In this document: piece after piece, positions 1 to 64,000 of the stretch
Position numbering within the stretch: position 1 is the stretch's first letter
How the letters are laid out: each line of letters begins with the position of its first letter
DNA from: Bryobacteraceae bacterium
Lineage (GTDB): Bacteria > Acidobacteriota > Terriglobia > Bryobacterales > Bryobacteraceae
DNA: 64,000 nt
Assembly: GCA_025056455.1 (NCBI GenBank)
Contig: JANWVY010000001.1
Coordinates: 443,757 to 507,756 of the forward strand
Direction: 5' to 3'
Program-made: the position numbers and the translations under genes
Notes under the pieces: model-generated
What the model was told of the DNA's origin: nothing
Database searches by the model: none
Seen by the model: only the letters and a program-made list of their open reading frames with translations

Positions 1-2034
1 GCCATCGCCGTAGTAGTACAGAACATCCCCCACAAAAACCCCTTGCTGCAGCAGGTAGGAAACGCGCGACAGATAATCAAGAAAAGGCTTGACGAAGGGC
101 CACCAGGTCACATTTCGATTCAGGTGGCTGCCCGCCGAGTACACCCAGCCGGGCTTTGGCGAATTCCGGGGCACATGGGACCAGGTATGCCAGACCACAT
201 GGTTCATGCCTTCGCAAAAAGCGCGATCTGCGCTTTCTTTCAAATCCTGGGGAGCCTCATACCAATGATGGAAGGAAGTGAAGGCCTCCATGTGCACGCG
301 ACGCTTGCCGTAGAGGTGAGCGGCGGAGGCCGTCTCTTTGACCACCCAAAGAGCGTCCGCAGTGGGACGGAAGGGCCAGAATTCGCCTTGTACGGAATCA
401 ACCTGGGAGTTGGCGAGAAGCGAGTCTACGGGAACATTATGCACAGGGGGACCTGGTCCACCGGCTTCGGACTTCACCGCTAAGCCAGCTTTCCGCGCTT
501 GCTCACGGGCTGTCGTGTAGTAGGCATGAATGAGCACATCGCTGAGCGTCTTTTCGTAGTCAAAACGGACGCGCTCAGTACGCTCACCGTCCCCAGCGGT
601 TGAGCCGAACACAACGGGCAAATAAGGCGCAAAATCGTAGCCGCGAAGGCGCCGGAAATCGGCCAGAAAGCCTGGTGACCAAATGTGTCCGACGACCTCG
701 TAACTGGGCAGATAGAGATGGCGCAGGCCACTGGCGCGCAAATCGGGAAACACCGTGCGAAGCCGGCCCAGTACGTGCTCTAAGTGAGCTCGCGTCGCCT
801 CCGGATTGAGGTGGTCTGTCGCCCATCCGTCTGAGTTGGGAGAGGGCACTTTCAAACGCTCGCCCGTATTCATGGCTACGTAGCGAAGAATGGTCCACTG
901 GCCTGGAGGAGCATCCCACCGCAGGCGGTCTTGGGAACCGACAAAAGAATCAAGAACCAGCGCCCCTTGGGTTGGCAAATCAAAAGGAGGCAATCCGCCA
1001 GTGGCGAAGACACCGCGCCCGCCCACGCGGTCTCCGTCATGAATGTTCTCCGTGTTCCACAATGCGCCGGTGCTGTAGGCCAGCGGCGCGGCAAGGATTT
1101 TCGCCCCGCCGCGGATTTGTCCCGGCAAATGCAGGGCGGCAAGATTCTCGCCATGGGCGTTTAGAACTTGGAATTCGCCCAGCGTCCAGTGGGGAATGTT
1201 TGGATCCCAGGCATCGATCAGACGCAGGCGCAGCCAGCCGCCTTTGACGTCGGGCGCGAGCGGGAAGGATTGCGGTTGGTTGGACCTTTGCAACTCTCCG
1301 CGGAGTACTGGGCGGAACTTGCTTCCATCTTCAGAGACAGCGATCTCAAAACGGCGAACCTGGCTCATGGGCACGGGCGTTGAGCCTGCTGGTACGTCGC
1401 CCGGATCGAGAATCACGGTACGCAACGGGCCGGGTGTGCGTCCTGGAAGAAGCCGAAAAATAAAGTCGTGGCCAGGCTTCCGGTTCTGGCTCGGAACGGC
1501 CAGTAGGGCAACGTGTTTCCAATGTGCTGCTTTGCCATCGGGACCTTTGGGCGCGCCGCGAGGTACGTCGGGATAGGGCAGTTCGAGTTCTACGGTCCGC
1601 CCTCCGGTAACGGAGGTTTCGGCAACCGCGAGGGCCATGCTAGCGTGTTCCGGCCGGGTCCAGGCGCCGCCTAAATCCCAGCTGCTGATCACGGAAAAAT
1701 CCACTTCGAGGTCGAGCTTTTTGGCTTCGGTGACTAGCTCACGAAAGTTTCGTAACCAGTCGTTGCTGAGAAAGGCAGGTCCGGCGGGCGGCTGTTGGGA
1801 CGCGTCGCCACGAGCTCCCATATCGAACAACAACACGCCGCCAATGCCGGCGTCCTTCATGGCGCGTAGCTCTTCCCGGGCTGCCGCCACGTCGACCCAT
1901 CCGTTCAGCCAGAGCCAGTACACATGCGGCCGCGCGGGCCGGGGCGGATTTCGCCATCCGGATTCCAAGTCCTCTGAGAAACTGGTGCCCGCCCACAAGA
2001 CGGACAGGACAAACCCACAAAATAGACGCTTCAT
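1..2034 (-). CDS. GH106-family alpha-L-rhamnosidase, 3' end missing
   Basis: Secreted glycoside hydrolase predicted to remove terminal alpha-L-rhamnose from plant or microbial glycans or rhamnosides. The reading frame is open from the ATG at 2034 to the window edge (678 codons) and runs off the left side, so the C-terminus is not visible. Residues 1-20 (MKRLFCGFVLSVLWAGTSFS) form a signal peptide. The N-terminal block has VYWLWLNG and MKDAGIGGVLLFDMG, typical of the GH106 barrel. Near the visible end are EAFTSFHHW, AFCEGMNHVVWHTW, NVTWWPF and YLLQQGVFVGDVLYYYGDG, all in the order expected for GH106. The start overlaps the stop of the isomerase-like gene by 4 bp (ATGA), so it is translationally coupled as the last visible gene of the receptor-transporter-isomerase operon. 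Family assignment is confident; the exact substrate is inferred. Confidence 0.88.
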   Translation of the reverse strand, partial: MKRLFCGFVLSVLWAGTSFSEDLESGWRNPPRPARPHVYWLWLNGWVDVAAAREELRAMKDAGIGGVLLFDMGARGDASQQPPAGPAFLSNDWLRNFRELVTEAKKLDLEVDFSVISSWDLGGAWTRPEHASMALAVAETSVTGGRTVELELPYPDVPRGAPKGPDGKAAHWKHVALLAVPSQNRKPGHDFIFRLLPGRTPGPLRTVILDPGDVPAGSTPVPMSQVRRFEIAVSEDGSKFRPVLRGELQRSNQPQSFPLAPDVKGGWLRLRLIDAWDPNIPHWTLGEFQVLNAHGENLAALHLPGQIRGGAKILAAPLAYSTGALWNTENIHDGDRVGGRGVFATGGLPPFDLPTQGALVLDSFVGSQDRLRWDAPPGQWTILRYVAMNTGERLKVPSPNSDGWATDHLNPEATRAHLEHVLGRLRTVFPDLRASGLRHLYLPSYEVVGHIWSPGFLADFRRLRGYDFAPYLPVVFGSTAGDGERTERVRFDYEKTLSDVLIHAYYTTAREQARKAGLAVKSEAGGPGPPVHNVPVDSLLANSQVDSVQGEFWPFRPTADALWVVKETASAAHLYGKRRVHMEAFTSFHHWYEAPQDLKESADRAFCEGMNHVVWHTWSHVPRNSPKPGWVYSAGSHLNRNVTWWPFVKPFLDYLSRVSYLLQQGVFVGDVLYYYGDG

Positions 2035-3488
2035 CCATCCGTCTCCACAATCACAGATTCAATTCCCAAGATGTTTGCAATGCGGTCCAGCAAACCGGCG
2101 CAGTGCCCCACTCCTAAGGCGAAATGGTGCGTGGGACCTTCCCGAACCCAACGCTTTAAGAAGGATCGAATATCTTTTCCAAAAAACCCACGTGTGTTGG
2201 TGTTGCCGGTAGCCGGGATCAATCCGCGACGGCTCTCCCCTTCCGCAAGGATGAACTTAAATTTGCCGTCCGCCTTCACCCCAATGCTGAGCATGGTGAT
2301 CGGCCCTTCCTTGATTTGAAACTCGACGCTTGCCCCGTGTCCAGGTTTGCCATGGTAGGCGCGGAGCGAACGGATGGTCGGCTTCCGGTCGGCGATGTTG
2401 ATATGATGGGGCCCGTCGTGGCCCACAAGAACAAATCCTTCCTGGAAATCCACTGGGTGAAATTCGGCAAAGCTCCCCCCCGCGCCGAGGCGGTCCATGA
2501 GCAGCATGGCGATACACGTCTTCAGATCGGATTCCCCGCACATGGGGAAACCTGCGGCCGTCAACAGCGAATTCCCTACCACTAGGCTGGTGACAATTTC
2601 GCGCAAGGGGCTGCCAGGCTCACCTTCGTAGTAGTAGGCTAAACCATCCAAATCGTAGTGCTCGATGAAACGATCCAAGGCGATCGAGGAGCGGGCAGCT
2701 TGCTCAAGATGAGCTTCGGTCAATTTTTCGGTTAGAGGGTCGGCGCCCGGGTCTGGCGTATCAAACAATTCTAAGATGGCTTGTTTTTTAGCAGCGAGTT
2801 CGGCCTCCGAAATGTTCCGGCTGAACCGCAGCAAATCATCCGCTTCCGTTTGGACAATATGGCAGCCGAAAGCAGCGACCAGCGCAGTTTGATCGGTCTG
2901 CATATCGAGCATGTGCTCAATGGGGTGGCCAAAATGGCCAATGCGCGCCCGTTTGAGGTCATGCAAAGCGCAGGCGATGCGGCACCAATTTTCAATCTCC
3001 TGTTCGGCAGCCGGATCGTCGTGAAGCGTGCCTAGAATGACGTCCGGAGGCCGCTTGCCCAGGCGCAGAGCCACACCTAAAAATTCAGGAATCGAGCAGA
3101 AATCGTCATTGGCCAGTTGCATGCGCGTGGTGGCGCGCGCGTAATCCATCGCGGCCATGGGCTGCAAGGCGACCAGAACCATGGGCACATCGACGCTTCG
3201 CGCAATGGCCGCAAAGCTCGCCGACGTGGCGTAGGTAAGCATGTCACAAAAGATGAGATCCAAGTCGGCGGCGCGCAAACGCGGAGCCAGAGCATAGGCG
3301 TCCTGAGCTTTGTCACACAACCCAAAATCTTCCACGGTCACGCCATGGGCCCGGATGCGTTCCACTAAGATTCGCTGTTTTTCAAGCAGTTCTTCGCGCA
3401 ATCCGGGAAACTGACCCCAATAAACGTGGTATCCCACGCCAAAAACTCCAATGCGGGCTTTTAGAGGTTTTCTTCTTTCAATTCGCAT
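2031..3488 (-). CDS. L-arabinose/L-fucose isomerase-family protein
   Basis: 485-residue cytoplasmic protein of the AraA/FucI fold, predicted to interconvert an aldose and a ketose, or to act on a related deoxysugar. The pattern of metal and catalytic residues of AraA is retained: E319 in GESDLKT, E342 in the FAEFHP segment, H357 in VGHDGP and H455 in THHFALG. I chose the ATG at 3488 (MRIERRKPLK) because it overlaps the stop of the upstream transporter gene by 11 bp; an upstream in-frame extension would lie inside that gene. The downstream rhamnosidase overlaps by 4 bp. With a GH106 enzyme next to it, L-rhamnose or L-fucose is as likely a substrate as L-arabinose. It differs enough from classical AraA that the reaction should be treated as open. 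Confidence 0.75.
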   Translation of the reverse strand: MRIERRKPLKARIGVFGVGYHVYWGQFPGLREELLEKQRILVERIRAHGVTVEDFGLCDKAQDAYALAPRLRAADLDLIFCDMLTYATSASFAAIARSVDVPMVLVALQPMAAMDYARATTRMQLANDDFCSIPEFLGVALRLGKRPPDVILGTLHDDPAAEQEIENWCRIACALHDLKRARIGHFGHPIEHMLDMQTDQTALVAAFGCHIVQTEADDLLRFSRNISEAELAAKKQAILELFDTPDPGADPLTEKLTEAHLEQAARSSIALDRFIEHYDLDGLAYYYEGEPGSPLREIVTSLVVGNSLLTAAGFPMCGESDLKTCIAMLLMDRLGAGGSFAEFHPVDFQEGFVLVGHDGPHHINIADRKPTIRSLRAYHGKPGHGASVEFQIKEGPITMLSIGVKADGKFKFILAEGESRRGLIPATGNTNTRGFFGKDIRSFLKRWVREGPTHHFALGVGHCAGLLDRIANILGIESVIVETDG

Positions 3489-4704
3489 ATTCAATTGTTC
3501 TCTTCGCAGGGTTTGGGCTCCAAAATCCTCCTGTGGCCAGGATGGACCAAGCCATCGGGTAGAGCAAAGCCATGGCAAGAAAAAGCGGCACGAATCCGAA
3601 ACGGTCGACACAAGGCCCGATGATCAGGTTGGAGATCATTCCGGCGATGCCGCCGCAAGTACCGGTTAGACCGACTGCTGCGCCGAGTTTGGAGGGCTCG
3701 ATTGCGTCGCCAATTAACGTAATGAAATTGGTGATCCAAAACCCGTGCGCAAACATGAGCAAAGACAGCAGGGCGATCGCCATGCCTGAGCTCGGCGTAA
3801 AGGGCGCTAAGCAGGAGGCTGGAGTGAGCAGCGCCGCGGCTAGCATCAGACCCAGGCGGACTCGCTTGGGGTGGTCGGCTCCACGGGCGAGACGGTCCGA
3901 GGCGCCGCCGGCAAGAAGATTGGCCACACCAAGGACAAAAAAAGGAATCCAGGTCTGGTTGCCGATGTCTTGCAGGGAGTAACCTCGTTCGCGGGCCAGA
4001 TACTGCGGAATCCAAAACATGTAGAAGTAGAAGACGGGATCGAAAAGGAAGCGGGCAGCCATCAAGCGCCGCATCTGCTTCCGCTTCCACAGCGGCGTCA
4101 GCTCGGTGGATTGCACGGTGGCTGCGCTTGACTTTTGCGCCCGGGGCAACTTACGCGTCGCCAGGATCCACCCTAGCAGCCACACCAGCCCGAGAATCGC
4201 TGTTCCCAGAAAAGCGCCCTTCCAGCCGAACCGAAGCGTCGTCCAAGCGGTCAGCGGGGGCGCCACGACGGCGCCAAACGCGGAGCCTCCGTTGGCGAAA
4301 CTAATGGCAAGCGCCCGGCGGGCTTGCGGCATCCACTCAACGGCGCCTTTCGTGACGGCGGGGAAGCACGCCCCCTCGCCCACGCCCAGAAGGAATCGTG
4401 CAATCCCCAAACCCCACGGTCCCGCCGCCCAGGCATGCGCTGCACTCGCGAGCGACCACAGCGTGACCGCTGATCCGAGACCCCAGGACGTGCCCATGCG
4501 ATCCATCAGCTTTCCACCGACGCTGAACATCACGGTGTAGCTCAGCACGAAAGCAAACACCACGCGCGAATACTCGGTGTTGCTCATGCCGAACTCGGCA
4601 ATCAACTGGGGTGCCAGAACGCTGAGTACTTGTCGGTCTAGAAAGCTGAGCGCAGATGCAAAAAACAGGAGCGTGCACAGCGTCCAGGCATGGAGCGGCG
4701 ACAT
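3478..4704 (-). CDS. MFS transporter, anion:cation symporter (ExuT/GudP-like) type
   Basis: 408-residue polytopic inner-membrane protein with about twelve hydrophobic segments. The N-terminal half has SFLDRQVLSVLAPQL followed by the loop DRMGTSWGLGSA, and the segment RFLLGVGEGACFPAVTKG is characteristic of the sugar-acid and hexuronate transporters of the ACS family. It probably brings the mono- or oligosaccharide released in the periplasm, or its acid form, into the cytoplasm by proton symport. It lies 34 bp after the TonB receptor gene and overlaps the isomerase gene by 11 bp, so all are one transcript. The substrate is inferred from the neighbouring rhamnosidase and cannot be read from the sequence. 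Confidence 0.85.
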   Translation of the reverse strand: MSPLHAWTLCTLLFFASALSFLDRQVLSVLAPQLIAEFGMSNTEYSRVVFAFVLSYTVMFSVGGKLMDRMGTSWGLGSAVTLWSLASAAHAWAAGPWGLGIARFLLGVGEGACFPAVTKGAVEWMPQARRALAISFANGGSAFGAVVAPPLTAWTTLRFGWKGAFLGTAILGLVWLLGWILATRKLPRAQKSSAATVQSTELTPLWKRKQMRRLMAARFLFDPVFYFYMFWIPQYLARERGYSLQDIGNQTWIPFFVLGVANLLAGGASDRLARGADHPKRVRLGLMLAAALLTPASCLAPFTPSSGMAIALLSLLMFAHGFWITNFITLIGDAIEPSKLGAAVGLTGTCGGIAGMISNLIIGPCVDRFGFVPLFLAMALLYPMAWSILATGGFWSPNPAKRTIEYAN

Positions 4705-4738
4705 AAGGCCAGTTGGAGTCTCTAGAGCCGCCGCACCT

Positions 4739-7700
4739 TTAGAAGTACATCCGCAAAGCGAACTGCATCACGCGCGGAGCCCGAGCCGAGAGAAACTCCC
4801 CTAAACGTGTGTTGACTTGGTTGCCAGCCGCGTCGAAGCGCGCCGCTGTGTCAAGCGTTGCAAACTGGGTGTGATTGAAAGCGTTGTAGGCTTCGGCGCG
4901 GAATTGCAAGCGCCACGATTCGCGAATGGGGAAATCTTTCATGAGGACCATATCCCAGTTGTTGATCCCTGGTCCTCGAATCTGGGTACGGGCGGAGTTG
5001 CCGAAAGTCCCTACCGCCGGCCGACGGAAAACCTCGGTACGGAAATTACGGCTGAAGGTACGCTGGCTGCGCGGCAGGTTGGGATTGCCCGTTACGTCAA
5101 TGCGCGCTCCCTGGCTTGGCGTGCCTGTGATGTCGATCGGTGTTACATTACTCCAGGTCACATTCAGCGGCTCGCCACTTACAAACGAGGTGATACCGGA
5201 TAGCTGCCAGTGATTCAGGACGTAATCGACGGGCTTGACGTTGGTTTTTACAGTGGGGAAGTTGTAGGTCCAATCAATGCGAACGGTATGCGTGCGGTCA
5301 AAATCCGACAAACCATAGTTCCAGAAGCGGGGACTGGCCAGTACGCTCACGGGAGCATTATCCACATCGCCGTAGTTGAGGGCCTTCGACCAGGTCCAAG
5401 CGAGCCCGTATTGAATGCCTCGAATGAAGCGACGCCGCGCGGTCACTTGAAGCGAATGGTAATTGGACGAGGAGGCCGCTTCTGTCATGAAAATGTCGTT
5501 ATAGCCGGGAATAGGCCGCAGAAACGGCGCCGGCAAGGGAGTGGAGGGATTCGTGGGGTCAGCATTTTCAGGCCGGAAGTTCGCGCCTAGGGGAACGGGA
5601 TTAAGGTTGCGCAGCCACATGAGATTTCTGCCCAGCGACCCGACGTAGCCCACATCGACAATGGTGCCGTAGCCAATGTCCTGTTGGATGCTCATGCTGA
5701 AGTTCATCACGGTCGCCAGCCGGTCGGACGTATCATAACCGTTCACATTCTGCGGGAAGACGAATCCCGTCGACTCGCGCAAGGTTTCAATGGTCCCGTA
5801 GAAGATGGTGGGAGTGGTGATCAGTGGAGGCTGGCCTGTAAAACGGTTCAAGTTGTCCGCCGTGTTGGGGCGGCTGAAATAGCGGCCGAAACCGCCTCGA
5901 AGAGCGGTCTTGCCGTTTCCAAAAATGTCATACGCAAAACCAAAACGCGGGCCAATTTTCACGTCGTAGCCGGGAACGAATCCGCGCGGTATTCCATCGC
6001 GGCCAGCGAGTGTCATCCCGTTCGTCGGATTGCCGCGGCCCGGAGCAATCGCTCCGATCAGAGCAGCGGGCAGCAACTCGCCTGTGTTCGGGTTTCGGCC
6101 CACGCGCTGGTTGGCAGCGTTGCGCACGGGTTGTACTAGAAACACCCGCTGAGCAGGATCATAGCGGTCCGGGTTGAAAGCCGCTAGGGCATTCGTGCGC
6201 ATGTAATTCGGCACGAAGTAGTGGAACCGGACCCCATACTCCAGGGTCAAGCGCCGGTTCACGCGCCACAAATCTTGACCGAACCACTCTACGGTTGGCT
6301 GGCGGTGGCTGTTGAAAATCCGGCTTGAGGCCTCGCTGTAGCTATTGAAGGCTCCGAGTGCAGCGCCCGCGTAGGCATAATTCGTGTTCAGCGGATTGTT
6401 AATGTCCGCTCCAAAATTGTAGGTGCCATAGTAGTTGCCGTCCGCCAGAGCCCCGGTGTAGCAGCGCTCCACCAAAATGCCCACCTTAAATGTGTGGCTG
6501 CCGTAGGTTTTGGTCACGTTGTTGGTGATATTAAACGCATACAGCCGTTGATAAAAGGGGAAGCGGCCTTCCATAAACAGATTGGCTGCATTGGGCACTC
6601 CGGCGAAGTTGGCGTTGGGCATCAAACCGAGGGGGTTATTTTGCGGGAACAGCTGGCCGGCGCGAAATCCGATGGTTGCCGCTTGGTTAGCGCGAATGGC
6701 TTCCTCGCTAGCTCGATTTCCCTCGGGCCGCCGCGTAGCGCCGACACTTAACTCATTGATCAAAGTCGGAGAGAGTATCCCGGTGTAGCGCAAAATATAA
6801 CCAATTCCTTGGAGCTGATAGGTCTTTTCTTTTTGCGGCCAATTGGTCGCGCCAGAAGTCAGGATGCCAATGGCGCCCTTTTGCCGGTCTAAATACGAGG
6901 CGTAGGTGAAGGCGAAACTATGATTTGCCGACAGCCGGTAGTCGATGCGCGCGTTCTCCATGCGAATTGGCGTTTCGGTTTCGGCTTGGAAGACATAGTT
7001 ATAACGGCCGCCTGAGATGCTTCGATCCAGGAAATTGGGCTCCGGGAAGCGCCGCAACAAAGCCAGTCCGTTGCTGCTGAGCCGGCTCGCCGGAATGATG
7101 TTGTTCGGAAACGGCGCATTGGCCAGCGGGTCGCGAATCGGAATCAAGCGGTTGTTGAGATCCAGTGACTGGCTAAAATCCCCACGGCGCTCGAGCAAGG
7201 TGGGAACCGTTAACTGGGCAATGGCTGTCGGGGTGCGCAACGGCCAGAATTCCTGCGACCAGAAGAAAAACAACTTGTCCCGGTTCCGGTTGAACTTCGG
7301 AAAAACGACCGGACCACCGATGTTGTAGTTCCATGTGTTATAGCGGTAGCGCGGCCGTGGCCTTTCAAACCGGTTGTTGAAGAAGTCATTGGCGTTGAAT
7401 TGTTCGTGACGCTTGAAATAGGAGACCAAACCATGGAATTCTTTTGTGCCGGACTTGGTGATGAAATTGATTGTGGCTCCCGTCGAGCGGCCGTATTCGG
7501 CCGGGTAGTTTGTCAACAGCACTTTCACTTCCTCAATGGCGTCTTGGCTCAGCATGATGGTGCTGTTGAAATTGTTCCCGATAGGATTGGTCGGCATGCC
7601 ATCCACGGTAACGATATTTGCGTTGCGCCGGTTGCCTTGAACGCTGATGTTGAAGTTGCGGTCTATGCGCTCGGGGCTCGCGCGGTCCACAACGCCTGGC

Positions 7701-8179
7701 AACAGGGCGATGAGCGACATCGGGTTCCGACCCTTGGTTAACAGGTTTTCGAGCTGTCCAGCCGAGATCACTCCAGAACGGTCCGAGCTATTCAGCTGCA
7801 CTTGAAGCCCAGAGGCCTCCACCGTGATTTGTTCCGTGGTCGAGCCCAGGGTCAGGCTTAAACGTCCGACGGCGAGGGTTTCTGCGGAGGTCAGAACAAA
7901 ACCCGTTTTTTGCAGGGTCTTAAAGCCAGGAGCCGTGACGGTGATGTCATAGGTTCCTGGCTGTAGACTACCCACCACGAAATCGCCTTGCTCGTTGGTG
8001 ACGGTCTTTCGTGACGCTCCGGTTGAAGACTGCGTCAGGACCACTTCGGCATTGGCGACCGCGGCGCCAGATGGATCCAAGACAGTGCCAGTGATGGTTC
8101 CAGTGACGGTTTGTGAAGAAAGCGGGGAGTGAAGCAGGCCCAGGAGGGCAAGAGCGGGAATCACTAGAAGTCGTCTCAT
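4739..8179 (-). CDS. Oar-like TonB-dependent outer-membrane receptor (rhamnoside locus)
   Basis: 1146-residue outer-membrane protein. Residues 1-23 are a signal peptide, about 26-110 a carboxypeptidase-regulatory-like beta-sandwich (GTVLDPSGAAVANAEV), then a plug domain with AEYGRSTGATINFITKSGT near residue 250, and a long beta-barrel ending in LRMYF with the C-terminal Phe usual for barrel assembly. I chose the ATG at 8179 because AAGGAG lies 6 nt upstream and the signal peptide begins there; an in-frame extension to 8254 would place extra residues before it. It is the first gene of the operon reaching the GH106 enzyme and is divergent from the fusion regulator, with a 19-bp palindrome between them. 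It probably imports oligosaccharides with TonB energy. No SusD-like lipoprotein accompanies it, as is usual for Acidobacteriota. Confidence 0.9.
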   Translation of the reverse strand: MRRLLVIPALALLGLLHSPLSSQTVTGTITGTVLDPSGAAVANAEVVLTQSSTGASRKTVTNEQGDFVVGSLQPGTYDITVTAPGFKTLQKTGFVLTSAETLAVGRLSLTLGSTTEQITVEASGLQVQLNSSDRSGVISAGQLENLLTKGRNPMSLIALLPGVVDRASPERIDRNFNISVQGNRRNANIVTVDGMPTNPIGNNFNSTIMLSQDAIEEVKVLLTNYPAEYGRSTGATINFITKSGTKEFHGLVSYFKRHEQFNANDFFNNRFERPRPRYRYNTWNYNIGGPVVFPKFNRNRDKLFFFWSQEFWPLRTPTAIAQLTVPTLLERRGDFSQSLDLNNRLIPIRDPLANAPFPNNIIPASRLSSNGLALLRRFPEPNFLDRSISGGRYNYVFQAETETPIRMENARIDYRLSANHSFAFTYASYLDRQKGAIGILTSGATNWPQKEKTYQLQGIGYILRYTGILSPTLINELSVGATRRPEGNRASEEAIRANQAATIGFRAGQLFPQNNPLGLMPNANFAGVPNAANLFMEGRFPFYQRLYAFNITNNVTKTYGSHTFKVGILVERCYTGALADGNYYGTYNFGADINNPLNTNYAYAGAALGAFNSYSEASSRIFNSHRQPTVEWFGQDLWRVNRRLTLEYGVRFHYFVPNYMRTNALAAFNPDRYDPAQRVFLVQPVRNAANQRVGRNPNTGELLPAALIGAIAPGRGNPTNGMTLAGRDGIPRGFVPGYDVKIGPRFGFAYDIFGNGKTALRGGFGRYFSRPNTADNLNRFTGQPPLITTPTIFYGTIETLRESTGFVFPQNVNGYDTSDRLATVMNFSMSIQQDIGYGTIVDVGYVGSLGRNLMWLRNLNPVPLGANFRPENADPTNPSTPLPAPFLRPIPGYNDIFMTEAASSSNYHSLQVTARRRFIRGIQYGLAWTWSKALNYGDVDNAPVSVLASPRFWNYGLSDFDRTHTVRIDWTYNFPTVKTNVKPVDYVLNHWQLSGITSFVSGEPLNVTWSNVTPIDITGTPSQGARIDVTGNPNLPRSQRTFSRNFRTEVFRRPAVGTFGNSARTQIRGPGINNWDMVLMKDFPIRESWRLQFRAEAYNAFNHTQFATLDTAARFDAAGNQVNTRLGEFLSARAPRVMQFALRMYF

Positions 8180-8316
8180 GGTGCGCTCCTTACTCACCTC
8201 AATGGAAAACTCCCTGCGGAACGATACAAAAAGTTTTCCACGGGTTATTCGCACTTCTAAAAAGCCGACGCCGGTTGAGAGGATGGCCGCCCGGGATCAC
8301 CCAAGCCGGCGCAATT

Positions 8317-8335
8317 ATGTTCACCAGGTGAACAT
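8317..8335. promoter_or_regulatory. 19-bp perfect palindrome, probable operator of the divergent rhamnoside locus
   Basis: ATGTTCACCAGGTGAACAT is an uninterrupted inverted repeat around a single central base. It lies 39 bp upstream of the regulator ATG and 138 bp upstream of the receptor ATG, immediately before a candidate -35 element of the regulator. This is the expected place for an autorepressing dimeric regulator that also controls the receptor operon. The symmetry is read directly; which protein binds is inferred. Confidence 0.7.
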
Positions 8336-8366
8336 TTGGTCAACCGGGGGCTGGCTGTGTTATATC
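8336..8366 (+). promoter_or_regulatory. Candidate sigma70-like promoter of the fusion regulator
   Basis: TTGGTC (8336-8341) and TTATAT (8360-8365) are separated by 18 bp. Transcription from it would start at about 8372-8374, on or just before the ATG at 8374, so the message would be leaderless. This agrees with the absence of a Shine-Dalgarno sequence before that ATG. The -35 abuts the palindromic operator. Confidence 0.4.
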
Positions 8367-8373
8367 TCCATTA

Positions 8374-9558
8374 ATGCTGAAAGTCAAGGACAAACGGGGA
8401 AAGAAAACCATCAGTGCGCTCGATCGCGGCTTGCTGATCCTGGAGACTATTCAAAATTCCGTTCATCCGTTGAACATTCAAGAAATTGCTGCGCTCACCG
8501 GCTTGCAACGTTTGGCCGTTTATCGCTGTCTGAACACGCTTGAGCAGCGGTCCTACGTGAAACGCTCCGTGGACAAGCGCTATGTTGCGATGGTGAAAAG
8601 CGGGCGCCCATGCGTGGCCTACCTCGCTCCCTTAACTGGCAACCGCTTTCGGGACGCCTTGACCGGCTCCATTCGCGAGGCAGCGGCCGAGAGCAACTGT
8701 GACTTGCTGCTCATGAACAACCGCGAGGATGATGAGGAGACCATGATGGCCAACGCGACCGTGCTGTGCGAAAGAAAGCCCGATGTGGTCATGTTTTTTC
8801 AACCTCGCGAGCGATTGGGGCACCGGCTGGCAGATTTTCTGGCTCAAGCGGGACTGCGTTTTCTCACCATCGAACGCGCCATCCCGGGAGGCATTTATTT
8901 CGGAGCGAACAATTTTTTGGCGGGTCGCATGGCTGGGCAGGTCTTGGGCCAGCATGCCCGCCAAGTCTGGGGTGGACATTTTGACCGTGTTGTGCTGCTA
9001 GAGGATGTGAGCGGCCGGAGCAGTCTTCATGCCCGGATGGCCGGCATGCTGACCGGGCTCAGCGAGATTCTAGGCCACGTGCCTGAATCGAAAGTTGAGC
9101 ACGTGTATGCAGAAAGACAAACGGCTGCCTCGCGACAAGCCATGGCGCGCATTCTTGAGCAACTGCCCGCGAATGCACGCGTCCTGGTTCTGGCCTTTAA
9201 TGACTTGACTGCAGTTGGCGCCGCTCAGGCGGTGCGGGAAAGCGGGCGTAGCGGCGAAATCGCGATTGCTGGCCAGAATGCGTCCGAAGAAGGTCGCCGG
9301 GAATTGCGAATCCCGAATTCGCCTCTCATCGCGACGGTGGCTTATTTCCCCGAGCGATACGGGATGAAACTCCTCGCCTTGTGTCGCAGGTGGTTGAGCG
9401 GTCAACCCGTGCCACCCGCCGAGTATACGGATCACGTTGTAATTTCTGCTGAAAATGTGGACCGATATTATCCAGAGGAAGGATCCGTTTTTTCCCAATC
9501 CTCAGACTTGGGACGGGGCGAGGCGTCTTCGCCTACCGCTCCGCGGAACAGCCATTAG
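8374..9558 (+). CDS. Transcriptional regulator: IclR-type winged HTH fused to a LacI/periplasmic-binding-type sugar domain
   Basis: 394-residue cytoplasmic DNA-binding protein. Residues about 13-65 (SALDRGLLILETI, IQEIAALTGLQRLAVYRCL, LEQRSYVKRS) match the IclR N-terminal winged helix. The remainder does not look like an IclR effector domain: from about residue 78 (VAYLAPLTGNRFRDAL) to about 375 it follows the two-lobed periplasmic-binding fold of LacI regulators and ribose-type binding proteins, including LVLAFNDLTAVGAAQAV. It probably senses a sugar released by the rhamnosidase locus and represses the divergent receptor operon and itself through the palindrome at 8317-8335. The C-terminal ~25 residues are low in structure. 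No ribosome-binding site precedes the ATG. The domain combination is seen directly; the ligand is unknown. Confidence 0.82.
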   Translation: MLKVKDKRGKKTISALDRGLLILETIQNSVHPLNIQEIAALTGLQRLAVYRCLNTLEQRSYVKRSVDKRYVAMVKSGRPCVAYLAPLTGNRFRDALTGSIREAAAESNCDLLLMNNREDDEETMMANATVLCERKPDVVMFFQPRERLGHRLADFLAQAGLRFLTIERAIPGGIYFGANNFLAGRMAGQVLGQHARQVWGGHFDRVVLLEDVSGRSSLHARMAGMLTGLSEILGHVPESKVEHVYAERQTAASRQAMARILEQLPANARVLVLAFNDLTAVGAAQAVRESGRSGEIAIAGQNASEEGRRELRIPNSPLIATVAYFPERYGMKLLALCRRWLSGQPVPPAEYTDHVVISAENVDRYYPEEGSVFSQSSDLGRGEASSPTAPRNSH

Positions 9559-9565
9559 GAAGCGC

Positions 9566-9642
9566 TGGTGGGCCTGTGCAGACTCGAACTGCAGACCTCT
9601 ACCGTGTCAAGGTAGCGCTCTAACCAACTGAGCTACAGGCCC
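9566..9642 (-). tRNA. tRNA-Val (anticodon GAC)
   Basis: The minus strand folds as a complete cloverleaf of 77 nt: acceptor GGGCCTG paired with CAGGCCC, D-arm GCTC/GAGC, anticodon stem CTACC/GGTAG around loop TTGACAC (anticodon GAC, reading GUC), and T-arm TGCAG-TTCGAGT-CTGCA. The 3' CCA is encoded (9566-9568) after discriminator A. It lies 7 bp beyond the stop of the convergent regulator gene. Confidence 0.97.
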
Positions 9643-9786
9643 GCACGCAAAGCATCAGGGTAACACACCTGGTAGGCTGCCAGCAGCGGGCCCCTGACTT
9701 TCGCTCGGCCAGCCCTTGGGACTCGGCCTTGAATGGCACACCGGTCGCAAACCCAAGCCCCAAGCAATCAGGCTTCGGGCGGCGCC

Positions 9787-11589
9787 CTAGTTCATCTCCT
9801 CTTTGCCTACATAAAGCTCGCTAATGATGCTTTGAAAATTTTCCATTACTTTGCCCCGGCGCACCTTCATCGTTGCCGTGAGTTCGCCATGCTCGATGGA
9901 AAGCTCACGTTCAAGGATGCGGAACTTCCGGATCTGTTCAAAAGCCGCCAGCTGCTTGTTAGCTTTCTGCACCGCGCGTTTCACTTCGGCCTGCACCGGC
10001 TCAGCTGTTACTAGCTCGGACATCGGCCGGCCCTTATGCCCTTCCATGCCCTTCAGGGACTCTGCCGCGGCCACGTTGATCGTAAACAGGGCAGAAACAT
10101 AGGGCCGTTTATCGCCAATCAAGACGATTTGGTTGAAGATCGGCTCCATTTTGAGCAAATTTTCAAGGCGCGAGGGGTACACCTTCTTACCGTTCGAGGA
10201 AACAATCATTTCCTTCTTTCGCCCGGTGATGTAGAAATAACCTTCCGCGTCGACCTCAGCCAAATCGCCCGTATGAAGCCACCCATCGCGCAAAACCTGC
10301 GCCGTTGTGTCGGGATCCTTGTAGTAACCGGCGAAGATGGTGGGCCCGCCCAAACACAACTCGCCGTCTTCCGTAAACTTGTACAGCACTCCGGGTAACA
10401 TCTTGCCGATCGACCCTGGCTTGGGAGCATGGACCGGATTGAGCGTGGTAATTCCTCCTTCGGTCAAGCCGTAGCCTTCAATCAACGGCATGCCGATGGC
10501 TTCATAGAACTGAGCGAGGTCCTTGCCCAGCGGCGCAGCGCCGGAAACAGCTAAACGCATTCGGCCCCCGAAGCGGGAGCGCAGTTTTTGAAAGACCACT
10601 TTGTCGGCCAGGGTGAGCATTCTCGCCATCCACGCCGGGACTGGCTTGCCTTCCCGGCGTAGCTGGGCGGCCTTCAGACCGAGCCCCAGGGCTCCCCAGA
10701 AAACCCGTCGCATCGCTGGACCGCGCTTGCGAATCTCGGTACAAACGCTCGAATAAATTCTCTCCCACACCCGTGGCGGCGCAAGGAAAAAAGTCGGGCG
10801 GACGTTTTGCATTTCGTGCGGCAAGCGCGCCAGACCTTCTGAAAACCACGTTGGAACCCCGCAGCGTACGCTCAACAATTCCACACCGATACGCTGCGCA
10901 ATGTGCGCGCTTGGTAGAAACGCGAGAATCACGTCCTCGGGCCCCAAGTCGATCACCTTGGGCCCCATTTCGATGTTTTCAACCAACGCGCCATGTCGCA
11001 CAAGACCCATCTTGGGCTCTCCGGTGGCACCCGAGGTGAGATAGAGAATCGCGTAATCCTCCGGTTTGACTTGCGCATGCATCCGGTCGAAAGCGGTGGG
11101 GTCCGCAGCGAGCTCTTGCTGGCCCAGCCGGCGTAGCTCACCCAGGCCCATCACTCCGCTGACCTCGCCAGTTAGGAGGATCCACCGCACCGCTAAGTCG
11201 CCAGCACCCGCATTCATGAGCGCGGAGAAAGTTTTGGGCGTATCGACAAACACCAGCTTGGCGTCGCAGGATCGCAGCGTTTTGACGTGTTCCGCAGGCG
11301 GATAGCTCGTATAAAGGGCGGCGGCAATTGCCCCCGCGCCCATGATCCCGAAATCCGCCAAGTAGAACTCCGCCCTCGTCTCTGCATCCACGGCGACGAT
11401 GTCGCCACGCTCGATTCCGAGTTTGCGTAAACCAACTGCGATTTCGCGCGAGGCATGGCAAAATTGAGTCCAGCTGTAGGTGAGATAGCTTGGACCAGAT
11501 GCGGCGCCGGTGGGCTGGTGCAAGGCCGGGGCATCGCCAAAACGCGAGGCGGCCTGTTCCAGAAGCGTGAATACATTGGGGGGAGTCAT
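9787..11589 (-). CDS. AMP-forming long-chain acyl-CoA synthetase
   Basis: 600-residue adenylate-forming enzyme that activates fatty acids to acyl-CoA with ATP. The phosphate-binding loop is LYLTSGATGEPKMG, a variant of the usual TSGTTGxPKG; the A5-like motif is EGYGLTEGG; the hinge region has WLHTGDLAEVDAEGYFYITGRKKEMIVSS, here quoted only to mark TGD and GRKKE; and the C-terminal motif is GELTATMKVRR. Length and order fit FadD15-type synthetases. An ATG at 11589 is taken as start rather than the TTG one codon upstream. It stands alone between tRNA-Val and the divergent msrQ, so context says little. Function is confident; chain-length preference is not visible. Confidence 0.9.
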   Translation of the reverse strand: MTPPNVFTLLEQAASRFGDAPALHQPTGAASGPSYLTYSWTQFCHASREIAVGLRKLGIERGDIVAVDAETRAEFYLADFGIMGAGAIAAALYTSYPPAEHVKTLRSCDAKLVFVDTPKTFSALMNAGAGDLAVRWILLTGEVSGVMGLGELRRLGQQELAADPTAFDRMHAQVKPEDYAILYLTSGATGEPKMGLVRHGALVENIEMGPKVIDLGPEDVILAFLPSAHIAQRIGVELLSVRCGVPTWFSEGLARLPHEMQNVRPTFFLAPPRVWERIYSSVCTEIRKRGPAMRRVFWGALGLGLKAAQLRREGKPVPAWMARMLTLADKVVFQKLRSRFGGRMRLAVSGAAPLGKDLAQFYEAIGMPLIEGYGLTEGGITTLNPVHAPKPGSIGKMLPGVLYKFTEDGELCLGGPTIFAGYYKDPDTTAQVLRDGWLHTGDLAEVDAEGYFYITGRKKEMIVSSNGKKVYPSRLENLLKMEPIFNQIVLIGDKRPYVSALFTINVAAAESLKGMEGHKGRPMSELVTAEPVQAEVKRAVQKANKQLAAFEQIRKFRILERELSIEHGELTATMKVRRGKVMENFQSIISELYVGKEEMN

Positions 11590-11778
11590 CAACGGTATCG
11601 TATCAATCTCGAGTTACTTTTCGATTTCGCAGTTTGCAGTTGTGTTTCTGACACGCCATCAGAACCGCCGGCATCTACAGCAACAGGAGAAATTCGCGGT
11701 TCGCAGGGGGTTGGCTCTTGCTCTGCGGCGCGCCCGGCCCGCGCAGCGGGCCGTAACCAGCAGAAAACCCTGAAAGCG

Positions 11779-12402
11779 ATGAACCGTTTTTGGCGTAGCA
11801 AGTGGACCTTTCGCCTGCTTTGGCTAGCCTCCGCGTCGCCCTTTGCTTGGCTGGTTTGGCGCTGGTACTGGCGCGATCTTGGAGTGAATCCTCTCGAGTA
11901 TGTTGCGCGATATACGGGTAGCTGGGCGCTGCGCTTTCTGCTGCTCACGCTCGCCATTACGCCCTTGCGTTTGATCCCCGGACTGTCACCCTTAATCAAA
12001 TTCCGGCGCATGCTTGGCCTGTTTGCGTTTTTTTATGCGAGCCTCCATGCCTGGCACTATTTCGCCATCGACATTCAATGGAACCGCGAGATTCTGATCG
12101 AAGACCTGACAATCCGGCGTTTTTTCATTGCGGGGATGATTTCCCTCTTGCTGATGGTTCCGCTTGCGCTGACCTCTTTCGACCGGGCCATCCGTTGGAT
12201 GGGCGGTGAGCGATGGCGGAAGTTGCACCGGTTGGTTTACGCGAGCGCCATCGCCGCCTGTGCCCACTATCTCTGGCAAGGCAAAGCGGCGACGCCAACG
12301 CCACGCCTCTACGCCGCGCTGACCGCAGCGCTACTACTGACCCGGCTCGTTGTGTCGATTCGAACGCGCCGCTGGCCGCGGTTGAGAATAAGCCAAGGCT
12401 AG
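11779..12402 (+). CDS. msrQ: MsrQ-like haem-binding membrane protein (ferric-reductase-like fold)
   Basis: 207-residue inner-membrane haem b protein with about six hydrophobic segments. The family passes electrons from the quinone pool or flavin reductase to the periplasmic methionine sulfoxide reductase MsrP. Visible haem-ligand candidates are in FYASLHAWHYF and KLHRLVYASAIAACAHYLWQ. The arrangement RYTGSWALRFLLLTLAITPLR is typical of MsrQ/YedZ. The ATG at 11779 is chosen because it begins the homologous region; the frame is open further upstream but that stretch overlaps the divergent acyl-CoA synthetase. The usual partner MsrP is not upstream or downstream, so it must be elsewhere, or this protein serves another electron acceptor. 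Confidence 0.85.
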   Translation: MNRFWRSKWTFRLLWLASASPFAWLVWRWYWRDLGVNPLEYVARYTGSWALRFLLLTLAITPLRLIPGLSPLIKFRRMLGLFAFFYASLHAWHYFAIDIQWNREILIEDLTIRRFFIAGMISLLLMVPLALTSFDRAIRWMGGERWRKLHRLVYASAIAACAHYLWQGKAATPTPRLYAALTAALLLTRLVVSIRTRRWPRLRISQG

Positions 12403-12475
12403 CTGTTGCGTTGGATGGAATTGCAGCGGAATGGCCATCGCTGGTTGTTGTTATTCGCGCTGTGAGCCGCCTGCA

Positions 12476-13771
12476 TCACTCAAGCAACACGGCTGCACAG
12501 GTCTCGATGTTGTCAATTTCAACTCCCGTGCCCTCCGGCGTCTCGTAGGTGGATAATTTCGCCGGGGCGCGCCCCGGAGCATATAGCGTCGCGCGGCGAT
12601 ATTTCCCCTGCACAAAGGCGGTAATGGACTCGACCGGATAATCGGTGTAATTTACCAGGTGCAGCACAGCCTGCTTGCCGTCGGGACGAAACTGGAGGTA
12701 AGACAACGCGCCGCTCACATTAAACAGCCGCGCCGCGAAATTCCTCCGGTTGACAGCGCTGTGTAACTCTGGCCAGATAGCTTCGATCGCTTTGTAATGT
12801 TCGCGATCAAAGGTGAACCGCCCCTCTTCGGGTAACGGCATCTTCCACCCCTTGGGACCAGAAACGACCCGGCCTCCTGACTGTGCGAAGCGGGCGATCA
12901 GCTCTTGCTGCTCTTGGGTGTAAGCCTGCGGGTTCAAAACAATGGCCACCTTGGCGTCCCGCAGCACGTCGGCTTTTAACGATCGAGAGGGAATTGCGCG
13001 CACCGGCGTATTCATGACAGCGAGCATGTCCATGAGATTGCCACTCACTAGCGCCCCCGAGTCGACATCTTGAAGCAGCGCAAGCTGGCTCCAAGTAGGC
13101 CAGTCCCGCCACTCTTTGTGTTCCTCGTAGAAACGTAGATGTTGCTGCATGCGGTCCCAGTCGGCCAGCGTGCCCGCGTCTCTTTGCCGCCACCGCGCTA
13201 AAAACTTTTCGTCCCAGCTCACAACCCAGCGCGCACCCACGGCCGCAGCGTCGGCAATGGCCTGGAGGTAGTTCACACCAGTGATCTCCCGGTGGGCCGG
13301 AGGTGAATTCGCAATCCAGATCACGGATTTCGTCGCCGAGCGCAGAAATCGCAGCACGCCCGTATTGGTGTGAATCCAAGCCCCACCCGTGGGATGCGAT
13401 TTGTCCTCGCCGTGAGAAATTTCGATTCCCGGCCAGACGCCCTGCCGGGTGCCAGCAATCGGGTCCTCCAACTGAATCGCCCGCCGCTCGCCCAGTACGA
13501 TGACCGGTTTGGATGTTTTGGGACGGGCCTGCGGATCAGACACCACATAGCCGTCCATCGTCGCATCCGGCACGCTATCTGCTGCGAGCTCTTGCAGCAG
13601 GCGGATTTGGCGCTCCGCAGCTTGCTTTCGGAAGGCGGGTGTCGCTTCACGAACCAGCAGACAGTTGATGGGCGAACCGTCTAATAGTTGCAGGCTTTCC
13701 GGGTCGCGATAGGGCCAGCGCGCCGGCACGCAATCGCTGAACGTTACCGCAAGAGCAAGTGCAAATAGCAT
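12476..13771 (-). CDS. Secreted protein of unknown function, paralogue A (amidotransferase-like fold)
   Basis: 431 residues with a short signal peptide (MLFALALAVTFSDCVPARW). It aligns along its whole length with the gene just upstream: shared blocks include GVWPGI, YLQAIADAA, GARWVVS, SGALVSGNLMDM/SGALLSGSVLDM, GPKGWKMP/GPPGWKMP, LHLVNY and YPVE. The middle third (VAIVLNPQAYTQEQQELIARFAQSGG) resembles the inactive glutamine-amidotransferase-like domain that follows the barrel of some beta-galactosidases, and the C-terminal part looks like a beta-sandwich. No catalytic residues can be assigned. The ATG is 3 bp after the upstream stop, and its Shine-Dalgarno (CAGGAG) lies within the last codons of that gene, so the two are translationally coupled. 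Possibly a carbohydrate-active accessory protein; the function is unknown. Confidence 0.8.
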   Translation of the reverse strand: MLFALALAVTFSDCVPARWPYRDPESLQLLDGSPINCLLVREATPAFRKQAAERQIRLLQELAADSVPDATMDGYVVSDPQARPKTSKPVIVLGERRAIQLEDPIAGTRQGVWPGIEISHGEDKSHPTGGAWIHTNTGVLRFLRSATKSVIWIANSPPAHREITGVNYLQAIADAAAVGARWVVSWDEKFLARWRQRDAGTLADWDRMQQHLRFYEEHKEWRDWPTWSQLALLQDVDSGALVSGNLMDMLAVMNTPVRAIPSRSLKADVLRDAKVAIVLNPQAYTQEQQELIARFAQSGGRVVSGPKGWKMPLPEEGRFTFDREHYKAIEAIWPELHSAVNRRNFAARLFNVSGALSYLQFRPDGKQAVLHLVNYTDYPVESITAFVQGKYRRATLYAPGRAPAKLSTYETPEGTGVEIDNIETCAAVLLE

Positions 13772-13774
13772 GTT

Positions 13775-15151
13775 TCACTCCTGTTCGAGGATCACCAGCG
13801 CTGCTGTCGGGACGAGGTCAATATCTAAACCGGTGGCGGCCCCGTCATCGACCTCATAGGTGGTGAGCTCCTTTCGTGGAGCCTCGGGCAGGTCGATGTA
13901 GGCCCGCTTGAACCGGCCCCGTACATGGGCAGTGACGTTCTCCACTGGATATCCGGAGTAGTTGACCAAATGGAGGGCAGCGCGCTTGCCATCCTCGGTC
14001 ATTTGAAAATACGACAGCATACTAGAGACGTTGAACAGGCGAACCCCTAAATTCTGCCGCCCGATGAGCGCGTTCAGTTCTTTCCAGATTTGATCGAGCT
14101 TGTCGACGTCCTGCTGGTCGAGCGTCAACCCGTTCTGGCTGGTGGAGGGCATTTTCCAGCCTGGCGGACCGTTCAGCACCGTTCCGCCTTTCCGCGCAAA
14201 GCGTGCAAGAACTTCGCGCTGGTCGCTGGCCAGAGCTGCCGGATCCAGGTTGATGGCCATTCGGGCAAAGCGCAGAGCTTCGTCGTTGAGGCGCGCCGGT
14301 GGAACAGGCAGCACGGGCGCGTGCTTGACAGCGATCATGTCGAGCACGCTGCCTGAAAGCAAGGCTCCGCTCGACGCGTCTTGTATCACAGCAAGTTGGG
14401 TGCGTGGGGGTAAACCTCGCCACTGCTTGTGTCTCTCATAAAAGGCCAAGTAGGCGTGGATCCGCCCCCAGTCCTTGAGCGCTGGACCGTCACCCGCCAA
14501 CAAACGCCGCCAGAATTCCCGGTCCAGAGAGACCACCCATCGCGCACCGAGCATCGCCGCGTCCGCAATGGCTTGGAGGTAACGATCCACGGGGATCACT
14601 TGCCCATCGGGCGGCAAGTTCGCCATCCAGAAAGGGCCCGAACGCATCGCTTGCACAAAACGCAAGAACCCCCCGTTGGTGTCAATCCAAGGCGCGCCGC
14701 TCGGGGCGGCCTCGGCTTTCTGCTGTTCGTCGACTGCTCGGATGCCCGGCCAAACCCCTTCATAAGTTCCCGCAATCTCGTCTTGCCAGAGAATCTGCGA
14801 GCGGCGGCTCAGGGCAATCAATGCCAACTGGTGGCTAGCTGCCGCCGCGCGAGCGACCTGGACTTCGGCTGGAGAAAACGCTCCTTCTAGAACGACGCCC
14901 GCCAGCCCGCACTGCTTTGCCTCCCGCAGCCGCGCTTGCACCTCATCAGCAGAACGTAGCACTCCGAGCAGGATCACGTTCTGCTGCTTGGCTTGGGAAG
15001 TCAGTTCCGGCGACCAATGAACCCGCTCAATAAGCAAGCAATTCACCGGCGTTTGTTCAAGCAGCTTCAGCGCAGCCGGATCGGCTACCGGCCAGCGCAT
15101 CGGAACCCAATCGGCCAGGCCTGCCATGAGGAAAAGTGCGGCGTGCACCAT
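13775..15151 (-). CDS. Secreted protein of unknown function, paralogue B (amidotransferase-like fold)
   Basis: 458 residues. The ATG at 15151 (MVHAALFLMAGLADWVPMRW) is preferred over an in-frame GTG at 15169 because it aligns with the start of paralogue A and opens directly into a signal peptide. Compared with A it has an extra segment of about 30 residues near positions 65-100. Conserved blocks are the same: GVWPGI, YLQAIADAAMLGARWVVS, a GATase-like middle (MAINLDPAALASDQREVLARF), LHLVNYSGYPVE, and a final beta-rich tail ending in LVPTAALVILEQE. It is the first gene of the pair. With the coiled-coil gene it forms a minus-strand group divergent from a TonB receptor, which suggests both belong to the same nutrient locus. 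No known function can be assigned. Confidence 0.8.
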   Translation of the reverse strand: MVHAALFLMAGLADWVPMRWPVADPAALKLLEQTPVNCLLIERVHWSPELTSQAKQQNVILLGVLRSADEVQARLREAKQCGLAGVVLEGAFSPAEVQVARAAAASHQLALIALSRRSQILWQDEIAGTYEGVWPGIRAVDEQQKAEAAPSGAPWIDTNGGFLRFVQAMRSGPFWMANLPPDGQVIPVDRYLQAIADAAMLGARWVVSLDREFWRRLLAGDGPALKDWGRIHAYLAFYERHKQWRGLPPRTQLAVIQDASSGALLSGSVLDMIAVKHAPVLPVPPARLNDEALRFARMAINLDPAALASDQREVLARFARKGGTVLNGPPGWKMPSTSQNGLTLDQQDVDKLDQIWKELNALIGRQNLGVRLFNVSSMLSYFQMTEDGKRAALHLVNYSGYPVENVTAHVRGRFKRAYIDLPEAPRKELTTYEVDDGAATGLDIDLVPTAALVILEQE

Positions 15152-15187
15152 CACTTCGTATCGTCGCACGCGGAAGCGAAAGTCGGC

Positions 15188-15448
15188 TTAAGGACTCGTA
15201 GGAGCACGTTCCGTCCCGAAACCTTCCACATGCGCGTGGACGTCGTCAACCACATCCGCTAGCTCGTCGAGCGAAGCTAAAATCTCCCGATTCGACTCGT
15301 TGTGTTGCCGCAACAACGCCTCAATCGAACGCAGAACTGCCACTTCTTGCGCCGCCTGCTGGCTTTGGCTCCAGTGAATCACCCACTGCGATAGCAAAAT
15401 ACCCACGAGCAGTCCGACGGTAGCGATCCTCCACCACTGATCCTTCAT
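15188..15448 (-). CDS. Small membrane-anchored coiled-coil protein
   Basis: 86 residues: one N-terminal transmembrane segment (about 8-26, ATVGLLVGILLSQWVIHW) followed by a predicted periplasmic coiled coil rich in Gln, Glu and Leu (AAQEVAVLRSIEALLRQHNE, ASLDELADVVDDVHAHVE) and a short loose tail. It lies 36 bp upstream of paralogue B on the same strand. No enzyme motif is present. Possibly a scaffold or regulator for the neighbouring secreted proteins; not recognised as a named family. Confidence 0.55.
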   Translation of the reverse strand: MKDQWWRIATVGLLVGILLSQWVIHWSQSQQAAQEVAVLRSIEALLRQHNESNREILASLDELADVVDDVHAHVEGFGTERAPTSP

Positions 15449-15567
15449 CGGGCCGAGCGTAGCACGGCTGGCACCAGCGGTTGGGTCTTCCGTCTCAGCG
15501 AGGGTAGCAGCCGAAGCGAGCGCCCCCAGGCTCAGGGGAACAAGACTCGCGCCAAGCCAAACCGGGG

Positions 15568-15596
15568 TTTACGCCCTGCACGGAATATTCTAGAAT
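15568..15596 (+). promoter_or_regulatory. Candidate sigma70-like promoter of the second TonB receptor
   Basis: TTTACG (15568-15573) and TAGAAT (15591-15596) stand 17 bp apart, the optimal spacing. The predicted start site near 15603 leaves a leader of about 34 nt before the receptor ATG, and the palindrome at 15615-15626 lies in that leader. Confidence 0.5.
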
Positions 15597-15614
15597 GCCC
15601 CTGTTGGCTCTGAT

Positions 15615-15626
15615 CTAATCGATTAG
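15615..15626. promoter_or_regulatory. 12-bp palindrome with central CG, probable LacI-family operator
   Basis: CTAATCGATTAG is a perfect inverted repeat with the central CG step typical of LacI/GalR operators. It lies just downstream of the predicted transcription start of the receptor gene, a position that suits repression. A LacI-type regulator is encoded immediately after the receptor. Confidence 0.5.
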
Positions 15627-15636
15627 GGAAAATCTC

Positions 15637-18600
15637 ATGCTGCTTTCTTGCTCTCGCCTATTGATTTGCCTCTGCTTGCTCGCCGCCCTGGCAGTAGCGC
15701 AATCGAATTTAGCAACCCTCACTGGGATTGTCACCGATCCAGCGTCGGCCGCGGTCGTCCGGGCTCAAGTTTCTGTGACCAGTATGACCACGGGCCTTTC
15801 GGTTCGCGTTTACACCAATGAAGAGGGCGTCTACTTGATTCCAAATCTGCCGCCGGCCGCCTATACGGTCGAAGTTCAGGCGGCAGGTTTCAAGCGAAAG
15901 ACAGTACGGAATCTGGTGCTCGAGGCCTCGATGCGCGCCCGCTTGGACATTCAAGTCGAGCTTGGCGACGTGCAACAGTCCGTGGAAGTGCAAGCCGCGG
16001 TGACGCCGTTGCAGGCTGAAACCGCCGAAATCAGCGAGACTATTACCTCCAAAGACATCATCAATCTTCCCTTAAACGGTCGCAGCCCCTATTCGTTGCT
16101 CATGCTCTCCACAGGGGTATCAGCGGCAGGCGATGATCCCACGAGCCTCGACTATGCAGGCGGCCTCAGCCTGAATGGCAGCCGGCGCGGCAGTAATGCT
16201 TATGTCGTAGATGGCGCCTCTACAACCCACATTGGCGGCATTGCCGAGCGCATCGGCTCGATTGAAGCCATCCAGGAGTTCAAGGTGTTGGCCAACGCCT
16301 ATTCGGCCGAATTCGGGCGCACTTCAGGGGCTGTGATTTCCTTCCAGGTGAAATCCGGAACCAAGGATTTTCACGGCAGCGCCTACGAATTTCACCGCAA
16401 CTCCGTGCTGAATGCCAATAGCTGGGAGAACAACAACCGCAATCTGGGTCGCGGCCAGTTGATTCGCAACGAATTCGGCGGAACAGCCGGTGGCCCGGTG
16501 CCCAAAATGCGCCACCGGATGTTTTATTTCCTCTCCTACGAGGGCATTCGCGATTCGATTCCTGTTGCGCGCCTGCGCACGATCCCAGACCCGGCGATTC
16601 GCGGGGGTGATTTCAGCCGGATCCCAGTTCCCGTCATCGATCCGCTGAATGATACGCCATTCCCGAACAACGTCATTCCTGCCTCCCGCCTCGATCCGGC
16701 TGCACAGCGGCTCATGCGGCTTTTCCCTGCTCCCAACCAAACGGGCATTTTTAATCCACGCTTCGGGCTGGCCACCAACAACTATGTCCGCCAAGCCGGC
16801 CAGCGGGACAACAAAAACTTTGGCACGATGCGCGTGGATTACAGCCCCACCGACCGAGACAAAATCTTTGTCACGTTTTCGCATGTCAACGAAGGGCCTC
16901 GTGACCTGGTGCGCGACTTCGAAAACGTGCTCAACACAACCATCGGCCCCCGCATGCGCAACATCCGGCGGATGACAATCGGCTACACGCGCTTAATCTC
17001 CTCCTCCATGGGAAATGAATTGCTGCTCAGTTCTCAACGGGATCCGCGCAAAATCACTCCCTGGTATCCCGACTTTGACGTAACCGCCGAACTCGGCCTG
17101 CAGAACCGCATCGGGACCGGTCTGCCCACCATCAACATTGCGGGTGGATATGGCAGCTACGGCGAAAGTAATTACCAGAATTGGGTGCATCAGCCTTCAA
17201 GCATCAGCAACATCATGAGCCTGCAACGCGGCCGTCATTCGATGCGCTTTGGCGGTCAGCTTTTCCAGAACCAATTCTGGTATATCGCCGCGAACAACCT
17301 GGCTGGCAACTACAGCTTCAACGGCGAGATCACAGGCCGCGGCACCGTGGGTCGCAACAACCCCATCAACTCCTTCGCCGATCTGCTGATTGGCGCTGTG
17401 AAGACGGCTGGCTACCCGGTGCCGCAGATTCCTGTCAACCGCTACAACTACAACTTGGGCATTTTCTTTCAAGATGACTGGAAGGTCACTCGCAAGCTGA
17501 CACTCAACTTGGGTCTCCGTTGGGAGTTTGAAACCAATCAGGCGGTAAAGAATAACGTCTATTCGCGCGTGGACATGCGGACCGGAGAGCTGCTGGTAGC
17601 TGGCCGGAATGCCACTCGCAATTTGAATCTGAAAAATGACCTTTTGAATTTTGGGCCGCGAATTGGCCTGGCCTACGCCGTGACTGCAAAAACCATCCTC
17701 CGAACCGGCTTTGGCGCGTTCTACTCCAACCTCTGGGTGAACAACGGCGAAATGGTTTCCTACACTGGATGGACCAACGCCCAGACCTTTGTGGACCAGG
17801 GCGTCGGACGCGCCCAGCCGTTTACCTTCACACAGGGCTTCCCAGTGAGCGGCATCACTACCGCTGTGCCGGATCCGCTCGTTTTGTTCGCACAAGCCAC
17901 TGTGACCCGCCCCCTAGCCACGGGAGGCTTCACGTATGACCCCAATGGCAAGCTCCCGGTCAACTACCAGTGGAATGCCAGCCTTCAGCGGGACATTGGC
18001 TGGAACACCGTGGTCGAGCTAGCCTATGTGGCGAGCCGGTCCACCCACCTTTCGCGCAACGTGCCAGCCAACAATCTCACCCTGGACCAGTCGGCGGCTG
18101 TTTCCATCCAGCGCATCCCGACTCAACAACTCCGGCCCTTTAACCGCATTGCCGCTTTCAACGCTATTCTCTATGACGGCCTGAGCCACTACCACTCGCT
18201 GCAAGCAAAAGCGACCCGTCGTTTCAGCCGCGGCCTCAGCCTGGACCTCAACTATACCTTCTCGAAAAACATTGATACTGCCTCGACGCTCGGCGACTCC
18301 TTCCAGATTCCCTGGCAGTTCAATTCCATCGAGCGGGCACTTTCCGGTTTTGACCGTCCGCATTCTCTCACGGCCGGCGTAATTTACGAACTGCCTTTTG
18401 GCCGGGGGCGGCGCTGGCTGCGTTCCAGTAACCTCGCCGAAATGGTGGCTGGCGGCTGGCAAATCAATGCGCTGTTTTCTGCCTCGAGCGGCTTGCCCTT
18501 TACAATCACCCAGGTCAACACCAACCTCATCCTTTCAGCGCAGCGACCGGACGTCATTCACCCTAACAATCTCTCCGGGAAAGTGCAAGGAGTGGTCTTT

Positions 18601-18921
18601 GAGGGCGCAGCGCGCAGATATCTCATTGCGCCGGGCGCGGAGAATTTTCCGTTTCAGCCGTCGTCAAACACTGCTTTCGGAAACCTCGGCCGCAACACCT
18701 CGCGCGAGCCTGGTTTCGTCAACTGGAATCTTTCTTTGTTCAAGGCGATTCCCATCAAAGACCGGGTGCGCTTTGAGCTGCGCCTAGAAGCCTATAATGC
18801 CTTCAACACAGTGAACTGGCGCGAGCCGGCAAGCTTTAACATCGACAACGCGAACTACGGGCTCATTACGGGCACGGCTCCTCCGCGCCAGGCACAGATT
18901 GGTGGCCGCTTGTCCTGGTAG
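15637..18921 (+). CDS. Oar-like TonB-dependent outer-membrane receptor (LacI-linked)
   Basis: 1094 residues. Signal peptide 1-21 (ending AVAQ), carboxypeptidase-regulatory-like domain about 28-85 (GIVTDPASAAVVRAQV, GVYLIPNLPPAAYTVEV), plug domain with AEFGRTSGAVISFQVKSGT near residues 225-245, then a large beta-barrel. The protein ends in GRLSW, so the C-terminal aromatic signal is Trp, unlike the Phe of the other three receptors in this window. The start ATG follows the palindromic leader. It is transcribed away from the two secreted paralogues and is followed 55 bp later by a LacI-type regulator, so uptake of a sugar polymer fragment is the likely role. The substrate is unknown. Confidence 0.9.
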   Translation: MLLSCSRLLICLCLLAALAVAQSNLATLTGIVTDPASAAVVRAQVSVTSMTTGLSVRVYTNEEGVYLIPNLPPAAYTVEVQAAGFKRKTVRNLVLEASMRARLDIQVELGDVQQSVEVQAAVTPLQAETAEISETITSKDIINLPLNGRSPYSLLMLSTGVSAAGDDPTSLDYAGGLSLNGSRRGSNAYVVDGASTTHIGGIAERIGSIEAIQEFKVLANAYSAEFGRTSGAVISFQVKSGTKDFHGSAYEFHRNSVLNANSWENNNRNLGRGQLIRNEFGGTAGGPVPKMRHRMFYFLSYEGIRDSIPVARLRTIPDPAIRGGDFSRIPVPVIDPLNDTPFPNNVIPASRLDPAAQRLMRLFPAPNQTGIFNPRFGLATNNYVRQAGQRDNKNFGTMRVDYSPTDRDKIFVTFSHVNEGPRDLVRDFENVLNTTIGPRMRNIRRMTIGYTRLISSSMGNELLLSSQRDPRKITPWYPDFDVTAELGLQNRIGTGLPTINIAGGYGSYGESNYQNWVHQPSSISNIMSLQRGRHSMRFGGQLFQNQFWYIAANNLAGNYSFNGEITGRGTVGRNNPINSFADLLIGAVKTAGYPVPQIPVNRYNYNLGIFFQDDWKVTRKLTLNLGLRWEFETNQAVKNNVYSRVDMRTGELLVAGRNATRNLNLKNDLLNFGPRIGLAYAVTAKTILRTGFGAFYSNLWVNNGEMVSYTGWTNAQTFVDQGVGRAQPFTFTQGFPVSGITTAVPDPLVLFAQATVTRPLATGGFTYDPNGKLPVNYQWNASLQRDIGWNTVVELAYVASRSTHLSRNVPANNLTLDQSAAVSIQRIPTQQLRPFNRIAAFNAILYDGLSHYHSLQAKATRRFSRGLSLDLNYTFSKNIDTASTLGDSFQIPWQFNSIERALSGFDRPHSLTAGVIYELPFGRGRRWLRSSNLAEMVAGGWQINALFSASSGLPFTITQVNTNLILSAQRPDVIHPNNLSGKVQGVVFEGAARRYLIAPGAENFPFQPSSNTAFGNLGRNTSREPGFVNWNLSLFKAIPIKDRVRFELRLEAYNAFNTVNWREPASFNIDNANYGLITGTAPPRQAQIGGRLSW

Positions 18922-18976
18922 CCCTACAATGATAGAGAGCGCGCCTGGCCTTGGGCGCGCCGGGTTCAGCGTTTCC

Positions 18977-19960
18977 ATGGCAACTATCTACGACGTTGCA
19001 CGCCGGGCGAAGGTGTCGACATACACGGTCTCAGCGGTTCTTAACCAAAGCGCCAAGGTCAGTCCACAGCTGACCGCCCGTGTGCTGAAAGCCGCCCGAG
19101 ATCTGAACTACACGATCAATCACATTGCGAGAAGCCTTCAGACACGCCGCACGATGACCATCGGGATGTTGATTCCCGACATCGCCAATCCCTGGCTCGG
19201 TTTGGTCGTTCGGGGCGTCGAGGATGTTTGTAGCAAACGCGGCTACTCGCTGTTCCTTGGCAACACATATGGCGACATCAGCAAGCAAAGCGACTACTTG
19301 CGCGTGTTTCGGTCTCGTCAGGTGGATGGAGTGATTCTCTTCATGGCCGCCAATTCCGAACGCGAACTGGCTCCGTTGCTGGAAGCAAAAACGCCGCTGG
19401 TTTTTGCCGGTCGGCGACCTCGCCGCCTCGATGCCGACAGTGTCACTGCGGACAACCATTTGGGAACGAAACTTGCGGTGAACCACTTGATTTCGCACGG
19501 CCGCCGGCGGATCGCCATTCTGGTAGGCGAGTCGACTCTCAGCACCTCGCGCGATCGCGTTGCCGGCTGGCGCGCGAGCCATCGCACGGCGGGCCTGTCG
19601 ATTGACAGCTCGCTGGTGAGCTACGGCGAATGGACAACGGCAAGCGCCTGTACGCGCACGCTGGAAATCATGCGCCGGCGTCATCCTCCAGATGCCATCT
19701 TTGCTTCGAGCTTTCCGTTGTTAATCGGCGTATTGGACGCGCTCCGGCAATTAGGGCTGCGGCACCCGCAAGATATCGAGGTGATGAGTTCGGATGATTC
19801 CCGCCTGTTGGATGTCTTTGAGCCGCGGATTTCCGTCGTCGAGCAACCGAGCTACGAGCTGGGGGCCGAGGCGGCGCGTCTTTTGCTGGAACGGATCGAA
19901 CAACCCTCACTGCCCTCGCGGCAGATTGTTCTGAAGCCTGCCTTAAAGCTTCGAGATTAG
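18977..19960 (+). CDS. LacI-family transcriptional regulator
   Basis: 327-residue repressor. The N-terminal HTH is canonical (MATIYDVARRAKVSTYTVSA, then LNQSAKVSPQLTARVLKAA) with the hinge segment NYTINHIARSLQTRRTMTIG, followed by the periplasmic-binding-like effector domain (MLIPDIANPWLGLVVRGVED, RQVDGVILF, ISHGRRRIAIL, DIEVMSSDDS). I start at 18977 because the HTH begins at once; a longer frame from 18899 overlaps the receptor gene end and adds non-homologous residues. It lies 55 bp downstream of the TonB receptor on the same strand and probably regulates it through the CTAATCGATTAG site. The effector is probably a sugar. Confidence 0.92.
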   Translation: MATIYDVARRAKVSTYTVSAVLNQSAKVSPQLTARVLKAARDLNYTINHIARSLQTRRTMTIGMLIPDIANPWLGLVVRGVEDVCSKRGYSLFLGNTYGDISKQSDYLRVFRSRQVDGVILFMAANSERELAPLLEAKTPLVFAGRRPRRLDADSVTADNHLGTKLAVNHLISHGRRRIAILVGESTLSTSRDRVAGWRASHRTAGLSIDSSLVSYGEWTTASACTRTLEIMRRRHPPDAIFASSFPLLIGVLDALRQLGLRHPQDIEVMSSDDSRLLDVFEPRISVVEQPSYELGAEAARLLLERIEQPSLPSRQIVLKPALKLRD

Positions 19961-20352
19961 CTGGCCGCGGACGTGGCCACGGTGGGGCGCCAGCACGCGT
20001 GATCCAGTTCGGCCTCAGGCTCACCTTCTGACAAGCTTGGCTCCTGCCATCCCCTGAACTCACCGCTCCTGAAGCCTTTTCCATCACCACCGGGCAGGTG
20101 AAGATGCGCGGCGAAGAACGCTGCTAGAATAAAGGCTGCGGTGTGATTCCCCACAGCCAGTAAAAACTCAGCTAGATGGATGTCTCGGCTCAAGGCGAAG
20201 GTGTTTGGCTGCTCGCCGTGGCCCAGACCCAAGCGAAAGAACGTGAAGGAAACCCCGAAAGCCCTGCGATAGCCGCGTTCCTATCGTGGACTGCCTGAAG
20301 TTTTTTCGCATCGATAATTGGAAAGCAGGCATCGCGCCGCACTGCCTTTTGC
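19961..20352. other. 392-bp intergenic stretch before truB
   Basis: Short frames exist on the minus strand but none has a recognisable domain or a ribosome-binding site. No RNA gene, clear terminator or repeat was seen. It presumably holds the end of the LacI transcript and the truB promoter. Confidence 0.4.
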
Positions 20353-21234
20353 ATGGACGGAGTAATTGTAGTTGACAAACCGGAGGGTTGGACTTCCCAC
20401 GATGTCGTGAACAAGATGCGCCGGCTTGCCGGCACACGCCGCATCGGCCATCTTGGAACGCTTGATCCCATGGCCACGGGGGTGCTGCCCCTGGTTCTGA
20501 ACCGGGCTACCCGGCTGGCGCAGTTCTACTTGAAGTGCGACAAGCGCTATGAAGCCACGGTCCGCTTTGGCTACGCGACGGACACCTATGACCGCGAAGG
20601 GACGCCGCTCGGCCCCCCGGTCGACGTCCGGCTCGAAGCGGCACAAATTGAGAAATTGCTCGATGATTTTCGCGGTCCACTGATTCAGAAACCACCCATG
20701 ATTTCAGCCAAGAAAGTAGCCGGCACGCCTGCCTACAAGTTAGCTCGCAGGCAACTGCCCGTGGACTTAAAGCCCGTGGACGTCATGATTTACTCACTGG
20801 AGTTACTGGCCTGCGAAAAAGACGCCATTCGTATCCGCGTGCATTGCTCAGCGGGCACCTATTTGCGGACGCTGGCTCATGAGTTAGGACAGCGGCTTGG
20901 CTGCGGGGCGTTTGTCGAGCATCTCCGACGCACAGCTAGCGGCGATTTCACGCTGTCCGAGGCGCATACGTTGGCCGAGCTCGAGGACCTTGCCTCTCAA
21001 GGACGGCTCGCCCAGGCCCTCGTTCCAGCGGCACAACTGCTGCCCGCAATGCCGAACGAAGTTGTCGACACCATTACCGCCGGGCAAATCCGCCAAGGCC
21101 GCGACTTCCGCGTCTCGCCGTTTCGCATCGCTCGTGGAGCGAAGTATGTGAAGGCAATTGGACCTGATGGACAATTGATCGCTATCGGCGAAGCCAAATT
21201 GCCGCACCTCTACCATCCAATCCTCGTCCTGTAA
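20353..21234 (+). CDS. truB: tRNA pseudouridine(55) synthase TruB
   Basis: 293-residue enzyme that isomerises U55 in the T-loop of tRNAs to pseudouridine. The catalytic Asp is D38 in the signature GHLGTLDPMATGVLPL (residues 32-47). The N-terminal DGVIVVDKPEGWTSHDVVN and the RYEATVRFG and GTYLRTLAHELG blocks are family hallmarks, and the length is normal. Its usual neighbours (rbfA, infB, rpsO) are not adjacent here. It is followed after 140 bp by the haem-type operon, which is probably transcribed separately. Confidence 0.97.
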   Translation: MDGVIVVDKPEGWTSHDVVNKMRRLAGTRRIGHLGTLDPMATGVLPLVLNRATRLAQFYLKCDKRYEATVRFGYATDTYDREGTPLGPPVDVRLEAAQIEKLLDDFRGPLIQKPPMISAKKVAGTPAYKLARRQLPVDLKPVDVMIYSLELLACEKDAIRIRVHCSAGTYLRTLAHELGQRLGCGAFVEHLRRTASGDFTLSEAHTLAELEDLASQGRLAQALVPAAQLLPAMPNEVVDTITAGQIRQGRDFRVSPFRIARGAKYVKAIGPDGQLIAIGEAKLPHLYHPILVL

Positions 21235-21373
21235 TTCCCTGAGCTCGACAAGTTTCCGGCCTCGAACCGCTTGTCGCCGAGATGCGCCCGCTGGTTGCCC
21301 CGCCCTCACCGTCTGCGAGCTTTTCATCCGATTTTCGCGCTTTTTGGCTTAGCCTTAGACTTCTTCCAGCTTC

Positions 21374-22024
21374 ATGTCCTGGTCGATCTTTCTCGCCGGC
21401 GGCTTACTGGTGTTTTTCCTGCGCGACGCCTTGTTGCTAAGGCTCGTCCGTTGGCCTTGGGTCTGGCTCTACGTGGTGAGCTTCCCAGCTATCTTCGCTG
21501 GGCTGGGCGTTCTGGCTGAAAGGCTTCCACGTGAAGAGGCACTTGCTTTGCTTCGCGATCCGCGATTCTGGGCGCCCGCCGCCGGCCTGCACGTCGGGAA
21601 CTGGATGATCAGCTTTTTCATCGCTCGACGGGCTGCTTTCGCAGATTGGATGGCACTACTGTTACCGGCGCCCATGTACTGGTTCTTGGCGGGCGGCCTG
21701 GTTTGGCTGGCGCTCCAGTTCATTCCTGGCGTTGAGGGATGGATGCTCGGGTTGTTGACGGGTCTCGTTTGGTCGTTGGCTGTTGTGGCCACCAGCCGGT
21801 TATGGAGGCCGGCGTGGAAAAGCTGGGATTTCGCCGCCGCCACCAACCTCACGGCCTTGATTTTGATTCCGTTGCACCAGGAGAGCCGGGAAACAGAGAC
21901 GGCGGGCCTGGTCGTGGGGGACTGGCTCGGGACACTGCTTCCGCTTAGCGTCGTGGTTTGTTTCGTCGCTGTGAGTTTTCTCTATCACCGTTACAAGAGT
22001 TCCCGCCATGCAGTCCATCCATGA
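21374..22024 (+). CDS. Polytopic membrane protein of the CobN/ExbB/DUF2149 operon (HmuT/DUF2162-like position)
   Basis: 216 residues with six or seven hydrophobic helices (for example SIFLAGGLLVFFL, WLYVVSFPAIFAGLGVL, WFLAGGLVWLALQF, WMLGLLTGLVWSLAVV, LLPLSVVVCFVAVSFLY). No enzyme motif is evident. It is the first gene of a five-gene operon and overlaps the ExbB-like gene by 17 bp. In hmu operons of Bacteroidetes and related archaeal clusters a small polytopic protein occupies the same place beside the ExbB-like and DUF2149 proteins. The family link rests on position, size and topology, not on motif identity. It may be a permease or a motor component. Confidence 0.7.
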   Translation: MSWSIFLAGGLLVFFLRDALLLRLVRWPWVWLYVVSFPAIFAGLGVLAERLPREEALALLRDPRFWAPAAGLHVGNWMISFFIARRAAFADWMALLLPAPMYWFLAGGLVWLALQFIPGVEGWMLGLLTGLVWSLAVVATSRLWRPAWKSWDFAAATNLTALILIPLHQESRETETAGLVVGDWLGTLLPLSVVVCFVAVSFLYHRYKSSRHAVHP

Positions 22025-22685
22025 TCTGCTCTACTTGCTTTCAAACGCCTTCCTGGCTCCAACTTTGGTGGGGACGCTCCTGGCCTTCGCTTACACGACA
22101 TTCGTTGTTGGCCAGTTCCTCAGCGACTGGGCGGATCACCGCAGCAACCGGCGCGCGCTAAAGGTTTTTTACTCCGGCCCGCCCACTCAAGAGCGCTTCG
22201 AAGGCTTGTCCTGGCGCGGCGACTATGCGCGGTTCTGCCGCGCCTTGGTGCGGCATCGCAACTTCCCCGCTCTGGTGGAAAAAGAGGTGGCCGATCTGGA
22301 GCACGATATGGCGCAGCGGGTTGAACAGCTGAGCATTCTCGCCAAGGTGGGACCCATGCTCGGTCTCATCGGCACTTTGATTCCGCTCCAACCAGCGCTA
22401 GCAGGGCTTGCGCGCGGCGACATGCAGGCCATGGGCGCCAACCTCCAAATTGGTTTCACAACCACGGTTCTCGGCCTGTTGGTGGGCGGCACGTGTTATG
22501 CCATCAGTTCGATCCTTCGAACCTGGCAACAACAAAGCGTCACGGACTTTCATTTTCTGCTCGGGCTATGGATGCCCGGAGCAACGAGTAGTTTCGATGA
22601 ACCACTACAGCAGACCTCAGTTCCGATTCCGGTTGACGGGTTGGAGGGTGGCAGCGCAGCGATTCGCGCAGAAAAACGCGGCTGA
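22008..22685 (+). CDS. MotA/TolQ/ExbB-family proton channel (HmuU-like)
   Basis: 225-residue inner-membrane protein with three transmembrane segments (about 15-38, 112-130, 145-170) and a cytoplasmic loop between the first two. The signature is in residues 110-165: LAKVGPMLGLIGTLIPLQPA and GANLQIGFTTTVLGLLVGG, with the channel-lining Thr cluster of the ExbB/TolQ family. Such proteins form a pentameric proton channel with a single-helix partner carrying an Asp. Here the partner is probably the next gene, a DUF2149 protein, which overlaps it by 89 bp. The motor could power the TonB receptor or the chelatase-like protein of this operon. Confidence 0.88.
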   Translation: MQSIHDLLYLLSNAFLAPTLVGTLLAFAYTTFVVGQFLSDWADHRSNRRALKVFYSGPPTQERFEGLSWRGDYARFCRALVRHRNFPALVEKEVADLEHDMAQRVEQLSILAKVGPMLGLIGTLIPLQPALAGLARGDMQAMGANLQIGFTTTVLGLLVGGTCYAISSILRTWQQQSVTDFHFLLGLWMPGATSSFDEPLQQTSVPIPVDGLEGGSAAIRAEKRG

Positions 22686-22998
22686 CTCCGATCCGCTGCT
22701 CGGATTGATCAACTTGTTTGACGCCAGCATGGTGTTGGTCGTCGCCATGTTGCTGGCGCTTGTGGGCAAGGGGAGCATGGCGGAGATTGCCGCGCGCCTG
22801 TCCCAGCAGGACGTCACCATTGTGACAAACCCTGGCAGACCGGACATGGAAATGATCATTAAACGCGGCAAAAAAATCGAAAAGCTCAAAGCCACCGGTG
22901 AGCAAGGCCGGGGAGCTGGGCGGAAGCTAGGCACGGCCTACCGCCTGGAATCTGGAGAAGTTGTCTACGTGCCGGAGGCAGGAGGGGCAGAGCCATGA
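22597..22998 (+). CDS. DUF2149 protein (HmuV-like), probable ExbD-like partner
   Basis: 133 residues. The core DPLLGLINLFDASMVLVVAM (residues 32-51) is the DUF2149 signature, which runs into one transmembrane helix. D42 stands at the start of that helix, like the proton-carrying Asp of ExbD/TolR. After the helix is a small soluble domain (DVTIVTNPGRPDMEMIIKRG, ending in GEVVYVPE). I chose the ATG at 22597 (MNHYSRPQFRFR), giving a short basic cytoplasmic tail; it overlaps the ExbB-like gene by 89 bp, and later starts would remove part of that tail. The stop overlaps the ATG of the CobN-like gene by 4 bp. The DUF identification is from the motif; the ExbD analogy is my inference. Confidence 0.8.
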   Translation: MNHYSRPQFRFRLTGWRVAAQRFAQKNAADSDPLLGLINLFDASMVLVVAMLLALVGKGSMAEIAARLSQQDVTIVTNPGRPDMEMIIKRGKKIEKLKATGEQGRGAGRKLGTAYRLESGEVVYVPEAGGAEP

Positions 22999-25900
22999 AG
23001 CACCGCCGGCTGTTGTTTGTCCTTTCCCTGACCGCAGCAACTCTGACTTGCGGCGGGCTCTACTGGTATCTGACGCGACCCAAGCTCCTGTTTCTCGGAT
23101 TTCCCGGTTCTTACATCGCCTTGATGATGAAGGCCTCTCGCACCACGGGAATTCGCTACGAATTCTGGGGCCGCCGGCAAATGGAAGATCCCCAACTCGA
23201 CGAGGCGGCCTTACTGCGCTACAAGGCCATCTTCGTTTCTGGAAGGCGCAGCGAACCGCTTGGCGATGCGCTTAAAAGGGCCCTCGTCGCCGCGCAGAAC
23301 AAAGGGGTGAAGGTGATTGTTCTGCCCCCGGATCAGGCCCCTTCGCTTGGCGTGGGCAATGCGGATTTTCAGGGATTAGAAAAACCGGTGGAACGCTATT
23401 TCCACTATGGGGGCCAAGAAAATATGGCTGCGCTTTTTCAGTACGCAGCCAAAACATATTTGGGCAAAAATGTTACACCGCCCCCTCCCCTTCCCACTCC
23501 CGAAGATGGCTTTTATCACCCTGCCGCGCCGCGAAAATTCGAGCGCACTGCGGAATACCTCCGCTGGTATGAAGAATCAGGGAGGTACAAGCCAAACGGA
23601 CCCCGTGTCCTGATCGATTTCGCCGATGGATGGAAACTGGGCTCCACCGCCGGCACCGACGCGGTTGTACTTGCGTTTGAGAAAAAAGGCTGGAACGTAG
23701 CCGCGATCTTCGGCCGCCAGAAAACAGCCGAATACGCGCTTGAATGGAAACCCGACATTCTCCTCACGCGGACGCATGGGCGCTGGTATCAGGGCGAGAG
23801 GGGGGTGCGGCTGCTGGCCTCGAAAATCGATGTGCCGCTGATGCGCGGCATGCAACTGTTCTTCAGCGGGGAAACGCTTTCCGACTATCGCAAAACCAAC
23901 GCTGGCATTCGTGGTGCGGGTCTGGCGATTGGCGCCATGGTGCCGGAACTAGACGGAGCGATCGAACCCACGTTACTTGAGGGCCTTGACGCCGAATGGT
24001 ATGGCAAACGCTATGAAGCTGTACTTGAGGATCGCATCGAACGGCTGACGGACCGTGCGGCACGCTGGGTCCGGTTGCGAAAGCAACCCAATTCCGCAAA
24101 GAAAATCGCCATCCTCTACGTGGCGGGCGTGGGAAAAGGCAAGGTGGTGGCGGCCGGCCTGAACGTGCCAAACTCGCTCACTCGCTTCCTCGCCGCGCTG
24201 AAAGAAGCCGGTTACTCCATTTCTCGCCTCCCAGAAAGCCCCGAGGCGTTGATTCAAGAGATGACTCTCAAGGGACGCAACATCTCGGAGTCGCAGCAGG
24301 GAGATCTGGAGGAGTTGTCCCGGATGCCGGGTGTGGAATGGCTCCCTGCCGAGGAATACCGCGCCTGGTTTGAACAACTGCCCGAGTCACTCCGCAAACC
24401 AGTAACGGAGGCCTACGGGCCTCCCCCTGGACGGCTGATGGTGGTTAAACGCGAAGGCAAAGCGTTTCTGCTCATCCCCAAGCTCGACTTCGGCAACGTC
24501 GTCGTCTTGCCTCAGCCGGCGCGGGGAGCACGCTACGACTCCAAGCTCCTGCACAACGATAAAGTTCCGCCGCCGCATCAATTCCTCGCCGTTTATTGGT
24601 GGCTCGAGAAGAAGTTCGGAGCTGACGCCATCGTCAACTACGGCACACACGGCACGCATGAGTTCTTGCCCGGCCGTCCCGTGGGCCAGCTGAGCGACGA
24701 CTGGTCGGACGTTACGCTGGGGCGCATGCCGAATATTTACGTCTACGTGATGGACAACGTCGGCGAAGCGCTTATCGCCAAACGCCGGGGTTCCGCAGTT
24801 ACCGTCAGTCACCAGACTCCACCCATTACCGCCAGTGCGCTCAAAGATGCGGACCCAACTCTCGGCGAAATCTATCGTGGCGCCCAGCAATTTTCCACGC
24901 TCGAAGAAGGCGCGCTCAAAGAAAAACTGCGCCAGCAGATCCGAGACCTCGCCGTCGCCAAAAAGCTGGACCGGGATCTCAACAAAGACTGGTCGAAATC
25001 GCTCCCGAGTGATGAAGACATCGAAGCGCTTGAGCAACACATTCACCTGCTTGACGAGGAGCGCATTCCGCTCGGGTTGCACACCCACGGTCAAGCGAAT
25101 ACGCTTGACGAACTCGCTCCGGTCATCGTCGAGGCGCTCGGCGAGGAATTTAAAAAGAGAGCGGGAAGCCGAAATCAAGCTGTATCGCGGGTCCGCGCCA
25201 TCTTGACGGCCCCAGACATCAGCCAGTCCGGTGGTTCAGCGACTTGGGGCCATTCGGCCGTTGCGGGGGCAGCTTCACCCCCAGCGGCTCGACCTCAGAT
25301 CACTCGAGCCGTCGGTCTAGAGCGCCAGCACATCACTGCACCCACGTATCAAAAGACGGCAGAAACGAAGCCCATTCCGGGCTCTGATGATGTGGCGCGC
25401 GTGCGAGTTCTCCAGGCAGGCTTTGCAGCCACGGTGCGAGAAATTCCAGAAACACTTCGAGCTCTTGAGGGCCACTACATTGCACCCGGCGGAGGCGGTG
25501 ACCCGGTCCGCAACCCCATGGCCTTGCCCACCGGTAGAAACCTCTACGGCATCAACCCACAAGAAGTGCCCACCAGAGCAGCTTGGGAACTCGGCAAAAA
25601 GCTCGCGGAGGATTTAATTGCCAGCGAGCGAAAACGCCTGGGCCGTTACCCGCGAAAAATCGGATTCACGCTGTGGAACACCGAGCTCATCCGCCACTAC
25701 GGAACGGATCTGGCTCAGATTCTCTACTTAATGGGGTTGAAGCCGCGTTGGGACCCGCGAGGCATCGTGCAAGGCATCGATGTCATCCCCATGTCAGAGC
25801 TCCGGCGGCCGCGGATTGATGTGGTGATTCAGGCCGCTTCCCTCTTTCGCGATACGTTCCCGGATCGGATGGAATTCCTCGACCAAGCTGTGCGGCTGGC

Positions 25901-27029
25901 TGCCCAATTGCGGGATGGCGAAAACTATCTAGCCGAACACAATTCCACCAACGAACAAGAGTTAAAGCAGGCGGGCCTTTCCGCCAAGGAAGCCCGGCAG
26001 CTTGCAGGGGCGCGTATTTTTTCCAACGCCCCAGGTGGCTACGGCACGGGCGTGATTGACGGGATTGAAAAGTCGGGTAACTTTGAGAACACCAAGTCGA
26101 TCACCGAGGAATATCTCGCGAAAACTGGAGCCGTCTACACGGCAGGAGTAGAGTGGGGCAAGTTCGTTCCCAAGCTCTACGAACAACAGCTGAAGTCTAC
26201 CGACGCTGTCGCTCTTTCCCGCTCCTCAAACGTCGTGAGCGCGCTCACGCTGGATCACTACTTCGAGTATCTCGGCGGGATGACCATGGCCATTCGCGAC
26301 ACGACGGGCCGCTCGCCAGAAACCTATGTTTCCGACGTTCGCGACTCCTCGCGCGCCGCCATGCTGACCGCCCAGCAAGCGCTACGCAACGATTTGCGGA
26401 CTAAGTATTGGAATCCAAAATGGATCACCGCTCTCCAACAGGAAGGCTACTCGGGAGCAGCGGAAATTGCAGAAACCACAAAAAACCTTTTTGGTTGGCA
26501 GGTGACCAAACCAGAGGCGATCACGAGCGATGTGTGGGACACGGTGGAGAAGATCTATGTTGAAGATTCCCTGAACTTAGGGATCCGGCAATGGTTCGAC
26601 GAAAAAAATCCCTACGCCTATCAATCCACCACTGCCATTCTTTTGGAGAGCGCACGAAAAGGCTACTGGAGCCCATCCAAAGAAGTTTTGCAACGGGTTG
26701 CTAATGAGTATGCCCGCTCGGTGGCGCGTCATGGTCACGCAGGCGACCTGCGCACCACGGGTAACCGGGCCTTTCAAGTATTCCTCGAGCAACAATTGAA
26801 TGCGCCTGGCAATCTGACAGGGATTCAGCTGTCGAAAGCCTATCAACAATCTGTTGATAACAGCGCGGGAGTGGCTGGCAAGCTTTTCGTTGCCGGGCAA
26901 CGCCTCGCCCAGGAAGCCTCCCGTCCCCAAACCCAAACCCTCGTGCGTTATTCCACCTTGTCTATCGCTGCAATCACAGCGCTAGCGACCTTGTTCTACT
27001 TCGGCTGGCGCAAAAGGAACGGTCTATGA
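22995..27029 (+). CDS. CobN/HmuS-like chelatase, anchored in the membrane at both ends
   Basis: 1344-residue protein of the CobN/BchH family. Family features are KIAILYVAG, the block YGTHGTHEFLPG (residues 549-560; CobN has GKHGNLEWLPG there), IYVYVMDNVGEALIAKRRG, FSNAPGGYGTGV and DHYFEYLGGM. Unlike cytoplasmic CobN it begins with a transmembrane helix (about 6-26) and ends with another (about 1317-1337, STLSIAAITALATLFYFGW, then RKR), so the body is predicted to be periplasmic. A Pro/Ala/Gly-rich linker lies near residues 745-780. No CobS/CobT ATPase subunits are nearby, arguing against cobalt insertion. The same architecture and neighbours occur in HmuS, reported to remove iron from haem. 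It overlaps both flanking genes by 4 bp. Haem or another metallated tetrapyrrole is the inferred substrate. Confidence 0.85.
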   Translation: MKHRRLLFVLSLTAATLTCGGLYWYLTRPKLLFLGFPGSYIALMMKASRTTGIRYEFWGRRQMEDPQLDEAALLRYKAIFVSGRRSEPLGDALKRALVAAQNKGVKVIVLPPDQAPSLGVGNADFQGLEKPVERYFHYGGQENMAALFQYAAKTYLGKNVTPPPPLPTPEDGFYHPAAPRKFERTAEYLRWYEESGRYKPNGPRVLIDFADGWKLGSTAGTDAVVLAFEKKGWNVAAIFGRQKTAEYALEWKPDILLTRTHGRWYQGERGVRLLASKIDVPLMRGMQLFFSGETLSDYRKTNAGIRGAGLAIGAMVPELDGAIEPTLLEGLDAEWYGKRYEAVLEDRIERLTDRAARWVRLRKQPNSAKKIAILYVAGVGKGKVVAAGLNVPNSLTRFLAALKEAGYSISRLPESPEALIQEMTLKGRNISESQQGDLEELSRMPGVEWLPAEEYRAWFEQLPESLRKPVTEAYGPPPGRLMVVKREGKAFLLIPKLDFGNVVVLPQPARGARYDSKLLHNDKVPPPHQFLAVYWWLEKKFGADAIVNYGTHGTHEFLPGRPVGQLSDDWSDVTLGRMPNIYVYVMDNVGEALIAKRRGSAVTVSHQTPPITASALKDADPTLGEIYRGAQQFSTLEEGALKEKLRQQIRDLAVAKKLDRDLNKDWSKSLPSDEDIEALEQHIHLLDEERIPLGLHTHGQANTLDELAPVIVEALGEEFKKRAGSRNQAVSRVRAILTAPDISQSGGSATWGHSAVAGAASPPAARPQITRAVGLERQHITAPTYQKTAETKPIPGSDDVARVRVLQAGFAATVREIPETLRALEGHYIAPGGGGDPVRNPMALPTGRNLYGINPQEVPTRAAWELGKKLAEDLIASERKRLGRYPRKIGFTLWNTELIRHYGTDLAQILYLMGLKPRWDPRGIVQGIDVIPMSELRRPRIDVVIQAASLFRDTFPDRMEFLDQAVRLAAQLRDGENYLAEHNSTNEQELKQAGLSAKEARQLAGARIFSNAPGGYGTGVIDGIEKSGNFENTKSITEEYLAKTGAVYTAGVEWGKFVPKLYEQQLKSTDAVALSRSSNVVSALTLDHYFEYLGGMTMAIRDTTGRSPETYVSDVRDSSRAAMLTAQQALRNDLRTKYWNPKWITALQQEGYSGAAEIAETTKNLFGWQVTKPEAITSDVWDTVEKIYVEDSLNLGIRQWFDEKNPYAYQSTTAILLESARKGYWSPSKEVLQRVANEYARSVARHGHAGDLRTTGNRAFQVFLEQQLNAPGNLTGIQLSKAYQQSVDNSAGVAGKLFVAGQRLAQEASRPQTQTLVRYSTLSIAAITALATLFYFGWRKRNGL

Positions 27030-29902
27030 AGTTCAAGTTGACGCTTCCGACTTTCGTGATGGCTAGCTCCCTGTGCTTTGCGCAAGGGGAAAAGTCCTCG
27101 ATTTCGGGTGCCGTTTTGGATCCGGCAGACCAGCCTGTTGAAGGAGCGCGTGTTGTTGTTGTTTCGCGAGACAGCGGCGCATCGTGGAGCACGCTTTCAA
27201 GCTCGGCAGGCGTCTTTCGGATCCCATCTCTGCCCACAGGCTGGTATTCGCTGAGCGTGCAGAAGGAAGGATTTCGCGAGTACCGCATCGAACAAGTCCA
27301 GTTACTTTCGGGTCAGGATTTTGCGCGTAACTTGCGGCTCGAACTGAGCGCTGTGCATGGCGAGGTCACCGTGGTTGGCACCGTGCCCGAAATTCAACGT
27401 GACGGCTCGGCAGGAGTCCGGGGCGCAACTTACTCGCCCTCCGAAGTCGAGAACGTTCCGCTGCTGGCCTCCGGCGTCGGTCGCAACTACCGCACACTCG
27501 CCTATCAGACTCCCGGCGTCGGCTTTTCTCGCACCGGTCACGCCCCGTTTACCGTAAACGGGAACCGGCCTTTGGGGGCCATCAACACCATGGTGGATTC
27601 GGCGGAATACAACGATGCCTTTTCAGGCACTGTGCTCGGGCGCGGGATGACCGAACAGCCGGTTTCCATGGAAACCGTGGAAGCCTTCCAAATGCAGACG
27701 TCCAATTTTAAAGCGGAATATGGCCGGGCTTCAGGAGCCGTGGTCAACCTGGTGACGCGCCGCGGAGGCAACCAGTGGCATGGCTCACTCTATCACTTTT
27801 TCCAGAACGAAGCACTCAATGCGCGCAACCCCCTGCTAACGGAGAGAGCCCCGCTGCGACTGAACATGCCCGGCATTACTCTTGGTGGGCCGCTGCGAAA
27901 AGACCATCTCTTCGTTTTTGGGGGCTACGAAATCGCAGTGCGCAACGCCTACCGGGCGTCTTCCACCATCACCACCTTAACCGAGGCGGAGCGCGCCCGC
28001 GCCGTCCCAGCCGTTCGACCGTTCCTCAAATACTATCCCGAACCGAACATTCCCGGAACAAATCTGAACAGCCAGGCCATTCCAAGTCCGACGACGACGC
28101 CCACGGGTCTGGTGCGGCTCGATTACGCGCCCACGATGGCTCACCGCTTGAGCACCCGAGCAAATTTCGTGCGCAATTTAGGCGGATTGCGCGAGCGGCT
28201 TTGGGGCGGAGACGCTCATTCGACGAATCATTCCGGCTCTGCTGTGCTCGCCCTCGAATCAGCGCTTTCTGCCAGAGTTTTTAACGAGCTGCGGGGAACT
28301 TACACGCATTTCCAGTCCAGCGTGGAACCGCACCATCCTTCTCTGGGAGATCCTGCCATCAACGGTCAAGTGGGCCTGTTGGTGGTCACTGGCTTACCGA
28401 TTCTCGGGCAGTTTCGCTCGCGGAATGCCTCTACATTCCACAACTATACAGTTTCCAATGATCTGAGCTTTTTCCGGGGCGCACATATTTTCAAAGCGGG
28501 CGGCATCCACCGTCTGACAAAGGCCAACAATGAGTCCGATCGCAATTTCAATGGCACGCTGGTGTTTCCCTCCGTCGCGGCCTTTCTAGCCGGGCAACCG
28601 CTTTCCTACTCGCGCGCCATTGGAGCATCACGCATCGACATGCGAAATCGAGAAACGGCGTTTTACTTTCAAGATGACTGGCGGATCCGCCCGTGGCTAA
28701 CGCTGAATCTCGGCCTGCGTTACGAATACTACGGGGTGCCCAGCGAAAAATACCAGCGCCTGGGAATCCTCTACCAGCAAGATCGCAACAACTTCGCTCC
28801 GCGGCTTGGTTTTGCCTGGGACCTCGGCGGACGCAGCACAACGATTGTCCGGGGTGGTTATGGCTGGTTCTACTCGCCGCTACAAATGGATTTCGTCGGC
28901 CAGGCTCGCTTTGCTCCCCCCTTGGTGACGACCTTCTCCCGATTCCGGCCTGCGTTCCCAGATCTGCTTGCGGGTGCGGCGATTGGATCCGACGCCTATG
29001 TTTTGGACCGTTCTATCCGCAACCCCTACGTACAGAACTGGAACCTCACAATCGATCGCCAGCTGTGGAGCGCAGCGACCGTGGTGAGTCTCGCTTACGT
29101 CGGAAATCGAGGAATCCGACTCCCCATGACATCCCGGCCCAACGGTGGCGAGAATCTGAATCCCGCGCAGCGTCCCGACCCGGCGCGTGGGGTGATCAGC
29201 TATCTGACGGGGGCTGCATCCAGCACCTATCACAGCACGCAACTCTCCCTGCGCACCGTCCTTGTGAACCGGCTGAGTTTGCGGGCTGCCTACACGCTGT
29301 CACGCTCGATTGACAACGCATCGGATGCCGCTTTCAACCCCTTGGACGAGCGGAACTGGTCGCTCGACCGTGGCCTGTCGGATTTTCACCAGAAACACCT
29401 CGTCACTTTTTATGGGATTTATGAGGTGCCGTTTTGGGAGAACCGGCGCTGGCTTGGCGGCTGGCAGCTGGTGGGGCTTTTGCTTGGCCGAAGCGGCACA
29501 CCCTTCACCTTGCTTGCGAACACCAACACCCCGAACGGAACCTTGAACAACCGGATCCTGCACATCCCAGGCACGCTCGATCGGAAGCCCATCGGTTCGC
29601 GCTGGATCGCGCTCGAGCCCGGAGTGACTGTAGCTCAGTTGCAACCGGCGCCGGGCCAGCTTGGCACACTCGGGCGAAACACTGAAATTGGGCCTAATTT
29701 CATCGATCTCAACGTGGCTTTGCACAAGCATTTCCGCCTGGGCGAACGTCTCCAAGCGCAGTTTCGTGTGGAGATTTTTAACACACTCAACCGTCCCAAC
29801 TACGAAACACCCATTAATAACCTCGGGAACGCGGCCTTTGGACGCATCCTTACGGCGGCCGATCCCAGGCAATTCCAACTCCTGCTCAAATTCAGTTTTT
29901 GA
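27026..29902 (+). CDS. Oar-like TonB-dependent receptor of the CobN/HmuS-like operon
   Basis: 958 residues, the smallest of the four receptors here. Signal peptide about 1-20 (VMASSLCFAQ), regulatory-like domain about 28-88 (ISGAVLDPADQPVEGARV, FRIPSLPTGWYSLSV), plug with AEYGRASGAVVNLVTRRGG near residue 235, and a barrel ending in LLLKFSF. It overlaps the CobN-like gene by 4 bp (ATGA), so uptake and processing are strictly co-expressed. In Bacteroidetes the corresponding HmuR has no such Oar-like architecture. No haemophore-like HmuY gene is present. It is predicted to import haem, a cobamide or another tetrapyrrole; His ligands in the plug or loops could not be assigned by eye. Confidence 0.88.
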   Translation: MKFKLTLPTFVMASSLCFAQGEKSSISGAVLDPADQPVEGARVVVVSRDSGASWSTLSSSAGVFRIPSLPTGWYSLSVQKEGFREYRIEQVQLLSGQDFARNLRLELSAVHGEVTVVGTVPEIQRDGSAGVRGATYSPSEVENVPLLASGVGRNYRTLAYQTPGVGFSRTGHAPFTVNGNRPLGAINTMVDSAEYNDAFSGTVLGRGMTEQPVSMETVEAFQMQTSNFKAEYGRASGAVVNLVTRRGGNQWHGSLYHFFQNEALNARNPLLTERAPLRLNMPGITLGGPLRKDHLFVFGGYEIAVRNAYRASSTITTLTEAERARAVPAVRPFLKYYPEPNIPGTNLNSQAIPSPTTTPTGLVRLDYAPTMAHRLSTRANFVRNLGGLRERLWGGDAHSTNHSGSAVLALESALSARVFNELRGTYTHFQSSVEPHHPSLGDPAINGQVGLLVVTGLPILGQFRSRNASTFHNYTVSNDLSFFRGAHIFKAGGIHRLTKANNESDRNFNGTLVFPSVAAFLAGQPLSYSRAIGASRIDMRNRETAFYFQDDWRIRPWLTLNLGLRYEYYGVPSEKYQRLGILYQQDRNNFAPRLGFAWDLGGRSTTIVRGGYGWFYSPLQMDFVGQARFAPPLVTTFSRFRPAFPDLLAGAAIGSDAYVLDRSIRNPYVQNWNLTIDRQLWSAATVVSLAYVGNRGIRLPMTSRPNGGENLNPAQRPDPARGVISYLTGAASSTYHSTQLSLRTVLVNRLSLRAAYTLSRSIDNASDAAFNPLDERNWSLDRGLSDFHQKHLVTFYGIYEVPFWENRRWLGGWQLVGLLLGRSGTPFTLLANTNTPNGTLNNRILHIPGTLDRKPIGSRWIALEPGVTVAQLQPAPGQLGTLGRNTEIGPNFIDLNVALHKHFRLGERLQAQFRVEIFNTLNRPNYETPINNLGNAAFGRILTAADPRQFQLLLKFSF

Positions 29903-29920
29903 CGGGTTCGATCTCCGCTG

Positions 29921-29960
29921 TTGAGGCCATTTCCGGCTAGTCCGGTTGGGCGAGCCTCAA
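29921..29960 (+). terminator. Inverted repeat after the haem-type operon, possible terminator
   Basis: TTGAGGC (29921-29927) pairs perfectly with GCCTCAA (29954-29960), and an inner CCGG/CCGG pair extends the hairpin. It starts 18 bp after the receptor stop. No T-run follows, so if it terminates transcription it is not a canonical intrinsic terminator. Confidence 0.35.
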
Positions 29961-30283
29961 GCGCATCCTAAATATTCCTCGGGCGACCGCTAGCAAGCAC
30001 CTCGCGCCTCGAGGGAGTACAGCCGCTATCGCCAACGCGATTCCCGTTTGTTACACTAAGAAGGTTGCGCTTGACGGGATTGGCGCGTCCCTGCGCCATC
30101 GCCCGGTTGCCTTTCCCCGGAAAGAAACCGGTCGTTCCGCTTGCAGCGAGTAGTTGCTCCCCGGGCAGGTTACCACCGGCAATTGACTCTCCTGAAACGC
30201 GCAGGCGCAATCGTGTTTGAATCTATGTTTACCGCCCGGTCCGTTTGTTGGCGCCCGGCTGGTTGGAAGGAGTCAATCGGACT
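29961..30283. other. Intergenic stretch before rplY
   Basis: About 320 bp without a credible gene. The prs or ispE genes often found before rplY are absent. No tRNA or riboswitch fold was recognised. The rplY ribosome-binding site GGAAGGAG is at its end. Confidence 0.4.
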
Positions 30284-30973
30284 ATGCGAAAAGAGATTAC
30301 TGTGATCGCCGAGCCGCGGCAGGGGCGCGGCAAAAACGAGGCGCGCCGGCTCCGCGTGCGGGGCCTGACCCCGGCCGTCGTCTACGGCGCGCAAAAAGAA
30401 CCGATCGCCATTGCCGTGAATCCCAAGCACATTACGCGGATTCTCCACAGCGCCTCAGGCCACAACACCGTGTTCAATCTGGATATCCAAGGTGTGGAAA
30501 CCACTCCGGCCATGATCGTTGACACGCAGCAAGATCCGGTCACCGATCGGTTGTTGCACGCCGACTTACTTCGCATCGATCCCAACAAGCGAATTAAGGT
30601 GAAAGTGGCGGTTCATCTGGAAGGCGAAGCCAGGGGCGTGAAGGCGCAGTCAGGGACGCTAGAGGTCGTCAGCCGGGAGATCGAAATTGAATGTCTGCCG
30701 GAGGAGATCCCAGACAGCTTCACGGTTAACATCACCAATCTGATGGTGGGACAACATTTGCGAGCCGCAGATATCCCTCTTAGCGGCTCCATGAAACTCG
30801 TGTCGAACCCCAACCTGGTTCTGGCGCATGTAGTTGGATCGAGGTCGCAGGCAACGGCAACCCCAGCTGAAGGAGCGGGGCCTGCTGAGCCAGAGGTGAT
30901 TAAGAAGGGCAAGAAGGAGGAAGCCGGCGCTGAGGCCAAGACCGAGGCAAAAGGCGGGGCGAAGAAGAAGTAG
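30284..30973 (+). CDS. rplY: 50S ribosomal protein bL25, long (CTC) form
   Basis: 229-residue 5S-rRNA-binding protein. It has the N-terminal L25 domain (EITVIAEPRQGRGKNEARRL, PAVVYG) and the C-terminal TL5/CTC beta domain (HLEGEARGVKAQSGTLEVV, VNITNLMVG), then a Lys/Ala/Glu-rich tail from about residue 185 ending in GGAKKK. I chose the ATG at 30284 because GGAAGGAG lies about 10 nt upstream and the L25 domain starts there; an upstream in-frame start at 30245 lacks this. It is first in a run with pth, rpsF, rpsR and rplI. Confidence 0.95.
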   Translation: MRKEITVIAEPRQGRGKNEARRLRVRGLTPAVVYGAQKEPIAIAVNPKHITRILHSASGHNTVFNLDIQGVETTPAMIVDTQQDPVTDRLLHADLLRIDPNKRIKVKVAVHLEGEARGVKAQSGTLEVVSREIEIECLPEEIPDSFTVNITNLMVGQHLRAADIPLSGSMKLVSNPNLVLAHVVGSRSQATATPAEGAGPAEPEVIKKGKKEEAGAEAKTEAKGGAKKK

Positions 30974-30989
30974 TGATTAGGCAGGGCGT

Positions 30990-31598
30990 GTGTTTCCACA
31001 GGAGGTTTCCTGGCTCATTGTCGGTCTCGGCAACCCAGGGCCAGAATATGAACACTCGCCTCATAATATGGGTTTTCTTGTGGTAGACCGGCTAGCGGAG
31101 CGGCATTCCATACGGCTGACCCGGCCTGATTCCCAAGCCTTGACGGGTTTTGGACAACTGGCCGGTCAGGCTGTGCTGCTCGCTAAGCCACTGACTTATA
31201 TGAACCGGAGCGGCGGGTCGGTGAAGCAACTGGTGGCAAAACATCAGGTGCCGCTCAGCCGCACGTTGCTCATCTACGATGAACTGGATCTGCCCTGGGG
31301 CTCGTTGCGGGTCCGGCCCAAGGGTTCGGCTGCTGGACACAATGGCGTCAAGTCAGTGATCGCGAGTTTGGGTTCGATGGAATTCCCGCGCGTGCGTATC
31401 GGGGTGCACCCGGGTCATCCGCTAGCCAGCGGAACAGATTTCCTGTTGTCGGCGATGAACCGTACGCAACGGGATGAGTTGGATGGACTGCTTGATTTCG
31501 CAAGTCAGGCGGTGGAATCCATTGTCGCGGAGGGCGTCGAAAAGGCCATGGCGAAGTTTAATCGTCGCGCCCGAGGCGTAAAAGAAGAGGAAGCATGA
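30990..31598 (+). CDS. pth: Peptidyl-tRNA hydrolase
   Basis: 202-residue enzyme that frees tRNAs from peptidyl-tRNA dropped by stalled ribosomes. Active-site residues are visible: N15 in GLGNPG, H25 in SPHNMGF, N72 in TYMNRSG, D97 in IYDELDLP and the GHNG motif. The start is a GTG 16 bp after the rplY stop; no ATG is available before the conserved N-terminal strand. The rplY-pth order is common in bacteria. It overlaps rpsF by 4 bp. Confidence 0.95.
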
Positions 31599-32077
31599 GA
31601 ATCTACGAAGAACTGTTTATTCTCAAGCCAGACGTCACGGAAGAAGAAATCGATGCGGTGATTGAACAGATCCGCTCCACCGTGGCCGCTGGCGGTGGAA
31701 CCGTGGAGAAGGTAGACAAGTGGGGCAAGCGCCGGCTAGCCTACAAGGTGCGCAAATGCACCGAAGGAATTTATGTGCTGATGGTATTCTCGGCGCCTTC
31801 GGAGACGGTCAAGGAGATCGAACGCCGTTTGCGAGTCAGCGACTCCGTCATCCGGTTTCTTACTGTGCGCATCGACGAAAAGTTGAAATGGCTGGAGAAG
31901 CGGAAAAAGATGCGCGAGAAGCGCGCCGCAAGGAAACCGGCCGTGGCCCAACCCGCAGCAGTTGCCCAACCCGGAGCTCCGCTCCCCGGCGCGCCCGCTG
32001 CGCCCATGCCTGGTGCCCCCGTGCCGGCTCAGGCTGCCGCACCGAGTGAAAGCGCGCCAGAGGCTCCGGCGCAGTAA
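31595..32077 (+). CDS. rpsF: 30S ribosomal protein bS6 with a Pro/Ala-rich tail
   Basis: 160 residues. The first ~98 are a standard S6 ferredoxin-like fold ([39 protein letters not shown]). A basic linker ([13 protein letters not shown]) and a tail of about 45 residues made of Ala, Pro, Gly and Gln with PGAP-type repeats follow. The tail is probably disordered and may be surface-exposed on the small subunit near S18. The ATG overlaps the pth stop by 4 bp. The rpsF-rpsR-rplI order is the classical one. Confidence 0.95.
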
Positions 32078-32101
32078 CCGATTCCCAAGGAGAAACCCAG
32101 T

Positions 32102-32419
32102 ATGGCTGAATCGAAAGGTGGACGTCCCATCAGTTCTTCGCAACGGCCCACGGGCGGCGACAAAGCGTTTGCCGCCGGAGCCAAGAAACAGTATTTTCGC
32201 CGCAAGCGCGTCGACCGGCTGAGCCTGGACAAGATTGACGACATCGATTACAAAGACGTACGCCTGTTGTCGAGTTTCATTACCGAGCGCGGCAAAATCA
32301 TTCCCCGGAGGATCTCTGGACTTGGCGCGCGGCACCAGCGTCAGATTAGCGAGGCCATTAAGCGAGCTCGCGCGATTGCGCTGTTGCCCTTCACAGGCAC
32401 CAAGGTAAAGGAGGAGTAG
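32102..32419 (+). CDS. rpsR: 30S ribosomal protein bS18
   Basis: 105 residues, about 25-30 longer than typical S18 because of an N-terminal Gly/Ser-rich extension (residues 1-28). The core is normal: [46 protein letters not shown]. It contains no cysteine, so it is a zinc-independent form. AAGGAGAAA lies upstream of the ATG. It partners S6 in the assembled 30S subunit. Confidence 0.96.
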
Positions 32420-32421
32420 AC

Positions 32422-32868
32422 ATGGAAGTCATTCTCCGCGAAGATATCGACAAGCTGGGATTGCGGGGCCAAATCGTCAAAGTAGCGCCGGGATTTGCTC
32501 GGAATTTTCTGTTGCCCCGAAAGCTGGCCGTCCCTGCCACTGAGGCGAACAAAAAAATTGTTGAGCAGGAGCGCGAGGCGCATCTTCGCAAAGAAGCCAA
32601 ACTGGCCAGCGAGGCCGCAGATTTGGCCAAGCTGTTGAGCGCCATTACGCTGACCATTCGTCAAAAAGCGGGCGAGCAAGACCAGCTCTTTGGGGCGGTC
32701 ACGGCCCAGGACATCGCCGATGCGTTAAGCCAGCAAGGCTTCAACGTCGATCGCAAGAAAATTCAGCTCGAGCATCCCATTAAGCAGCTTGGCGACTATA
32801 AAGTGCCCATTAAGCTGCACCGCGAAGTGACGGTTGAAGTAGCACTCACCGTGGCGCGCGAGGAATAG
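32422..32868 (+). CDS. rplI: 50S ribosomal protein bL9
   Basis: 148 residues, the normal length: N-terminal 23S-binding domain (MEVILREDIDKLGLRGQIVK, ARNFLLPRKLA), long connecting helix rich in Glu/Lys, and C-terminal domain (LFGAVTAQDIADAL, KLHREVTVEVAL). It starts 2 bp after the rpsR stop, whose end carries the ribosome-binding site GGAGGAG. In many bacteria dnaB follows; here a dehydrogenase gene does, 6 bp later. Confidence 0.97.
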   Translation: MEVILREDIDKLGLRGQIVKVAPGFARNFLLPRKLAVPATEANKKIVEQEREAHLRKEAKLASEAADLAKLLSAITLTIRQKAGEQDQLFGAVTAQDIADALSQQGFNVDRKKIQLEHPIKQLGDYKVPIKLHREVTVEVALTVAREE

Positions 32869-32874
32869 CGCACC

Positions 32875-33618
32875 ATGGACTACTTTGACCTCACAGGCCA
32901 GGTAGCTGTGGTGACTGGCGCCGCCACGGGTATCGGTGAGGCCATCGCCCGCCGCTTGGCTGCCGCTGGCGCGGTGGTCGGGGTTGCGGATCTGAATTTG
33001 CCGGGAGCGCAAACCGTAGCTGCTTCCCTTCCCAAAGCTTTTGCTCTTCCCATCGACATCACCGATCCAGCTTCTGTTTCCCAAGCTGTTTCCGCGGTGA
33101 TTTCCCATCGCGGCCAGATCGACATTTGGGTAAATAATGCCGGAATTGGGGGAAAAGCAGCACCCATCTGGGAACAGTCCGACGAAGATTGGGCGCGTAT
33201 TGTCGCCGTCAATCTGTCGGGGGTCTTTTATTGCTGTCGAGCAGTGATCCCCTTCATGCGGCAGCGGCAGTATGGGCGGATCGTTAACATCGCCTCCATC
33301 GCCGGTAAGGAAGGCAACCCGAACATGACCGGTTATTCGGCCACGAAAGCGGGCGTGATCGGACTGACGAAATCGGTCGCCAAGGAAGTCGCCAAGGAGG
33401 GCATCTGCGTGAATGCGGTCGCCCCGGCTGTGGTCCGAACGAAAATTCTCGACCAGCTGACACCCGAACAAGTCGCCTACATGACGGCGCGCATCCCCAT
33501 GGGTCGAACTGGAACGCCTGAAGAGATTGCCGCCGTGGTGCATTTTCTTTCAAGCCGCGATTGCTCGTTTGTCACCGGGCAATGCTATGACGCCAGTGGT
33601 GGGCGCGCCACTTATTAG
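32875..33618 (+). CDS. Short-chain dehydrogenase/reductase
   Basis: 247-residue NAD(P)-dependent SDR. Cofactor motif TGAATGIGEAIA near residues 14-25, NNAGIGG near 86-92, catalytic YSATK (Tyr/Lys pair) near residues 155-160 after SIAGKEGNPNMTG, and NAVAPAVVRT. The C-terminal SGGRATY resembles enzymes oxidising 2-keto-3-deoxy sugar acids (rhamnonate and fuconate pathways), so such a role is possible, but many SDRs share this fold and 3-oxoacyl reductase activity cannot be excluded. It begins 6 bp after rplI and may be read through from the ribosomal operon. The gene downstream encodes a HEAT-repeat protein. Confidence 0.85.
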   Translation: MDYFDLTGQVAVVTGAATGIGEAIARRLAAAGAVVGVADLNLPGAQTVAASLPKAFALPIDITDPASVSQAVSAVISHRGQIDIWVNNAGIGGKAAPIWEQSDEDWARIVAVNLSGVFYCCRAVIPFMRQRQYGRIVNIASIAGKEGNPNMTGYSATKAGVIGLTKSVAKEVAKEGICVNAVAPAVVRTKILDQLTPEQVAYMTARIPMGRTGTPEEIAAVVHFLSSRDCSFVTGQCYDASGGRATY

Positions 33619-33644
33619 CAGACTCCTTGGGGAAATCAAGCAAC

Positions 33645-35063
33645 ATGGTGATCACACCCGCCCAATACGCTCAGACTCCGGTCTATGACCTGCTGGTTGA
33701 GGCCGCGCAGGGGCGCCTCGGTTTCGATCAGAGACTGGTGCGCGCCATCGTCGAGCGGGGCGAACAAGCTGTGCAAGACATCGTGCGATTTGGGTTTGGC
33801 GACCGGTCCTCGGACCGCGTGCGCCTCGAGGAAGACCTCATCGCGATCCTCGAACACCTGGCTTGCCCGCAGGGTCTGCCCTTTCTTATCGCCTGCCTCC
33901 GGCAGGAGCCGCTTGATCCCTCGGAAGAGCTCATCCGAGCCCTGCAACGGCTTGGACCGGAAGCCATTGGGCCGCTGGTCGAGCTTTACGGCGAGCTGGG
34001 GCATGAGAAAGGGGGTGACGTTGCTTTTATCCTAGCCACCTTCCGCAACCGTGATCCCCGTATTCTTCAACTGCTGGTGGACCGGATTCCCTACGACGCC
34101 GGTGACGCTGCCTTCCTTTTGGGAGTGTTTGGCGATCCCGCCGCAAAGCCAGTGCTCGAAGAGCTCATCGAACGCGCTACAAAAGACCCCTCGCTGGCGC
34201 GCAGTTTGGGCAACGAAGCCGAGGAAGCACTCTCGGCCTTAGAATGCACCGTTGTGGAAGATCCCCCAGTTCCGACAAGCATTTTTGACCTCTACCCGGA
34301 AGCAATAGAGCCTTTGTTTGACGTTTTAACCGTGGAGGAAAAGATCGAATTTCTGCAAAGCGATTCGGCGGAGTTGCGCGCCGATTGCGCGAGAAGCTTT
34401 ATCGACCAGGAGCTGCCAGAAGAGGTTGCCAAGCTGCTTATTGAAATGGCTCGGACGGATCCGAACGTAGGGGTCCGGGCCGTGGCCTGCGCTGCGCTTG
34501 GTTCCCGGGCTGACGAGGCGCCTGTCTGGGCCCTGCTGCGCGAGAAACTGGAGGACGGGGCCGCGCCCGCCGCCGAGCGATGTGGAGCTCTGGTGGGCCT
34601 CGCCTCCCGGCTCCGAGACGATGCCGAGCTAAAAACCTATGTCGAGCGCTTCTATAGCGACCCTGCCACGCGGGCACGGGCCCTGGAGGCGATGTGGCGC
34701 AGTATGGACCCCAGTTATGCCCCCCTCTTCCGCCAGCATCTGGAAGACCCCGATATCGACATCCGAAGACAGGCGATTAAAGGGATCGGTTTTCTCGAGG
34801 TCTCAAGCGAGGCCTCGCGGCTGGTTCCGTTGTTCCAAGATGAGGAATTTCGCCTCGATGCTCTCTTTAGCTACGCGCTTTGCGTGTCCGTAGAACGACT
34901 GGAGCGAGGCGAGATGGCAGCTCTGCTGCGTCGCATTGAGGAGATCGCTGGCGGTTTATCCGAACACGAGGGTGAGGTGGTGGAAACGGCGCTCGACACC
35001 CGCCTGATTCTGCATGGTCAAGAACCGGTGTTTTCGCCGGCTGGTGCGAGAGATCTAGATTAA
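33645..35063 (+). CDS. HEAT-repeat protein
   Basis: 472-residue soluble protein built of alpha-helical HEAT-like repeats (for example LPFLIACLRQEPLDPSEELI, DPNVGVRAVACAALGS, DPDIDIRRQAIKGIGF), acidic overall, with no signal peptide and no catalytic motif. Such proteins are usually protein-interaction scaffolds. The ATG at 33645 is preferred to a TTG at 33627. It lies 26 bp after the SDR gene on the same strand. The role is unknown. Confidence 0.75.
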   Translation: MVITPAQYAQTPVYDLLVEAAQGRLGFDQRLVRAIVERGEQAVQDIVRFGFGDRSSDRVRLEEDLIAILEHLACPQGLPFLIACLRQEPLDPSEELIRALQRLGPEAIGPLVELYGELGHEKGGDVAFILATFRNRDPRILQLLVDRIPYDAGDAAFLLGVFGDPAAKPVLEELIERATKDPSLARSLGNEAEEALSALECTVVEDPPVPTSIFDLYPEAIEPLFDVLTVEEKIEFLQSDSAELRADCARSFIDQELPEEVAKLLIEMARTDPNVGVRAVACAALGSRADEAPVWALLREKLEDGAAPAAERCGALVGLASRLRDDAELKTYVERFYSDPATRARALEAMWRSMDPSYAPLFRQHLEDPDIDIRRQAIKGIGFLEVSSEASRLVPLFQDEEFRLDALFSYALCVSVERLERGEMAALLRRIEEIAGGLSEHEGEVVETALDTRLILHGQEPVFSPAGARDLD

Positions 35064-35464
35064 TCGAGGATCGCTCTCGTAATTTTTACTCGCTCCACCT
35101 TCCCTCCGCGTCTCGATCTGGGAGAATTTACCAACCCCCGAGCGACCCGGTGACGGACCACTGCTGAAGTGGTTGAATTTGTCTGTTTGGCATGGGGCAT
35201 GCACGAACGGAAATCGGAGGAGAAAAGGCAGGCTCAAGGGACGGCCGGTTGCTTCTTCCGATGCAAGCCCGCGATCGTTCTGTCCAACCTCAACCAACCC
35301 GCCGGTTCCATCTTCTTCCATCTGCCCTATCCAACCCAAGTCCTCTTGAGCCTTAGACCTTTACTCGCGCAACAGGAACTCGGCTGTCGAGCGACTCATT
35401 CCAGCCAACCCCGTCAACCAGGTTTCAGCTCGCTTGTCGAAGGTGCTAGCACTTCGGCGGCGAG
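35064..35464. other. 401-bp intergenic stretch between convergent genes
   Basis: Lies between the ends of the HEAT-repeat gene and the minus-strand regulator gene. Short frames on both strands show no domain. No RNA gene or clear hairpin-plus-T-run terminator was recognised. Confidence 0.4.
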
Positions 35465-36748
35465 TTACCAAACATGGACGGCCAGAATCCGGGGCGGATT
35501 GGGCAACTCGCGAACAATTCGCGTCTCGAGCACAATCTGAAAATTCCTCTCTTCCCAACCTTTGGGGGCGAGACGAGCGAACTCATTCCAATAGTGTTCG
35601 GCACTTAGAAATTCAGCAGCGACTTGAGTGCCAAATCCGTTGAGTCCAGCAACTGAGACCACGACTTGCCTTGACACCGGCATAATCGTGCGCGAGATGA
35701 TGGCGTAGTCGAGCTCCTGCGAAGCGTAAGGCCAAACCTTTGATACCTTCCACTTCGGTTCACCTGAACTGTCGCGGTCCCGTATCCAGGTAGTCTCAGA
35801 ACTTCCCTGTCCCACCGACTCAAAACGGTATCGTAGACCCGAACTCAGCTCCATGGCCCAGGGATTGTGATAAGCGCCTAGCAAAATGACCTGCCCCTTG
35901 CGAATCGCCTCGGCGGAAACCTCAGACACCAGCCGCACGTCGATCTTCGCCCCGCGGCGCGCGAGAAACGTGGCCAGTTGAAGAATTGCGCGAAAATTCT
36001 GGACCGACATTTCACCGAATGGTACCAAAGCAACATTGCCGGGACTTAAAACTAGATCCAAACGTGTTTTCCCATGGAGGGAGGCATTCTTGAGCGCCTC
36101 GGCCACTGGAGCGTCGAAGAACCATCGCTCCCGCGCGGGAATGCACAAGAGAACGGATTCGTCGGAACGGTCAAAAGGCGCCCAAAAGCTCTCGAAGGCA
36201 TCTGTCGAAAACCGGACATAGATCCAACGACCGAGGAACAGTATGGCCAATCCAAGCGCAAGGCCAACTGCTATGAAACTCTTGCGGCGGGCTTGCGGCT
36301 TGGTTTTCCAGTTTTGAAAAGCGCTTGCCGCACCAGCCTGGCCGACGACTTCAAGTGGTGGCTGCTCGGATGTTCCGTCCTGCCAGCGGAAAACAGGAAC
36401 GTAGGATCCCACGGGAAGATCGATTCTCAGCGGCTCGGACTTACCAGTCTCGCTGTAACACGCCGCCAAGCGCTTCCGCACTTCATTTGCTTTGACGCGA
36501 ACGATCGCATCGTTTGACGTGTCGTAGTCGATCTTGCGGCCAAAAATAGCAGCCCCAATTACCCGTTCCTTCAGGGAATCGAAATCTCCCTCAAGGCGCT
36601 TCAGGACCAGAAATTGGAGCAGATCCTGACAACGCTTGCTCCCCTGGAACGTCGGCGAACGCAAAATGCGGTTAAGGGATTCGATAACCTGCTGTCGATT
36701 GGGTTCAGGCCTTTGCTGTGACGCCGCAGGTGGCTTTGTGGGAATCAA
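35465..36748 (-). CDS. Membrane-anchored putative regulator beside a TonB receptor
   Basis: About 427 residues. The N-terminal region (about 20-130) is helical and conserved-looking: RILRSPTFQGSKRCQDLLQF, ERVIGAAIFGRKIDYDTSND, VRVKANEVRKRLAACY, ending in DLPVGSYVPVF. This block recurs in many Acidobacteriota proteins and resembles a transcription-factor-like winged-helix module, though I cannot name it. One transmembrane helix (IAVGLALGLAILFLGRWIYV) separates it from a predicted periplasmic domain of about 250 residues. I chose the TTG at 36748 because AGGAGAGAGG lies about 10 nt upstream; an in-frame TTG at 36802 would add 18 residues without a ribosome-binding site. It is divergent from the fourth TonB receptor, suggesting it senses a periplasmic signal and controls that receptor. 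Confidence 0.65.
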   Translation of the reverse strand: MIPTKPPAASQQRPEPNRQQVIESLNRILRSPTFQGSKRCQDLLQFLVLKRLEGDFDSLKERVIGAAIFGRKIDYDTSNDAIVRVKANEVRKRLAACYSETGKSEPLRIDLPVGSYVPVFRWQDGTSEQPPLEVVGQAGAASAFQNWKTKPQARRKSFIAVGLALGLAILFLGRWIYVRFSTDAFESFWAPFDRSDESVLLCIPARERWFFDAPVAEALKNASLHGKTRLDLVLSPGNVALVPFGEMSVQNFRAILQLATFLARRGAKIDVRLVSEVSAEAIRKGQVILLGAYHNPWAMELSSGLRYRFESVGQGSSETTWIRDRDSSGEPKWKVSKVWPYASQELDYAIISRTIMPVSRQVVVSVAGLNGFGTQVAAEFLSAEHYWNEFARLAPKGWEERNFQIVLETRIVRELPNPPRILAVHVW

Positions 36749-36890
36749 GAGAAAAGCCCTCTCTCCTGAGCATAACGGAGCGACTTCGCTCTGACAACTC
36801 AAAGGTTACACACGTTACAGCTTTGCTGAGAATAGAGAAGTCTTTCTCTACGTATGACTTACGACGGGTAGAAACAAACCGTTACGAACC

Positions 36891-36919
36891 TTGACGCACC
36901 CCCCTAAACCCCCTAGACT
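36891..36919 (+). promoter_or_regulatory. Candidate sigma70-like promoter of the fourth TonB receptor
   Basis: TTGACG (36891-36896) and TAGACT (36914-36919) are 17 bp apart. The predicted start near 36926 leaves a leader of about 32 nt containing AAAGGAG before the receptor ATG. Upstream, at 36806-36890, the motif GTTAC recurs three times (TTACACACGTTACAG, CCGTTACGAACC), which could be regulator sites. Confidence 0.55.
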
Positions 36920-36957
36920 TGGGTGAAAGTGAGGCGTAAAGGAGCCTGCCTACAGCC

Positions 36958-39900
36958 ATGCACGTTCGTCAGCAAGCTGGATTTGTTGTTCTGGTCGGTT
37001 TGATTGCGTTGTTAAGGCCAACGGCCACGAGCCAAACGATCACGGCCCGGCTGATTGGCACGGTTACGGATCCAAGTGGAGCGCCAGTACCGGATGCTGA
37101 GGTTACCGTCACAAATTTGAAAACCAACCAAGAGCGACAAGCAAAAACCAATTCATTTGGTGCCTACGAGTTAGCGTTCCTACCGGTTGGCGAATACCGC
37201 ATGCAAGTGAGTTCGAATGGCTTTCAAACAGCGCGAGTGGAAAGGTTTGAGTTAAGCCTCGGTCAAACTGCTCGTCTCGACGTTTCTTTGACGATTGGCA
37301 GTGTCAGCGAGTCAGTTACCATCGAGGCGACGTCTCTGAGTCTTCAAACGGAAAATGCCACCTTAGGCACTGTGATCGATCGCCAAAAAGTTGCGGAGCT
37401 GCCGCTGAACGGGCGGTCGTTTATTCAATTAGCACTCCTGATGCCCGGCGTAAATCCTGTCACCCCGGGCAGCTTGAGCGCCCGTAGCGCGGGAGGATCG
37501 CTCGGGCAAGCTGTGGGCATGAACGCCAACGGATTCCGCGACAACCAGAATCGCTACTACTACGATGGGGTCGAGGCCATGTCTTTGGGCTCTTACAGTT
37601 TCTCTTTCTCGCTTTCGATTGACGCCATCCAAGAGTTCAAAGTTGAAACGAGCACCTACTCCGCAGCCACCGGTGCGGCACCTGGCGGACACGTGAATCT
37701 TACGACGAAAAGCGGCACTAATCAGTGGCACGGTCAGCTCTGGGAATTTAATCGAAACGACAAGCTCACGGCGCTCGAACCCTTCCAGGCTTATCGTCCT
37801 GGCGCGAGGCCGCCGCGGTTGAATCGAAATCAGTTTGGAGGCAATCTGGGAGGTCCCGTACGTTTCCCTGGGATTTATAACGGGAAAGATAGGACGTTCT
37901 TTTTCTTCAATGCAGAACTGGGCCGGCTCATTACGGGAACGTCCGGAAACCGCGTACTCGTCCCACCTATGCCCTATCGCCGCGGCGATTTTTCCGACGC
38001 AGCCGTCAGAATTTTCGATCCCTTGACAGGTCAGCCTTTCCCGAATAACGTGATTCCGGCAAGCCGGATCAATCCCATCACCGGGGGTTACCTCAAGTGG
38101 GTACCTCCACCAAACTTTAATGAAGCGGCTGTCAACTACATTAGTCCGGCCGTCTCCGCCCCCACGAATCAAAACCAATACGTTAACCGGATCGACCACC
38201 GACTGAACAATAAGAACTCGCTTTATGGAACCTACATTTACAACTGGCAATATGGTCGCACCGTACCCACTTTTGAATTTGACTGGATCGCTTCCCGAGT
38301 GCGGTCTCAACACGCTAGCCTCACCGACACGCATGTTTTTTCGCCAACGCTAGTAAACGAGCTGCGTTTGGGCTGGCACCGTCGCCGCCCGGAGCAACTG
38401 TTCGGAACAAGCTACCGGGAGGAGTACAACATCGCGAATCAGCTGGGACTTCCTGGTGTTTCGAAGGAGCCTCGCAACTACGGGCCGCCGACCTTTTGGA
38501 ACACGGGTTATACACTGCCAGAGGTCCGCTACATCGGTCCGGCCAATCAGCATAATCAAATCTGGCAGGTTGCGGATAATCTGTCATGGACCTCTGGGAC
38601 GCACTCCTTGAAGTTCGGCGGCGTAATTTTCCGGCGTAACTTCAGCTTTGACGAGGCGTTCAACCCAAGGGGCACGTTTACCTTCGATGGCCGCACGACG
38701 TCGGGCGGAGGCCCCGCGGTGCAACAGCATGCTTTTGCAGCCTACCTTCTGGGTCTTGCGACGAACGCCACGCTTAGTCCTGACCCCTTTGCCAATCGAA
38801 TGAACCACTGGTGGTACTCCGTCTATGCCCAGGATGACTGGAAAGTCACGCGTAGTCTCACGTTAAATCTCGGCCTCCGTTATGACTTCTTCCAGCCGCC
38901 AGTGGAACGGGGCAAAATTACAAACTTTGAACTTCTTGGAGCGGTGCCCGGCTTCATTGTGTCTCGCCAGCTGTATGGCGGCTTCCCACCCCAGGACAAC
39001 CTGCCCGACACTCCGGGATACCCTCGAAAAAGTTTAGTGTTTCCCGATAAAAACAACTTCGGTCCCCACGTCGGCTTCGCTTGGAAGACGCCGAAATTCG
39101 AGAATCTGGTCGTGAGAGGAGGCTACGGGCTGTACTACACTCAGGAGATCACGAATTCTTTTACGGTGTTGACGCTCAACCCTCCAATTGTCAGAAACTT
39201 CTCCTTTGATGCACTCTTTGATCGACCGCTAGTTGTGGACAAAGTTTTCCTCGGCACGGGAACTGCCGTAACCGGGCAGTTTGGTACTCAATCGGTTGAC
39301 CCGCGCCTGCGCGACGCCTACGCCCAACAATGGAATTTGACCATACAGAAAAAGCTACCCGCAGCCATTTACTTTGACATTGGCTACGTGGGCAGCAAGG
39401 GTACGAACTTAGTCATCGGCTATGATGGGAACCGGCCGATCGATGTGATTACGCCGGGCCCCGGCGTGCTGCCGGTGGCGGCGCGCCGCCCATTCCAGGG
39501 TTTTGCCGGGATGTCTGTGGCCAAATCCATTGGTAATTCGACTTACCACAGCCTGCAAATGAAAGGGGAACGGCGCGTTTCGCGTGGACTGTCTTTTATT
39601 GCCTCTTATACATGGTCGAAAGCGCTTTCAACGATGGATCAAAGCACGGTCGGGGGCGGTTTTTTTAGCGACGGAGTGCAAAATATTTTCGATTTACGGG
39701 GAGAAAAAGCTCCCGCCGCCTTTGATTTGCGCCATCGCTTTTCGCTGGCTGTGATCTACGATCTGGGATTATGGCGAAACAGCAGCTCGAAGGCGCTGCG
39801 AACGGTTCTGGGTGGCTGGCAGCTTGGAACCATTGTGACCGAACAAACTGGATTCGCTTCTAACCTAGCGCGAGTAGGTGACACCACGGGAACCGGTATT

Positions 39901-40272
39901 AGTTCTCGACCCGACCGAATCGCCGATCCGATTCTGCCTCGGAGCGCCCGGTCGCGCGATCGATGGTTCAATACCTCTGCCTTCGCGATGCCCACGCCGG
40001 GCAGGTTTGGCAACTCGAGCCGACATCCAATTTATTTGCCTGGCTTGAACAACGTGGACTTTCTGACATCAAAAACTTTCGCCATCGCCGATCGGCACCA
40101 GTTACAATTCCGGGCCGAATTCTTCAACTTTTTGAATCATGTCAATCTTGGAGCGCCAGGACGAAACCTCCAAGTGCCGGCCACCTTCGGCCGCATTACT
40201 TCCGCTGTGCAGGGCCCAGGCCACGAGAGCGGACAGCGCGTGATCCAGCTCGCGCTGAAATATTCGTTTTAG
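36958..40272 (+). CDS. Oar-like TonB-dependent outer-membrane receptor (membrane-regulator-linked)
   Basis: 1104 residues. Signal peptide about 1-25, regulatory-like domain about 30-90 (GTVTDPSGAPVPDAEVTVTN, YELAFLPVGEYRMQV), plug domain with GGHVNLTTKSGTNQWHG near residues 245-260, and a long beta-barrel ending in LALKYSF. The start follows a good promoter and a Shine-Dalgarno. It is a single-gene unit, divergent from the membrane-anchored putative regulator and followed by the convergent clpP. No enzymes accompany it, so its substrate cannot be guessed. Confidence 0.9.
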   Translation: MHVRQQAGFVVLVGLIALLRPTATSQTITARLIGTVTDPSGAPVPDAEVTVTNLKTNQERQAKTNSFGAYELAFLPVGEYRMQVSSNGFQTARVERFELSLGQTARLDVSLTIGSVSESVTIEATSLSLQTENATLGTVIDRQKVAELPLNGRSFIQLALLMPGVNPVTPGSLSARSAGGSLGQAVGMNANGFRDNQNRYYYDGVEAMSLGSYSFSFSLSIDAIQEFKVETSTYSAATGAAPGGHVNLTTKSGTNQWHGQLWEFNRNDKLTALEPFQAYRPGARPPRLNRNQFGGNLGGPVRFPGIYNGKDRTFFFFNAELGRLITGTSGNRVLVPPMPYRRGDFSDAAVRIFDPLTGQPFPNNVIPASRINPITGGYLKWVPPPNFNEAAVNYISPAVSAPTNQNQYVNRIDHRLNNKNSLYGTYIYNWQYGRTVPTFEFDWIASRVRSQHASLTDTHVFSPTLVNELRLGWHRRRPEQLFGTSYREEYNIANQLGLPGVSKEPRNYGPPTFWNTGYTLPEVRYIGPANQHNQIWQVADNLSWTSGTHSLKFGGVIFRRNFSFDEAFNPRGTFTFDGRTTSGGGPAVQQHAFAAYLLGLATNATLSPDPFANRMNHWWYSVYAQDDWKVTRSLTLNLGLRYDFFQPPVERGKITNFELLGAVPGFIVSRQLYGGFPPQDNLPDTPGYPRKSLVFPDKNNFGPHVGFAWKTPKFENLVVRGGYGLYYTQEITNSFTVLTLNPPIVRNFSFDALFDRPLVVDKVFLGTGTAVTGQFGTQSVDPRLRDAYAQQWNLTIQKKLPAAIYFDIGYVGSKGTNLVIGYDGNRPIDVITPGPGVLPVAARRPFQGFAGMSVAKSIGNSTYHSLQMKGERRVSRGLSFIASYTWSKALSTMDQSTVGGGFFSDGVQNIFDLRGEKAPAAFDLRHRFSLAVIYDLGLWRNSSSKALRTVLGGWQLGTIVTEQTGFASNLARVGDTTGTGISSRPDRIADPILPRSARSRDRWFNTSAFAMPTPGRFGNSSRHPIYLPGLNNVDFLTSKTFAIADRHQLQFRAEFFNFLNHVNLGAPGRNLQVPATFGRITSAVQGPGHESGQRVIQLALKYSF

Positions 40273-40394
40273 ACTCCCTTGCAGAGATGCGCTCGTGGTA
40301 GATGAGCGAGTCTTAACGCAACTACAGGGTTCTGTCTACGAGATTCCAGGTGTACAGTCTTCCTGATCCGTGCGCCAAGCCCTAGCGAGCGAAC

Positions 40395-41003
40395 TCAGGA
40401 CCGCGTTTGGTCGCGGGAAGTGATGATGCGGTCGATCATGCCATACTCCAGCGCTTGCTTGGGCTCCATGATATAGTCCCGATCGACGTCCCGCGCAATC
40501 CGCTCGATCGGCTGGTTGCATGCTTCGGCGAGAATTTCATTCAATTTTTCGCGCATCCGAAGGATTTCCTTGGCGTAAATGTCAATATCGGCAGCCTGTC
40601 CGGCCAGCCCGCTCATGGAAGGCTGGTGAATCAGGATGCGCGAATGGGGCAAACTGAAGCGCTTGCCCTTCGTGCCGCAGGCCAGCAGCACAGCCGCCAT
40701 CGAGGCCGCTTGACCGACGCAATAGGTTGTGATGTCGGGCTCCACCAAACGCATCGTGTCGAGGATCGCCAGACCCGCCGTAATCGAACCCCCTGGCGAG
40801 TTGATATAGAGAGAAATGTCCTTCTCAGGATCTTCCGCCGCCAGAAACAGCATCTGCGCGATCACCAGGTTCGCCACTTGGTCATCGATCGGCGTTCCCA
40901 AAAAGATAATGTTTTCCTTCAAGAGACGGGAATAGATGTCGTAAGCCCGTTCTCCTCTCGAGGTCTGCTCCACAACCATCGGGACCAGCACCGAGTTCTG
41001 CAT
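40395..41003 (-). CDS. clpP: ATP-dependent Clp protease proteolytic subunit
   Basis: 202-residue serine peptidase forming the tetradecameric Clp barrel that degrades proteins unfolded by ClpX or ClpA/C. The catalytic triad is S101 (GQAASMAAV), H126 (ILIHQP) and D172 (RDVDRD). A ribosome-binding site AAGGAG stands 10 nt before the ATG. Neither tig nor clpX is adjacent, unlike in most bacteria. It is the housekeeping type by length and N-terminus ([20 protein letters not shown]). Confidence 0.97.
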
Positions 41004-41187
41004 GCGCGTTCGCTCCTTCTCTGGCTACCATCAGAACACAATCTTTACCGACTCTCTCGCCCCCCTAGGCCCGCTTCCTCGCCCTCTTGAATTGAGTGCG
41101 ACCGCGAGACCGGACTGCCCTGGTCCTTGAGCTCGCCTGGCGCCGTGAGGCCGCAACGCAAAACTTCCGGCGTCCGTCCGGTCTCTC

Positions 41188-41643
41188 TCACCGAGAGCCT
41201 TTTGACCGCGCGGAGAAGGCACTGGGAATCGGGCTTCGACTTGGCCGTAGCGGGGAAATGTCGGCAAGTGTGGTCTGCTCCAAATACTTTATGATAAGCG
41301 AATGCAAGGCTTCCCAGCCATCATGCATCTGGCAGCCAGGCGCCTCGCAGCGCGGCTCACCAAGCGGGCAGGCACGTTCACAGGCCCCCGGATCGAAACT
41401 CTGCAACACATCGGCCAAACGAATCTGGGCAGCCCTAGGAACCAGCCCGAAGCCCCCACGCGGCCCTTTCACCGAGCGCAGTAATCCCTTCTGCGCCAAG
41501 TGTTGTAAAAGCTTCGCCAGAAACTGCGATGGCAGCTTCGCTTCCTTGGCGATCTGTTTCGCCATGAGCAAAGTCCCCTGCGGGTAGGACGCCAAATGGG
41601 CCATCGCGCGGAGCGCATATTCAGCGGATTTTGTGAACAGCAT
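41188..41643 (-). CDS. Rrf2-family Fe-S cluster transcriptional regulator
   Basis: 151 residues. N-terminal winged helix (FTKSAEYALRAMAHLASYPQ, KEAKLPSQFLAKLLQHLAQ, VKGPRGGFGL) as in IscR, NsrR and RirA. Four cysteines sit in CERACPLGEPRCEAPGC near residues 108-124 (spacing C-x3-C-x6-C-x4-C), suited to hold an iron-sulfur cluster that senses oxygen, nitric oxide or iron. I start at the ATG 41643; a longer frame to 41763 overlaps the upstream gene end and lacks similarity. No isc or suf genes are adjacent, so the target is unknown. Confidence 0.88.
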   Translation of the reverse strand: MLFTKSAEYALRAMAHLASYPQGTLLMAKQIAKEAKLPSQFLAKLLQHLAQKGLLRSVKGPRGGFGLVPRAAQIRLADVLQSFDPGACERACPLGEPRCEAPGCQMHDGWEALHSLIIKYLEQTTLADISPLRPSRSPIPSAFSARSKGSR

Positions 41644-41752
41644 GACTCTGCCCTCTATTGGGACTTGCGCTCGCGAAAAACTCGATAGCCAAACGTTCTG
41701 GTACCTCGACTCCGTTGTTTCGGGATCGTTCCGTACCTCTAAACAGTCTGAG

Positions 41753-43342
41753 TTATTCTCCAATCAAAAAACGGTAGTATCGTCCCATCCAGTACGGTAG
41801 GAGAAAAAAGGCGCCGTCGTCTTCGGTAGCTCCCTGATTGCCACCATCGAGCCGGAACGGATTTCCGTTCCACTTCATGACGGGGCGTTCGTCGGGAGGC
41901 AACAGAGTTTTGCTTTGGCGCCGGCCAAAGCGGTCCGACTGAGATTCGAACTCAACATCGGGACGGGAAGAATTCTCAATCGTCCAATGCCGCAAATCCA
42001 TGGGAATTCGCTGGAGGGTCCAGACGGCGTCCGCGAGACTCGCGGGTTTGCCCGGTTTGCAAGAAAGATAGATGAAAGTCCACAGGGGATTCTTCTCGCG
42101 AACCATGTTCTGCCACCATTGCTCGAGTGCTTCCAGATAAACCTTGCGCAAAGCAGGATCGGTTTCGTATTTGAGCAGGGGATAGAAAGAGAGCATGGCT
42201 AGTTCTTCGTCGGAGTAATTCACAGTTTCCCGTAACTCGAGATACCGGGCGGTGAGTTGCGCATAACCCTCGTTACGGGCCAGGCGGAGGTATTCGTTTT
42301 GGTAGCGGGGCTCTCTGGTGACGTGAGCAGCAGTTTTGAGGAAGCTGAGAATTTCCAGGGCATTTAGGGGACTGTCTGGCTTTCCCCTTTTGGTGTGAAA
42401 ATACTCCTGGTCCCACCGGCCCCAGAAGGTTGGCTGGCCGTGAAAATCGACCAGCATAAGGTGGTTTTGAAGGATGTGATCGGTGATGCGCCGGACGGCG
42501 TCCGCAATGGGTTGCCGCAGCGAGTCCGTTTTGAGAAGGTCCCAAGCCAGGCCGAGGAGATAATAGTGTCCGACGATTTCGTCAGAGCTTGTGTCCGCCT
42601 TCCACAGCCGCAAGCCGTCGGATGTTAAATTCCAGATGCCGTCGCGGGGCCGCGGCTCATTCCGCAGAATGTAGGAGCGCGCTGGCAAGCCGGGGATTTG
42701 GGTAATGCGCTCGAGTTCCAACAGCGCTTGAACGGACCGCTCTGCTAGGCGCTGGGCCTGAGCTGAGCGTGTTACCGCGAATCGATAGCATTCAGCGGCG
42801 CCGTACAGGGCAGTCCAAAGGCCGTCGTTATCTGAGGAGATGGTTTGGTTGGAGTTCAAGTCGCCTGGTGTGAGAAGCACCGAATCCGCCACCATGCCAT
42901 GACGGTTGTGCCGCTGTTCAATGCGCGCTTCAAACTCTGAGGCTTTCTGCGCGAGCGTCATCCTGCGGAATTCGATGTGCGAAATCCCAGTTTCCGTCCG
43001 GACCCACATGCTGCCGTTGGGGCCAGGCGCCAGGCTGAGGACCCGCCCCGGAGCAAGCCAGCGCCGGGAAGAGAAGTAACGCCGGCGATCTAGGGGCGCC
43101 GCCTGAAGATCTTCGCGCCAAATTCCGCTGCGGGCTGCTGTCCAAATCGCACCATCGGTGGCCTTGGCTTGAAACGTTTCACGCGCGAGGGCGGGGGGAA
43201 CCTGTGGCGACTCGAGGGGGTAGAAATGGGCCACGGCCTGCCGGTAGAGAGTCAACCGCAGCCCGAGCTGGGCTTCTGCCGGCAGAGGCGCCACCAGGAA
43301 AGGCAAAACCCAAATCGTACAACAAACGGCTAATGTTTTCAT
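41753..43342 (-). CDS. Secreted protein with propeller-like N-terminus and alpha-barrel-like C-terminus
   Basis: 529 residues with a signal peptide (MKTLAVCCTIWVLPFLVAPL, cleavage near AEA). Residues about 60-120 carry two short blade-like repeats of the regulator-propeller kind (DGAIWTAARSGIW, NGSMWVRTETGI). The rest is mainly helical (DNDGLWTALYGAAECYRFAV, DEIVGHYYLLGLAWDLL, WDQEYFH, YSDEELAMLSFYPLL), suggesting the six-hairpin alpha/alpha barrel seen in several polysaccharide-active enzymes. No catalytic residues are certain. The ATG overlaps the amidotransferase stop by 4 bp, so the two are one operon. The function is unknown. Confidence 0.7.
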   Translation of the reverse strand: MKTLAVCCTIWVLPFLVAPLPAEAQLGLRLTLYRQAVAHFYPLESPQVPPALARETFQAKATDGAIWTAARSGIWREDLQAAPLDRRRYFSSRRWLAPGRVLSLAPGPNGSMWVRTETGISHIEFRRMTLAQKASEFEARIEQRHNRHGMVADSVLLTPGDLNSNQTISSDNDGLWTALYGAAECYRFAVTRSAQAQRLAERSVQALLELERITQIPGLPARSYILRNEPRPRDGIWNLTSDGLRLWKADTSSDEIVGHYYLLGLAWDLLKTDSLRQPIADAVRRITDHILQNHLMLVDFHGQPTFWGRWDQEYFHTKRGKPDSPLNALEILSFLKTAAHVTREPRYQNEYLRLARNEGYAQLTARYLELRETVNYSDEELAMLSFYPLLKYETDPALRKVYLEALEQWWQNMVREKNPLWTFIYLSCKPGKPASLADAVWTLQRIPMDLRHWTIENSSRPDVEFESQSDRFGRRQSKTLLPPDERPVMKWNGNPFRLDGGNQGATEDDGAFFLLPYWMGRYYRFLIGE

Positions 43343-44058
43343 CGCCTGAACCGCCAATCAAGAACCGTCTGGCAAAAGCCAGCAAACACTCTCGAAGCGG
43401 CCTTCGCCGCCCGCCGCACAATTCGTCGCGGAGCAGGATGGAAGGCCGCTGGATGGGAGCATTCGGGGTTTTCACAGCGTGCGTCTTCCTCAAGCCACTG
43501 CGAAATCATGGCAGGCGTAACTTCTGGATGAAACTGTACACCCCAAGTGCGATCGCCGAAGCGAAACGCTTGATTCTCACAGCCGCTCGACCGCGCTAAG
43601 TGTACCGCTCCGCCCGGAAGATCAAAGGTTTCCGCATGCCACTGAAAAAACATTTCCCGGCGCAACGTTCCAAACAGCCGGTCGTTGGCCGCGGGCGGAA
43701 GAAACTCCACGGAGAACCATCCGATTTCTGCCTGAGGAGCCCGGTAGACCTTGGCCCCGAGCACTTTGGCGATCATCTGCGCCCCCAAACAGATTCCGAG
43801 TAAAGGAACATTTCGAGCTAGGGCCTGTTCAATCAGCCGGTATTCCCACCGCAGAGGCGCCCAGTCATCGTTTGCCGAAGCGGCCCCGCCCAAAATGACA
43901 ACTCCTTCGAAGGGTAAATCCGCGGGATCAGCCGGGAATGAGGCTGAGGGGCTAGAGGACGCATCAAAATATTGGTAGTCTAATGAAAAATCGTAAAGAA
44001 TAGGTTTCAACCGCCCGAGGTGCTCGGAGGCGGAATGGCGGCAGACGAGGATCGACAT
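43339..44058 (-). CDS. Class I glutamine amidotransferase-like protein
   Basis: 239 residues, GuaA-type amidotransferase domain: oxyanion strand GVVILGGAASAND, nucleophile C90 in LLGICLGAQ, and H177/E179 in GVQFHPEV complete the triad. It stands without a synthetase domain, so it may hydrolyse gamma-glutamyl compounds or feed ammonia to a partner. The C-terminal ~40 residues are basic and Arg/Ala-rich. It overlaps the secreted-protein gene by 4 bp, an odd pairing, and is divergent from the diguanylate cyclase gene 100 bp away. Confidence 0.85.
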   Translation of the reverse strand: MSILVCRHSASEHLGRLKPILYDFSLDYQYFDASSSPSASFPADPADLPFEGVVILGGAASANDDWAPLRWEYRLIEQALARNVPLLGICLGAQMIAKVLGAKVYRAPQAEIGWFSVEFLPPAANDRLFGTLRREMFFQWHAETFDLPGGAVHLARSSGCENQAFRFGDRTWGVQFHPEVTPAMISQWLEEDARCENPECSHPAAFHPAPRRIVRRAAKAASRVFAGFCQTVLDWRFRR

Positions 44059-44160
44059 CGTTACTCGTCCGAGTTATAGCACTAGGAACGGCCACTTCAG
44101 GTCGTGGTGGAAGTTGCCGATGAGAGAAATAACAGATGGGTGAGCGAGCACGGGGATTTC

Positions 44161-45159
44161 ATGAGGATTCTGATTGCTGAAGACAGTGGGCCGTCGCGGC
44201 TGCTGTTGGAGCGAATTCTGGCCGATTGGGGTTATCAAGTTGTCTCCTGCAAGGATGGGGCCTGCGCCTGGCAAGAATTACAGAAAGAAAACGCTCCGCG
44301 GCTGGCGATTTTGGACTGGATGATGCCAGGCTACAGCGGCTTGGAAATTTGCCGCATGCTTCGCCAAAAATCTCCAGAGGCCTACACCTACATTTTGCTG
44401 CTCACCTCGAAATCGCAAAAAGAAGACCTTGTGGAAGGCATGGAGGCTGGCGCGGATGATTACCTCACGAAACCGTTTGACCAGCACGAACTCAGGGCGC
44501 GTTTGCGGGCGGGTATCCGGATCTTAAATCTCCAAGCCGAGCTCTTAGCAGCCCGGGAAGAGATCCGCCAGCAGGCCATGCGGGACTCCCTCACCGGTTT
44601 GTGGAATCGACGCTCAATCCTAGAGGTTCTGACCCGCGAACTCGTCCGGGGATTTCGGGAGCGCACCCCAGTGGCGGCGCTCATGATGGATCTCGACCAC
44701 TTTAAACAGATCAATGACACGTATGGCCATTTGGCCGGAGATGCGGTGCTGCAAGAGGCCTCTCGCCGGCTGCTCAATTCCGTGCGCACCTACGATGGCG
44801 TCGGCCGTTATGGCGGCGAAGAGTTCTTGATTGTCCTTCCCGGCTGCGACGAAACTAGCATTCTTCACCGCGCCGAGGCCATGCGCCTAGCCATCTGCGA
44901 ATCCCCCGTCGTGGCTGGCGACGTCACCATCCCTGTTACGGCCAGTTTTGGGGCCGCCGTGTGCCCGGTGAACTGCCAGCTCGAAAGCCTCGCGCTCATT
45001 GCCCTGGCCGATGAAGCGCTCTATGAAGCGAAGCGGAATGGCCGGAATCGTGTAAGTTTCCGGGGATTTTCCCCCGCCTATTCGCTCCCCACCGGCACCT
45101 CTCCGACATATTCGGGCGCTACCGACGTGGCGCTGTCTCCAGCAAACGAACCCGACTAA
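44161..45159 (+). CDS. Response regulator with diguanylate cyclase (REC-GGDEF) output
   Basis: 332-residue cytoplasmic PleD/WspR-like protein. The receiver domain (1-120) has the acidic pair E7/D8, phospho-acceptor D52 (AILDWMMPG) and K104 (LTKPF). After a short coiled coil (ILNLQAELLAAREEIRQQAM) comes the GGDEF domain with DSLTGLWNRR, the active site GGEEF (218-222) and an intact product-inhibition site RTYD (209-212). It should make c-di-GMP when phosphorylated and be feedback-inhibited. I start at the ATG 44161, where the receiver begins. No histidine kinase is adjacent. Confidence 0.93.
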   Translation: MRILIAEDSGPSRLLLERILADWGYQVVSCKDGACAWQELQKENAPRLAILDWMMPGYSGLEICRMLRQKSPEAYTYILLLTSKSQKEDLVEGMEAGADDYLTKPFDQHELRARLRAGIRILNLQAELLAAREEIRQQAMRDSLTGLWNRRSILEVLTRELVRGFRERTPVAALMMDLDHFKQINDTYGHLAGDAVLQEASRRLLNSVRTYDGVGRYGGEEFLIVLPGCDETSILHRAEAMRLAICESPVVAGDVTIPVTASFGAAVCPVNCQLESLALIALADEALYEAKRNGRNRVSFRGFSPAYSLPTGTSPTYSGATDVALSPANEPD

Positions 45160-45168
45160 CGGCCAACC

Positions 45169-45693
45169 CTACTTCACTTCCGAGGGATCGACGCCTTTGG
45201 TGTCCCGGTAGGCCATCCAGCGAATGTAGGCCACCAAATCCGCAAGTTGCGCGTCGGTATATCCGGTGGATTCGGGGGGATGGCGCCAACTGGCGTTGTC
45301 TTTGATCGAATAGATTTCCGAGCGGTCCAGTGTCAGCTCTTCTGGCGGCATTTTGGATAAATCGTACAGCCTAACCTTTCCCTCCTGGTCAGAAACCACC
45401 ATGGCAGGGAAGCTGCGCCGCCCTTTAAGCGTAATCTCCTGCGCATACACCGTACGGCTCGCGTTAATGGAAACCACAATCGCTTTCGGACTGAGACGCG
45501 CCAGACGGGTGAGATCTGGGCCCACCGCCCTTCCCTCGCCGCCTAGTTGATGGCATAGGGCACAGCGTTTTGCGTTCGAGTCGTCGAAAAATATTTTCCG
45601 TCCTCTGGCAGCCTGCTCGGGCATGTCCGCAGAAGCCACGGGGAGAGCGAAACCCAAAAGCAAGGCGCCGAGCCAGATCGGCCACGACAACAT
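45169..45693 (-). CDS. Secreted single-haem cytochrome c
   Basis: 174 residues. Signal peptide about 1-22 (WLGALLLGFALPVASA), then a class I cytochrome c domain with haem-binding CALCH near residue 46 (KRCALCHQLGGEG), GPDLTRLA, and a long insert before the C-terminal helix YTDAQLADLVAYIRW. The axial Met is probably within FPAMVVS or SKMPPEELT. GGAGG precedes the ATG at 45693. This type often serves as an electron acceptor for periplasmic dehydrogenases. It is convergent with the diguanylate cyclase gene. Confidence 0.88.
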   Translation of the reverse strand: MLSWPIWLGALLLGFALPVASADMPEQAARGRKIFFDDSNAKRCALCHQLGGEGRAVGPDLTRLARLSPKAIVVSINASRTVYAQEITLKGRRSFPAMVVSDQEGKVRLYDLSKMPPEELTLDRSEIYSIKDNASWRHPPESTGYTDAQLADLVAYIRWMAYRDTKGVDPSEVK

Positions 45694-46020
45694 GTCCACC
45701 TCCTCCGGGCTCCGGTGGTGCACGTTGGTTGCCAAGACCAATTAATGCGCAACTAGCTTATTTCCTTGAGTTTTCGATTCGAGCCGCAAAGAGTGCTGGT
45801 CTCTCATGGGCGGCTTGCCCCACCGCTGGCGCAAAGTGGTCGAGGTTACGCATGCTGGCCACAGCCCGTTCTCTCGGTCCAGATTAAGCGTGGACCGGTA
45901 TTTTCGTGCAGAAGAGGGAAGAAAGAAAAGAGCCGCCACCTTGCGCAACTTCTGTTTGCTCCGAGAGCACTCCTCCGCTCAATTCAAGCAGCGCCATCCG
46001 ATAAGTATGGGGGGAGGAGG
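45694..46020. other. 327-bp intergenic stretch between divergent genes
   Basis: Carries promoters for the cytochrome c gene (minus) and the degenerate GGDEF gene (plus). CGCAAAG occurs twice (near 45787 and 45830), but I could not fold a c-di-GMP or other riboswitch around it. The stretch ends with the strong ribosome-binding site GGGGGGAGGAGG. Confidence 0.45.
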
Positions 46021-47142
46021 ATGCTCGGTTTCAGGAAGTTGGTGCGGAAGGCGGCGGCGCCCCAGCCCGCTGGAGGCCTTGCGCAATCCATGCAACGGCT
46101 CGAGGAGCTTTCCGCTCTTTACGAGCTGGCGCGCGCCTGCTATTTGGATGCCTTGGAAAGTTGGGGCCAGCACGCGCCCTCGGCGCCGCGCATCTTGCGC
46201 GAGGAGCTTCGTGACGAGCTCAAGCGCATCCGCAGCTCGTTCGCCGCTTCCAGCCAGCCATCTTGGGAGCAAGCTCGCCAGCAACTGGATCAGGTCCTGG
46301 AACGCTATGGCAGAGGTCTCGAACAACACATTGACCAAAGCGATAGAGACGTGCGCGAGATTATGGCCATGGTCGCCACGCTAGCCGACTCCCTGGCTGC
46401 ACGCGAAAAGCAGCACCAAGTGCGTTTTCGCGGCATTGCCAAACAGCTACGCCTGGTGGCCACGGCCACCGATCTGGCGGAAATCCGCCGCAAGCTAGCC
46501 GTGGAGGTAGAACAGCTAGAACGCTATCTCGAAGATATGGCGCGCGACACGCAACAGGCGCTCCATCGCATCCGGCAGGATCTCCAAGCGCGTCAACAAA
46601 TCACATCCTCAGGCAACTCCCGGGTGAGTAAGACCGGTGGCCAGGCCGCCTTTCACGGGATGCCGCCATCTGCGCTTGCCACACCCAGGGAGCTTGTGCT
46701 CGATCCAACAACTGAGCTCCCTACTGCCCTTCACGTCCGCCAGCGCATCAGTGATTTGAAGCGGCAGCAAGCGCGGTTCTGCCTGGCTCGCTTCACCATT
46801 CCTCTCTTTGAAGAACTCCTCGCTCAACATGGTCGAGCGGTACTGGAAGCGATCGTCAAGGAAGTCGCCCAGCGGTTGCAAGCAGGTTTACCTCCAGCAG
46901 CATGGCTTGCGCGCTGGAGCCCCGGTGAGTTTCTCATGATCTGCAATCTCCCTCTGCCTGATCTTGTGACCCAACTCCAGCAGCTTGAAGAGCAGCTAAA
47001 GCTCACCTTTGCCATCTCCGGCAAAAGCGAAAAAGTCGCCGTTTGCTGCCGCACAGCGGCTGTCGAAAGCCTGCGCTCAGAGACGGCCGAGGAAATGATC
47101 CGCCGTGCGTTCGCCCCAGCTCGGCTTGCCTCCGGTCAGTAA
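46021..47142 (+). CDS. Coiled-coil protein with degenerate GGDEF domain
   Basis: 373 residues. Residues about 20-200 are helical and coiled-coil-like (RLEELSALYELARA, QARQQLDQVLERYGRGLEQ, RRKLAVEVEQLERYLED). A Ser/Gly-rich linker leads to a C-terminal domain (about 225-365) that follows GGDEF: DPTTELPTALHVRQRI stands where DxLTGLPNR would be and the active-site loop reads RWSPGEFLMI instead of RxGGDEF. The metal and substrate residues are lost, so it is probably not a cyclase; it may bind GTP or c-di-GMP or be purely structural. A strong GGAGG precedes the ATG. It is 22 bp upstream of the CpaE-like ATPase gene. Confidence 0.75.
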   Translation: MLGFRKLVRKAAAPQPAGGLAQSMQRLEELSALYELARACYLDALESWGQHAPSAPRILREELRDELKRIRSSFAASSQPSWEQARQQLDQVLERYGRGLEQHIDQSDRDVREIMAMVATLADSLAAREKQHQVRFRGIAKQLRLVATATDLAEIRRKLAVEVEQLERYLEDMARDTQQALHRIRQDLQARQQITSSGNSRVSKTGGQAAFHGMPPSALATPRELVLDPTTELPTALHVRQRISDLKRQQARFCLARFTIPLFEELLAQHGRAVLEAIVKEVAQRLQAGLPPAAWLARWSPGEFLMICNLPLPDLVTQLQQLEEQLKLTFAISGKSEKVAVCCRTAAVESLRSETAEEMIRRAFAPARLASGQ

Positions 47143-47164
47143 ATCTCCTAGGAGACAGGAAATC

Positions 47165-48370
47165 ATGTTACGCGCTCTGGTCATCTCGTCCAGTTTTGAG
47201 CTCCGCCAGCAACTTGAACAACGGCTTGAGGAGAGTGGCCAGCTTGTCGTGCTCCGCAGCTTCGACCATTACCCCAGTTTGCAAGAAGTCCAGCGCTTCT
47301 GCCGCGCCCACGCCCCGCAAGTGATCCTGCTTGACGTGGAATCCAACGAGGCAGCGCTCAGCCTAGCGGCAAACCTGGTCCGCGATCTGCCAGCGACACA
47401 ACTGGTGGCCCTCGCCCGCAGTTGCGATCCCGCTTTGCTGATGCGTTTAATGAACGCCGGCGTGCGAGAATTTCTGCCCTTTCCCTTCCCCCCGAACCTT
47501 TATTTGGAGTGCATAGCGCGATTGCGAAAAACGATTCGCGAATTGCCCCTCGAGACGAGCTCCACCGACTTGCTGTTTGCCTTCTTTCCAGCCAAGGCCG
47601 GCTCAGGCGCTTCAACTCTGGCGGTCAATGTCGCTGCCACCGTGGCTCGCATCTGCGAGGGCCGCGTTCTGCTGGCCGATTTCGACTTCGATTCCGGAAT
47701 CATCGGCTTCTTGCTGAAGCTCAACCATGCATTTTCGATCATCGACGCGCTGGACCGCGCCTCTGAACTTGACGACACAATCTGGTCAGAACTCGTGAGC
47801 CGGACCGAAACCATGGATGTGCTGACGTCCGGCGCCTTCCGCCGGGGGTATAAACCAGACCCTGCCGCAGCTCGCCGCCTCTTGGACTTCGCCCGTCACC
47901 GCTACGCCGTCATTTTGGCCGATCTCGCTGGGAGCCTCGAGGAAACCTCACTTGAAATCCTTCAGGAAGCAAGAAGAATCCTCCTCATCGTCCAACCAGA
48001 GCTAGCTTCCGTCTATCTTGCGAAGGAAAAACTTCGCTTTCTTGGCAGCGTTGAGCTCGAAGATCGCGTCAGCGTCGTGCTCAACCGCTGGTACCGGGAG
48101 GCTTGTCTTTCCATTCCGGACGTCGAAAGCGTTCTTGGTTTACCCGTCCAGTTCACAATCAGCGAAGATCGCGCCCAGGTCTACCGCGCCCTGTTGAACG
48201 GCCAAGCCATCGAGGCGGGCTCCGAACTAGGCCGTGAAATCGCAAGGCTCGGGCTTGCCCTGGCGGAAACGAAACCTGCGAAATCCGAGCTCACACCCAA
48301 GCGACGCATGGTGGAGTATTTCTCGCTGCTCCCCGCCCGCTACTCTTTATTTCCAACCACGAAACCCTAG
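47165..48370 (+). CDS. CpaE-like (receiver-like plus MinD/ParA ATPase) protein
   Basis: 401 residues. Residues 1-125 form a receiver-like domain (LRALVISSSFELRQQL, D57 in VILLDVES, REFLPFPF), followed by a MinD/ParA-type ATPase with a deviant Walker A K144-A-G-S-G-A-S-T and the aspartates of LLADFDFDSG. This is the layout of CpaE/TadZ, which positions Flp/Tad pilus machinery at the cell pole. No other tad/cpa genes are in the window. The ATG at 47165 has AGGAGACAGG upstream. Together with the degenerate GGDEF protein it may form a localisation module responding to c-di-GMP or related signals. Confidence 0.83.
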   Translation: MLRALVISSSFELRQQLEQRLEESGQLVVLRSFDHYPSLQEVQRFCRAHAPQVILLDVESNEAALSLAANLVRDLPATQLVALARSCDPALLMRLMNAGVREFLPFPFPPNLYLECIARLRKTIRELPLETSSTDLLFAFFPAKAGSGASTLAVNVAATVARICEGRVLLADFDFDSGIIGFLLKLNHAFSIIDALDRASELDDTIWSELVSRTETMDVLTSGAFRRGYKPDPAAARRLLDFARHRYAVILADLAGSLEETSLEILQEARRILLIVQPELASVYLAKEKLRFLGSVELEDRVSVVLNRWYREACLSIPDVESVLGLPVQFTISEDRAQVYRALLNGQAIEAGSELGREIARLGLALAETKPAKSELTPKRRMVEYFSLLPARYSLFPTTKP

Positions 48371-48397
48371 GCTGAAACGAGGCCAGAATTCCAATCT

Positions 48398-49708
48398 CTA
48401 TGACGGAGCAAGATTTGAAATTTCACGGTAAATCCGTACTGCAACCGTAAGAGTCAACACAGTTTGCAAGGCGTAACCGGACGCTTGAGCCAGGGCGGCG
48501 CCCGTCAAACCGTATCGGGGAACCAAAATTGACATCGCGATCATCATGGTCAGCGTCGTGGCGATCAGCAGCGGAATCTGGGGAACGAAACAGCGCACCG
48601 AGGAAAGAACATAGCCGCAAGCACTGGCCGTGTAAGAGAATGCGCCACTGATCATCAAGCAAACAAAAATCGACCCGAAGCCGCGATACGGTGCACCATA
48701 CAGGAACTCGAGCACCGTTTCGCCCCACAGCCACGCCACGAGCACGGAGACGGTTCCAACCAACACGGCCAGCAAACCTAACACCAGACTCCACCGGCGA
48801 AAGCCTGCACTTTCGCGCGCTACGTGGAGCCGTGCCAGCCTTGAGCTCAGCACCTGCCCGAGAGCCATAATCGCTAAGTTCGCAGCCAGGCTGATATAAG
48901 AAATCGCTGCAAACACACCGAGTTCGTGTTCCCCCAGCGCACGGGCCAACCAGTAGCGAGGAAGATAGGCGTTTACTGCAACCAGAGCCATCAACACGCC
49001 CATCGGCAAGGCCAGCCTCATCACCGACAACGCCTGCCCCATCCAAGCTCTTCCGGTGGGTAGCAATCTGAACTTCGCTCCCACCGAGGGCTCGATGGCA
49101 AGCTTTAAGCTGGGCACGTCATAAAGCCACAGGACGAGCACAGAGGCTAGGAGCACACCTGCCGCGGCTGCGGCTGCGCTAAGCGTCAATTGCAGGCCCG
49201 CGCTCAGACCAGCAAGCGAGAGGACGGCGCGCAAAATCATGGAGATTGCGATGCGGTCCATGCGCTCACAGCGCTGTAGCTGGCCGTAAACCGTGTCGGC
49301 AAGGGAATCGAAAAATTTGGCCGCTGCAAGAATTAAGATGGCGTGGGTGGCGGTCCTAGAATAGCTGCCCCAGCAAACAACGACGCCGGTCACGAGGGCC
49401 GCGAGAGTTGATGTCAAAAGGCGAATCGCCCAATAGGTGCTCCAAGAGGTAGCCGCGGGAACGTCGGTCGCCTGGATGGTCCGAAGATTGCAGCCGGCAA
49501 GCAGAAAGATTGGGGAAGTGACGGCAAGCGCGAGGGCATATTGACCGACGAGATCTGGACTGCCGAGGCGGGCCAGAAGGACGATCGACAGCCACTGGCT
49601 TGCGCTGCTGGCGAGGTTGCCTGCCAAAGCCCAGGCAAAGTCGAGGGGAACAGCCCAGGAGCTCCAGCGCTTCTCTCGGTACCCGTGCTCCAAGCCCGCC
49701 GCGTTCAT
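48398..49708 (-). CDS. Polysaccharide/oligosaccharide flippase (Wzx/MATE-like)
   Basis: About 436 residues with twelve to fourteen hydrophobic helices, of the polysaccharide-transport (PST) flippase family that moves lipid-linked oligosaccharides across the inner membrane. Telling segments are SSASQWLSIVLLARLGS, GQYALALAVTSPIFLLAG, LPRYWLARALGEHELGVFAA and FGSIFVCLMISGAFSYTASA. The start ATG at 49708 is chosen because hydrophobic segment 1 begins soon after; a frame to 49867 runs into the neighbouring lactonase gene. No glycosyltransferases are near it. It is convergent with the CpaE-like gene. Confidence 0.8.
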   Translation of the reverse strand: MNAAGLEHGYREKRWSSWAVPLDFAWALAGNLASSASQWLSIVLLARLGSPDLVGQYALALAVTSPIFLLAGCNLRTIQATDVPAATSWSTYWAIRLLTSTLAALVTGVVVCWGSYSRTATHAILILAAAKFFDSLADTVYGQLQRCERMDRIAISMILRAVLSLAGLSAGLQLTLSAAAAAAGVLLASVLVLWLYDVPSLKLAIEPSVGAKFRLLPTGRAWMGQALSVMRLALPMGVLMALVAVNAYLPRYWLARALGEHELGVFAAISYISLAANLAIMALGQVLSSRLARLHVARESAGFRRWSLVLGLLAVLVGTVSVLVAWLWGETVLEFLYGAPYRGFGSIFVCLMISGAFSYTASACGYVLSSVRCFVPQIPLLIATTLTMMIAMSILVPRYGLTGAALAQASGYALQTVLTLTVAVRIYREISNLAPS

Positions 49709-49847
49709 CCGCTCACCGGAGCGCAACGCCGGCCATGGAACTCTCTCGCGCTGTCGATAGCGACCAGCGAATCCATCTATGAGAAGTAGTGCTTCGACCC
49801 GCGGAAAACTCTCTAAGAGGAACTCGCCAGCAGCTGTTCGCTCTGGG

Positions 49848-50891
49848 CTAGCAAATGTGCGCCCCAATGGCCTCGACGTAGACGGCGTAAATGGACTGGC
49901 TTGCAGTCATAAACAATCGGTTTCGCTTCGGGCCACCAAAACACACGTTGGAACAGATTTCTGGCAATTTGATTTGACCAATCCTCTGGCCATCTGGGGC
50001 AAAAATATGCACACCATCGTAGCCGTCGCCTACCCAGCCCGCACTAGCCCAAATATTGCCCTCTTTGTCAGCGCGAATCCCGTCGGCCAACCCGGCGCCA
50101 CGGCCGGGCAACTCCATGGAACAGAATTCGCGCCCGTTGCGCAAAGTCTTCCCATCTACAACATCCCAAACCTTTATATTTTTGGGGGCATTGGGGTAGT
50201 GGGAAGAACCGGTGTCCGCGACATAGAGCTTCTTATAATCAGGGGAAAAACACAGTCCGTTGGGTTTGTAGATCTCATCCGTTACAAGTGTGATCGAGCC
50301 TGTCTTGTCGATGCGGTACACCGCCTCCTTGAGCTCCAAAGGACCTTTGTTCCCCTCATAGTCCATGAGCGCACCGTAGCCCGGATCGGTGAACCAGATG
50401 GCCCCGTCGGGGGCGACCACGCCGTCGTTTGGCGCATTGAGCCGCTTGCCTTGAAACTTATCGGCCAGAACCGTGATCGAGCCGTTATATTCATAGCGCA
50501 CGACGCGGCGGTTGCCATGCTCGAAAGAGATTTGGCGGCCTTCGTAATCAAAGGTGTTACCGTTGCTGTTGCCCGCTGGACGACGCATCACGCTAACGTG
50601 GCCGTCGTCTTGTAACCATCGCAGTTGCACGTCATTCGGAATATCGCTCCAAACCAGATACCGTCCTACGCCGTTCCAAGCTGGCCCCTCCGCCCACAAG
50701 CACCCGGTGTGCAGACGAAGGATGGGCGAGTTTCCGATTTTAATTTTGTCGAAACGTTTATCGAGCGACACGACATCAGGTTCGGGATAACGCACGGGGT
50801 TTTTGCCCGAATAGTCGCGCTGGGCGAAGGCGGAAGCAGCGGCCACCGAGCCAGCGGCGGCAGTTAAAAAGGAGCGGCGAGTAGTGGACAT
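49848..50891 (-). CDS. Tat-exported SMP-30/gluconolactonase-like protein
   Basis: 347 residues with a twin-arginine signal (TTRRSFLTAAAGSVAAASAF). The body is a six-bladed propeller of the SMP-30/gluconolactonase family: EGPAWNGVGRYLVWSDIPN, NAPNDGVVAPDGAIWFTDPG, KPNGLCFSPDYKKLYVADTG, and GLADGIRADKEGNIWASAG. The metal-binding Glu, Asn and Asp are in these blocks. It would open aldonolactones in the periplasm. The nearby GMC/gluconate-dehydrogenase pair produces or uses such compounds, supporting a shared pathway, though it lies 295 bp from that operon and may have its own promoter. Confidence 0.88.
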   Translation of the reverse strand: MSTTRRSFLTAAAGSVAAASAFAQRDYSGKNPVRYPEPDVVSLDKRFDKIKIGNSPILRLHTGCLWAEGPAWNGVGRYLVWSDIPNDVQLRWLQDDGHVSVMRRPAGNSNGNTFDYEGRQISFEHGNRRVVRYEYNGSITVLADKFQGKRLNAPNDGVVAPDGAIWFTDPGYGALMDYEGNKGPLELKEAVYRIDKTGSITLVTDEIYKPNGLCFSPDYKKLYVADTGSSHYPNAPKNIKVWDVVDGKTLRNGREFCSMELPGRGAGLADGIRADKEGNIWASAGWVGDGYDGVHIFAPDGQRIGQIKLPEICSNVCFGGPKRNRLFMTASQSIYAVYVEAIGAHIC

Positions 50892-51185
50892 AGGCCCTTA
50901 TTTTACGCGATCGTGCGCGCTTCGCAGCTCGAGCCGGAACGCCAGCGCCGGACGAGGCCGGCCTCTTGGCTCGGCTCGTTTCACTTCAACTCTCGGCTCC
51001 AAAGAACCCTGAGAAAATGCTGCCCGTCCTCAGCAAGCGAAAAACTTCATGTGAGGGAGCTCAAGTTTGTCTGTTCAGGCTGCGTTCGGGGTGACCGCGC
51101 AGCAGGCCAATAAAACTTCGAGCCAGGAACGCTTAAGTTTGCTTACCGAAGAAAGCCCGAGAGAACGCTGCCACCCCGCGGCGCC

Positions 51186-51677
51186 CTAAAAATGCTTCAA
51201 CAGCTCCTTTTCCAGCAGTTTCAGATCGAGCTCGCCGACAAAGGTTTTCACTTTCTTCCCGCTGCGATCGTAGAGGAAAGAAGCTGGAAGAGCACCGCTC
51301 CAGCTAGCGTCTATCGAGCGAATGAAGGTATCTTCGTCTTTCACCTGCCGCCAGTAGTGCGGCTCAGGCACTTTGTTCTGGAGGAGAAACTTTTCCGCCG
51401 CGGCCTGCTGCTCGGGTTCATCGGCTGAGACTGTCAAAAGCACCAAACCTTTCGGGCCGTACTTCGCTGCCAGTTGGACCAGTGCAGGCATCTCCTTGCG
51501 GCAGGGAATACAATAGGTCGCCCAGAAATTCACCAGAACGACCTTCCCTTTGTGCGCGGCAATTGCCTTTCGATAGCCCGTTTCATCGACGGGTCGCAGA
51601 CTCGCCGCAGTCAGAGCCGCGAGCGCAAGGGACAGAGCAACAGCGACAGCTTTTCGACCGCCACTAAAGAAGGACAA
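51186..51677 (-). CDS. TlpA-like periplasmic thioredoxin
   Basis: 163 residues with an N-terminal signal or anchor (KAVAVALSLALAALTAASL) and a thioredoxin fold carrying the redox pair TYCIPCRKE. The pattern GKVVLVNFWATYCIPC and GALPASFLYDRSGK (cis-Pro) is typical of TlpA/ResA proteins, which reduce disulfides in cytochrome c maturation or other periplasmic proteins. The start is a TTG with an excellent AAGGAGAC 6 nt upstream. It is the last gene of the redoxin/CnaB group, 10 bp after the preceding gene. Confidence 0.88.
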   Translation of the reverse strand: MSFFSGGRKAVAVALSLALAALTAASLRPVDETGYRKAIAAHKGKVVLVNFWATYCIPCRKEMPALVQLAAKYGPKGLVLLTVSADEPEQQAAAEKFLLQNKVPEPHYWRQVKDEDTFIRSIDASWSGALPASFLYDRSGKKVKTFVGELDLKLLEKELLKHF

Positions 51678-51687
51678 GCTTGTCTCC

Positions 51688-52254
51688 TTAGGAGGATTTC
51701 TTCACCCGTTTGATGGTGCAACCAAACGCGCGCGTCTCCTGGCGCGCCACCATTCGCCCGGCTAGCAAATCCTCGAGCGCCTGCTTTAAGGCATGCACCG
51801 AGACTCGTGCTGGGTTGCGCGCATCGTCGATCTGCCCGCGGTAGCGTACGATGCCCTGGCGATCGAGAAGGAATGCCTGTGGCGTTACGGTGGCGCCGAG
51901 CCGATCGGCGACGTGATTACCAGGATCTTGGTAGATGGAAAAGGGAAATCCCGCCGCTTCCGTATGACGCAGAATGTCGGTAGCAGTTTCATTGCTATTC
52001 GAGTTCAGGAAAAGCCATTGCACGCCCCGGGGCTCAAACTCCCGGTATAGGGCAATCAGCCGGTCGTTATAGTCGTTGGAAATGGGACAGATGGTGGAAA
52101 CAAACACCACAACCGTGATGCGGCCTGTTGTATCCACGCGGTGTGACTTTCCAGAAAGATCCACAACGCTCAACGACGGCACCGGTTCGGACGCGGCGGA
52201 AAGGAGGCACACAAAAAGCAAGCACCCTATCGACCTCACCCACTCTCGTCTCAT
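51688..52254 (-). CDS. Secreted redoxin (AhpC/TSA-like thioredoxin fold)
   Basis: 188 residues. Signal peptide about 1-22 (GCLLFVCLLSAASEPV), then a thioredoxin fold in which the active site is FVSTICPISNDYN: a single Cys-Pro in place of CxxC. A second conserved-looking Cys near the end (RAFGCTIKR) matches the GCxIK motif of a redoxin family found near copper and cytochrome proteins in Acidobacteria and Planctomycetes. Starting at the ATG 52254 gives a proper signal peptide with GAGAGGAA upstream. It precedes the TlpA-like gene by 10 bp. Confidence 0.83.
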   Translation of the reverse strand: MRREWVRSIGCLLFVCLLSAASEPVPSLSVVDLSGKSHRVDTTGRITVVVFVSTICPISNDYNDRLIALYREFEPRGVQWLFLNSNSNETATDILRHTEAAGFPFSIYQDPGNHVADRLGATVTPQAFLLDRQGIVRYRGQIDDARNPARVSVHALKQALEDLLAGRMVARQETRAFGCTIKRVKKSS

Positions 52255-52329
52255 CGGTTCCTCTCTAACCTTTCCAAGCGAAAAGAGCTCTTCGGCGTAT
52301 AGTTGCCCTCCGTGCCTCGCAAGCAAGGG

Positions 52330-52734
52330 CTACTTTTTCGGTTCGAGCTTCAGATGAATCACCGCTGATTTTCGCGAATCAAAGACGCTGAGCGTTCGTA
52401 CACCGCTCGAGGCACCTTGTTTCTCCGCTTTGACCTGATAGTCAACATCCGTGCTGAGCCCGTGAAAATGGTATACGCCATCTTCCTTGGTGATGAACGA
52501 TCGCACCTGAAGCGTTTTGGTGTCCTTCAGTTGAACAATCGCCCCTTCGACGGGATTGTCTTTTTCATCCTTCACCGTGCCGGAGAGGCTCCGCGTTTTC
52601 GACTCATCGTCTTTGGGACGTTTTTCGCCTTTAAAAAACGGTGGATTCTTTTGCTGGGGGACGAGCTGCGCGACGCTCCAACTGACAAGAGTGACGGCAG
52701 CAAACGCGGTAAGCCCCGTCCCAAAGCGCCTCAT
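52330..52734 (-). CDS. Secreted CnaB/carboxypeptidase-regulatory-like protein 1
   Basis: 134 residues: signal peptide about 1-22, a charged linker (PFFKGEKRPKDDESK) and one carboxypeptidase-regulatory-like beta-sandwich (RSLSGTVKDEKDNPVEGAIV, KEDGVYHFHGLSTDVDYQV). It lacks any catalytic domain. The start codon overlaps the stop of the next similar gene by 4 bp. The same fold begins each of the four TonB receptors in this window, but here it stands alone, so it may be a structural or binding component of the envelope oxidation cluster. Confidence 0.8.
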   Translation of the reverse strand: MRRFGTGLTAFAAVTLVSWSVAQLVPQQKNPPFFKGEKRPKDDESKTRSLSGTVKDEKDNPVEGAIVQLKDTKTLQVRSFITKEDGVYHFHGLSTDVDYQVKAEKQGASSGVRTLSVFDSRKSAVIHLKLEPKK

Positions 52735-53192
52735 CGCGAACCCTCCTTGGCCGGCTGAAGTGTCACATAGATATCCTGCCGTTCCTCGCCCGCGATCATC
52801 ACAGTCCGTTTTTCGACAACATGACCGGGAGCCTGAAAAACCAGCTGGTAACGCATGGGTGCCGGCGGAACCCGAAACACAAACTCACCACGGCCATCGG
52901 AAACAGTTTCCATCTTTTTTACCTTGACCGACGTTTTTCCCTCAGGCGCGGGTTCCAATCGAACCGCCACGCCAGGGAAGGCGAAACCTGGATCGCGAAA
53001 CACAGTTCCAGCGATGATCGCATAACTGTTGCCTTTCTTAGCCGGCTTGGCCGTCTTTTCATCTGGGATTGGAGATCCCTCAGTAGTGAGGCCGAGGCCA
53101 GAGGCCGCAAAAACAGTCACGATGAGGGTGGCCAGTCCCCCAACCGTGGCCCTTGTCATCCAAGTTGAAATTCGTCCACCTTCTTGCTTCAT
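52731..53192 (-). CDS. Secreted CnaB/carboxypeptidase-regulatory-like protein 2
   Basis: 153 residues: an N-terminal membrane or signal segment (TVGGLATLIVTVFAASGL), a Lys/Pro-rich linker, and one beta-sandwich of the carboxypeptidase-regulatory kind (AGTVFRDPGFAFPGVAVRL, DGRGEFVFRVPPAPMRYQLV, RQDIYVTLQP). It is translationally coupled (4-bp overlap) with the smaller relative downstream and lies 25 bp after the acidic zinc-ribbon gene. The function is unknown. Confidence 0.78.
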   Translation of the reverse strand: MKQEGGRISTWMTRATVGGLATLIVTVFAASGLGLTTEGSPIPDEKTAKPAKKGNSYAIIAGTVFRDPGFAFPGVAVRLEPAPEGKTSVKVKKMETVSDGRGEFVFRVPPAPMRYQLVFQAPGHVVEKRTVMIAGEERQDIYVTLQPAKEGSR

Positions 53193-53217
53193 GGGGCGGA
53201 TCCCGACGCCTCACAAA

Positions 53218-53448
53218 TTACCACTCTTCCTCGTCTTCGTCTTCGTCCTCCTCATCCTCGTCATCTGAGTAGCTTCCGTAGTCATCGTCGTCCTCGTCAT
53301 CCGGCTCATCTTCAGACTCGAGTTCGAGCGGATCCAGACTCACAACGCGGAGGCTTGCCCCACACTCGTCGCAGCTCAGCGGATCGCCCTCGTCCAAGTC
53401 TTCTTCATCCACGTCAATTACGGCATCGCACATCGGGCAGGTGACCAT
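53218..53448 (-). CDS. LysW-like zinc-ribbon protein with a hyperacidic C-terminal tail
   Basis: 76 residues. Residues 1-43 resemble LysW, the amino-group carrier protein: CPMC and CDEC zinc knuckles and the block LRVVSLDPLELE. From residue 44 on the protein is almost only Asp, Glu, Ser and Tyr, ending in DEDEDEEEW. Genuine LysW ends in EDWGE, whose terminal Glu carries the substrate, so this protein is not expected to work as that carrier. GGAGG lies 7 nt before the ATG. The position between a dehydrogenase operon and CnaB-like genes gives no clear clue. Real expression is likely from the ribosome-binding site; the role is open. Confidence 0.72.
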   Translation of the reverse strand: MVTCPMCDAVIDVDEEDLDEGDPLSCDECGASLRVVSLDPLELESEDEPDDEDDDDYGSYSDDEDEEDEDEDEEEW

Positions 53449-53449
53449 C

Positions 53450-53647
53450 TCAATCCTCCAAGAAATCCTCGATTAGTTCGAAAAAAAGACAACGCCAATC
53501 CTTTGTATCCGAAAGGCCAAACCGAATGCAATCCCCCGCACTCGGCGCTCTGCTTGTTGCAAAGAGACATATCCCCGCGGGCCAAACGTTAGTTGAAATC
53601 AAACAGCGAAGAGGGCGGGCCCGCGGCCGTGGCGCCCTCCACTTCAT
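53450..53647 (-). CDS. Possible small ORF coupled to the dehydrogenase subunit gene
   Basis: 65 codons, starting with an ATGA overlap on the stop of the gluconate-dehydrogenase subunit 3 gene and ending 1 bp before the zinc-ribbon ATG. The product is Arg/Pro-rich at the start, then CIRFGLSDTKDWRCLFFELI near the end; no known domain. The overlap suggests translation, but the composition is poor, and the stretch may simply be an untranslated spacer carrying a promoter. Confidence 0.25.
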   Translation of the reverse strand: MKWRAPRPRARPLRCLISTNVWPAGICLFATSRAPSAGDCIRFGLSDTKDWRCLFFELIEDFLED

Positions 53648-54354
53648 CGCGCGCCAAAGGGACTGCGTTTCAGAGCGTATTCCACAACCTCAACAGGAAC
53701 TTCATATTTCGACAGCACGGTGTTCCCAACAAAGCCTAAATCCCGAATACCCACCGCACTTGTATAGTACGCATCCACGGTCATTTTACGCACCCAATCA
53801 AAGAAGCGCACGCCAGCCGCGAGCGGAGTGCCTGGCTGCGTCGTGTAGCGAGAAAACATTTTGTAAGTTCCGCCACGCCGGTAGATGGCCTCTTCCGCCG
53901 AATGCCGCTCGAGCAGGCGCTCAGCTTCCACCAGCGCGTCAAGCATGGCGACCTGTTGCTCTGTTTTTGCGCTTGCAAACGGCTTGCCGTAACGGCGGCG
54001 CATCTCGGCGTCGAGCCAGGCAAATCCTCCGTAGTAAATTCGCGCAAGTTCCGGATTCTGGCTCGCCAGCAAGTCGATAAATTCGGGCGCGCCTGCATCA
54101 AGTGCGCTAGGCGAAACCGCATCCGCGGGGACGATCAGCTCAACCAGGCGGCGAAGGGTGACCCATTGCTGCTCTGAGAAGGCCTTCGGCCGGTAGGGGC
54201 CGGCAGCGCGCTCGGCAGCCACGGCGCTGTGGACATGCTGCGCGGCTTCTACAGTCAGCGAACCACCGCCAAGTGTTGTTAAGCCAAACGCAATGTTGCG
54301 CAACGCGTCACGCCGCGTCGTTCGGGCGCATGGTTGTACGAGCTCTTCAGACAT
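53644..54354 (-). CDS. Gluconate 2-dehydrogenase subunit 3 family protein (Tat-exported)
   Basis: 236 residues with a twin-arginine signal (TTRRDALRNIAFG). The body matches the gluconate 2-dehydrogenase subunit 3 family (LRRLVELIVPADAVSPSALD, GAPEFIDLL, RYTTQPGT). This small subunit accompanies FAD-dependent GMC dehydrogenases and is usually needed for their export, since the large subunit lacks its own signal. Its start overlaps the end of the GMC gene by 8 bp. No cytochrome subunit is in the operon; a c-type cytochrome lies 8 kb away. Confidence 0.9.
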   Translation of the reverse strand: MSEELVQPCARTTRRDALRNIAFGLTTLGGGSLTVEAAQHVHSAVAAERAAGPYRPKAFSEQQWVTLRRLVELIVPADAVSPSALDAGAPEFIDLLASQNPELARIYYGGFAWLDAEMRRRYGKPFASAKTEQQVAMLDALVEAERLLERHSAEEAIYRRGGTYKMFSRYTTQPGTPLAAGVRFFDWVRKMTVDAYYTSAVGIRDLGFVGNTVLSKYEVPVEVVEYALKRSPFGAR

Positions 54355-56062
54355 TGCCTTTCCTCATTTCTTCAGCGAGGTAATCCGCTGCGCGCCATGC
54401 GAAGGCGTTGATCGTGAGCGTCGGATTCTTGTCGGGATTGCTCACAAAGAAGCCTCCGTCCACAACAAACAAATTTTTCGCCTCATGCGACTGGCAATAC
54501 TTGTTCAGGGCCGAAGAGCGAGGATCTGAGCCCATGCGTACCGTCCCGACCTCATGAATGATGGAGCCTGGCGTCGATATTCCGCCCTTCTCGCGCGCTG
54601 AATCGCTCAGACTTCGCACCCGCCCGCCCATGGTTTCGATGATGGCGGTAAAAGTTTTTTCCATATGACGCGCCTGCTTCCACTCATAGTCGCTCCATTG
54701 AAAGTGAAACTTGAGCACGGGAATACCCCACTGATCCACAACGTCCGGATCAATTTCGCAATAGCTGTGGAGATTCGGGATCATTTCTCCACGGCCTGCA
54801 AATGCCACCGTGCAGCCGTACTCCTCCCGAATCTTTTGTTTCATCTGCGCGCCGTAGCCGTACCGCCGGGCCGCACCGTGAAAACTGCCCACGCCCGGCA
54901 TGCCGTAGCCGCCGCCAATCTCGATGTGGTAGCCGCGAGGGAAATCCAGCTGGTCGTGCTTGCCCACCATCCACCAAGGCATGTACAGATGGGCTCCGCC
55001 AAAGCCATCGGTATTGTACCGAGGCAGGCCCTCGAGCGCTGGAACGTAGCCGCTTAAGCTAAAGCCAACCGTGTCCATCAAAAACCGTCCCACGACGCCC
55101 GAGCCGTTGGCTACGCCATTGGGATAATCCTTAGTTTTCGAGTTCAACAGGATGCGCGCCGATTCACAAGCACTAGCCGCTAGCACGAAGGCGCGACCGC
55201 GAATCACCTTTTCAGTCCGGGTGGTCTTATCGATATAGATGACCCCAGTCACCTTGCCGTTACCATCGGTGAGCAGTTCGCGCGCCATAGCATTCGTGAA
55301 CAACTTTAACTTCCCGGTCTTAAGCGATGGGAAGACGTCTACTTGTGCCGAGGAATAGGCAGAGGCGGTAAGGCATCCTCGGCCACATTGCCCGCAATAG
55401 TGGCAGGCCGCCCTCCCATTCCACGGTCGCGTGAGTACGGCCCGTCGGTTGGGAATACAAGGAATTCCGAGCTTTTCGCAGCTCTTCTGAATTAATACTT
55501 CGTGGGCTCGGGGAGGAGGCGGTGGGAGAAACTGGCCGTTTGGCGCGCTGCGCAGGTTGTGATTCGAACCCGTAACGCCGATAAAGCGCTCCGCCTTGTC
55601 ATAGTAGGGTGCGATTTCCTCGTAGCTCACGGGCCAGTCCCACCCCAGTCCATCCATCGAGTAAGGCTTGAAGTCATAATCGGAAAAGCGAAACGACATG
55701 CGCCCGTAGTGGTTTGTGCGCCCGCCCACAATTCGCGAACGAAACCACTGGAATTCGCTTCCCTCAGCGACCGTGTAGGGTTCGCCCTCCAATTCCCATC
55801 CCCCGCTTGTGGTGGTGAAGTACCCAAAGGGCTTGCCCTGGCCGAAATAGAATTTCCCGCCCTCTTCCGCTCCGCGATGGTCTACTTGATAGGGCCACTG
55901 GTGCTCTTTAAATTCTTTGGCTGGATCAAGCATCGGACCTGCCTCCAGCAGCGCGCAAGAGATACCTTTTTCGGTCAACACTCGGACCGCCGTGCCGCCG
56001 CCGGCCCCAGATCCGATGACAACAACATCGTAGACTTCCGGTGTGCGCTGGATGTGAAACAC
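54347..56062 (-). CDS. GMC-family FAD oxidoreductase (gluconate 2-dehydrogenase large-subunit type)
   Basis: 571 residues. The FAD-binding motif VVVIGSGAGGGTA is at residues 13-25, GMC signatures are GGRTNHYGRMSFRF and AASACESARILLNS, and the C-terminal active-site block is NPTLTINAFAWRAADYL. A Cys cluster (CHYCGQCGRGC) lies in the middle, as in other members of this subgroup. It probably oxidises a sugar, sugar acid or alcohol in the periplasm, exported together with the Tat-tagged subunit 3. The start is a GTG at 56062 without a strong ribosome-binding site; no better start precedes the FAD motif. Confidence 0.9.
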   Translation of the reverse strand: MFHIQRTPEVYDVVVIGSGAGGGTAVRVLTEKGISCALLEAGPMLDPAKEFKEHQWPYQVDHRGAEEGGKFYFGQGKPFGYFTTTSGGWELEGEPYTVAEGSEFQWFRSRIVGGRTNHYGRMSFRFSDYDFKPYSMDGLGWDWPVSYEEIAPYYDKAERFIGVTGSNHNLRSAPNGQFLPPPPPRAHEVLIQKSCEKLGIPCIPNRRAVLTRPWNGRAACHYCGQCGRGCLTASAYSSAQVDVFPSLKTGKLKLFTNAMARELLTDGNGKVTGVIYIDKTTRTEKVIRGRAFVLAASACESARILLNSKTKDYPNGVANGSGVVGRFLMDTVGFSLSGYVPALEGLPRYNTDGFGGAHLYMPWWMVGKHDQLDFPRGYHIEIGGGYGMPGVGSFHGAARRYGYGAQMKQKIREEYGCTVAFAGRGEMIPNLHSYCEIDPDVVDQWGIPVLKFHFQWSDYEWKQARHMEKTFTAIIETMGGRVRSLSDSAREKGGISTPGSIIHEVGTVRMGSDPRSSALNKYCQSHEAKNLFVVDGGFFVSNPDKNPTLTINAFAWRAADYLAEEMRKGNV

Positions 56063-56195
56063 ACTGCTATTGGATCACAACGAACGGGGAGAAAAGAAGC
56101 GCGTCGGCCAGCGTGGCCGCGCCGATTGAGCAGGTCTTTGACAGAGTAGCCGAGGATATTTAAAAAGCGGCCAGCGCCGGATTGGTTGGGACGCG

Positions 56196-56423
56196 CTATT
56201 TACCCTGTTTCTTTTTCTCCAGATTCCACAGACCTCGAGAAACCACGCGGCCGCAAAACGGGCAATAGTTGAGCCCCACGTAGCTCGGTCGCTCGGCTCC
56301 GAATACCAAAAAGAATTCCGTATCGAGTTCGTTGAGAATACGGCCGGGAGGCAGAGTGTGCACGGCGCCAACTCGCAGCAGGTCGGCATCAGCCAAAGAT
56401 TGAAGCTCATCGCAGCAAAGCAT
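56196..56423 (-). CDS. Small protein with a CxxC zinc-knuckle-like motif
   Basis: 75 residues: MLCCDELQSLADADLLRVG, then hydrophobic beta-like segments, then YCPFCGRVV and a basic Lys tail (EKKKQGK). The CPFCG motif and the N-terminal CC could bind zinc or iron. It lies 133 bp upstream of the GMC gene on the same strand, so it could be the first gene of that operon. Not recognised as a named family. Confidence 0.55.
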   Translation of the reverse strand: MLCCDELQSLADADLLRVGAVHTLPPGRILNELDTEFFLVFGAERPSYVGLNYCPFCGRVVSRGLWNLEKKKQGK

Positions 56424-56640
56424 GATTTCTTTCCATTCTAAATTCGGGCTCCTGGTTTTCGACCTCCGCCACCCGGCCGGGAAAAACGAATGTCACAACT
56501 GCAAGGAATCTATTGGAGCCCTCTTGGCCAAGGGCGGAGCGACCCAGCAAAATCTTCCGACACCAAATCGAAAATGAAGCCGTCTAAATGTTTATGCATG
56601 GCTATGGTATTCTAGTGTCCAAAACCGGGAGCGGCCTTTG

Positions 56641-57462
56641 ATGGGCATCCGAAGCGGCATGGGCTCGCTCATAGCACTATTTGTGCTGCTCGGAGCGGGT
56701 TATGCCTTCCAACAACAAATCCACCAGCCTCGACAGCGGATGTTCTTTGAAGAGGATGAAGGCCCTCTACCGATTCCCCCAGACGCAAATGAAAAAACCG
56801 AATTCATCTTTGCGCGTCTGCGTTACCCGTCATTTCGCGGGGGTCCGTTGAGCTGGGCCATGCGGGGCAACTGGACCGTGGACTACCCCAAGGCCGACCG
56901 CCAGTTTGTCCAAGGCGTTCGGCGCTTGTCCCGCATTCACACCCGCTCTGTCGAACACGTTGTGGATCTGGAAAGCGACGACCTGTTCAATTATCCCTGG
57001 ATTTATGTGGTTGAGCCGGGCCACTGGGACTTGCCTGACCACCAAGCGCGCAAGCTCCGCGAATATTTGTTGCGCGGCGGCTTTCTCATGACCGACGATT
57101 TTCATGGCACCTTTGAATGGCAAATCTTTACCGCCTCGATGAGTCGTGTTTTCCCAGACCGTCCCATCGTCGACATCGAAAACAGCGACCCCATCTTTCA
57201 CGTTCTGTACGACCTCGACGAGCGATTTCAAGTGCCTGGCATTATTCGTTTCTACACGGGCCGGGACTGGGAGTATGACGGCGTGGAGCCCAAGTGGCGG
57301 GCGATTTATGACGACCAAGGGCGGATCATGGTGGCCATCTGTCACAATATGGATCTCGGCGATGCCTGGGAGTGGGCCGACGCTCCCGAGTATCCGGAAC
57401 GCTTTGCTTCGCTCGCCTACCGCATCGGGATCAATTACATCATTTACGCCATGACGCATTGA
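56641..57462 (+). CDS. DUF4159 domain protein
   Basis: 273 residues with a signal anchor (MGSLIALFVLLGAGYAF) and a DUF4159 domain: EFIFARLRYPSFRGG, NWTVDYPKADRQF, YPWIYVVEPGHWDL, LREYLLRGGFLMTDDFHG, YRIGINYIIYAMTH. The fold is thought to be amidotransferase-like. It typically lies in MoxR/VWA clusters, as here, 27 bp before the VWA gene. The ATG at 56641 is preferred over the TTG one codon upstream. A periplasmic assembly role is possible but not shown. Confidence 0.87.
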   Translation: MGIRSGMGSLIALFVLLGAGYAFQQQIHQPRQRMFFEEDEGPLPIPPDANEKTEFIFARLRYPSFRGGPLSWAMRGNWTVDYPKADRQFVQGVRRLSRIHTRSVEHVVDLESDDLFNYPWIYVVEPGHWDLPDHQARKLREYLLRGGFLMTDDFHGTFEWQIFTASMSRVFPDRPIVDIENSDPIFHVLYDLDERFQVPGIIRFYTGRDWEYDGVEPKWRAIYDDQGRIMVAICHNMDLGDAWEWADAPEYPERFASLAYRIGINYIIYAMTH

Positions 57463-57489
57463 TTAGAAGGAGTTCCTTCCACGGCCGCC

Positions 57490-59751
57490 ATGTTCGATTT
57501 TTTCTTTAAGTATCCTGCATCAGTGTTCGCCAAGGGCCAGTTCGTGCTGCTGGCTTCCTGGCCGCTGTGGTGGATGGCGGCGCTGATGGTGGTTGGAGGA
57601 CTGTTGCTGGCCTGGGCGGTGTGGAGACAAAGAAAGCGGGTGGCTGGTCGAGCGCGCGGTTTGCGGTTAGCCGCCCTCTGGGCGTTACAGGCCGCCATGC
57701 TCGCTCTCTTGTTGCTCATGCTCTGGCAGCCCGCCTTGAGTGTTTCCACACTCAAGCCCCAGCAAAATATCATTGCCGTCGTGTTGGATGACTCCAAGTC
57801 GATGTCTCTGGTTGAAAATGGCTCTTCGCGCAAGCAAAAGGTGCTTGAGGCACTGAATCAAGGCCTATTAGCCAGCTTGCAAAAGCGTTTTCAAGTACGT
57901 CTCTACCGCTTTGACGGCAAGCTCGAGCGGATTGAAAAGTTAGAGCAACTGAAAGCAGAGGGCCCAGCAACGCGTATCGGCGAGAATCTCGCTCAGGTAG
58001 TCGCCGAATCTGCGACGCTGCCCATTGGCGCGATCGTTCTGATCAGCGACGGAGCGGACAACTCGGGCGGCATTGATTTGGAGACCTTGAATTTGCTCAA
58101 ACGGCACCGGATCCCCGTGCACGCCATTGGAGTGGGCCGGGAAAAATTTGACAAGGACATCGAAGTGACCGATGTGCTGGTGGCTCAGCGCTCTCTCGAG
58201 GACTCGCGCCTGAGCGCCGCCGTCACGCTCAAGCAGCGAGGCTTTGACAACACGAAAGTTCGCATCACAGTCAAAAGCGATTCCAGCACATTGAGCGCCC
58301 AGGAAGTCACGCTGCACGGCGGCGCTGCCTCCCAAACTGAGGCCGTGGTGTTCAACACGGGCCCGGCAGGCCTAAAAAATCTCCGCATTGCGGTTGAGCC
58401 CCTACCTGGCGAAGAGAACCCCCACAACAACGCCGTCAGCCGTCTGGTGAACGTCGAAAGTCGAAAACCGCGCATCCTCTACCTGGAAGGAGAGCCCAAG
58501 TGGGAATTTAAATTCATCCGGCGCGCGGTGGAGGAAGACCGCAGTCTCAGCTTAGCCACAATTCTGCGTACCACCCAGAACAAGATCTACCGGCAGGGCA
58601 TTCAAAGCCCACGCGAGCTCGAACAGGGCTTCCCTTCCAAAGTGGAGGAGCTATTCGGCTACCAAGGGATCATCATCGGCGGTGTCGAGGCGGGTTATTT
58701 CTCGGTGACGCAGATGGAAATCCTGAAGCAGTTTGTGGATCGCCGCGGAGGGGGATTGTTGTTTCTCGCCGGGCGATCTGGCTTGTCCGACGGAGGCTGG
58801 GGACGGTCGGCCCTGGCCGAATTACTGCCGGTAATTCTTCCCGATCGAAAATCGACCTTCCGCCGGGATCCAGCCCAGGTGGAGCTCACGCAGGCCGGCC
58901 GCGACAGCCTGATCTGCCGCCTCGAAGAAGATCCCGAAAAAAACGCCGAGCGCTGGAAAAAGTTGCCTCACCTAGCCGACTACCAAGATGCGGGCGAGCC
59001 GAAACCAGGCGCCGTGGTCCTCGTCCAAGCCCTCCCCACTTCCGGCGGCAAGCTCCCGCTGTTGATCACCCAGAATTACGGCCGCGGCCGGGTGGGCGTG
59101 CTCGCCACACAAGGAAGCTGGCGCTGGCAAATGCTTCAGCCCGTGGCGGACAAATCCCATGAAATGTTCTGGCAGCAATTGTTGCGCTGGTTAGTGCAGG
59201 ATACTCCGGGTCGGGTGGTAGCCATGACCCCCAAACCCGTGCTAGCCGATGAAACGAAGGTTGTCTTGCGCGCCGACGTGCGCGACAAAAACTATTTGCC
59301 AGCCTCTGACGCCAAGGTCACAGCGCAAATTCTAGGACCGGGAGGCCTGGCCGAACAGCTGGAACTTGCGCCCGACCCGCTCACCCCGGGTACCTATTTA
59401 GCGGAATGGCGGGCTGAGCCGGCCGGCGCCTATGTCGCCGAGATCCTGGCCAAGCGAGGCAACGAAGAGCTGGGTCGCGACGTGGTGAATTTCCGCCGCG
59501 AGGATGGCGTCGCCGAGTATTTCGGCGCCGAGCAGAACCGGGAATTGCTCGAAAAGCTCGCAGCGGAGACGGCCGGCGCTTATTATCCGGTGTCGAATCT
59601 TTCCAAGCTCTCGGATCAAATCTCTTATTCGGAAGCCGGCATCTCGATGCGCGAAACCAAGGAGCTGTGGAATATGCCAGCCTTATTCCTGCTGCTGTTG
59701 TCACTGCGCGCCGGCGAGTGGTTGCTGCGACGCGCCTGGGGTGTGATATGA
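57490..59751 (+). CDS. Membrane-anchored VWA-domain protein with amidotransferase-like C-terminal region
   Basis: 753 residues. Two N-terminal transmembrane helices (about 26-44 and 60-80), then a von Willebrand A domain with MIDAS motif D100-x-S102-x-S104 (VVLDDSKSMS) and IVLISDGADNSGG, a beta-rich section, an amidotransferase-like section (PRILYLEGEPKWEFKFIRRA, GIIIGGVEAGYFS, RRGGGLLFLAGRSG), and a C-terminal transmembrane segment (ALFLLLLSLRAGEWLL). This layout is typical of BatA/YfbK-like proteins working with MoxR ATPases. It overlaps the caspase-fold gene by 4 bp and follows DUF4159. Confidence 0.87.
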   Translation: MFDFFFKYPASVFAKGQFVLLASWPLWWMAALMVVGGLLLAWAVWRQRKRVAGRARGLRLAALWALQAAMLALLLLMLWQPALSVSTLKPQQNIIAVVLDDSKSMSLVENGSSRKQKVLEALNQGLLASLQKRFQVRLYRFDGKLERIEKLEQLKAEGPATRIGENLAQVVAESATLPIGAIVLISDGADNSGGIDLETLNLLKRHRIPVHAIGVGREKFDKDIEVTDVLVAQRSLEDSRLSAAVTLKQRGFDNTKVRITVKSDSSTLSAQEVTLHGGAASQTEAVVFNTGPAGLKNLRIAVEPLPGEENPHNNAVSRLVNVESRKPRILYLEGEPKWEFKFIRRAVEEDRSLSLATILRTTQNKIYRQGIQSPRELEQGFPSKVEELFGYQGIIIGGVEAGYFSVTQMEILKQFVDRRGGGLLFLAGRSGLSDGGWGRSALAELLPVILPDRKSTFRRDPAQVELTQAGRDSLICRLEEDPEKNAERWKKLPHLADYQDAGEPKPGAVVLVQALPTSGGKLPLLITQNYGRGRVGVLATQGSWRWQMLQPVADKSHEMFWQQLLRWLVQDTPGRVVAMTPKPVLADETKVVLRADVRDKNYLPASDAKVTAQILGPGGLAEQLELAPDPLTPGTYLAEWRAEPAGAYVAEILAKRGNEELGRDVVNFRREDGVAEYFGAEQNRELLEKLAAETAGAYYPVSNLSKLSDQISYSEAGISMRETKELWNMPALFLLLLSLRAGEWLLRRAWGVI

Positions 59752-60665
59752 GGCTTTGGCTGCTGTTTGCGGTGCTAACCCGCGCTACTGCTGGCACCTA
59801 TTTTGTAACCGTGGCTGGACTGGGCGGCGAGCCCGAATACGAGCAACGGTTCGCGAGTCTGGCCAAGGAAATTGATGGCTTGCTGAAGCAATCGGCCGGC
59901 GCGCTGCGCATTGACACCTTGAGCGGACCTTCTGCCACCAAAGCGAGGATCACCGAGACGCTGCAAAGCGTTTCTCGAGCTGCTTCACGCCAGGACTCCC
60001 TCGTGCTGATGTTAATTGGGCATGGCACATTCGACGGAGTAGAGTACAAATTTAATCTTCCCGGTCCAGATCTCTCTGCCTCAGAGCTAGCGGGCCTGCT
60101 CGACGCCTTCCCGGGCCCCCAGTTGGTGGTGAATATGACGAGCGCTAGCGGAGGCTCTTTGGCCGCTCTGAAAAAGCCCGGCCGCGCGGTGATTATGGCT
60201 ACCAAAAGCGGCACGGAACGCAACGCGACAGTCTTCGCGCGTTACTGGGCCGAGGCGCTGCGCGACCCTTCGACCGACACTGATAAAAACGAAATCATTA
60301 CGGCCCTTGAGGCCTATCGCTACGCTGTCGCGAAGACCGTAGCCTTCTATGAAAGAGCCAAACGCCTGGCGACGGAACATGCACAACTCGAAGATACGGG
60401 ATCAGGAGAAGCCGTGCGCGAGCCCTCGCCAGAGAACGGACAAGGCGCTCTAGCGGCTCGCTTCGGGTTGTTGCGCATTGGCAAGGCGCAGTTAGCCGCT
60501 AACACGCCTGAAAAGAGAAAACTTCTCGAGCGCAAGGAGCAACTTGAACAGCAAATCGCGCAACTGAAATATCAGAAGGCGGCCATGGCCAGCGAGCAGT
60601 ACCGAAAACAGCTCTCCGGCCTGCTGGTCGAGCTGGCTCAGGTGCAAGCGGAGATTGATAAATGA
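59748..60665 (+). CDS. Caspase/legumain-fold protein lacking the catalytic cysteine
   Basis: 305 residues with a short signal peptide (MRLWLLFAVLTRATA). The region 20-200 follows the caspase/C13 fold: FVTVAGLGGEPEYEQ, LVLMLIGHGTFDG with the catalytic-type His, and LVVNMTSASGG where a Cys-based enzyme would have DxCxSG. Then VIMATKSGTERN and a DKNEIITALEAY segment. A C-terminal coiled coil (KRKLLERKEQLEQQIAQLKY) ends the protein. No Cys stands at the nucleophile position, so it is either a pseudo-peptidase or uses Ser. ATGA overlaps tie it to the VWA gene before and the peptidase gene after. Confidence 0.7.
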   Translation: MRLWLLFAVLTRATAGTYFVTVAGLGGEPEYEQRFASLAKEIDGLLKQSAGALRIDTLSGPSATKARITETLQSVSRAASRQDSLVLMLIGHGTFDGVEYKFNLPGPDLSASELAGLLDAFPGPQLVVNMTSASGGSLAALKKPGRAVIMATKSGTERNATVFARYWAEALRDPSTDTDKNEIITALEAYRYAVAKTVAFYERAKRLATEHAQLEDTGSGEAVREPSPENGQGALAARFGLLRIGKAQLAANTPEKRKLLERKEQLEQQIAQLKYQKAAMASEQYRKQLSGLLVELAQVQAEIDK

Positions 60666-62944
60666 CCCGCCTCAACTTCACGCAGACCATGTTGCGCGCC
60701 TTGCAAAGCGGGACTGTGGTGACGTTGCTGGCTTGCGCGCAGCCGGGCTCTCCGCCTGCTGCTGGGCCGGCCCGGGCGATGGCCTCGCCACCTTCTGCGG
60801 CTGCCCTCGCCGTCGCAGAGTGCCAGAAGCACCGGCATTACGGCCGCCGGCAAGAGGCCCGCGCCTGCTACACCCAGCTGAGTTCCCGCCGTGATCCCTA
60901 CCTCATGGCGGAAGGACTGTGGGGTCTCGGTTTTTACCAGGACGCAAATTCCGCCTTCCGTCAGGCCGTCGCGCTCCATCCGAAAAGCGCCGAGCTCCGC
61001 ACCCGCTGGGGACGGCTGTTTTTGGAGCGTTACAATGGCGCCGAAGCAGAAAAGCTGTTTCGTGAAGCTCTCGAGTTGCAGCCGGACTACGCACCGGCCC
61101 TCGTCGGCCTGGCGCTTGCCGCCTCCGAGCATTTTGACGCCAAAGCGCGGGAATTTGCCGAGCAGGCGCTCAAGCTCGATCCAAACAACATCGAAGCGCA
61201 GGAAGTGTTAGCGCGCCTAGCGCTGGAAGACATCAACTTCGACAAGGCGCGGCAAGAGGCGGAAAAAGCCCTGCAAATGAACCGCGATTCGCTTAACGCC
61301 ATGGCCGTGCTGGGAGTCCTCGAGATTCTTGAGGACAAACCCCAAACCTGGCTGCGGCGCATGGATCAAGTCAACCCCGTGTATGCGCCAGGCTATCACT
61401 TCGTGGGCCATCAGTTGCAGTTGAACCGGCGCTATAGCGAGGCGATCGAATATTTGAAAGAAGCTTTAAAGCGCGATCCCGACTACTGGGCCGCGCACTC
61501 CGAACTTGGCATCACCTACATGCGGCTGGGCTTGGAGGAGCAAGCGCGCCGCCACCTAGAGCTAGCGCACAACAACGGCTGGCGCGACGCCGCGACCACT
61601 AACTCCCTGCGCTTAATCGACAGCTACAAAAACTTCGTCACCGTTCCGGGCGAGCGCTGTGAAGTACGCTTGGATAAAAAAGAAGCCGCTTTGCTGAAGC
61701 TCTACGTGGTGCCAGAGCTTGAAAAAGCCATTGCCACCTATGAAAAGAAATACAAGGTAAAGCTGGCCGAGAAGGTGAAGCTCGAGCTCTATCCCAATCA
61801 TGAGGATTTTGCGGTTCGCACGCTCGGCCTGCCCGGGCTGGGCGCGCTAGGAGTGACCTTCGGGACGGTGGTCGCCATGGACAGCCCGAGCGGACGCCCT
61901 CCGGGCAGCTTTCATTGGGCCAGCACCCTGTGGCACGAGTTAAGCCACGTGTTTGTCTTAACGGCCACCAAACACCGGGTGCCGCGCTGGTTCACGGAGG
62001 GTTTGGCTGTCTACGAAGAAACGGCGGTTGCCCCCGACTGGGGTGACCGGCTCGATCCGACCGTGCTCGGAGCCGTGCGAGACAAAAAACTGCTTCCCGT
62101 CTCGTCGCTAGACCGCGGATTCATCCGGCCTACCTACCCTTCGCAAGTCATCGTGTCCTATTTTCAGGCGGGCCGGATCTGCGACTACATTGCGCAAAAG
62201 TGGGGCTTTCAAAAACTTCTTGACATGATGCACCAGTTCGCCCAGAACGTCTCTACCCCGCGGGTTATTGAAACCCAGCTTCAAATGAAGCCGGAGGCCT
62301 TTGACCAGGCGTTTCTAGGTTGGTTGGAACAACAACTTGCAACACCGCTGGCCCGCTTCGGCGATTGGACGAAACGGCTCCGGCAGCTCGCCCAAGCAGC
62401 CAGGGAGAAGCGTCATGACGACGTTATCCAGCAGGGGTTGGAAATTCGGGACTGGTTTCCTGATTATGTTGAAGCGGGCAACGTGTATGAGTTTCTCGCC
62501 GACGCTTTCATCGCCAAGGGCGACCGCAAATCGGCCCTAGCGGAACTGGAACGCTACGCCAAAGTAGGGGGGAGAAACCCCGAATCTTTAAAACGGCTTG
62601 CTGCCCTGTATGAAGAGCACAGCCAGCCCAAAAACGCCATGGCCACGCTTGAGAAGCTCAACTACATCTACCCCGTGGCTGACCCTGAGATGCACCGCAA
62701 ATACGGCGAGTTAAGCTTGGAACATGGCTCAGTCAACGTGGCGATTCGCGAATTTCAGGCTGTGCTTGCCTCAAAGCCGGTGGATCTTGCCCAGGCGCAC
62801 TATAATCTAGCCCGGGCTTACCGCAAAGCGAACCGCATGGAGGAAGCCCTCGACCAGGTACTGCTTGCCTTAGAGGCCGCACCGGGCTACCGGCCAGCAC
62901 AAAAGTTGCTGCTCGAACTCAATTCCAAACAGAAGGCGAACTAG
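60662..62944 (+). CDS. TPR protein with a peptidase-MA-like zinc metalloprotease domain
   Basis: 760 residues, likely lipoprotein or secreted (VVTLLACAQPGS near residues 19-30). TPR repeats occupy about 60-310 (NSAFRQAVALHPKSAELRTR, AEKLFREALELQPDYAPALV, SEAIEYLKEALKRDPDYWAA). Then comes a gluzincin domain with H425-E-L-S-H429 and the third ligand in WFTEGLAVYEE. A second TPR set follows to the C-terminus. Predicted periplasmic metalloprotease or scaffold in the MoxR/VWA cluster. It overlaps the caspase-fold gene by 4 bp and precedes the MoxR gene by 6 bp. Confidence 0.85.
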   Translation: MTRLNFTQTMLRALQSGTVVTLLACAQPGSPPAAGPARAMASPPSAAALAVAECQKHRHYGRRQEARACYTQLSSRRDPYLMAEGLWGLGFYQDANSAFRQAVALHPKSAELRTRWGRLFLERYNGAEAEKLFREALELQPDYAPALVGLALAASEHFDAKAREFAEQALKLDPNNIEAQEVLARLALEDINFDKARQEAEKALQMNRDSLNAMAVLGVLEILEDKPQTWLRRMDQVNPVYAPGYHFVGHQLQLNRRYSEAIEYLKEALKRDPDYWAAHSELGITYMRLGLEEQARRHLELAHNNGWRDAATTNSLRLIDSYKNFVTVPGERCEVRLDKKEAALLKLYVVPELEKAIATYEKKYKVKLAEKVKLELYPNHEDFAVRTLGLPGLGALGVTFGTVVAMDSPSGRPPGSFHWASTLWHELSHVFVLTATKHRVPRWFTEGLAVYEETAVAPDWGDRLDPTVLGAVRDKKLLPVSSLDRGFIRPTYPSQVIVSYFQAGRICDYIAQKWGFQKLLDMMHQFAQNVSTPRVIETQLQMKPEAFDQAFLGWLEQQLATPLARFGDWTKRLRQLAQAAREKRHDDVIQQGLEIRDWFPDYVEAGNVYEFLADAFIAKGDRKSALAELERYAKVGGRNPESLKRLAALYEEHSQPKNAMATLEKLNYIYPVADPEMHRKYGELSLEHGSVNVAIREFQAVLASKPVDLAQAHYNLARAYRKANRMEEALDQVLLALEAAPGYRPAQKLLLELNSKQKAN

Positions 62945-62950
62945 GATCTC

Positions 62951-63976
<1,026 letters not shown>

Positions 63977-64000
63977 CAGCCCTCAGTTCAACCGCAAAAA

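Follow-up and report, generated by a model that had tools for sequence, protein, structure and literature searches.

A gene set related to hmu, with an Oar-like receptor, in a Bryobacteraceae bacterium

Gut bacteria use a related gene set to extract iron from haem without oxygen. The hmu kind was confined to Bacteroidetes in one printed survey, and the same survey proposed HmuT and HmuV as diagnostic markers of haem transport. The closest described system is the six-gene hmuYRSTUV set of the Bacteroidota (HmuS PDB 9d26; PMC12583661). The reaction characteristic of HmuS is an NADH-dependent one that yields protoporphyrin IX and Fe(II) from haem. In print, His538 of HmuS is essential for turnover, a Met79 head ligand and a methionine-rich insertion are HmuS-defining, and S1014, S1067, Q1198 and W1202 are predicted to hold the porphyrin propionates. 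Literature searches found nothing that combined Acidobacteria, CobN, TonB-dependent receptor and heme. For HmuS with Acidobacteria, the matches listed were soil and microbiome surveys, and the term HmuS seemed to match other words. Here we describe a five-gene set in a window of 64,000 nucleotides (the whole stretch of DNA that was analysed) from a Bryobacteraceae bacterium, with the following features.

21374..22024, plus strand: T, 216-aa polytopic membrane protein that occupies the HmuT position; very divergent relative of DUF2162
22008..22685, plus strand: U, ExbB/TolQ/MotA-like proton channel protein, 225 aa; PF01618 3.9e-12, residues 85-180
22597..22998, plus strand: V, DUF2149 protein, 133 aa; PF09919 1.1e-28, one predicted helix with invariant D42
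22995..27029, plus strand: S, HmuS-like class I chelatase, 1344 aa, assigned by profile, tree, residues and hydropathy; predicted anchor helix near each end
23775..23783, plus strand: codons of the S neck motif H261-G262-R263 (HmuS His254-Gly-Arg), invariant in 25/25 of the branch
24648..24650, plus strand: codon of S H552 (HmuS His538), His kept in 104/104 aligned chelatases
26250..26267, plus strand: codons of S L-D-H-x-x-E, residues 1086-1091, by residue alignment; H1088 is HmuS His1209
27026..29902, plus strand: R, Oar-like TonB-dependent receptor with CarboxypepD_reg domain, 958 aa, by Pfam profiles

All five frames were open at these coordinates, and the overlaps of 17, 89, 4 and 4 bp given in the preliminary description held with a V start at 22597. 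Profile searches of the flanks identified a LacI-type regulator and truB upstream and bL25, pth and S6 downstream. No HmuY was found among the flanking genes. A search for the HmuY family gave no match in 12 genomes, control genomes included, and is hence uninformative on genome-wide absence; the earlier statement that HmuY is lacking thus stands for the neighbourhood of the set, the wider search having had no working control. Upstream of the operon neither a promoter nor an iron-response site was detected, and the operon itself contains no AAA+ gene.

With the Bacteroidota system the window set shares a CobN-like S that has a predicted helix towards each terminus, an ExbB-like U, a DUF2149 protein V, a TonB receptor and a small polytopic protein, and the two S proteins have the bis-His centre and the neck HGR in common (PMC12583661). 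It differs in having five genes, no adjacent HmuY, an Oar-like receptor, the order T-U-V-S-R and a T only weakly like HmuT, and its S is without Met79 and the methionine-rich insertion and has changed pocket residues. The hmu-type assignment made earlier is borne out by S, U, V, R and their conservation, and weakened by the absence of Met79 and the insertion. The set looks like a new branch of the known hmu kind, with a different receptor and an altered enzyme.

S matched the Pfam family CobN-Mg_chel with 1007 bits and scored under the cut-offs of all nine NCBIfam CobN/ChlH models matched. Against PDB sequences the best match was HmuS (604 bits), followed by ChlH (434) and CobN (393), in agreement with the earlier view of a CobN-like protein of the HmuS kind. 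In a tree of 104 sequences, which excluded duplicate loci, S pieces shorter than 880 aa and 17 of 23 cyanobacterial ChlH, the S branch (n=25) and the HmuS branch (n=40) each had a support of 1.0. Together with a three-member group they were joined with a support of 0.999, apart from the CobN-like (30) and ChlH (6) proteins, and the S branch was placed outside the HmuS branch, as sister to the HmuS-type branch. Hydropathy analysis gave helices at residues 6-24 and 1316-1334 with modest scores, and flagged a third stretch, 371-389, within the body. A best match to cytoplasmic CobN had been named as grounds for abandoning the hmu reading; S as a cytoplasmic CobN was rejected, given the HmuS best match, the separate place in the tree and a distinct CobN elsewhere in the genome. 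This second protein belongs to the same class I chelatase fold family but is without predicted anchors by hydropathy, has Asp at the His1209 column, and is encoded in a B12-type operon with an AAA+/VWA partner and adjacent B12-type ABC transport genes.

Nine residues were invariant in all 25 members of the S branch: H261, G262, R263, H520, H552, E591, D1087, H1088 and E1091. Among these, only the neck HGR, H1088 and E1091 separate the haem branches from the CobN-like proteins. At the H1088 column, His is shared by the S and HmuS branches, the three-member group and ChlH. The HmuS bis-His centre reads HFG(T/A)HG and LSLDHxxEFMGG, where S has NYGTHG and LTLDHYFEYLGG; both histidines were present in 25/25 of the branch, the adjacent residues being varied. 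The Met79 column held Arg in 21/25 (window S included) and Leu in 4/25, and the Gly80 column Arg in 25/25. The methionine-rich insertion of domain IV was absent from S, with no Met in the 127 residues there. Within the HmuS-type branch itself only 20/40 had Met at the Met79 column, and at least seven Met were present in 16/20 of these versus 5/20 of the others, linking Met79 with the Met-rich region (p = 0.001, relatedness ignored). It seems from this comparison that Met79 and the Met-rich insertion are marks of a single sub-branch.

The ExbB-like channel and the DUF2149 protein of the preliminary description were confirmed by profile. U matched MotA_ExbB and has three predicted helices; V covered the entire DUF2149 domain, and D42 in its predicted helix was invariant in 25/25 aligned. 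DUF2149 as a proven ExbD was found unsupported, as hhalign gave 2% over 14 columns around the helix Asp and the predicted model of V (pTM 0.29) had no PDB match with E <= 0.001. T had no Pfam or NCBIfam match, and its predicted model (pLDDT 75) no PDB match at the same threshold. Its likeness to HmuT was weak (hhalign 59%, E 9e-5, 103 columns) and limited to the C-terminal half, and its relative in locus L038 matched DUF2162 at 2.7e-5, under the Pfam cut-off. By these comparisons T is nearer DUF2162, and its equation with HmuT is weak. R is an Oar-like receptor with a carboxypeptidase-regulatory-like domain, as previously described (OMP_b-brl_4 1.5e-143; CarboxypepD_reg 3.8e-18). In 10/10 S-bearing genomes searched, the closest R homologue among the candidates scored (72 in larger genomes) was the one next to S; those of the nine other genomes were 59-79% identical, and in two S-less genomes the best homologue among the candidates scored reached 31-32%. 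Judged by these identities, R is dedicated to S.

The order was surveyed in a sample of 100 genomes, counting as S of the own branch those with at least 49% identity as read from the table. Such an S was present in 21/100. DUF2149 scored above cut-off in 21/21 S-bearing genomes, including three without a receptor gene beside S, versus 6/79 others (relatedness ignored). The complete set was read in 14/21, so that the conservation in relatives on which the earlier reading depended was found; the stretch was only partly read in four of the 21 (G298, G303, G309, G329), and in three (G300, G305, G313) S had no partner in the stretch read. In the wider phylum, where DUF2149 was above cut-off in 6/297 genomes, the five-gene set is by this measure rare. 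A contig scan for relatives gave at least 79 loci, and a search of a plasmid collection comparators only. Among the matches listed, HmuS-type genes with the neck motif and bis-His were found in Lentisphaeria, Victivallales, Victivallis vadensis, Gammaproteobacteria, Vicinamibacteraceae, Cupriavidus, Singulisphaera and Bythopirellula, the taxa being taken from record titles and several of the records being metagenome bins.

The set is probably an hmu-type haem-iron system leading from the outer membrane to the periplasm, in which S dechelates haem in the periplasm. R would import haem or a close iron porphyrin; S would be tethered to the inner membrane and project its body into the periplasm, binding the porphyrin at the neck site (H261) and removing iron between H552 and H1088 without breaking the ring. 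FeoB would admit the Fe(II), and U and V, together with T, would act as a proton-driven motor reserved for the system. We infer substrate, topology, reaction direction, motor function and iron route from sequence. The genome encodes FeoB and a ferrochelatase; because of the latter, the organism need not import haem as such. No haem oxygenase was found in it with PF01126, the haem-degrading family searched, and one was present in the S-bearing relative G376. Counted against the haem reading were the changes at Met79, Gly80, Gln299, Phe502 and the pocket residues, the missing methionine-rich insertion, the ferrochelatase, the haem oxygenase of G376, the lack of a recognisable promoter or iron-response site and the lone S in 3/21.

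It is unlikely that the system instead serves corrinoid (B12) uptake or handling, with R importing cobamides and S holding or remodelling them. Related cassettes do look corrinoid-linked. In loci L101, L103 and L105 riboswitches lie directly before receptor and S, and Trichlorobacter lovleyi has a receptor-T-U-V-S operon that is preceded by two cobalamin riboswitches and adjoins a BzaF gene. Its DUF2162-type T is followed by U, V and S as in the window set, but it differs in its different, first-placed receptor, its riboswitches and a CobN-like S, which lacks HGR and has Asp at the His1209 column. A cobalamin riboswitch is also present at six HmuS-type loci with D-H-x-x-E (L112, L116, L122, L128, L134, L140), and D-H-x-x-E alone was therefore rejected as a haem mark. 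Against a corrinoid role, no cobalamin riboswitch was found in 17 S-branch loci, some of which had little upstream DNA (415 bases in L080), so that no sign of cobalamin control was seen in this branch. Riboswitch absence alone is a weak argument, since 19/24 CobN-like loci tested also had none. The neck His, lost in the six riboswitch loci, is kept in 25/25 of the S branch. A riboswitch was present in 6/10 HmuS-type loci without the neck His and in 0/26 loci with it (17 S branch and 9 HmuS-type; p = 1e-4, relatedness ignored, nine of the ten His-less loci being one clade). Also against this role are the H1088 column, which is Asp/Glu in 30/30 CobN-like proteins, and the separate B12-type operon of the genome.

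Demetallation of a different metallotetrapyrrole, such as another haem type or a magnesium or other metalloporphyrin, by the same chemistry in a remodelled pocket appears improbable. The four propionate-site residues of HmuS, S1014/S1067/Q1198/W1202, are N895/A948/S1077/V1081 in S, where A948 and S1077 do not vary within the branch and the other two positions do. Met79, Gly80, Gln299 and Phe502 are also altered, and the receptor is from an unrelated subfamily, all of which would suit another substrate. However, S1014 and Q1198 vary among HmuS-branch proteins too, and S has kept the metal centre and the neck motif.

It is doubtful that T-U-V drives the dechelatase S itself, instead of or besides the receptor, with the ExbB-like motor replacing the AAA+ ATPase. 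A proton-driven motor could take the place of the CobN/ChlH ATPase because a periplasmic enzyme has no ATP. Compatible with this are the 4-bp V/S overlap in 13/13 measured T-U-V-S or U-V-S loci, DUF2149 in 21/21 S-bearing genomes including the three with no receptor gene found beside S, T and U fused into a single open frame in five loci, and the three ordinary ExbD and four TonB_C matches that the genome has for its many receptors. Recombinant HmuS turns over haem without T-U-V partners (PMC12583661), which counts against it, as do CobN-like genes beside receptors without U-V in the stretch read (L051, L052, L054, L056-L058, L062). That S is a membrane-anchored carrier, binding and passing on tetrapyrroles without dechelatase activity, is very unlikely: conservation of the neck site alongside drifting pocket residues would suit it, but 25/25 members of the branch retain the bis-His centre together with its carboxylate partners.

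A divergent hmu form is found repeatedly among Bryobacterales (Acidobacteriota), where it is paired with another type of receptor. The neck histidine would serve as a sequence mark parting haem-type from riboswitch-linked HmuS relatives, and DUF2149 in riboswitch-linked operons counters the proposal of the survey that haem transport can be diagnosed from HmuT and HmuV. Given the Bryobacterales form and the HmuS-type genes in varied taxa, oxygen-free salvage of haem iron may reach far past the gut.

Profile searches of the window's proteins assigned U, the ExbB-like channel, to MotA_ExbB, V to DUF2149, the chelatase S to CobN-Mg_chel and the receptor R to OMP_b-brl_4 plus CarboxypepD_reg; the small polytopic protein T had no match. 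The five-gene set was as the preliminary description gave it, ends and overlaps included. The operon is flanked upstream by another Oar-like receptor, a LacI-type regulator and truB and downstream by bL25, pth and S6. The genes of the second receptor and the regulator overlap:

window:15637-18921, second Oar-like receptor gene, a little way upstream of the operon
window:18899-19960, LacI-type regulator gene, overlapped by the second receptor gene

S stayed under the cut-offs of all nine NCBIfam CobN/ChlH models it matched. Compared with PDB sequences, it scored 604 bits against HmuS (9d26), 434 against ChlH and 393 against CobN. A FastTree tree was built from 104 aligned class I chelatases of the loci collected, after removal of duplicate loci, of pieces shorter than 880 aa and of all but six of the 23 cyanobacterial ChlH. 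The branch containing the window's S (25 sequences) and the HmuS-type branch (40) each had support 1.0, and with a third group of three they formed a clade (0.999) outside which the CobN-like (30) and ChlH (6) sequences fell. Scores and tree agree with the earlier hmu-type assignment in setting S closer to HmuS than to CobN or ChlH. The third group, joining the window's branch at 0.856 only, is a small chelatase group (L050, L090, L092) with His-His instead of Asp-His at the centre.

HmuS family features are given as Met79, His254-Gly-Arg, His538, His1209 and a methionine-rich insertion, and the H538A exchange abolishes turnover in HmuS (PMC12583661). The corresponding residues of S are listed below.

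Residues of the window's S and their HmuS counterparts (25/25, members of the window's branch)
H261-G262-R263: His254-Gly-Arg, invariant 25/25
H520: His506, invariant 25/25
H552: His538, invariant 25/25
E591: Glu577, invariant 25/25
D1087: Asp1208, invariant 25/25
H1088: His1209, invariant 25/25
E1091: Glu1212, invariant 25/25
R84: Met79, changed
R85: Gly80, changed
I312: Gln299, changed
S516: Phe502, changed
N895: Ser1014, changed
A948: Ser1067, changed
S1077: Gln1198, changed
V1081: Trp1202, changed

The His538 and Glu577 columns are conserved in all 104 chelatases, and His506 and Asp1208 are common to haem branches and CobN-like proteins. The two are told apart by the neck motif, the histidine at column 1209 (Asp/Glu in 30/30 CobN-like proteins, His in 6/6 ChlH) and Glu1212. 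No methionine occurs among the 127 residues of S in the region of the insertion. The Met-His ligation of the solved HmuS structure cannot form in S. Met79 itself is not general within the HmuS-type branch (Met 20/40, Arg 16/40, other residue or gap 4/40), where at least seven methionines in the methionine-rich region were counted in 16/20 sequences with Met79 versus 5/20 without. The published conserved set took in only proteins sharing 50% identity or more with that of B. thetaiotaomicron (PMC12583661), which may be why Met79 was given as a family feature. Since half of the branch lacks Met79, and Aureibacter (L006) has Arg there in an operon with HmuY, arginine alone is no argument against haem.

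Conservation of the set in relatives, a point raised in the preliminary description, was confirmed. S of the window's branch occurs in 21 of 100 Bryobacterales genomes (our reading of the match table), and the whole set was traced in 14 of these, counting both gene orders: T-U-V-S-R (window, L032-L036, L038, L039, L041, L043) and TU-S-R-V (L046-L049). DUF2149 was present in 21/21 S-bearing genomes versus 6/79 others, and exceeded the cut-off in only 6/297 genomes of the wider phylum. In three genomes (G300, G305, G313) none of T, U, V and R accompanies S within the stretch read, and DUF2149 lies in another place; in G298, G303 and G309 DUF2149 directly precedes one S copy, by coordinates alone, and in G329 the two lie on different contigs. 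At least eleven named branch members (L080-L089, L091), all metagenome-assembled, carry the titles Bryobacterales, Bryobacteraceae, Acidobacteria or Terriglobia. R is dedicated to S. The best R match adjoined S in 10/10 S-bearing genomes (72 candidates scored in larger genomes), with 59-79% identity in the nine besides the window's own; among the candidates scored, the next matches reached at most 43%, and the best in two S-less genomes 31-32%. Solitary S copies of a sister family were also seen (L037, L040, L042, L044, L045, L068, L069), several, by eye, near apparent MiaB and CbiO-like genes. At L073, L075 and L079 a U-V pair is situated elsewhere. No paper describing such a set in Acidobacteriota was found in open-licence PubMed Central.

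T and U form a single open frame of 395-414 aa in L046-L049 and L080, in which T's last helix is gone and the U part starts from its usual Met. L081 is arranged likewise, with a frame of 353 aa whose first part the T profile does not recognise. The joining in L080 looks like a separate event from that in L046-L049, because its nearest relatives, L034 and L035, keep two frames 3 bp apart. The single frame ties T to the channel protein, although the inner Met could still give separate translation. T shows a weak likeness to DUF2162 (2.7e-5 for T of L038, below cut-off), stronger than that to Bacteroidota HmuT.

Hmu-like operons with cobalamin riboswitches have been reported, and the complete hmu operon is described as confined to Bacteroidetes (PMC10100974). 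Using Rfam gathering thresholds, no cobalamin riboswitch was detected in 17 loci of the window's branch, some with little upstream DNA, or in nine HmuS-type loci keeping the neck histidine (L003, L006, L106, L111, L113, L114, L119, L125, L129). HmuS-type loci without this histidine had one in six of ten cases (none in L096, L120, L121, L123). In L112, L122, L128 and L140 it is followed after 30-70 bases by a 718-746-aa frame; in L116 and L134 it is more distant. The chelatases of these six loci keep D-H-x-x-E. Pooled, the counts are 0/26 with and 6/10 without the neck histidine (p = 1e-4), a value behind which few independent events stand because nine of the ten loci are one clade. Among CobN-like loci, 5/24 had a riboswitch and 19/24 none; it lay at or just ahead of the receptor gene in L004, L101, L103 and L105, and distant on the opposite strand in L060. 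U-V, together with a DUF2162-type T in L004 (picked up by the window branch's T profile at 3.3e-5), are therefore also found in riboswitch-linked operons. L004, a Trichlorobacter lovleyi plasmid, carries at 2302-10714 two cobalamin riboswitches, a TonB receptor, DUF2162, ExbB-like, DUF2149 and CobN-like genes, with a BzaF gene nearby.

The window's genome has another CobN (L021), with a centre of CobN type; ABC, TonB receptor, binding-protein and FecCD genes lie before it, an AAA+/VWA gene after it. ExbD was matched three times and TonB_C four times in this genome, which also has ferrochelatase (99/100 in the order sample) and FeoB (87/100). PF01126 haem oxygenase was not found in it, and occurred in one of 12 genomes searched, the S-bearing G376. 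In Porphyromonas gingivalis, loss of hmuS gives less protoporphyrin IX (PMC13227078), and Bacteroidetes hmu genes are induced under iron shortage (PMC10434189). By analogy with HmuS, we infer that R would carry haem into the periplasm, S would take it at the neck and iron would be released at the H552-H1088 centre, with Fe(II) entering via FeoB. As S has neither Met79 nor the methionine-rich insertion, the set is filed outside the HmuS family in its narrow definition, as a variant of the hmu kind that would work like HmuS.
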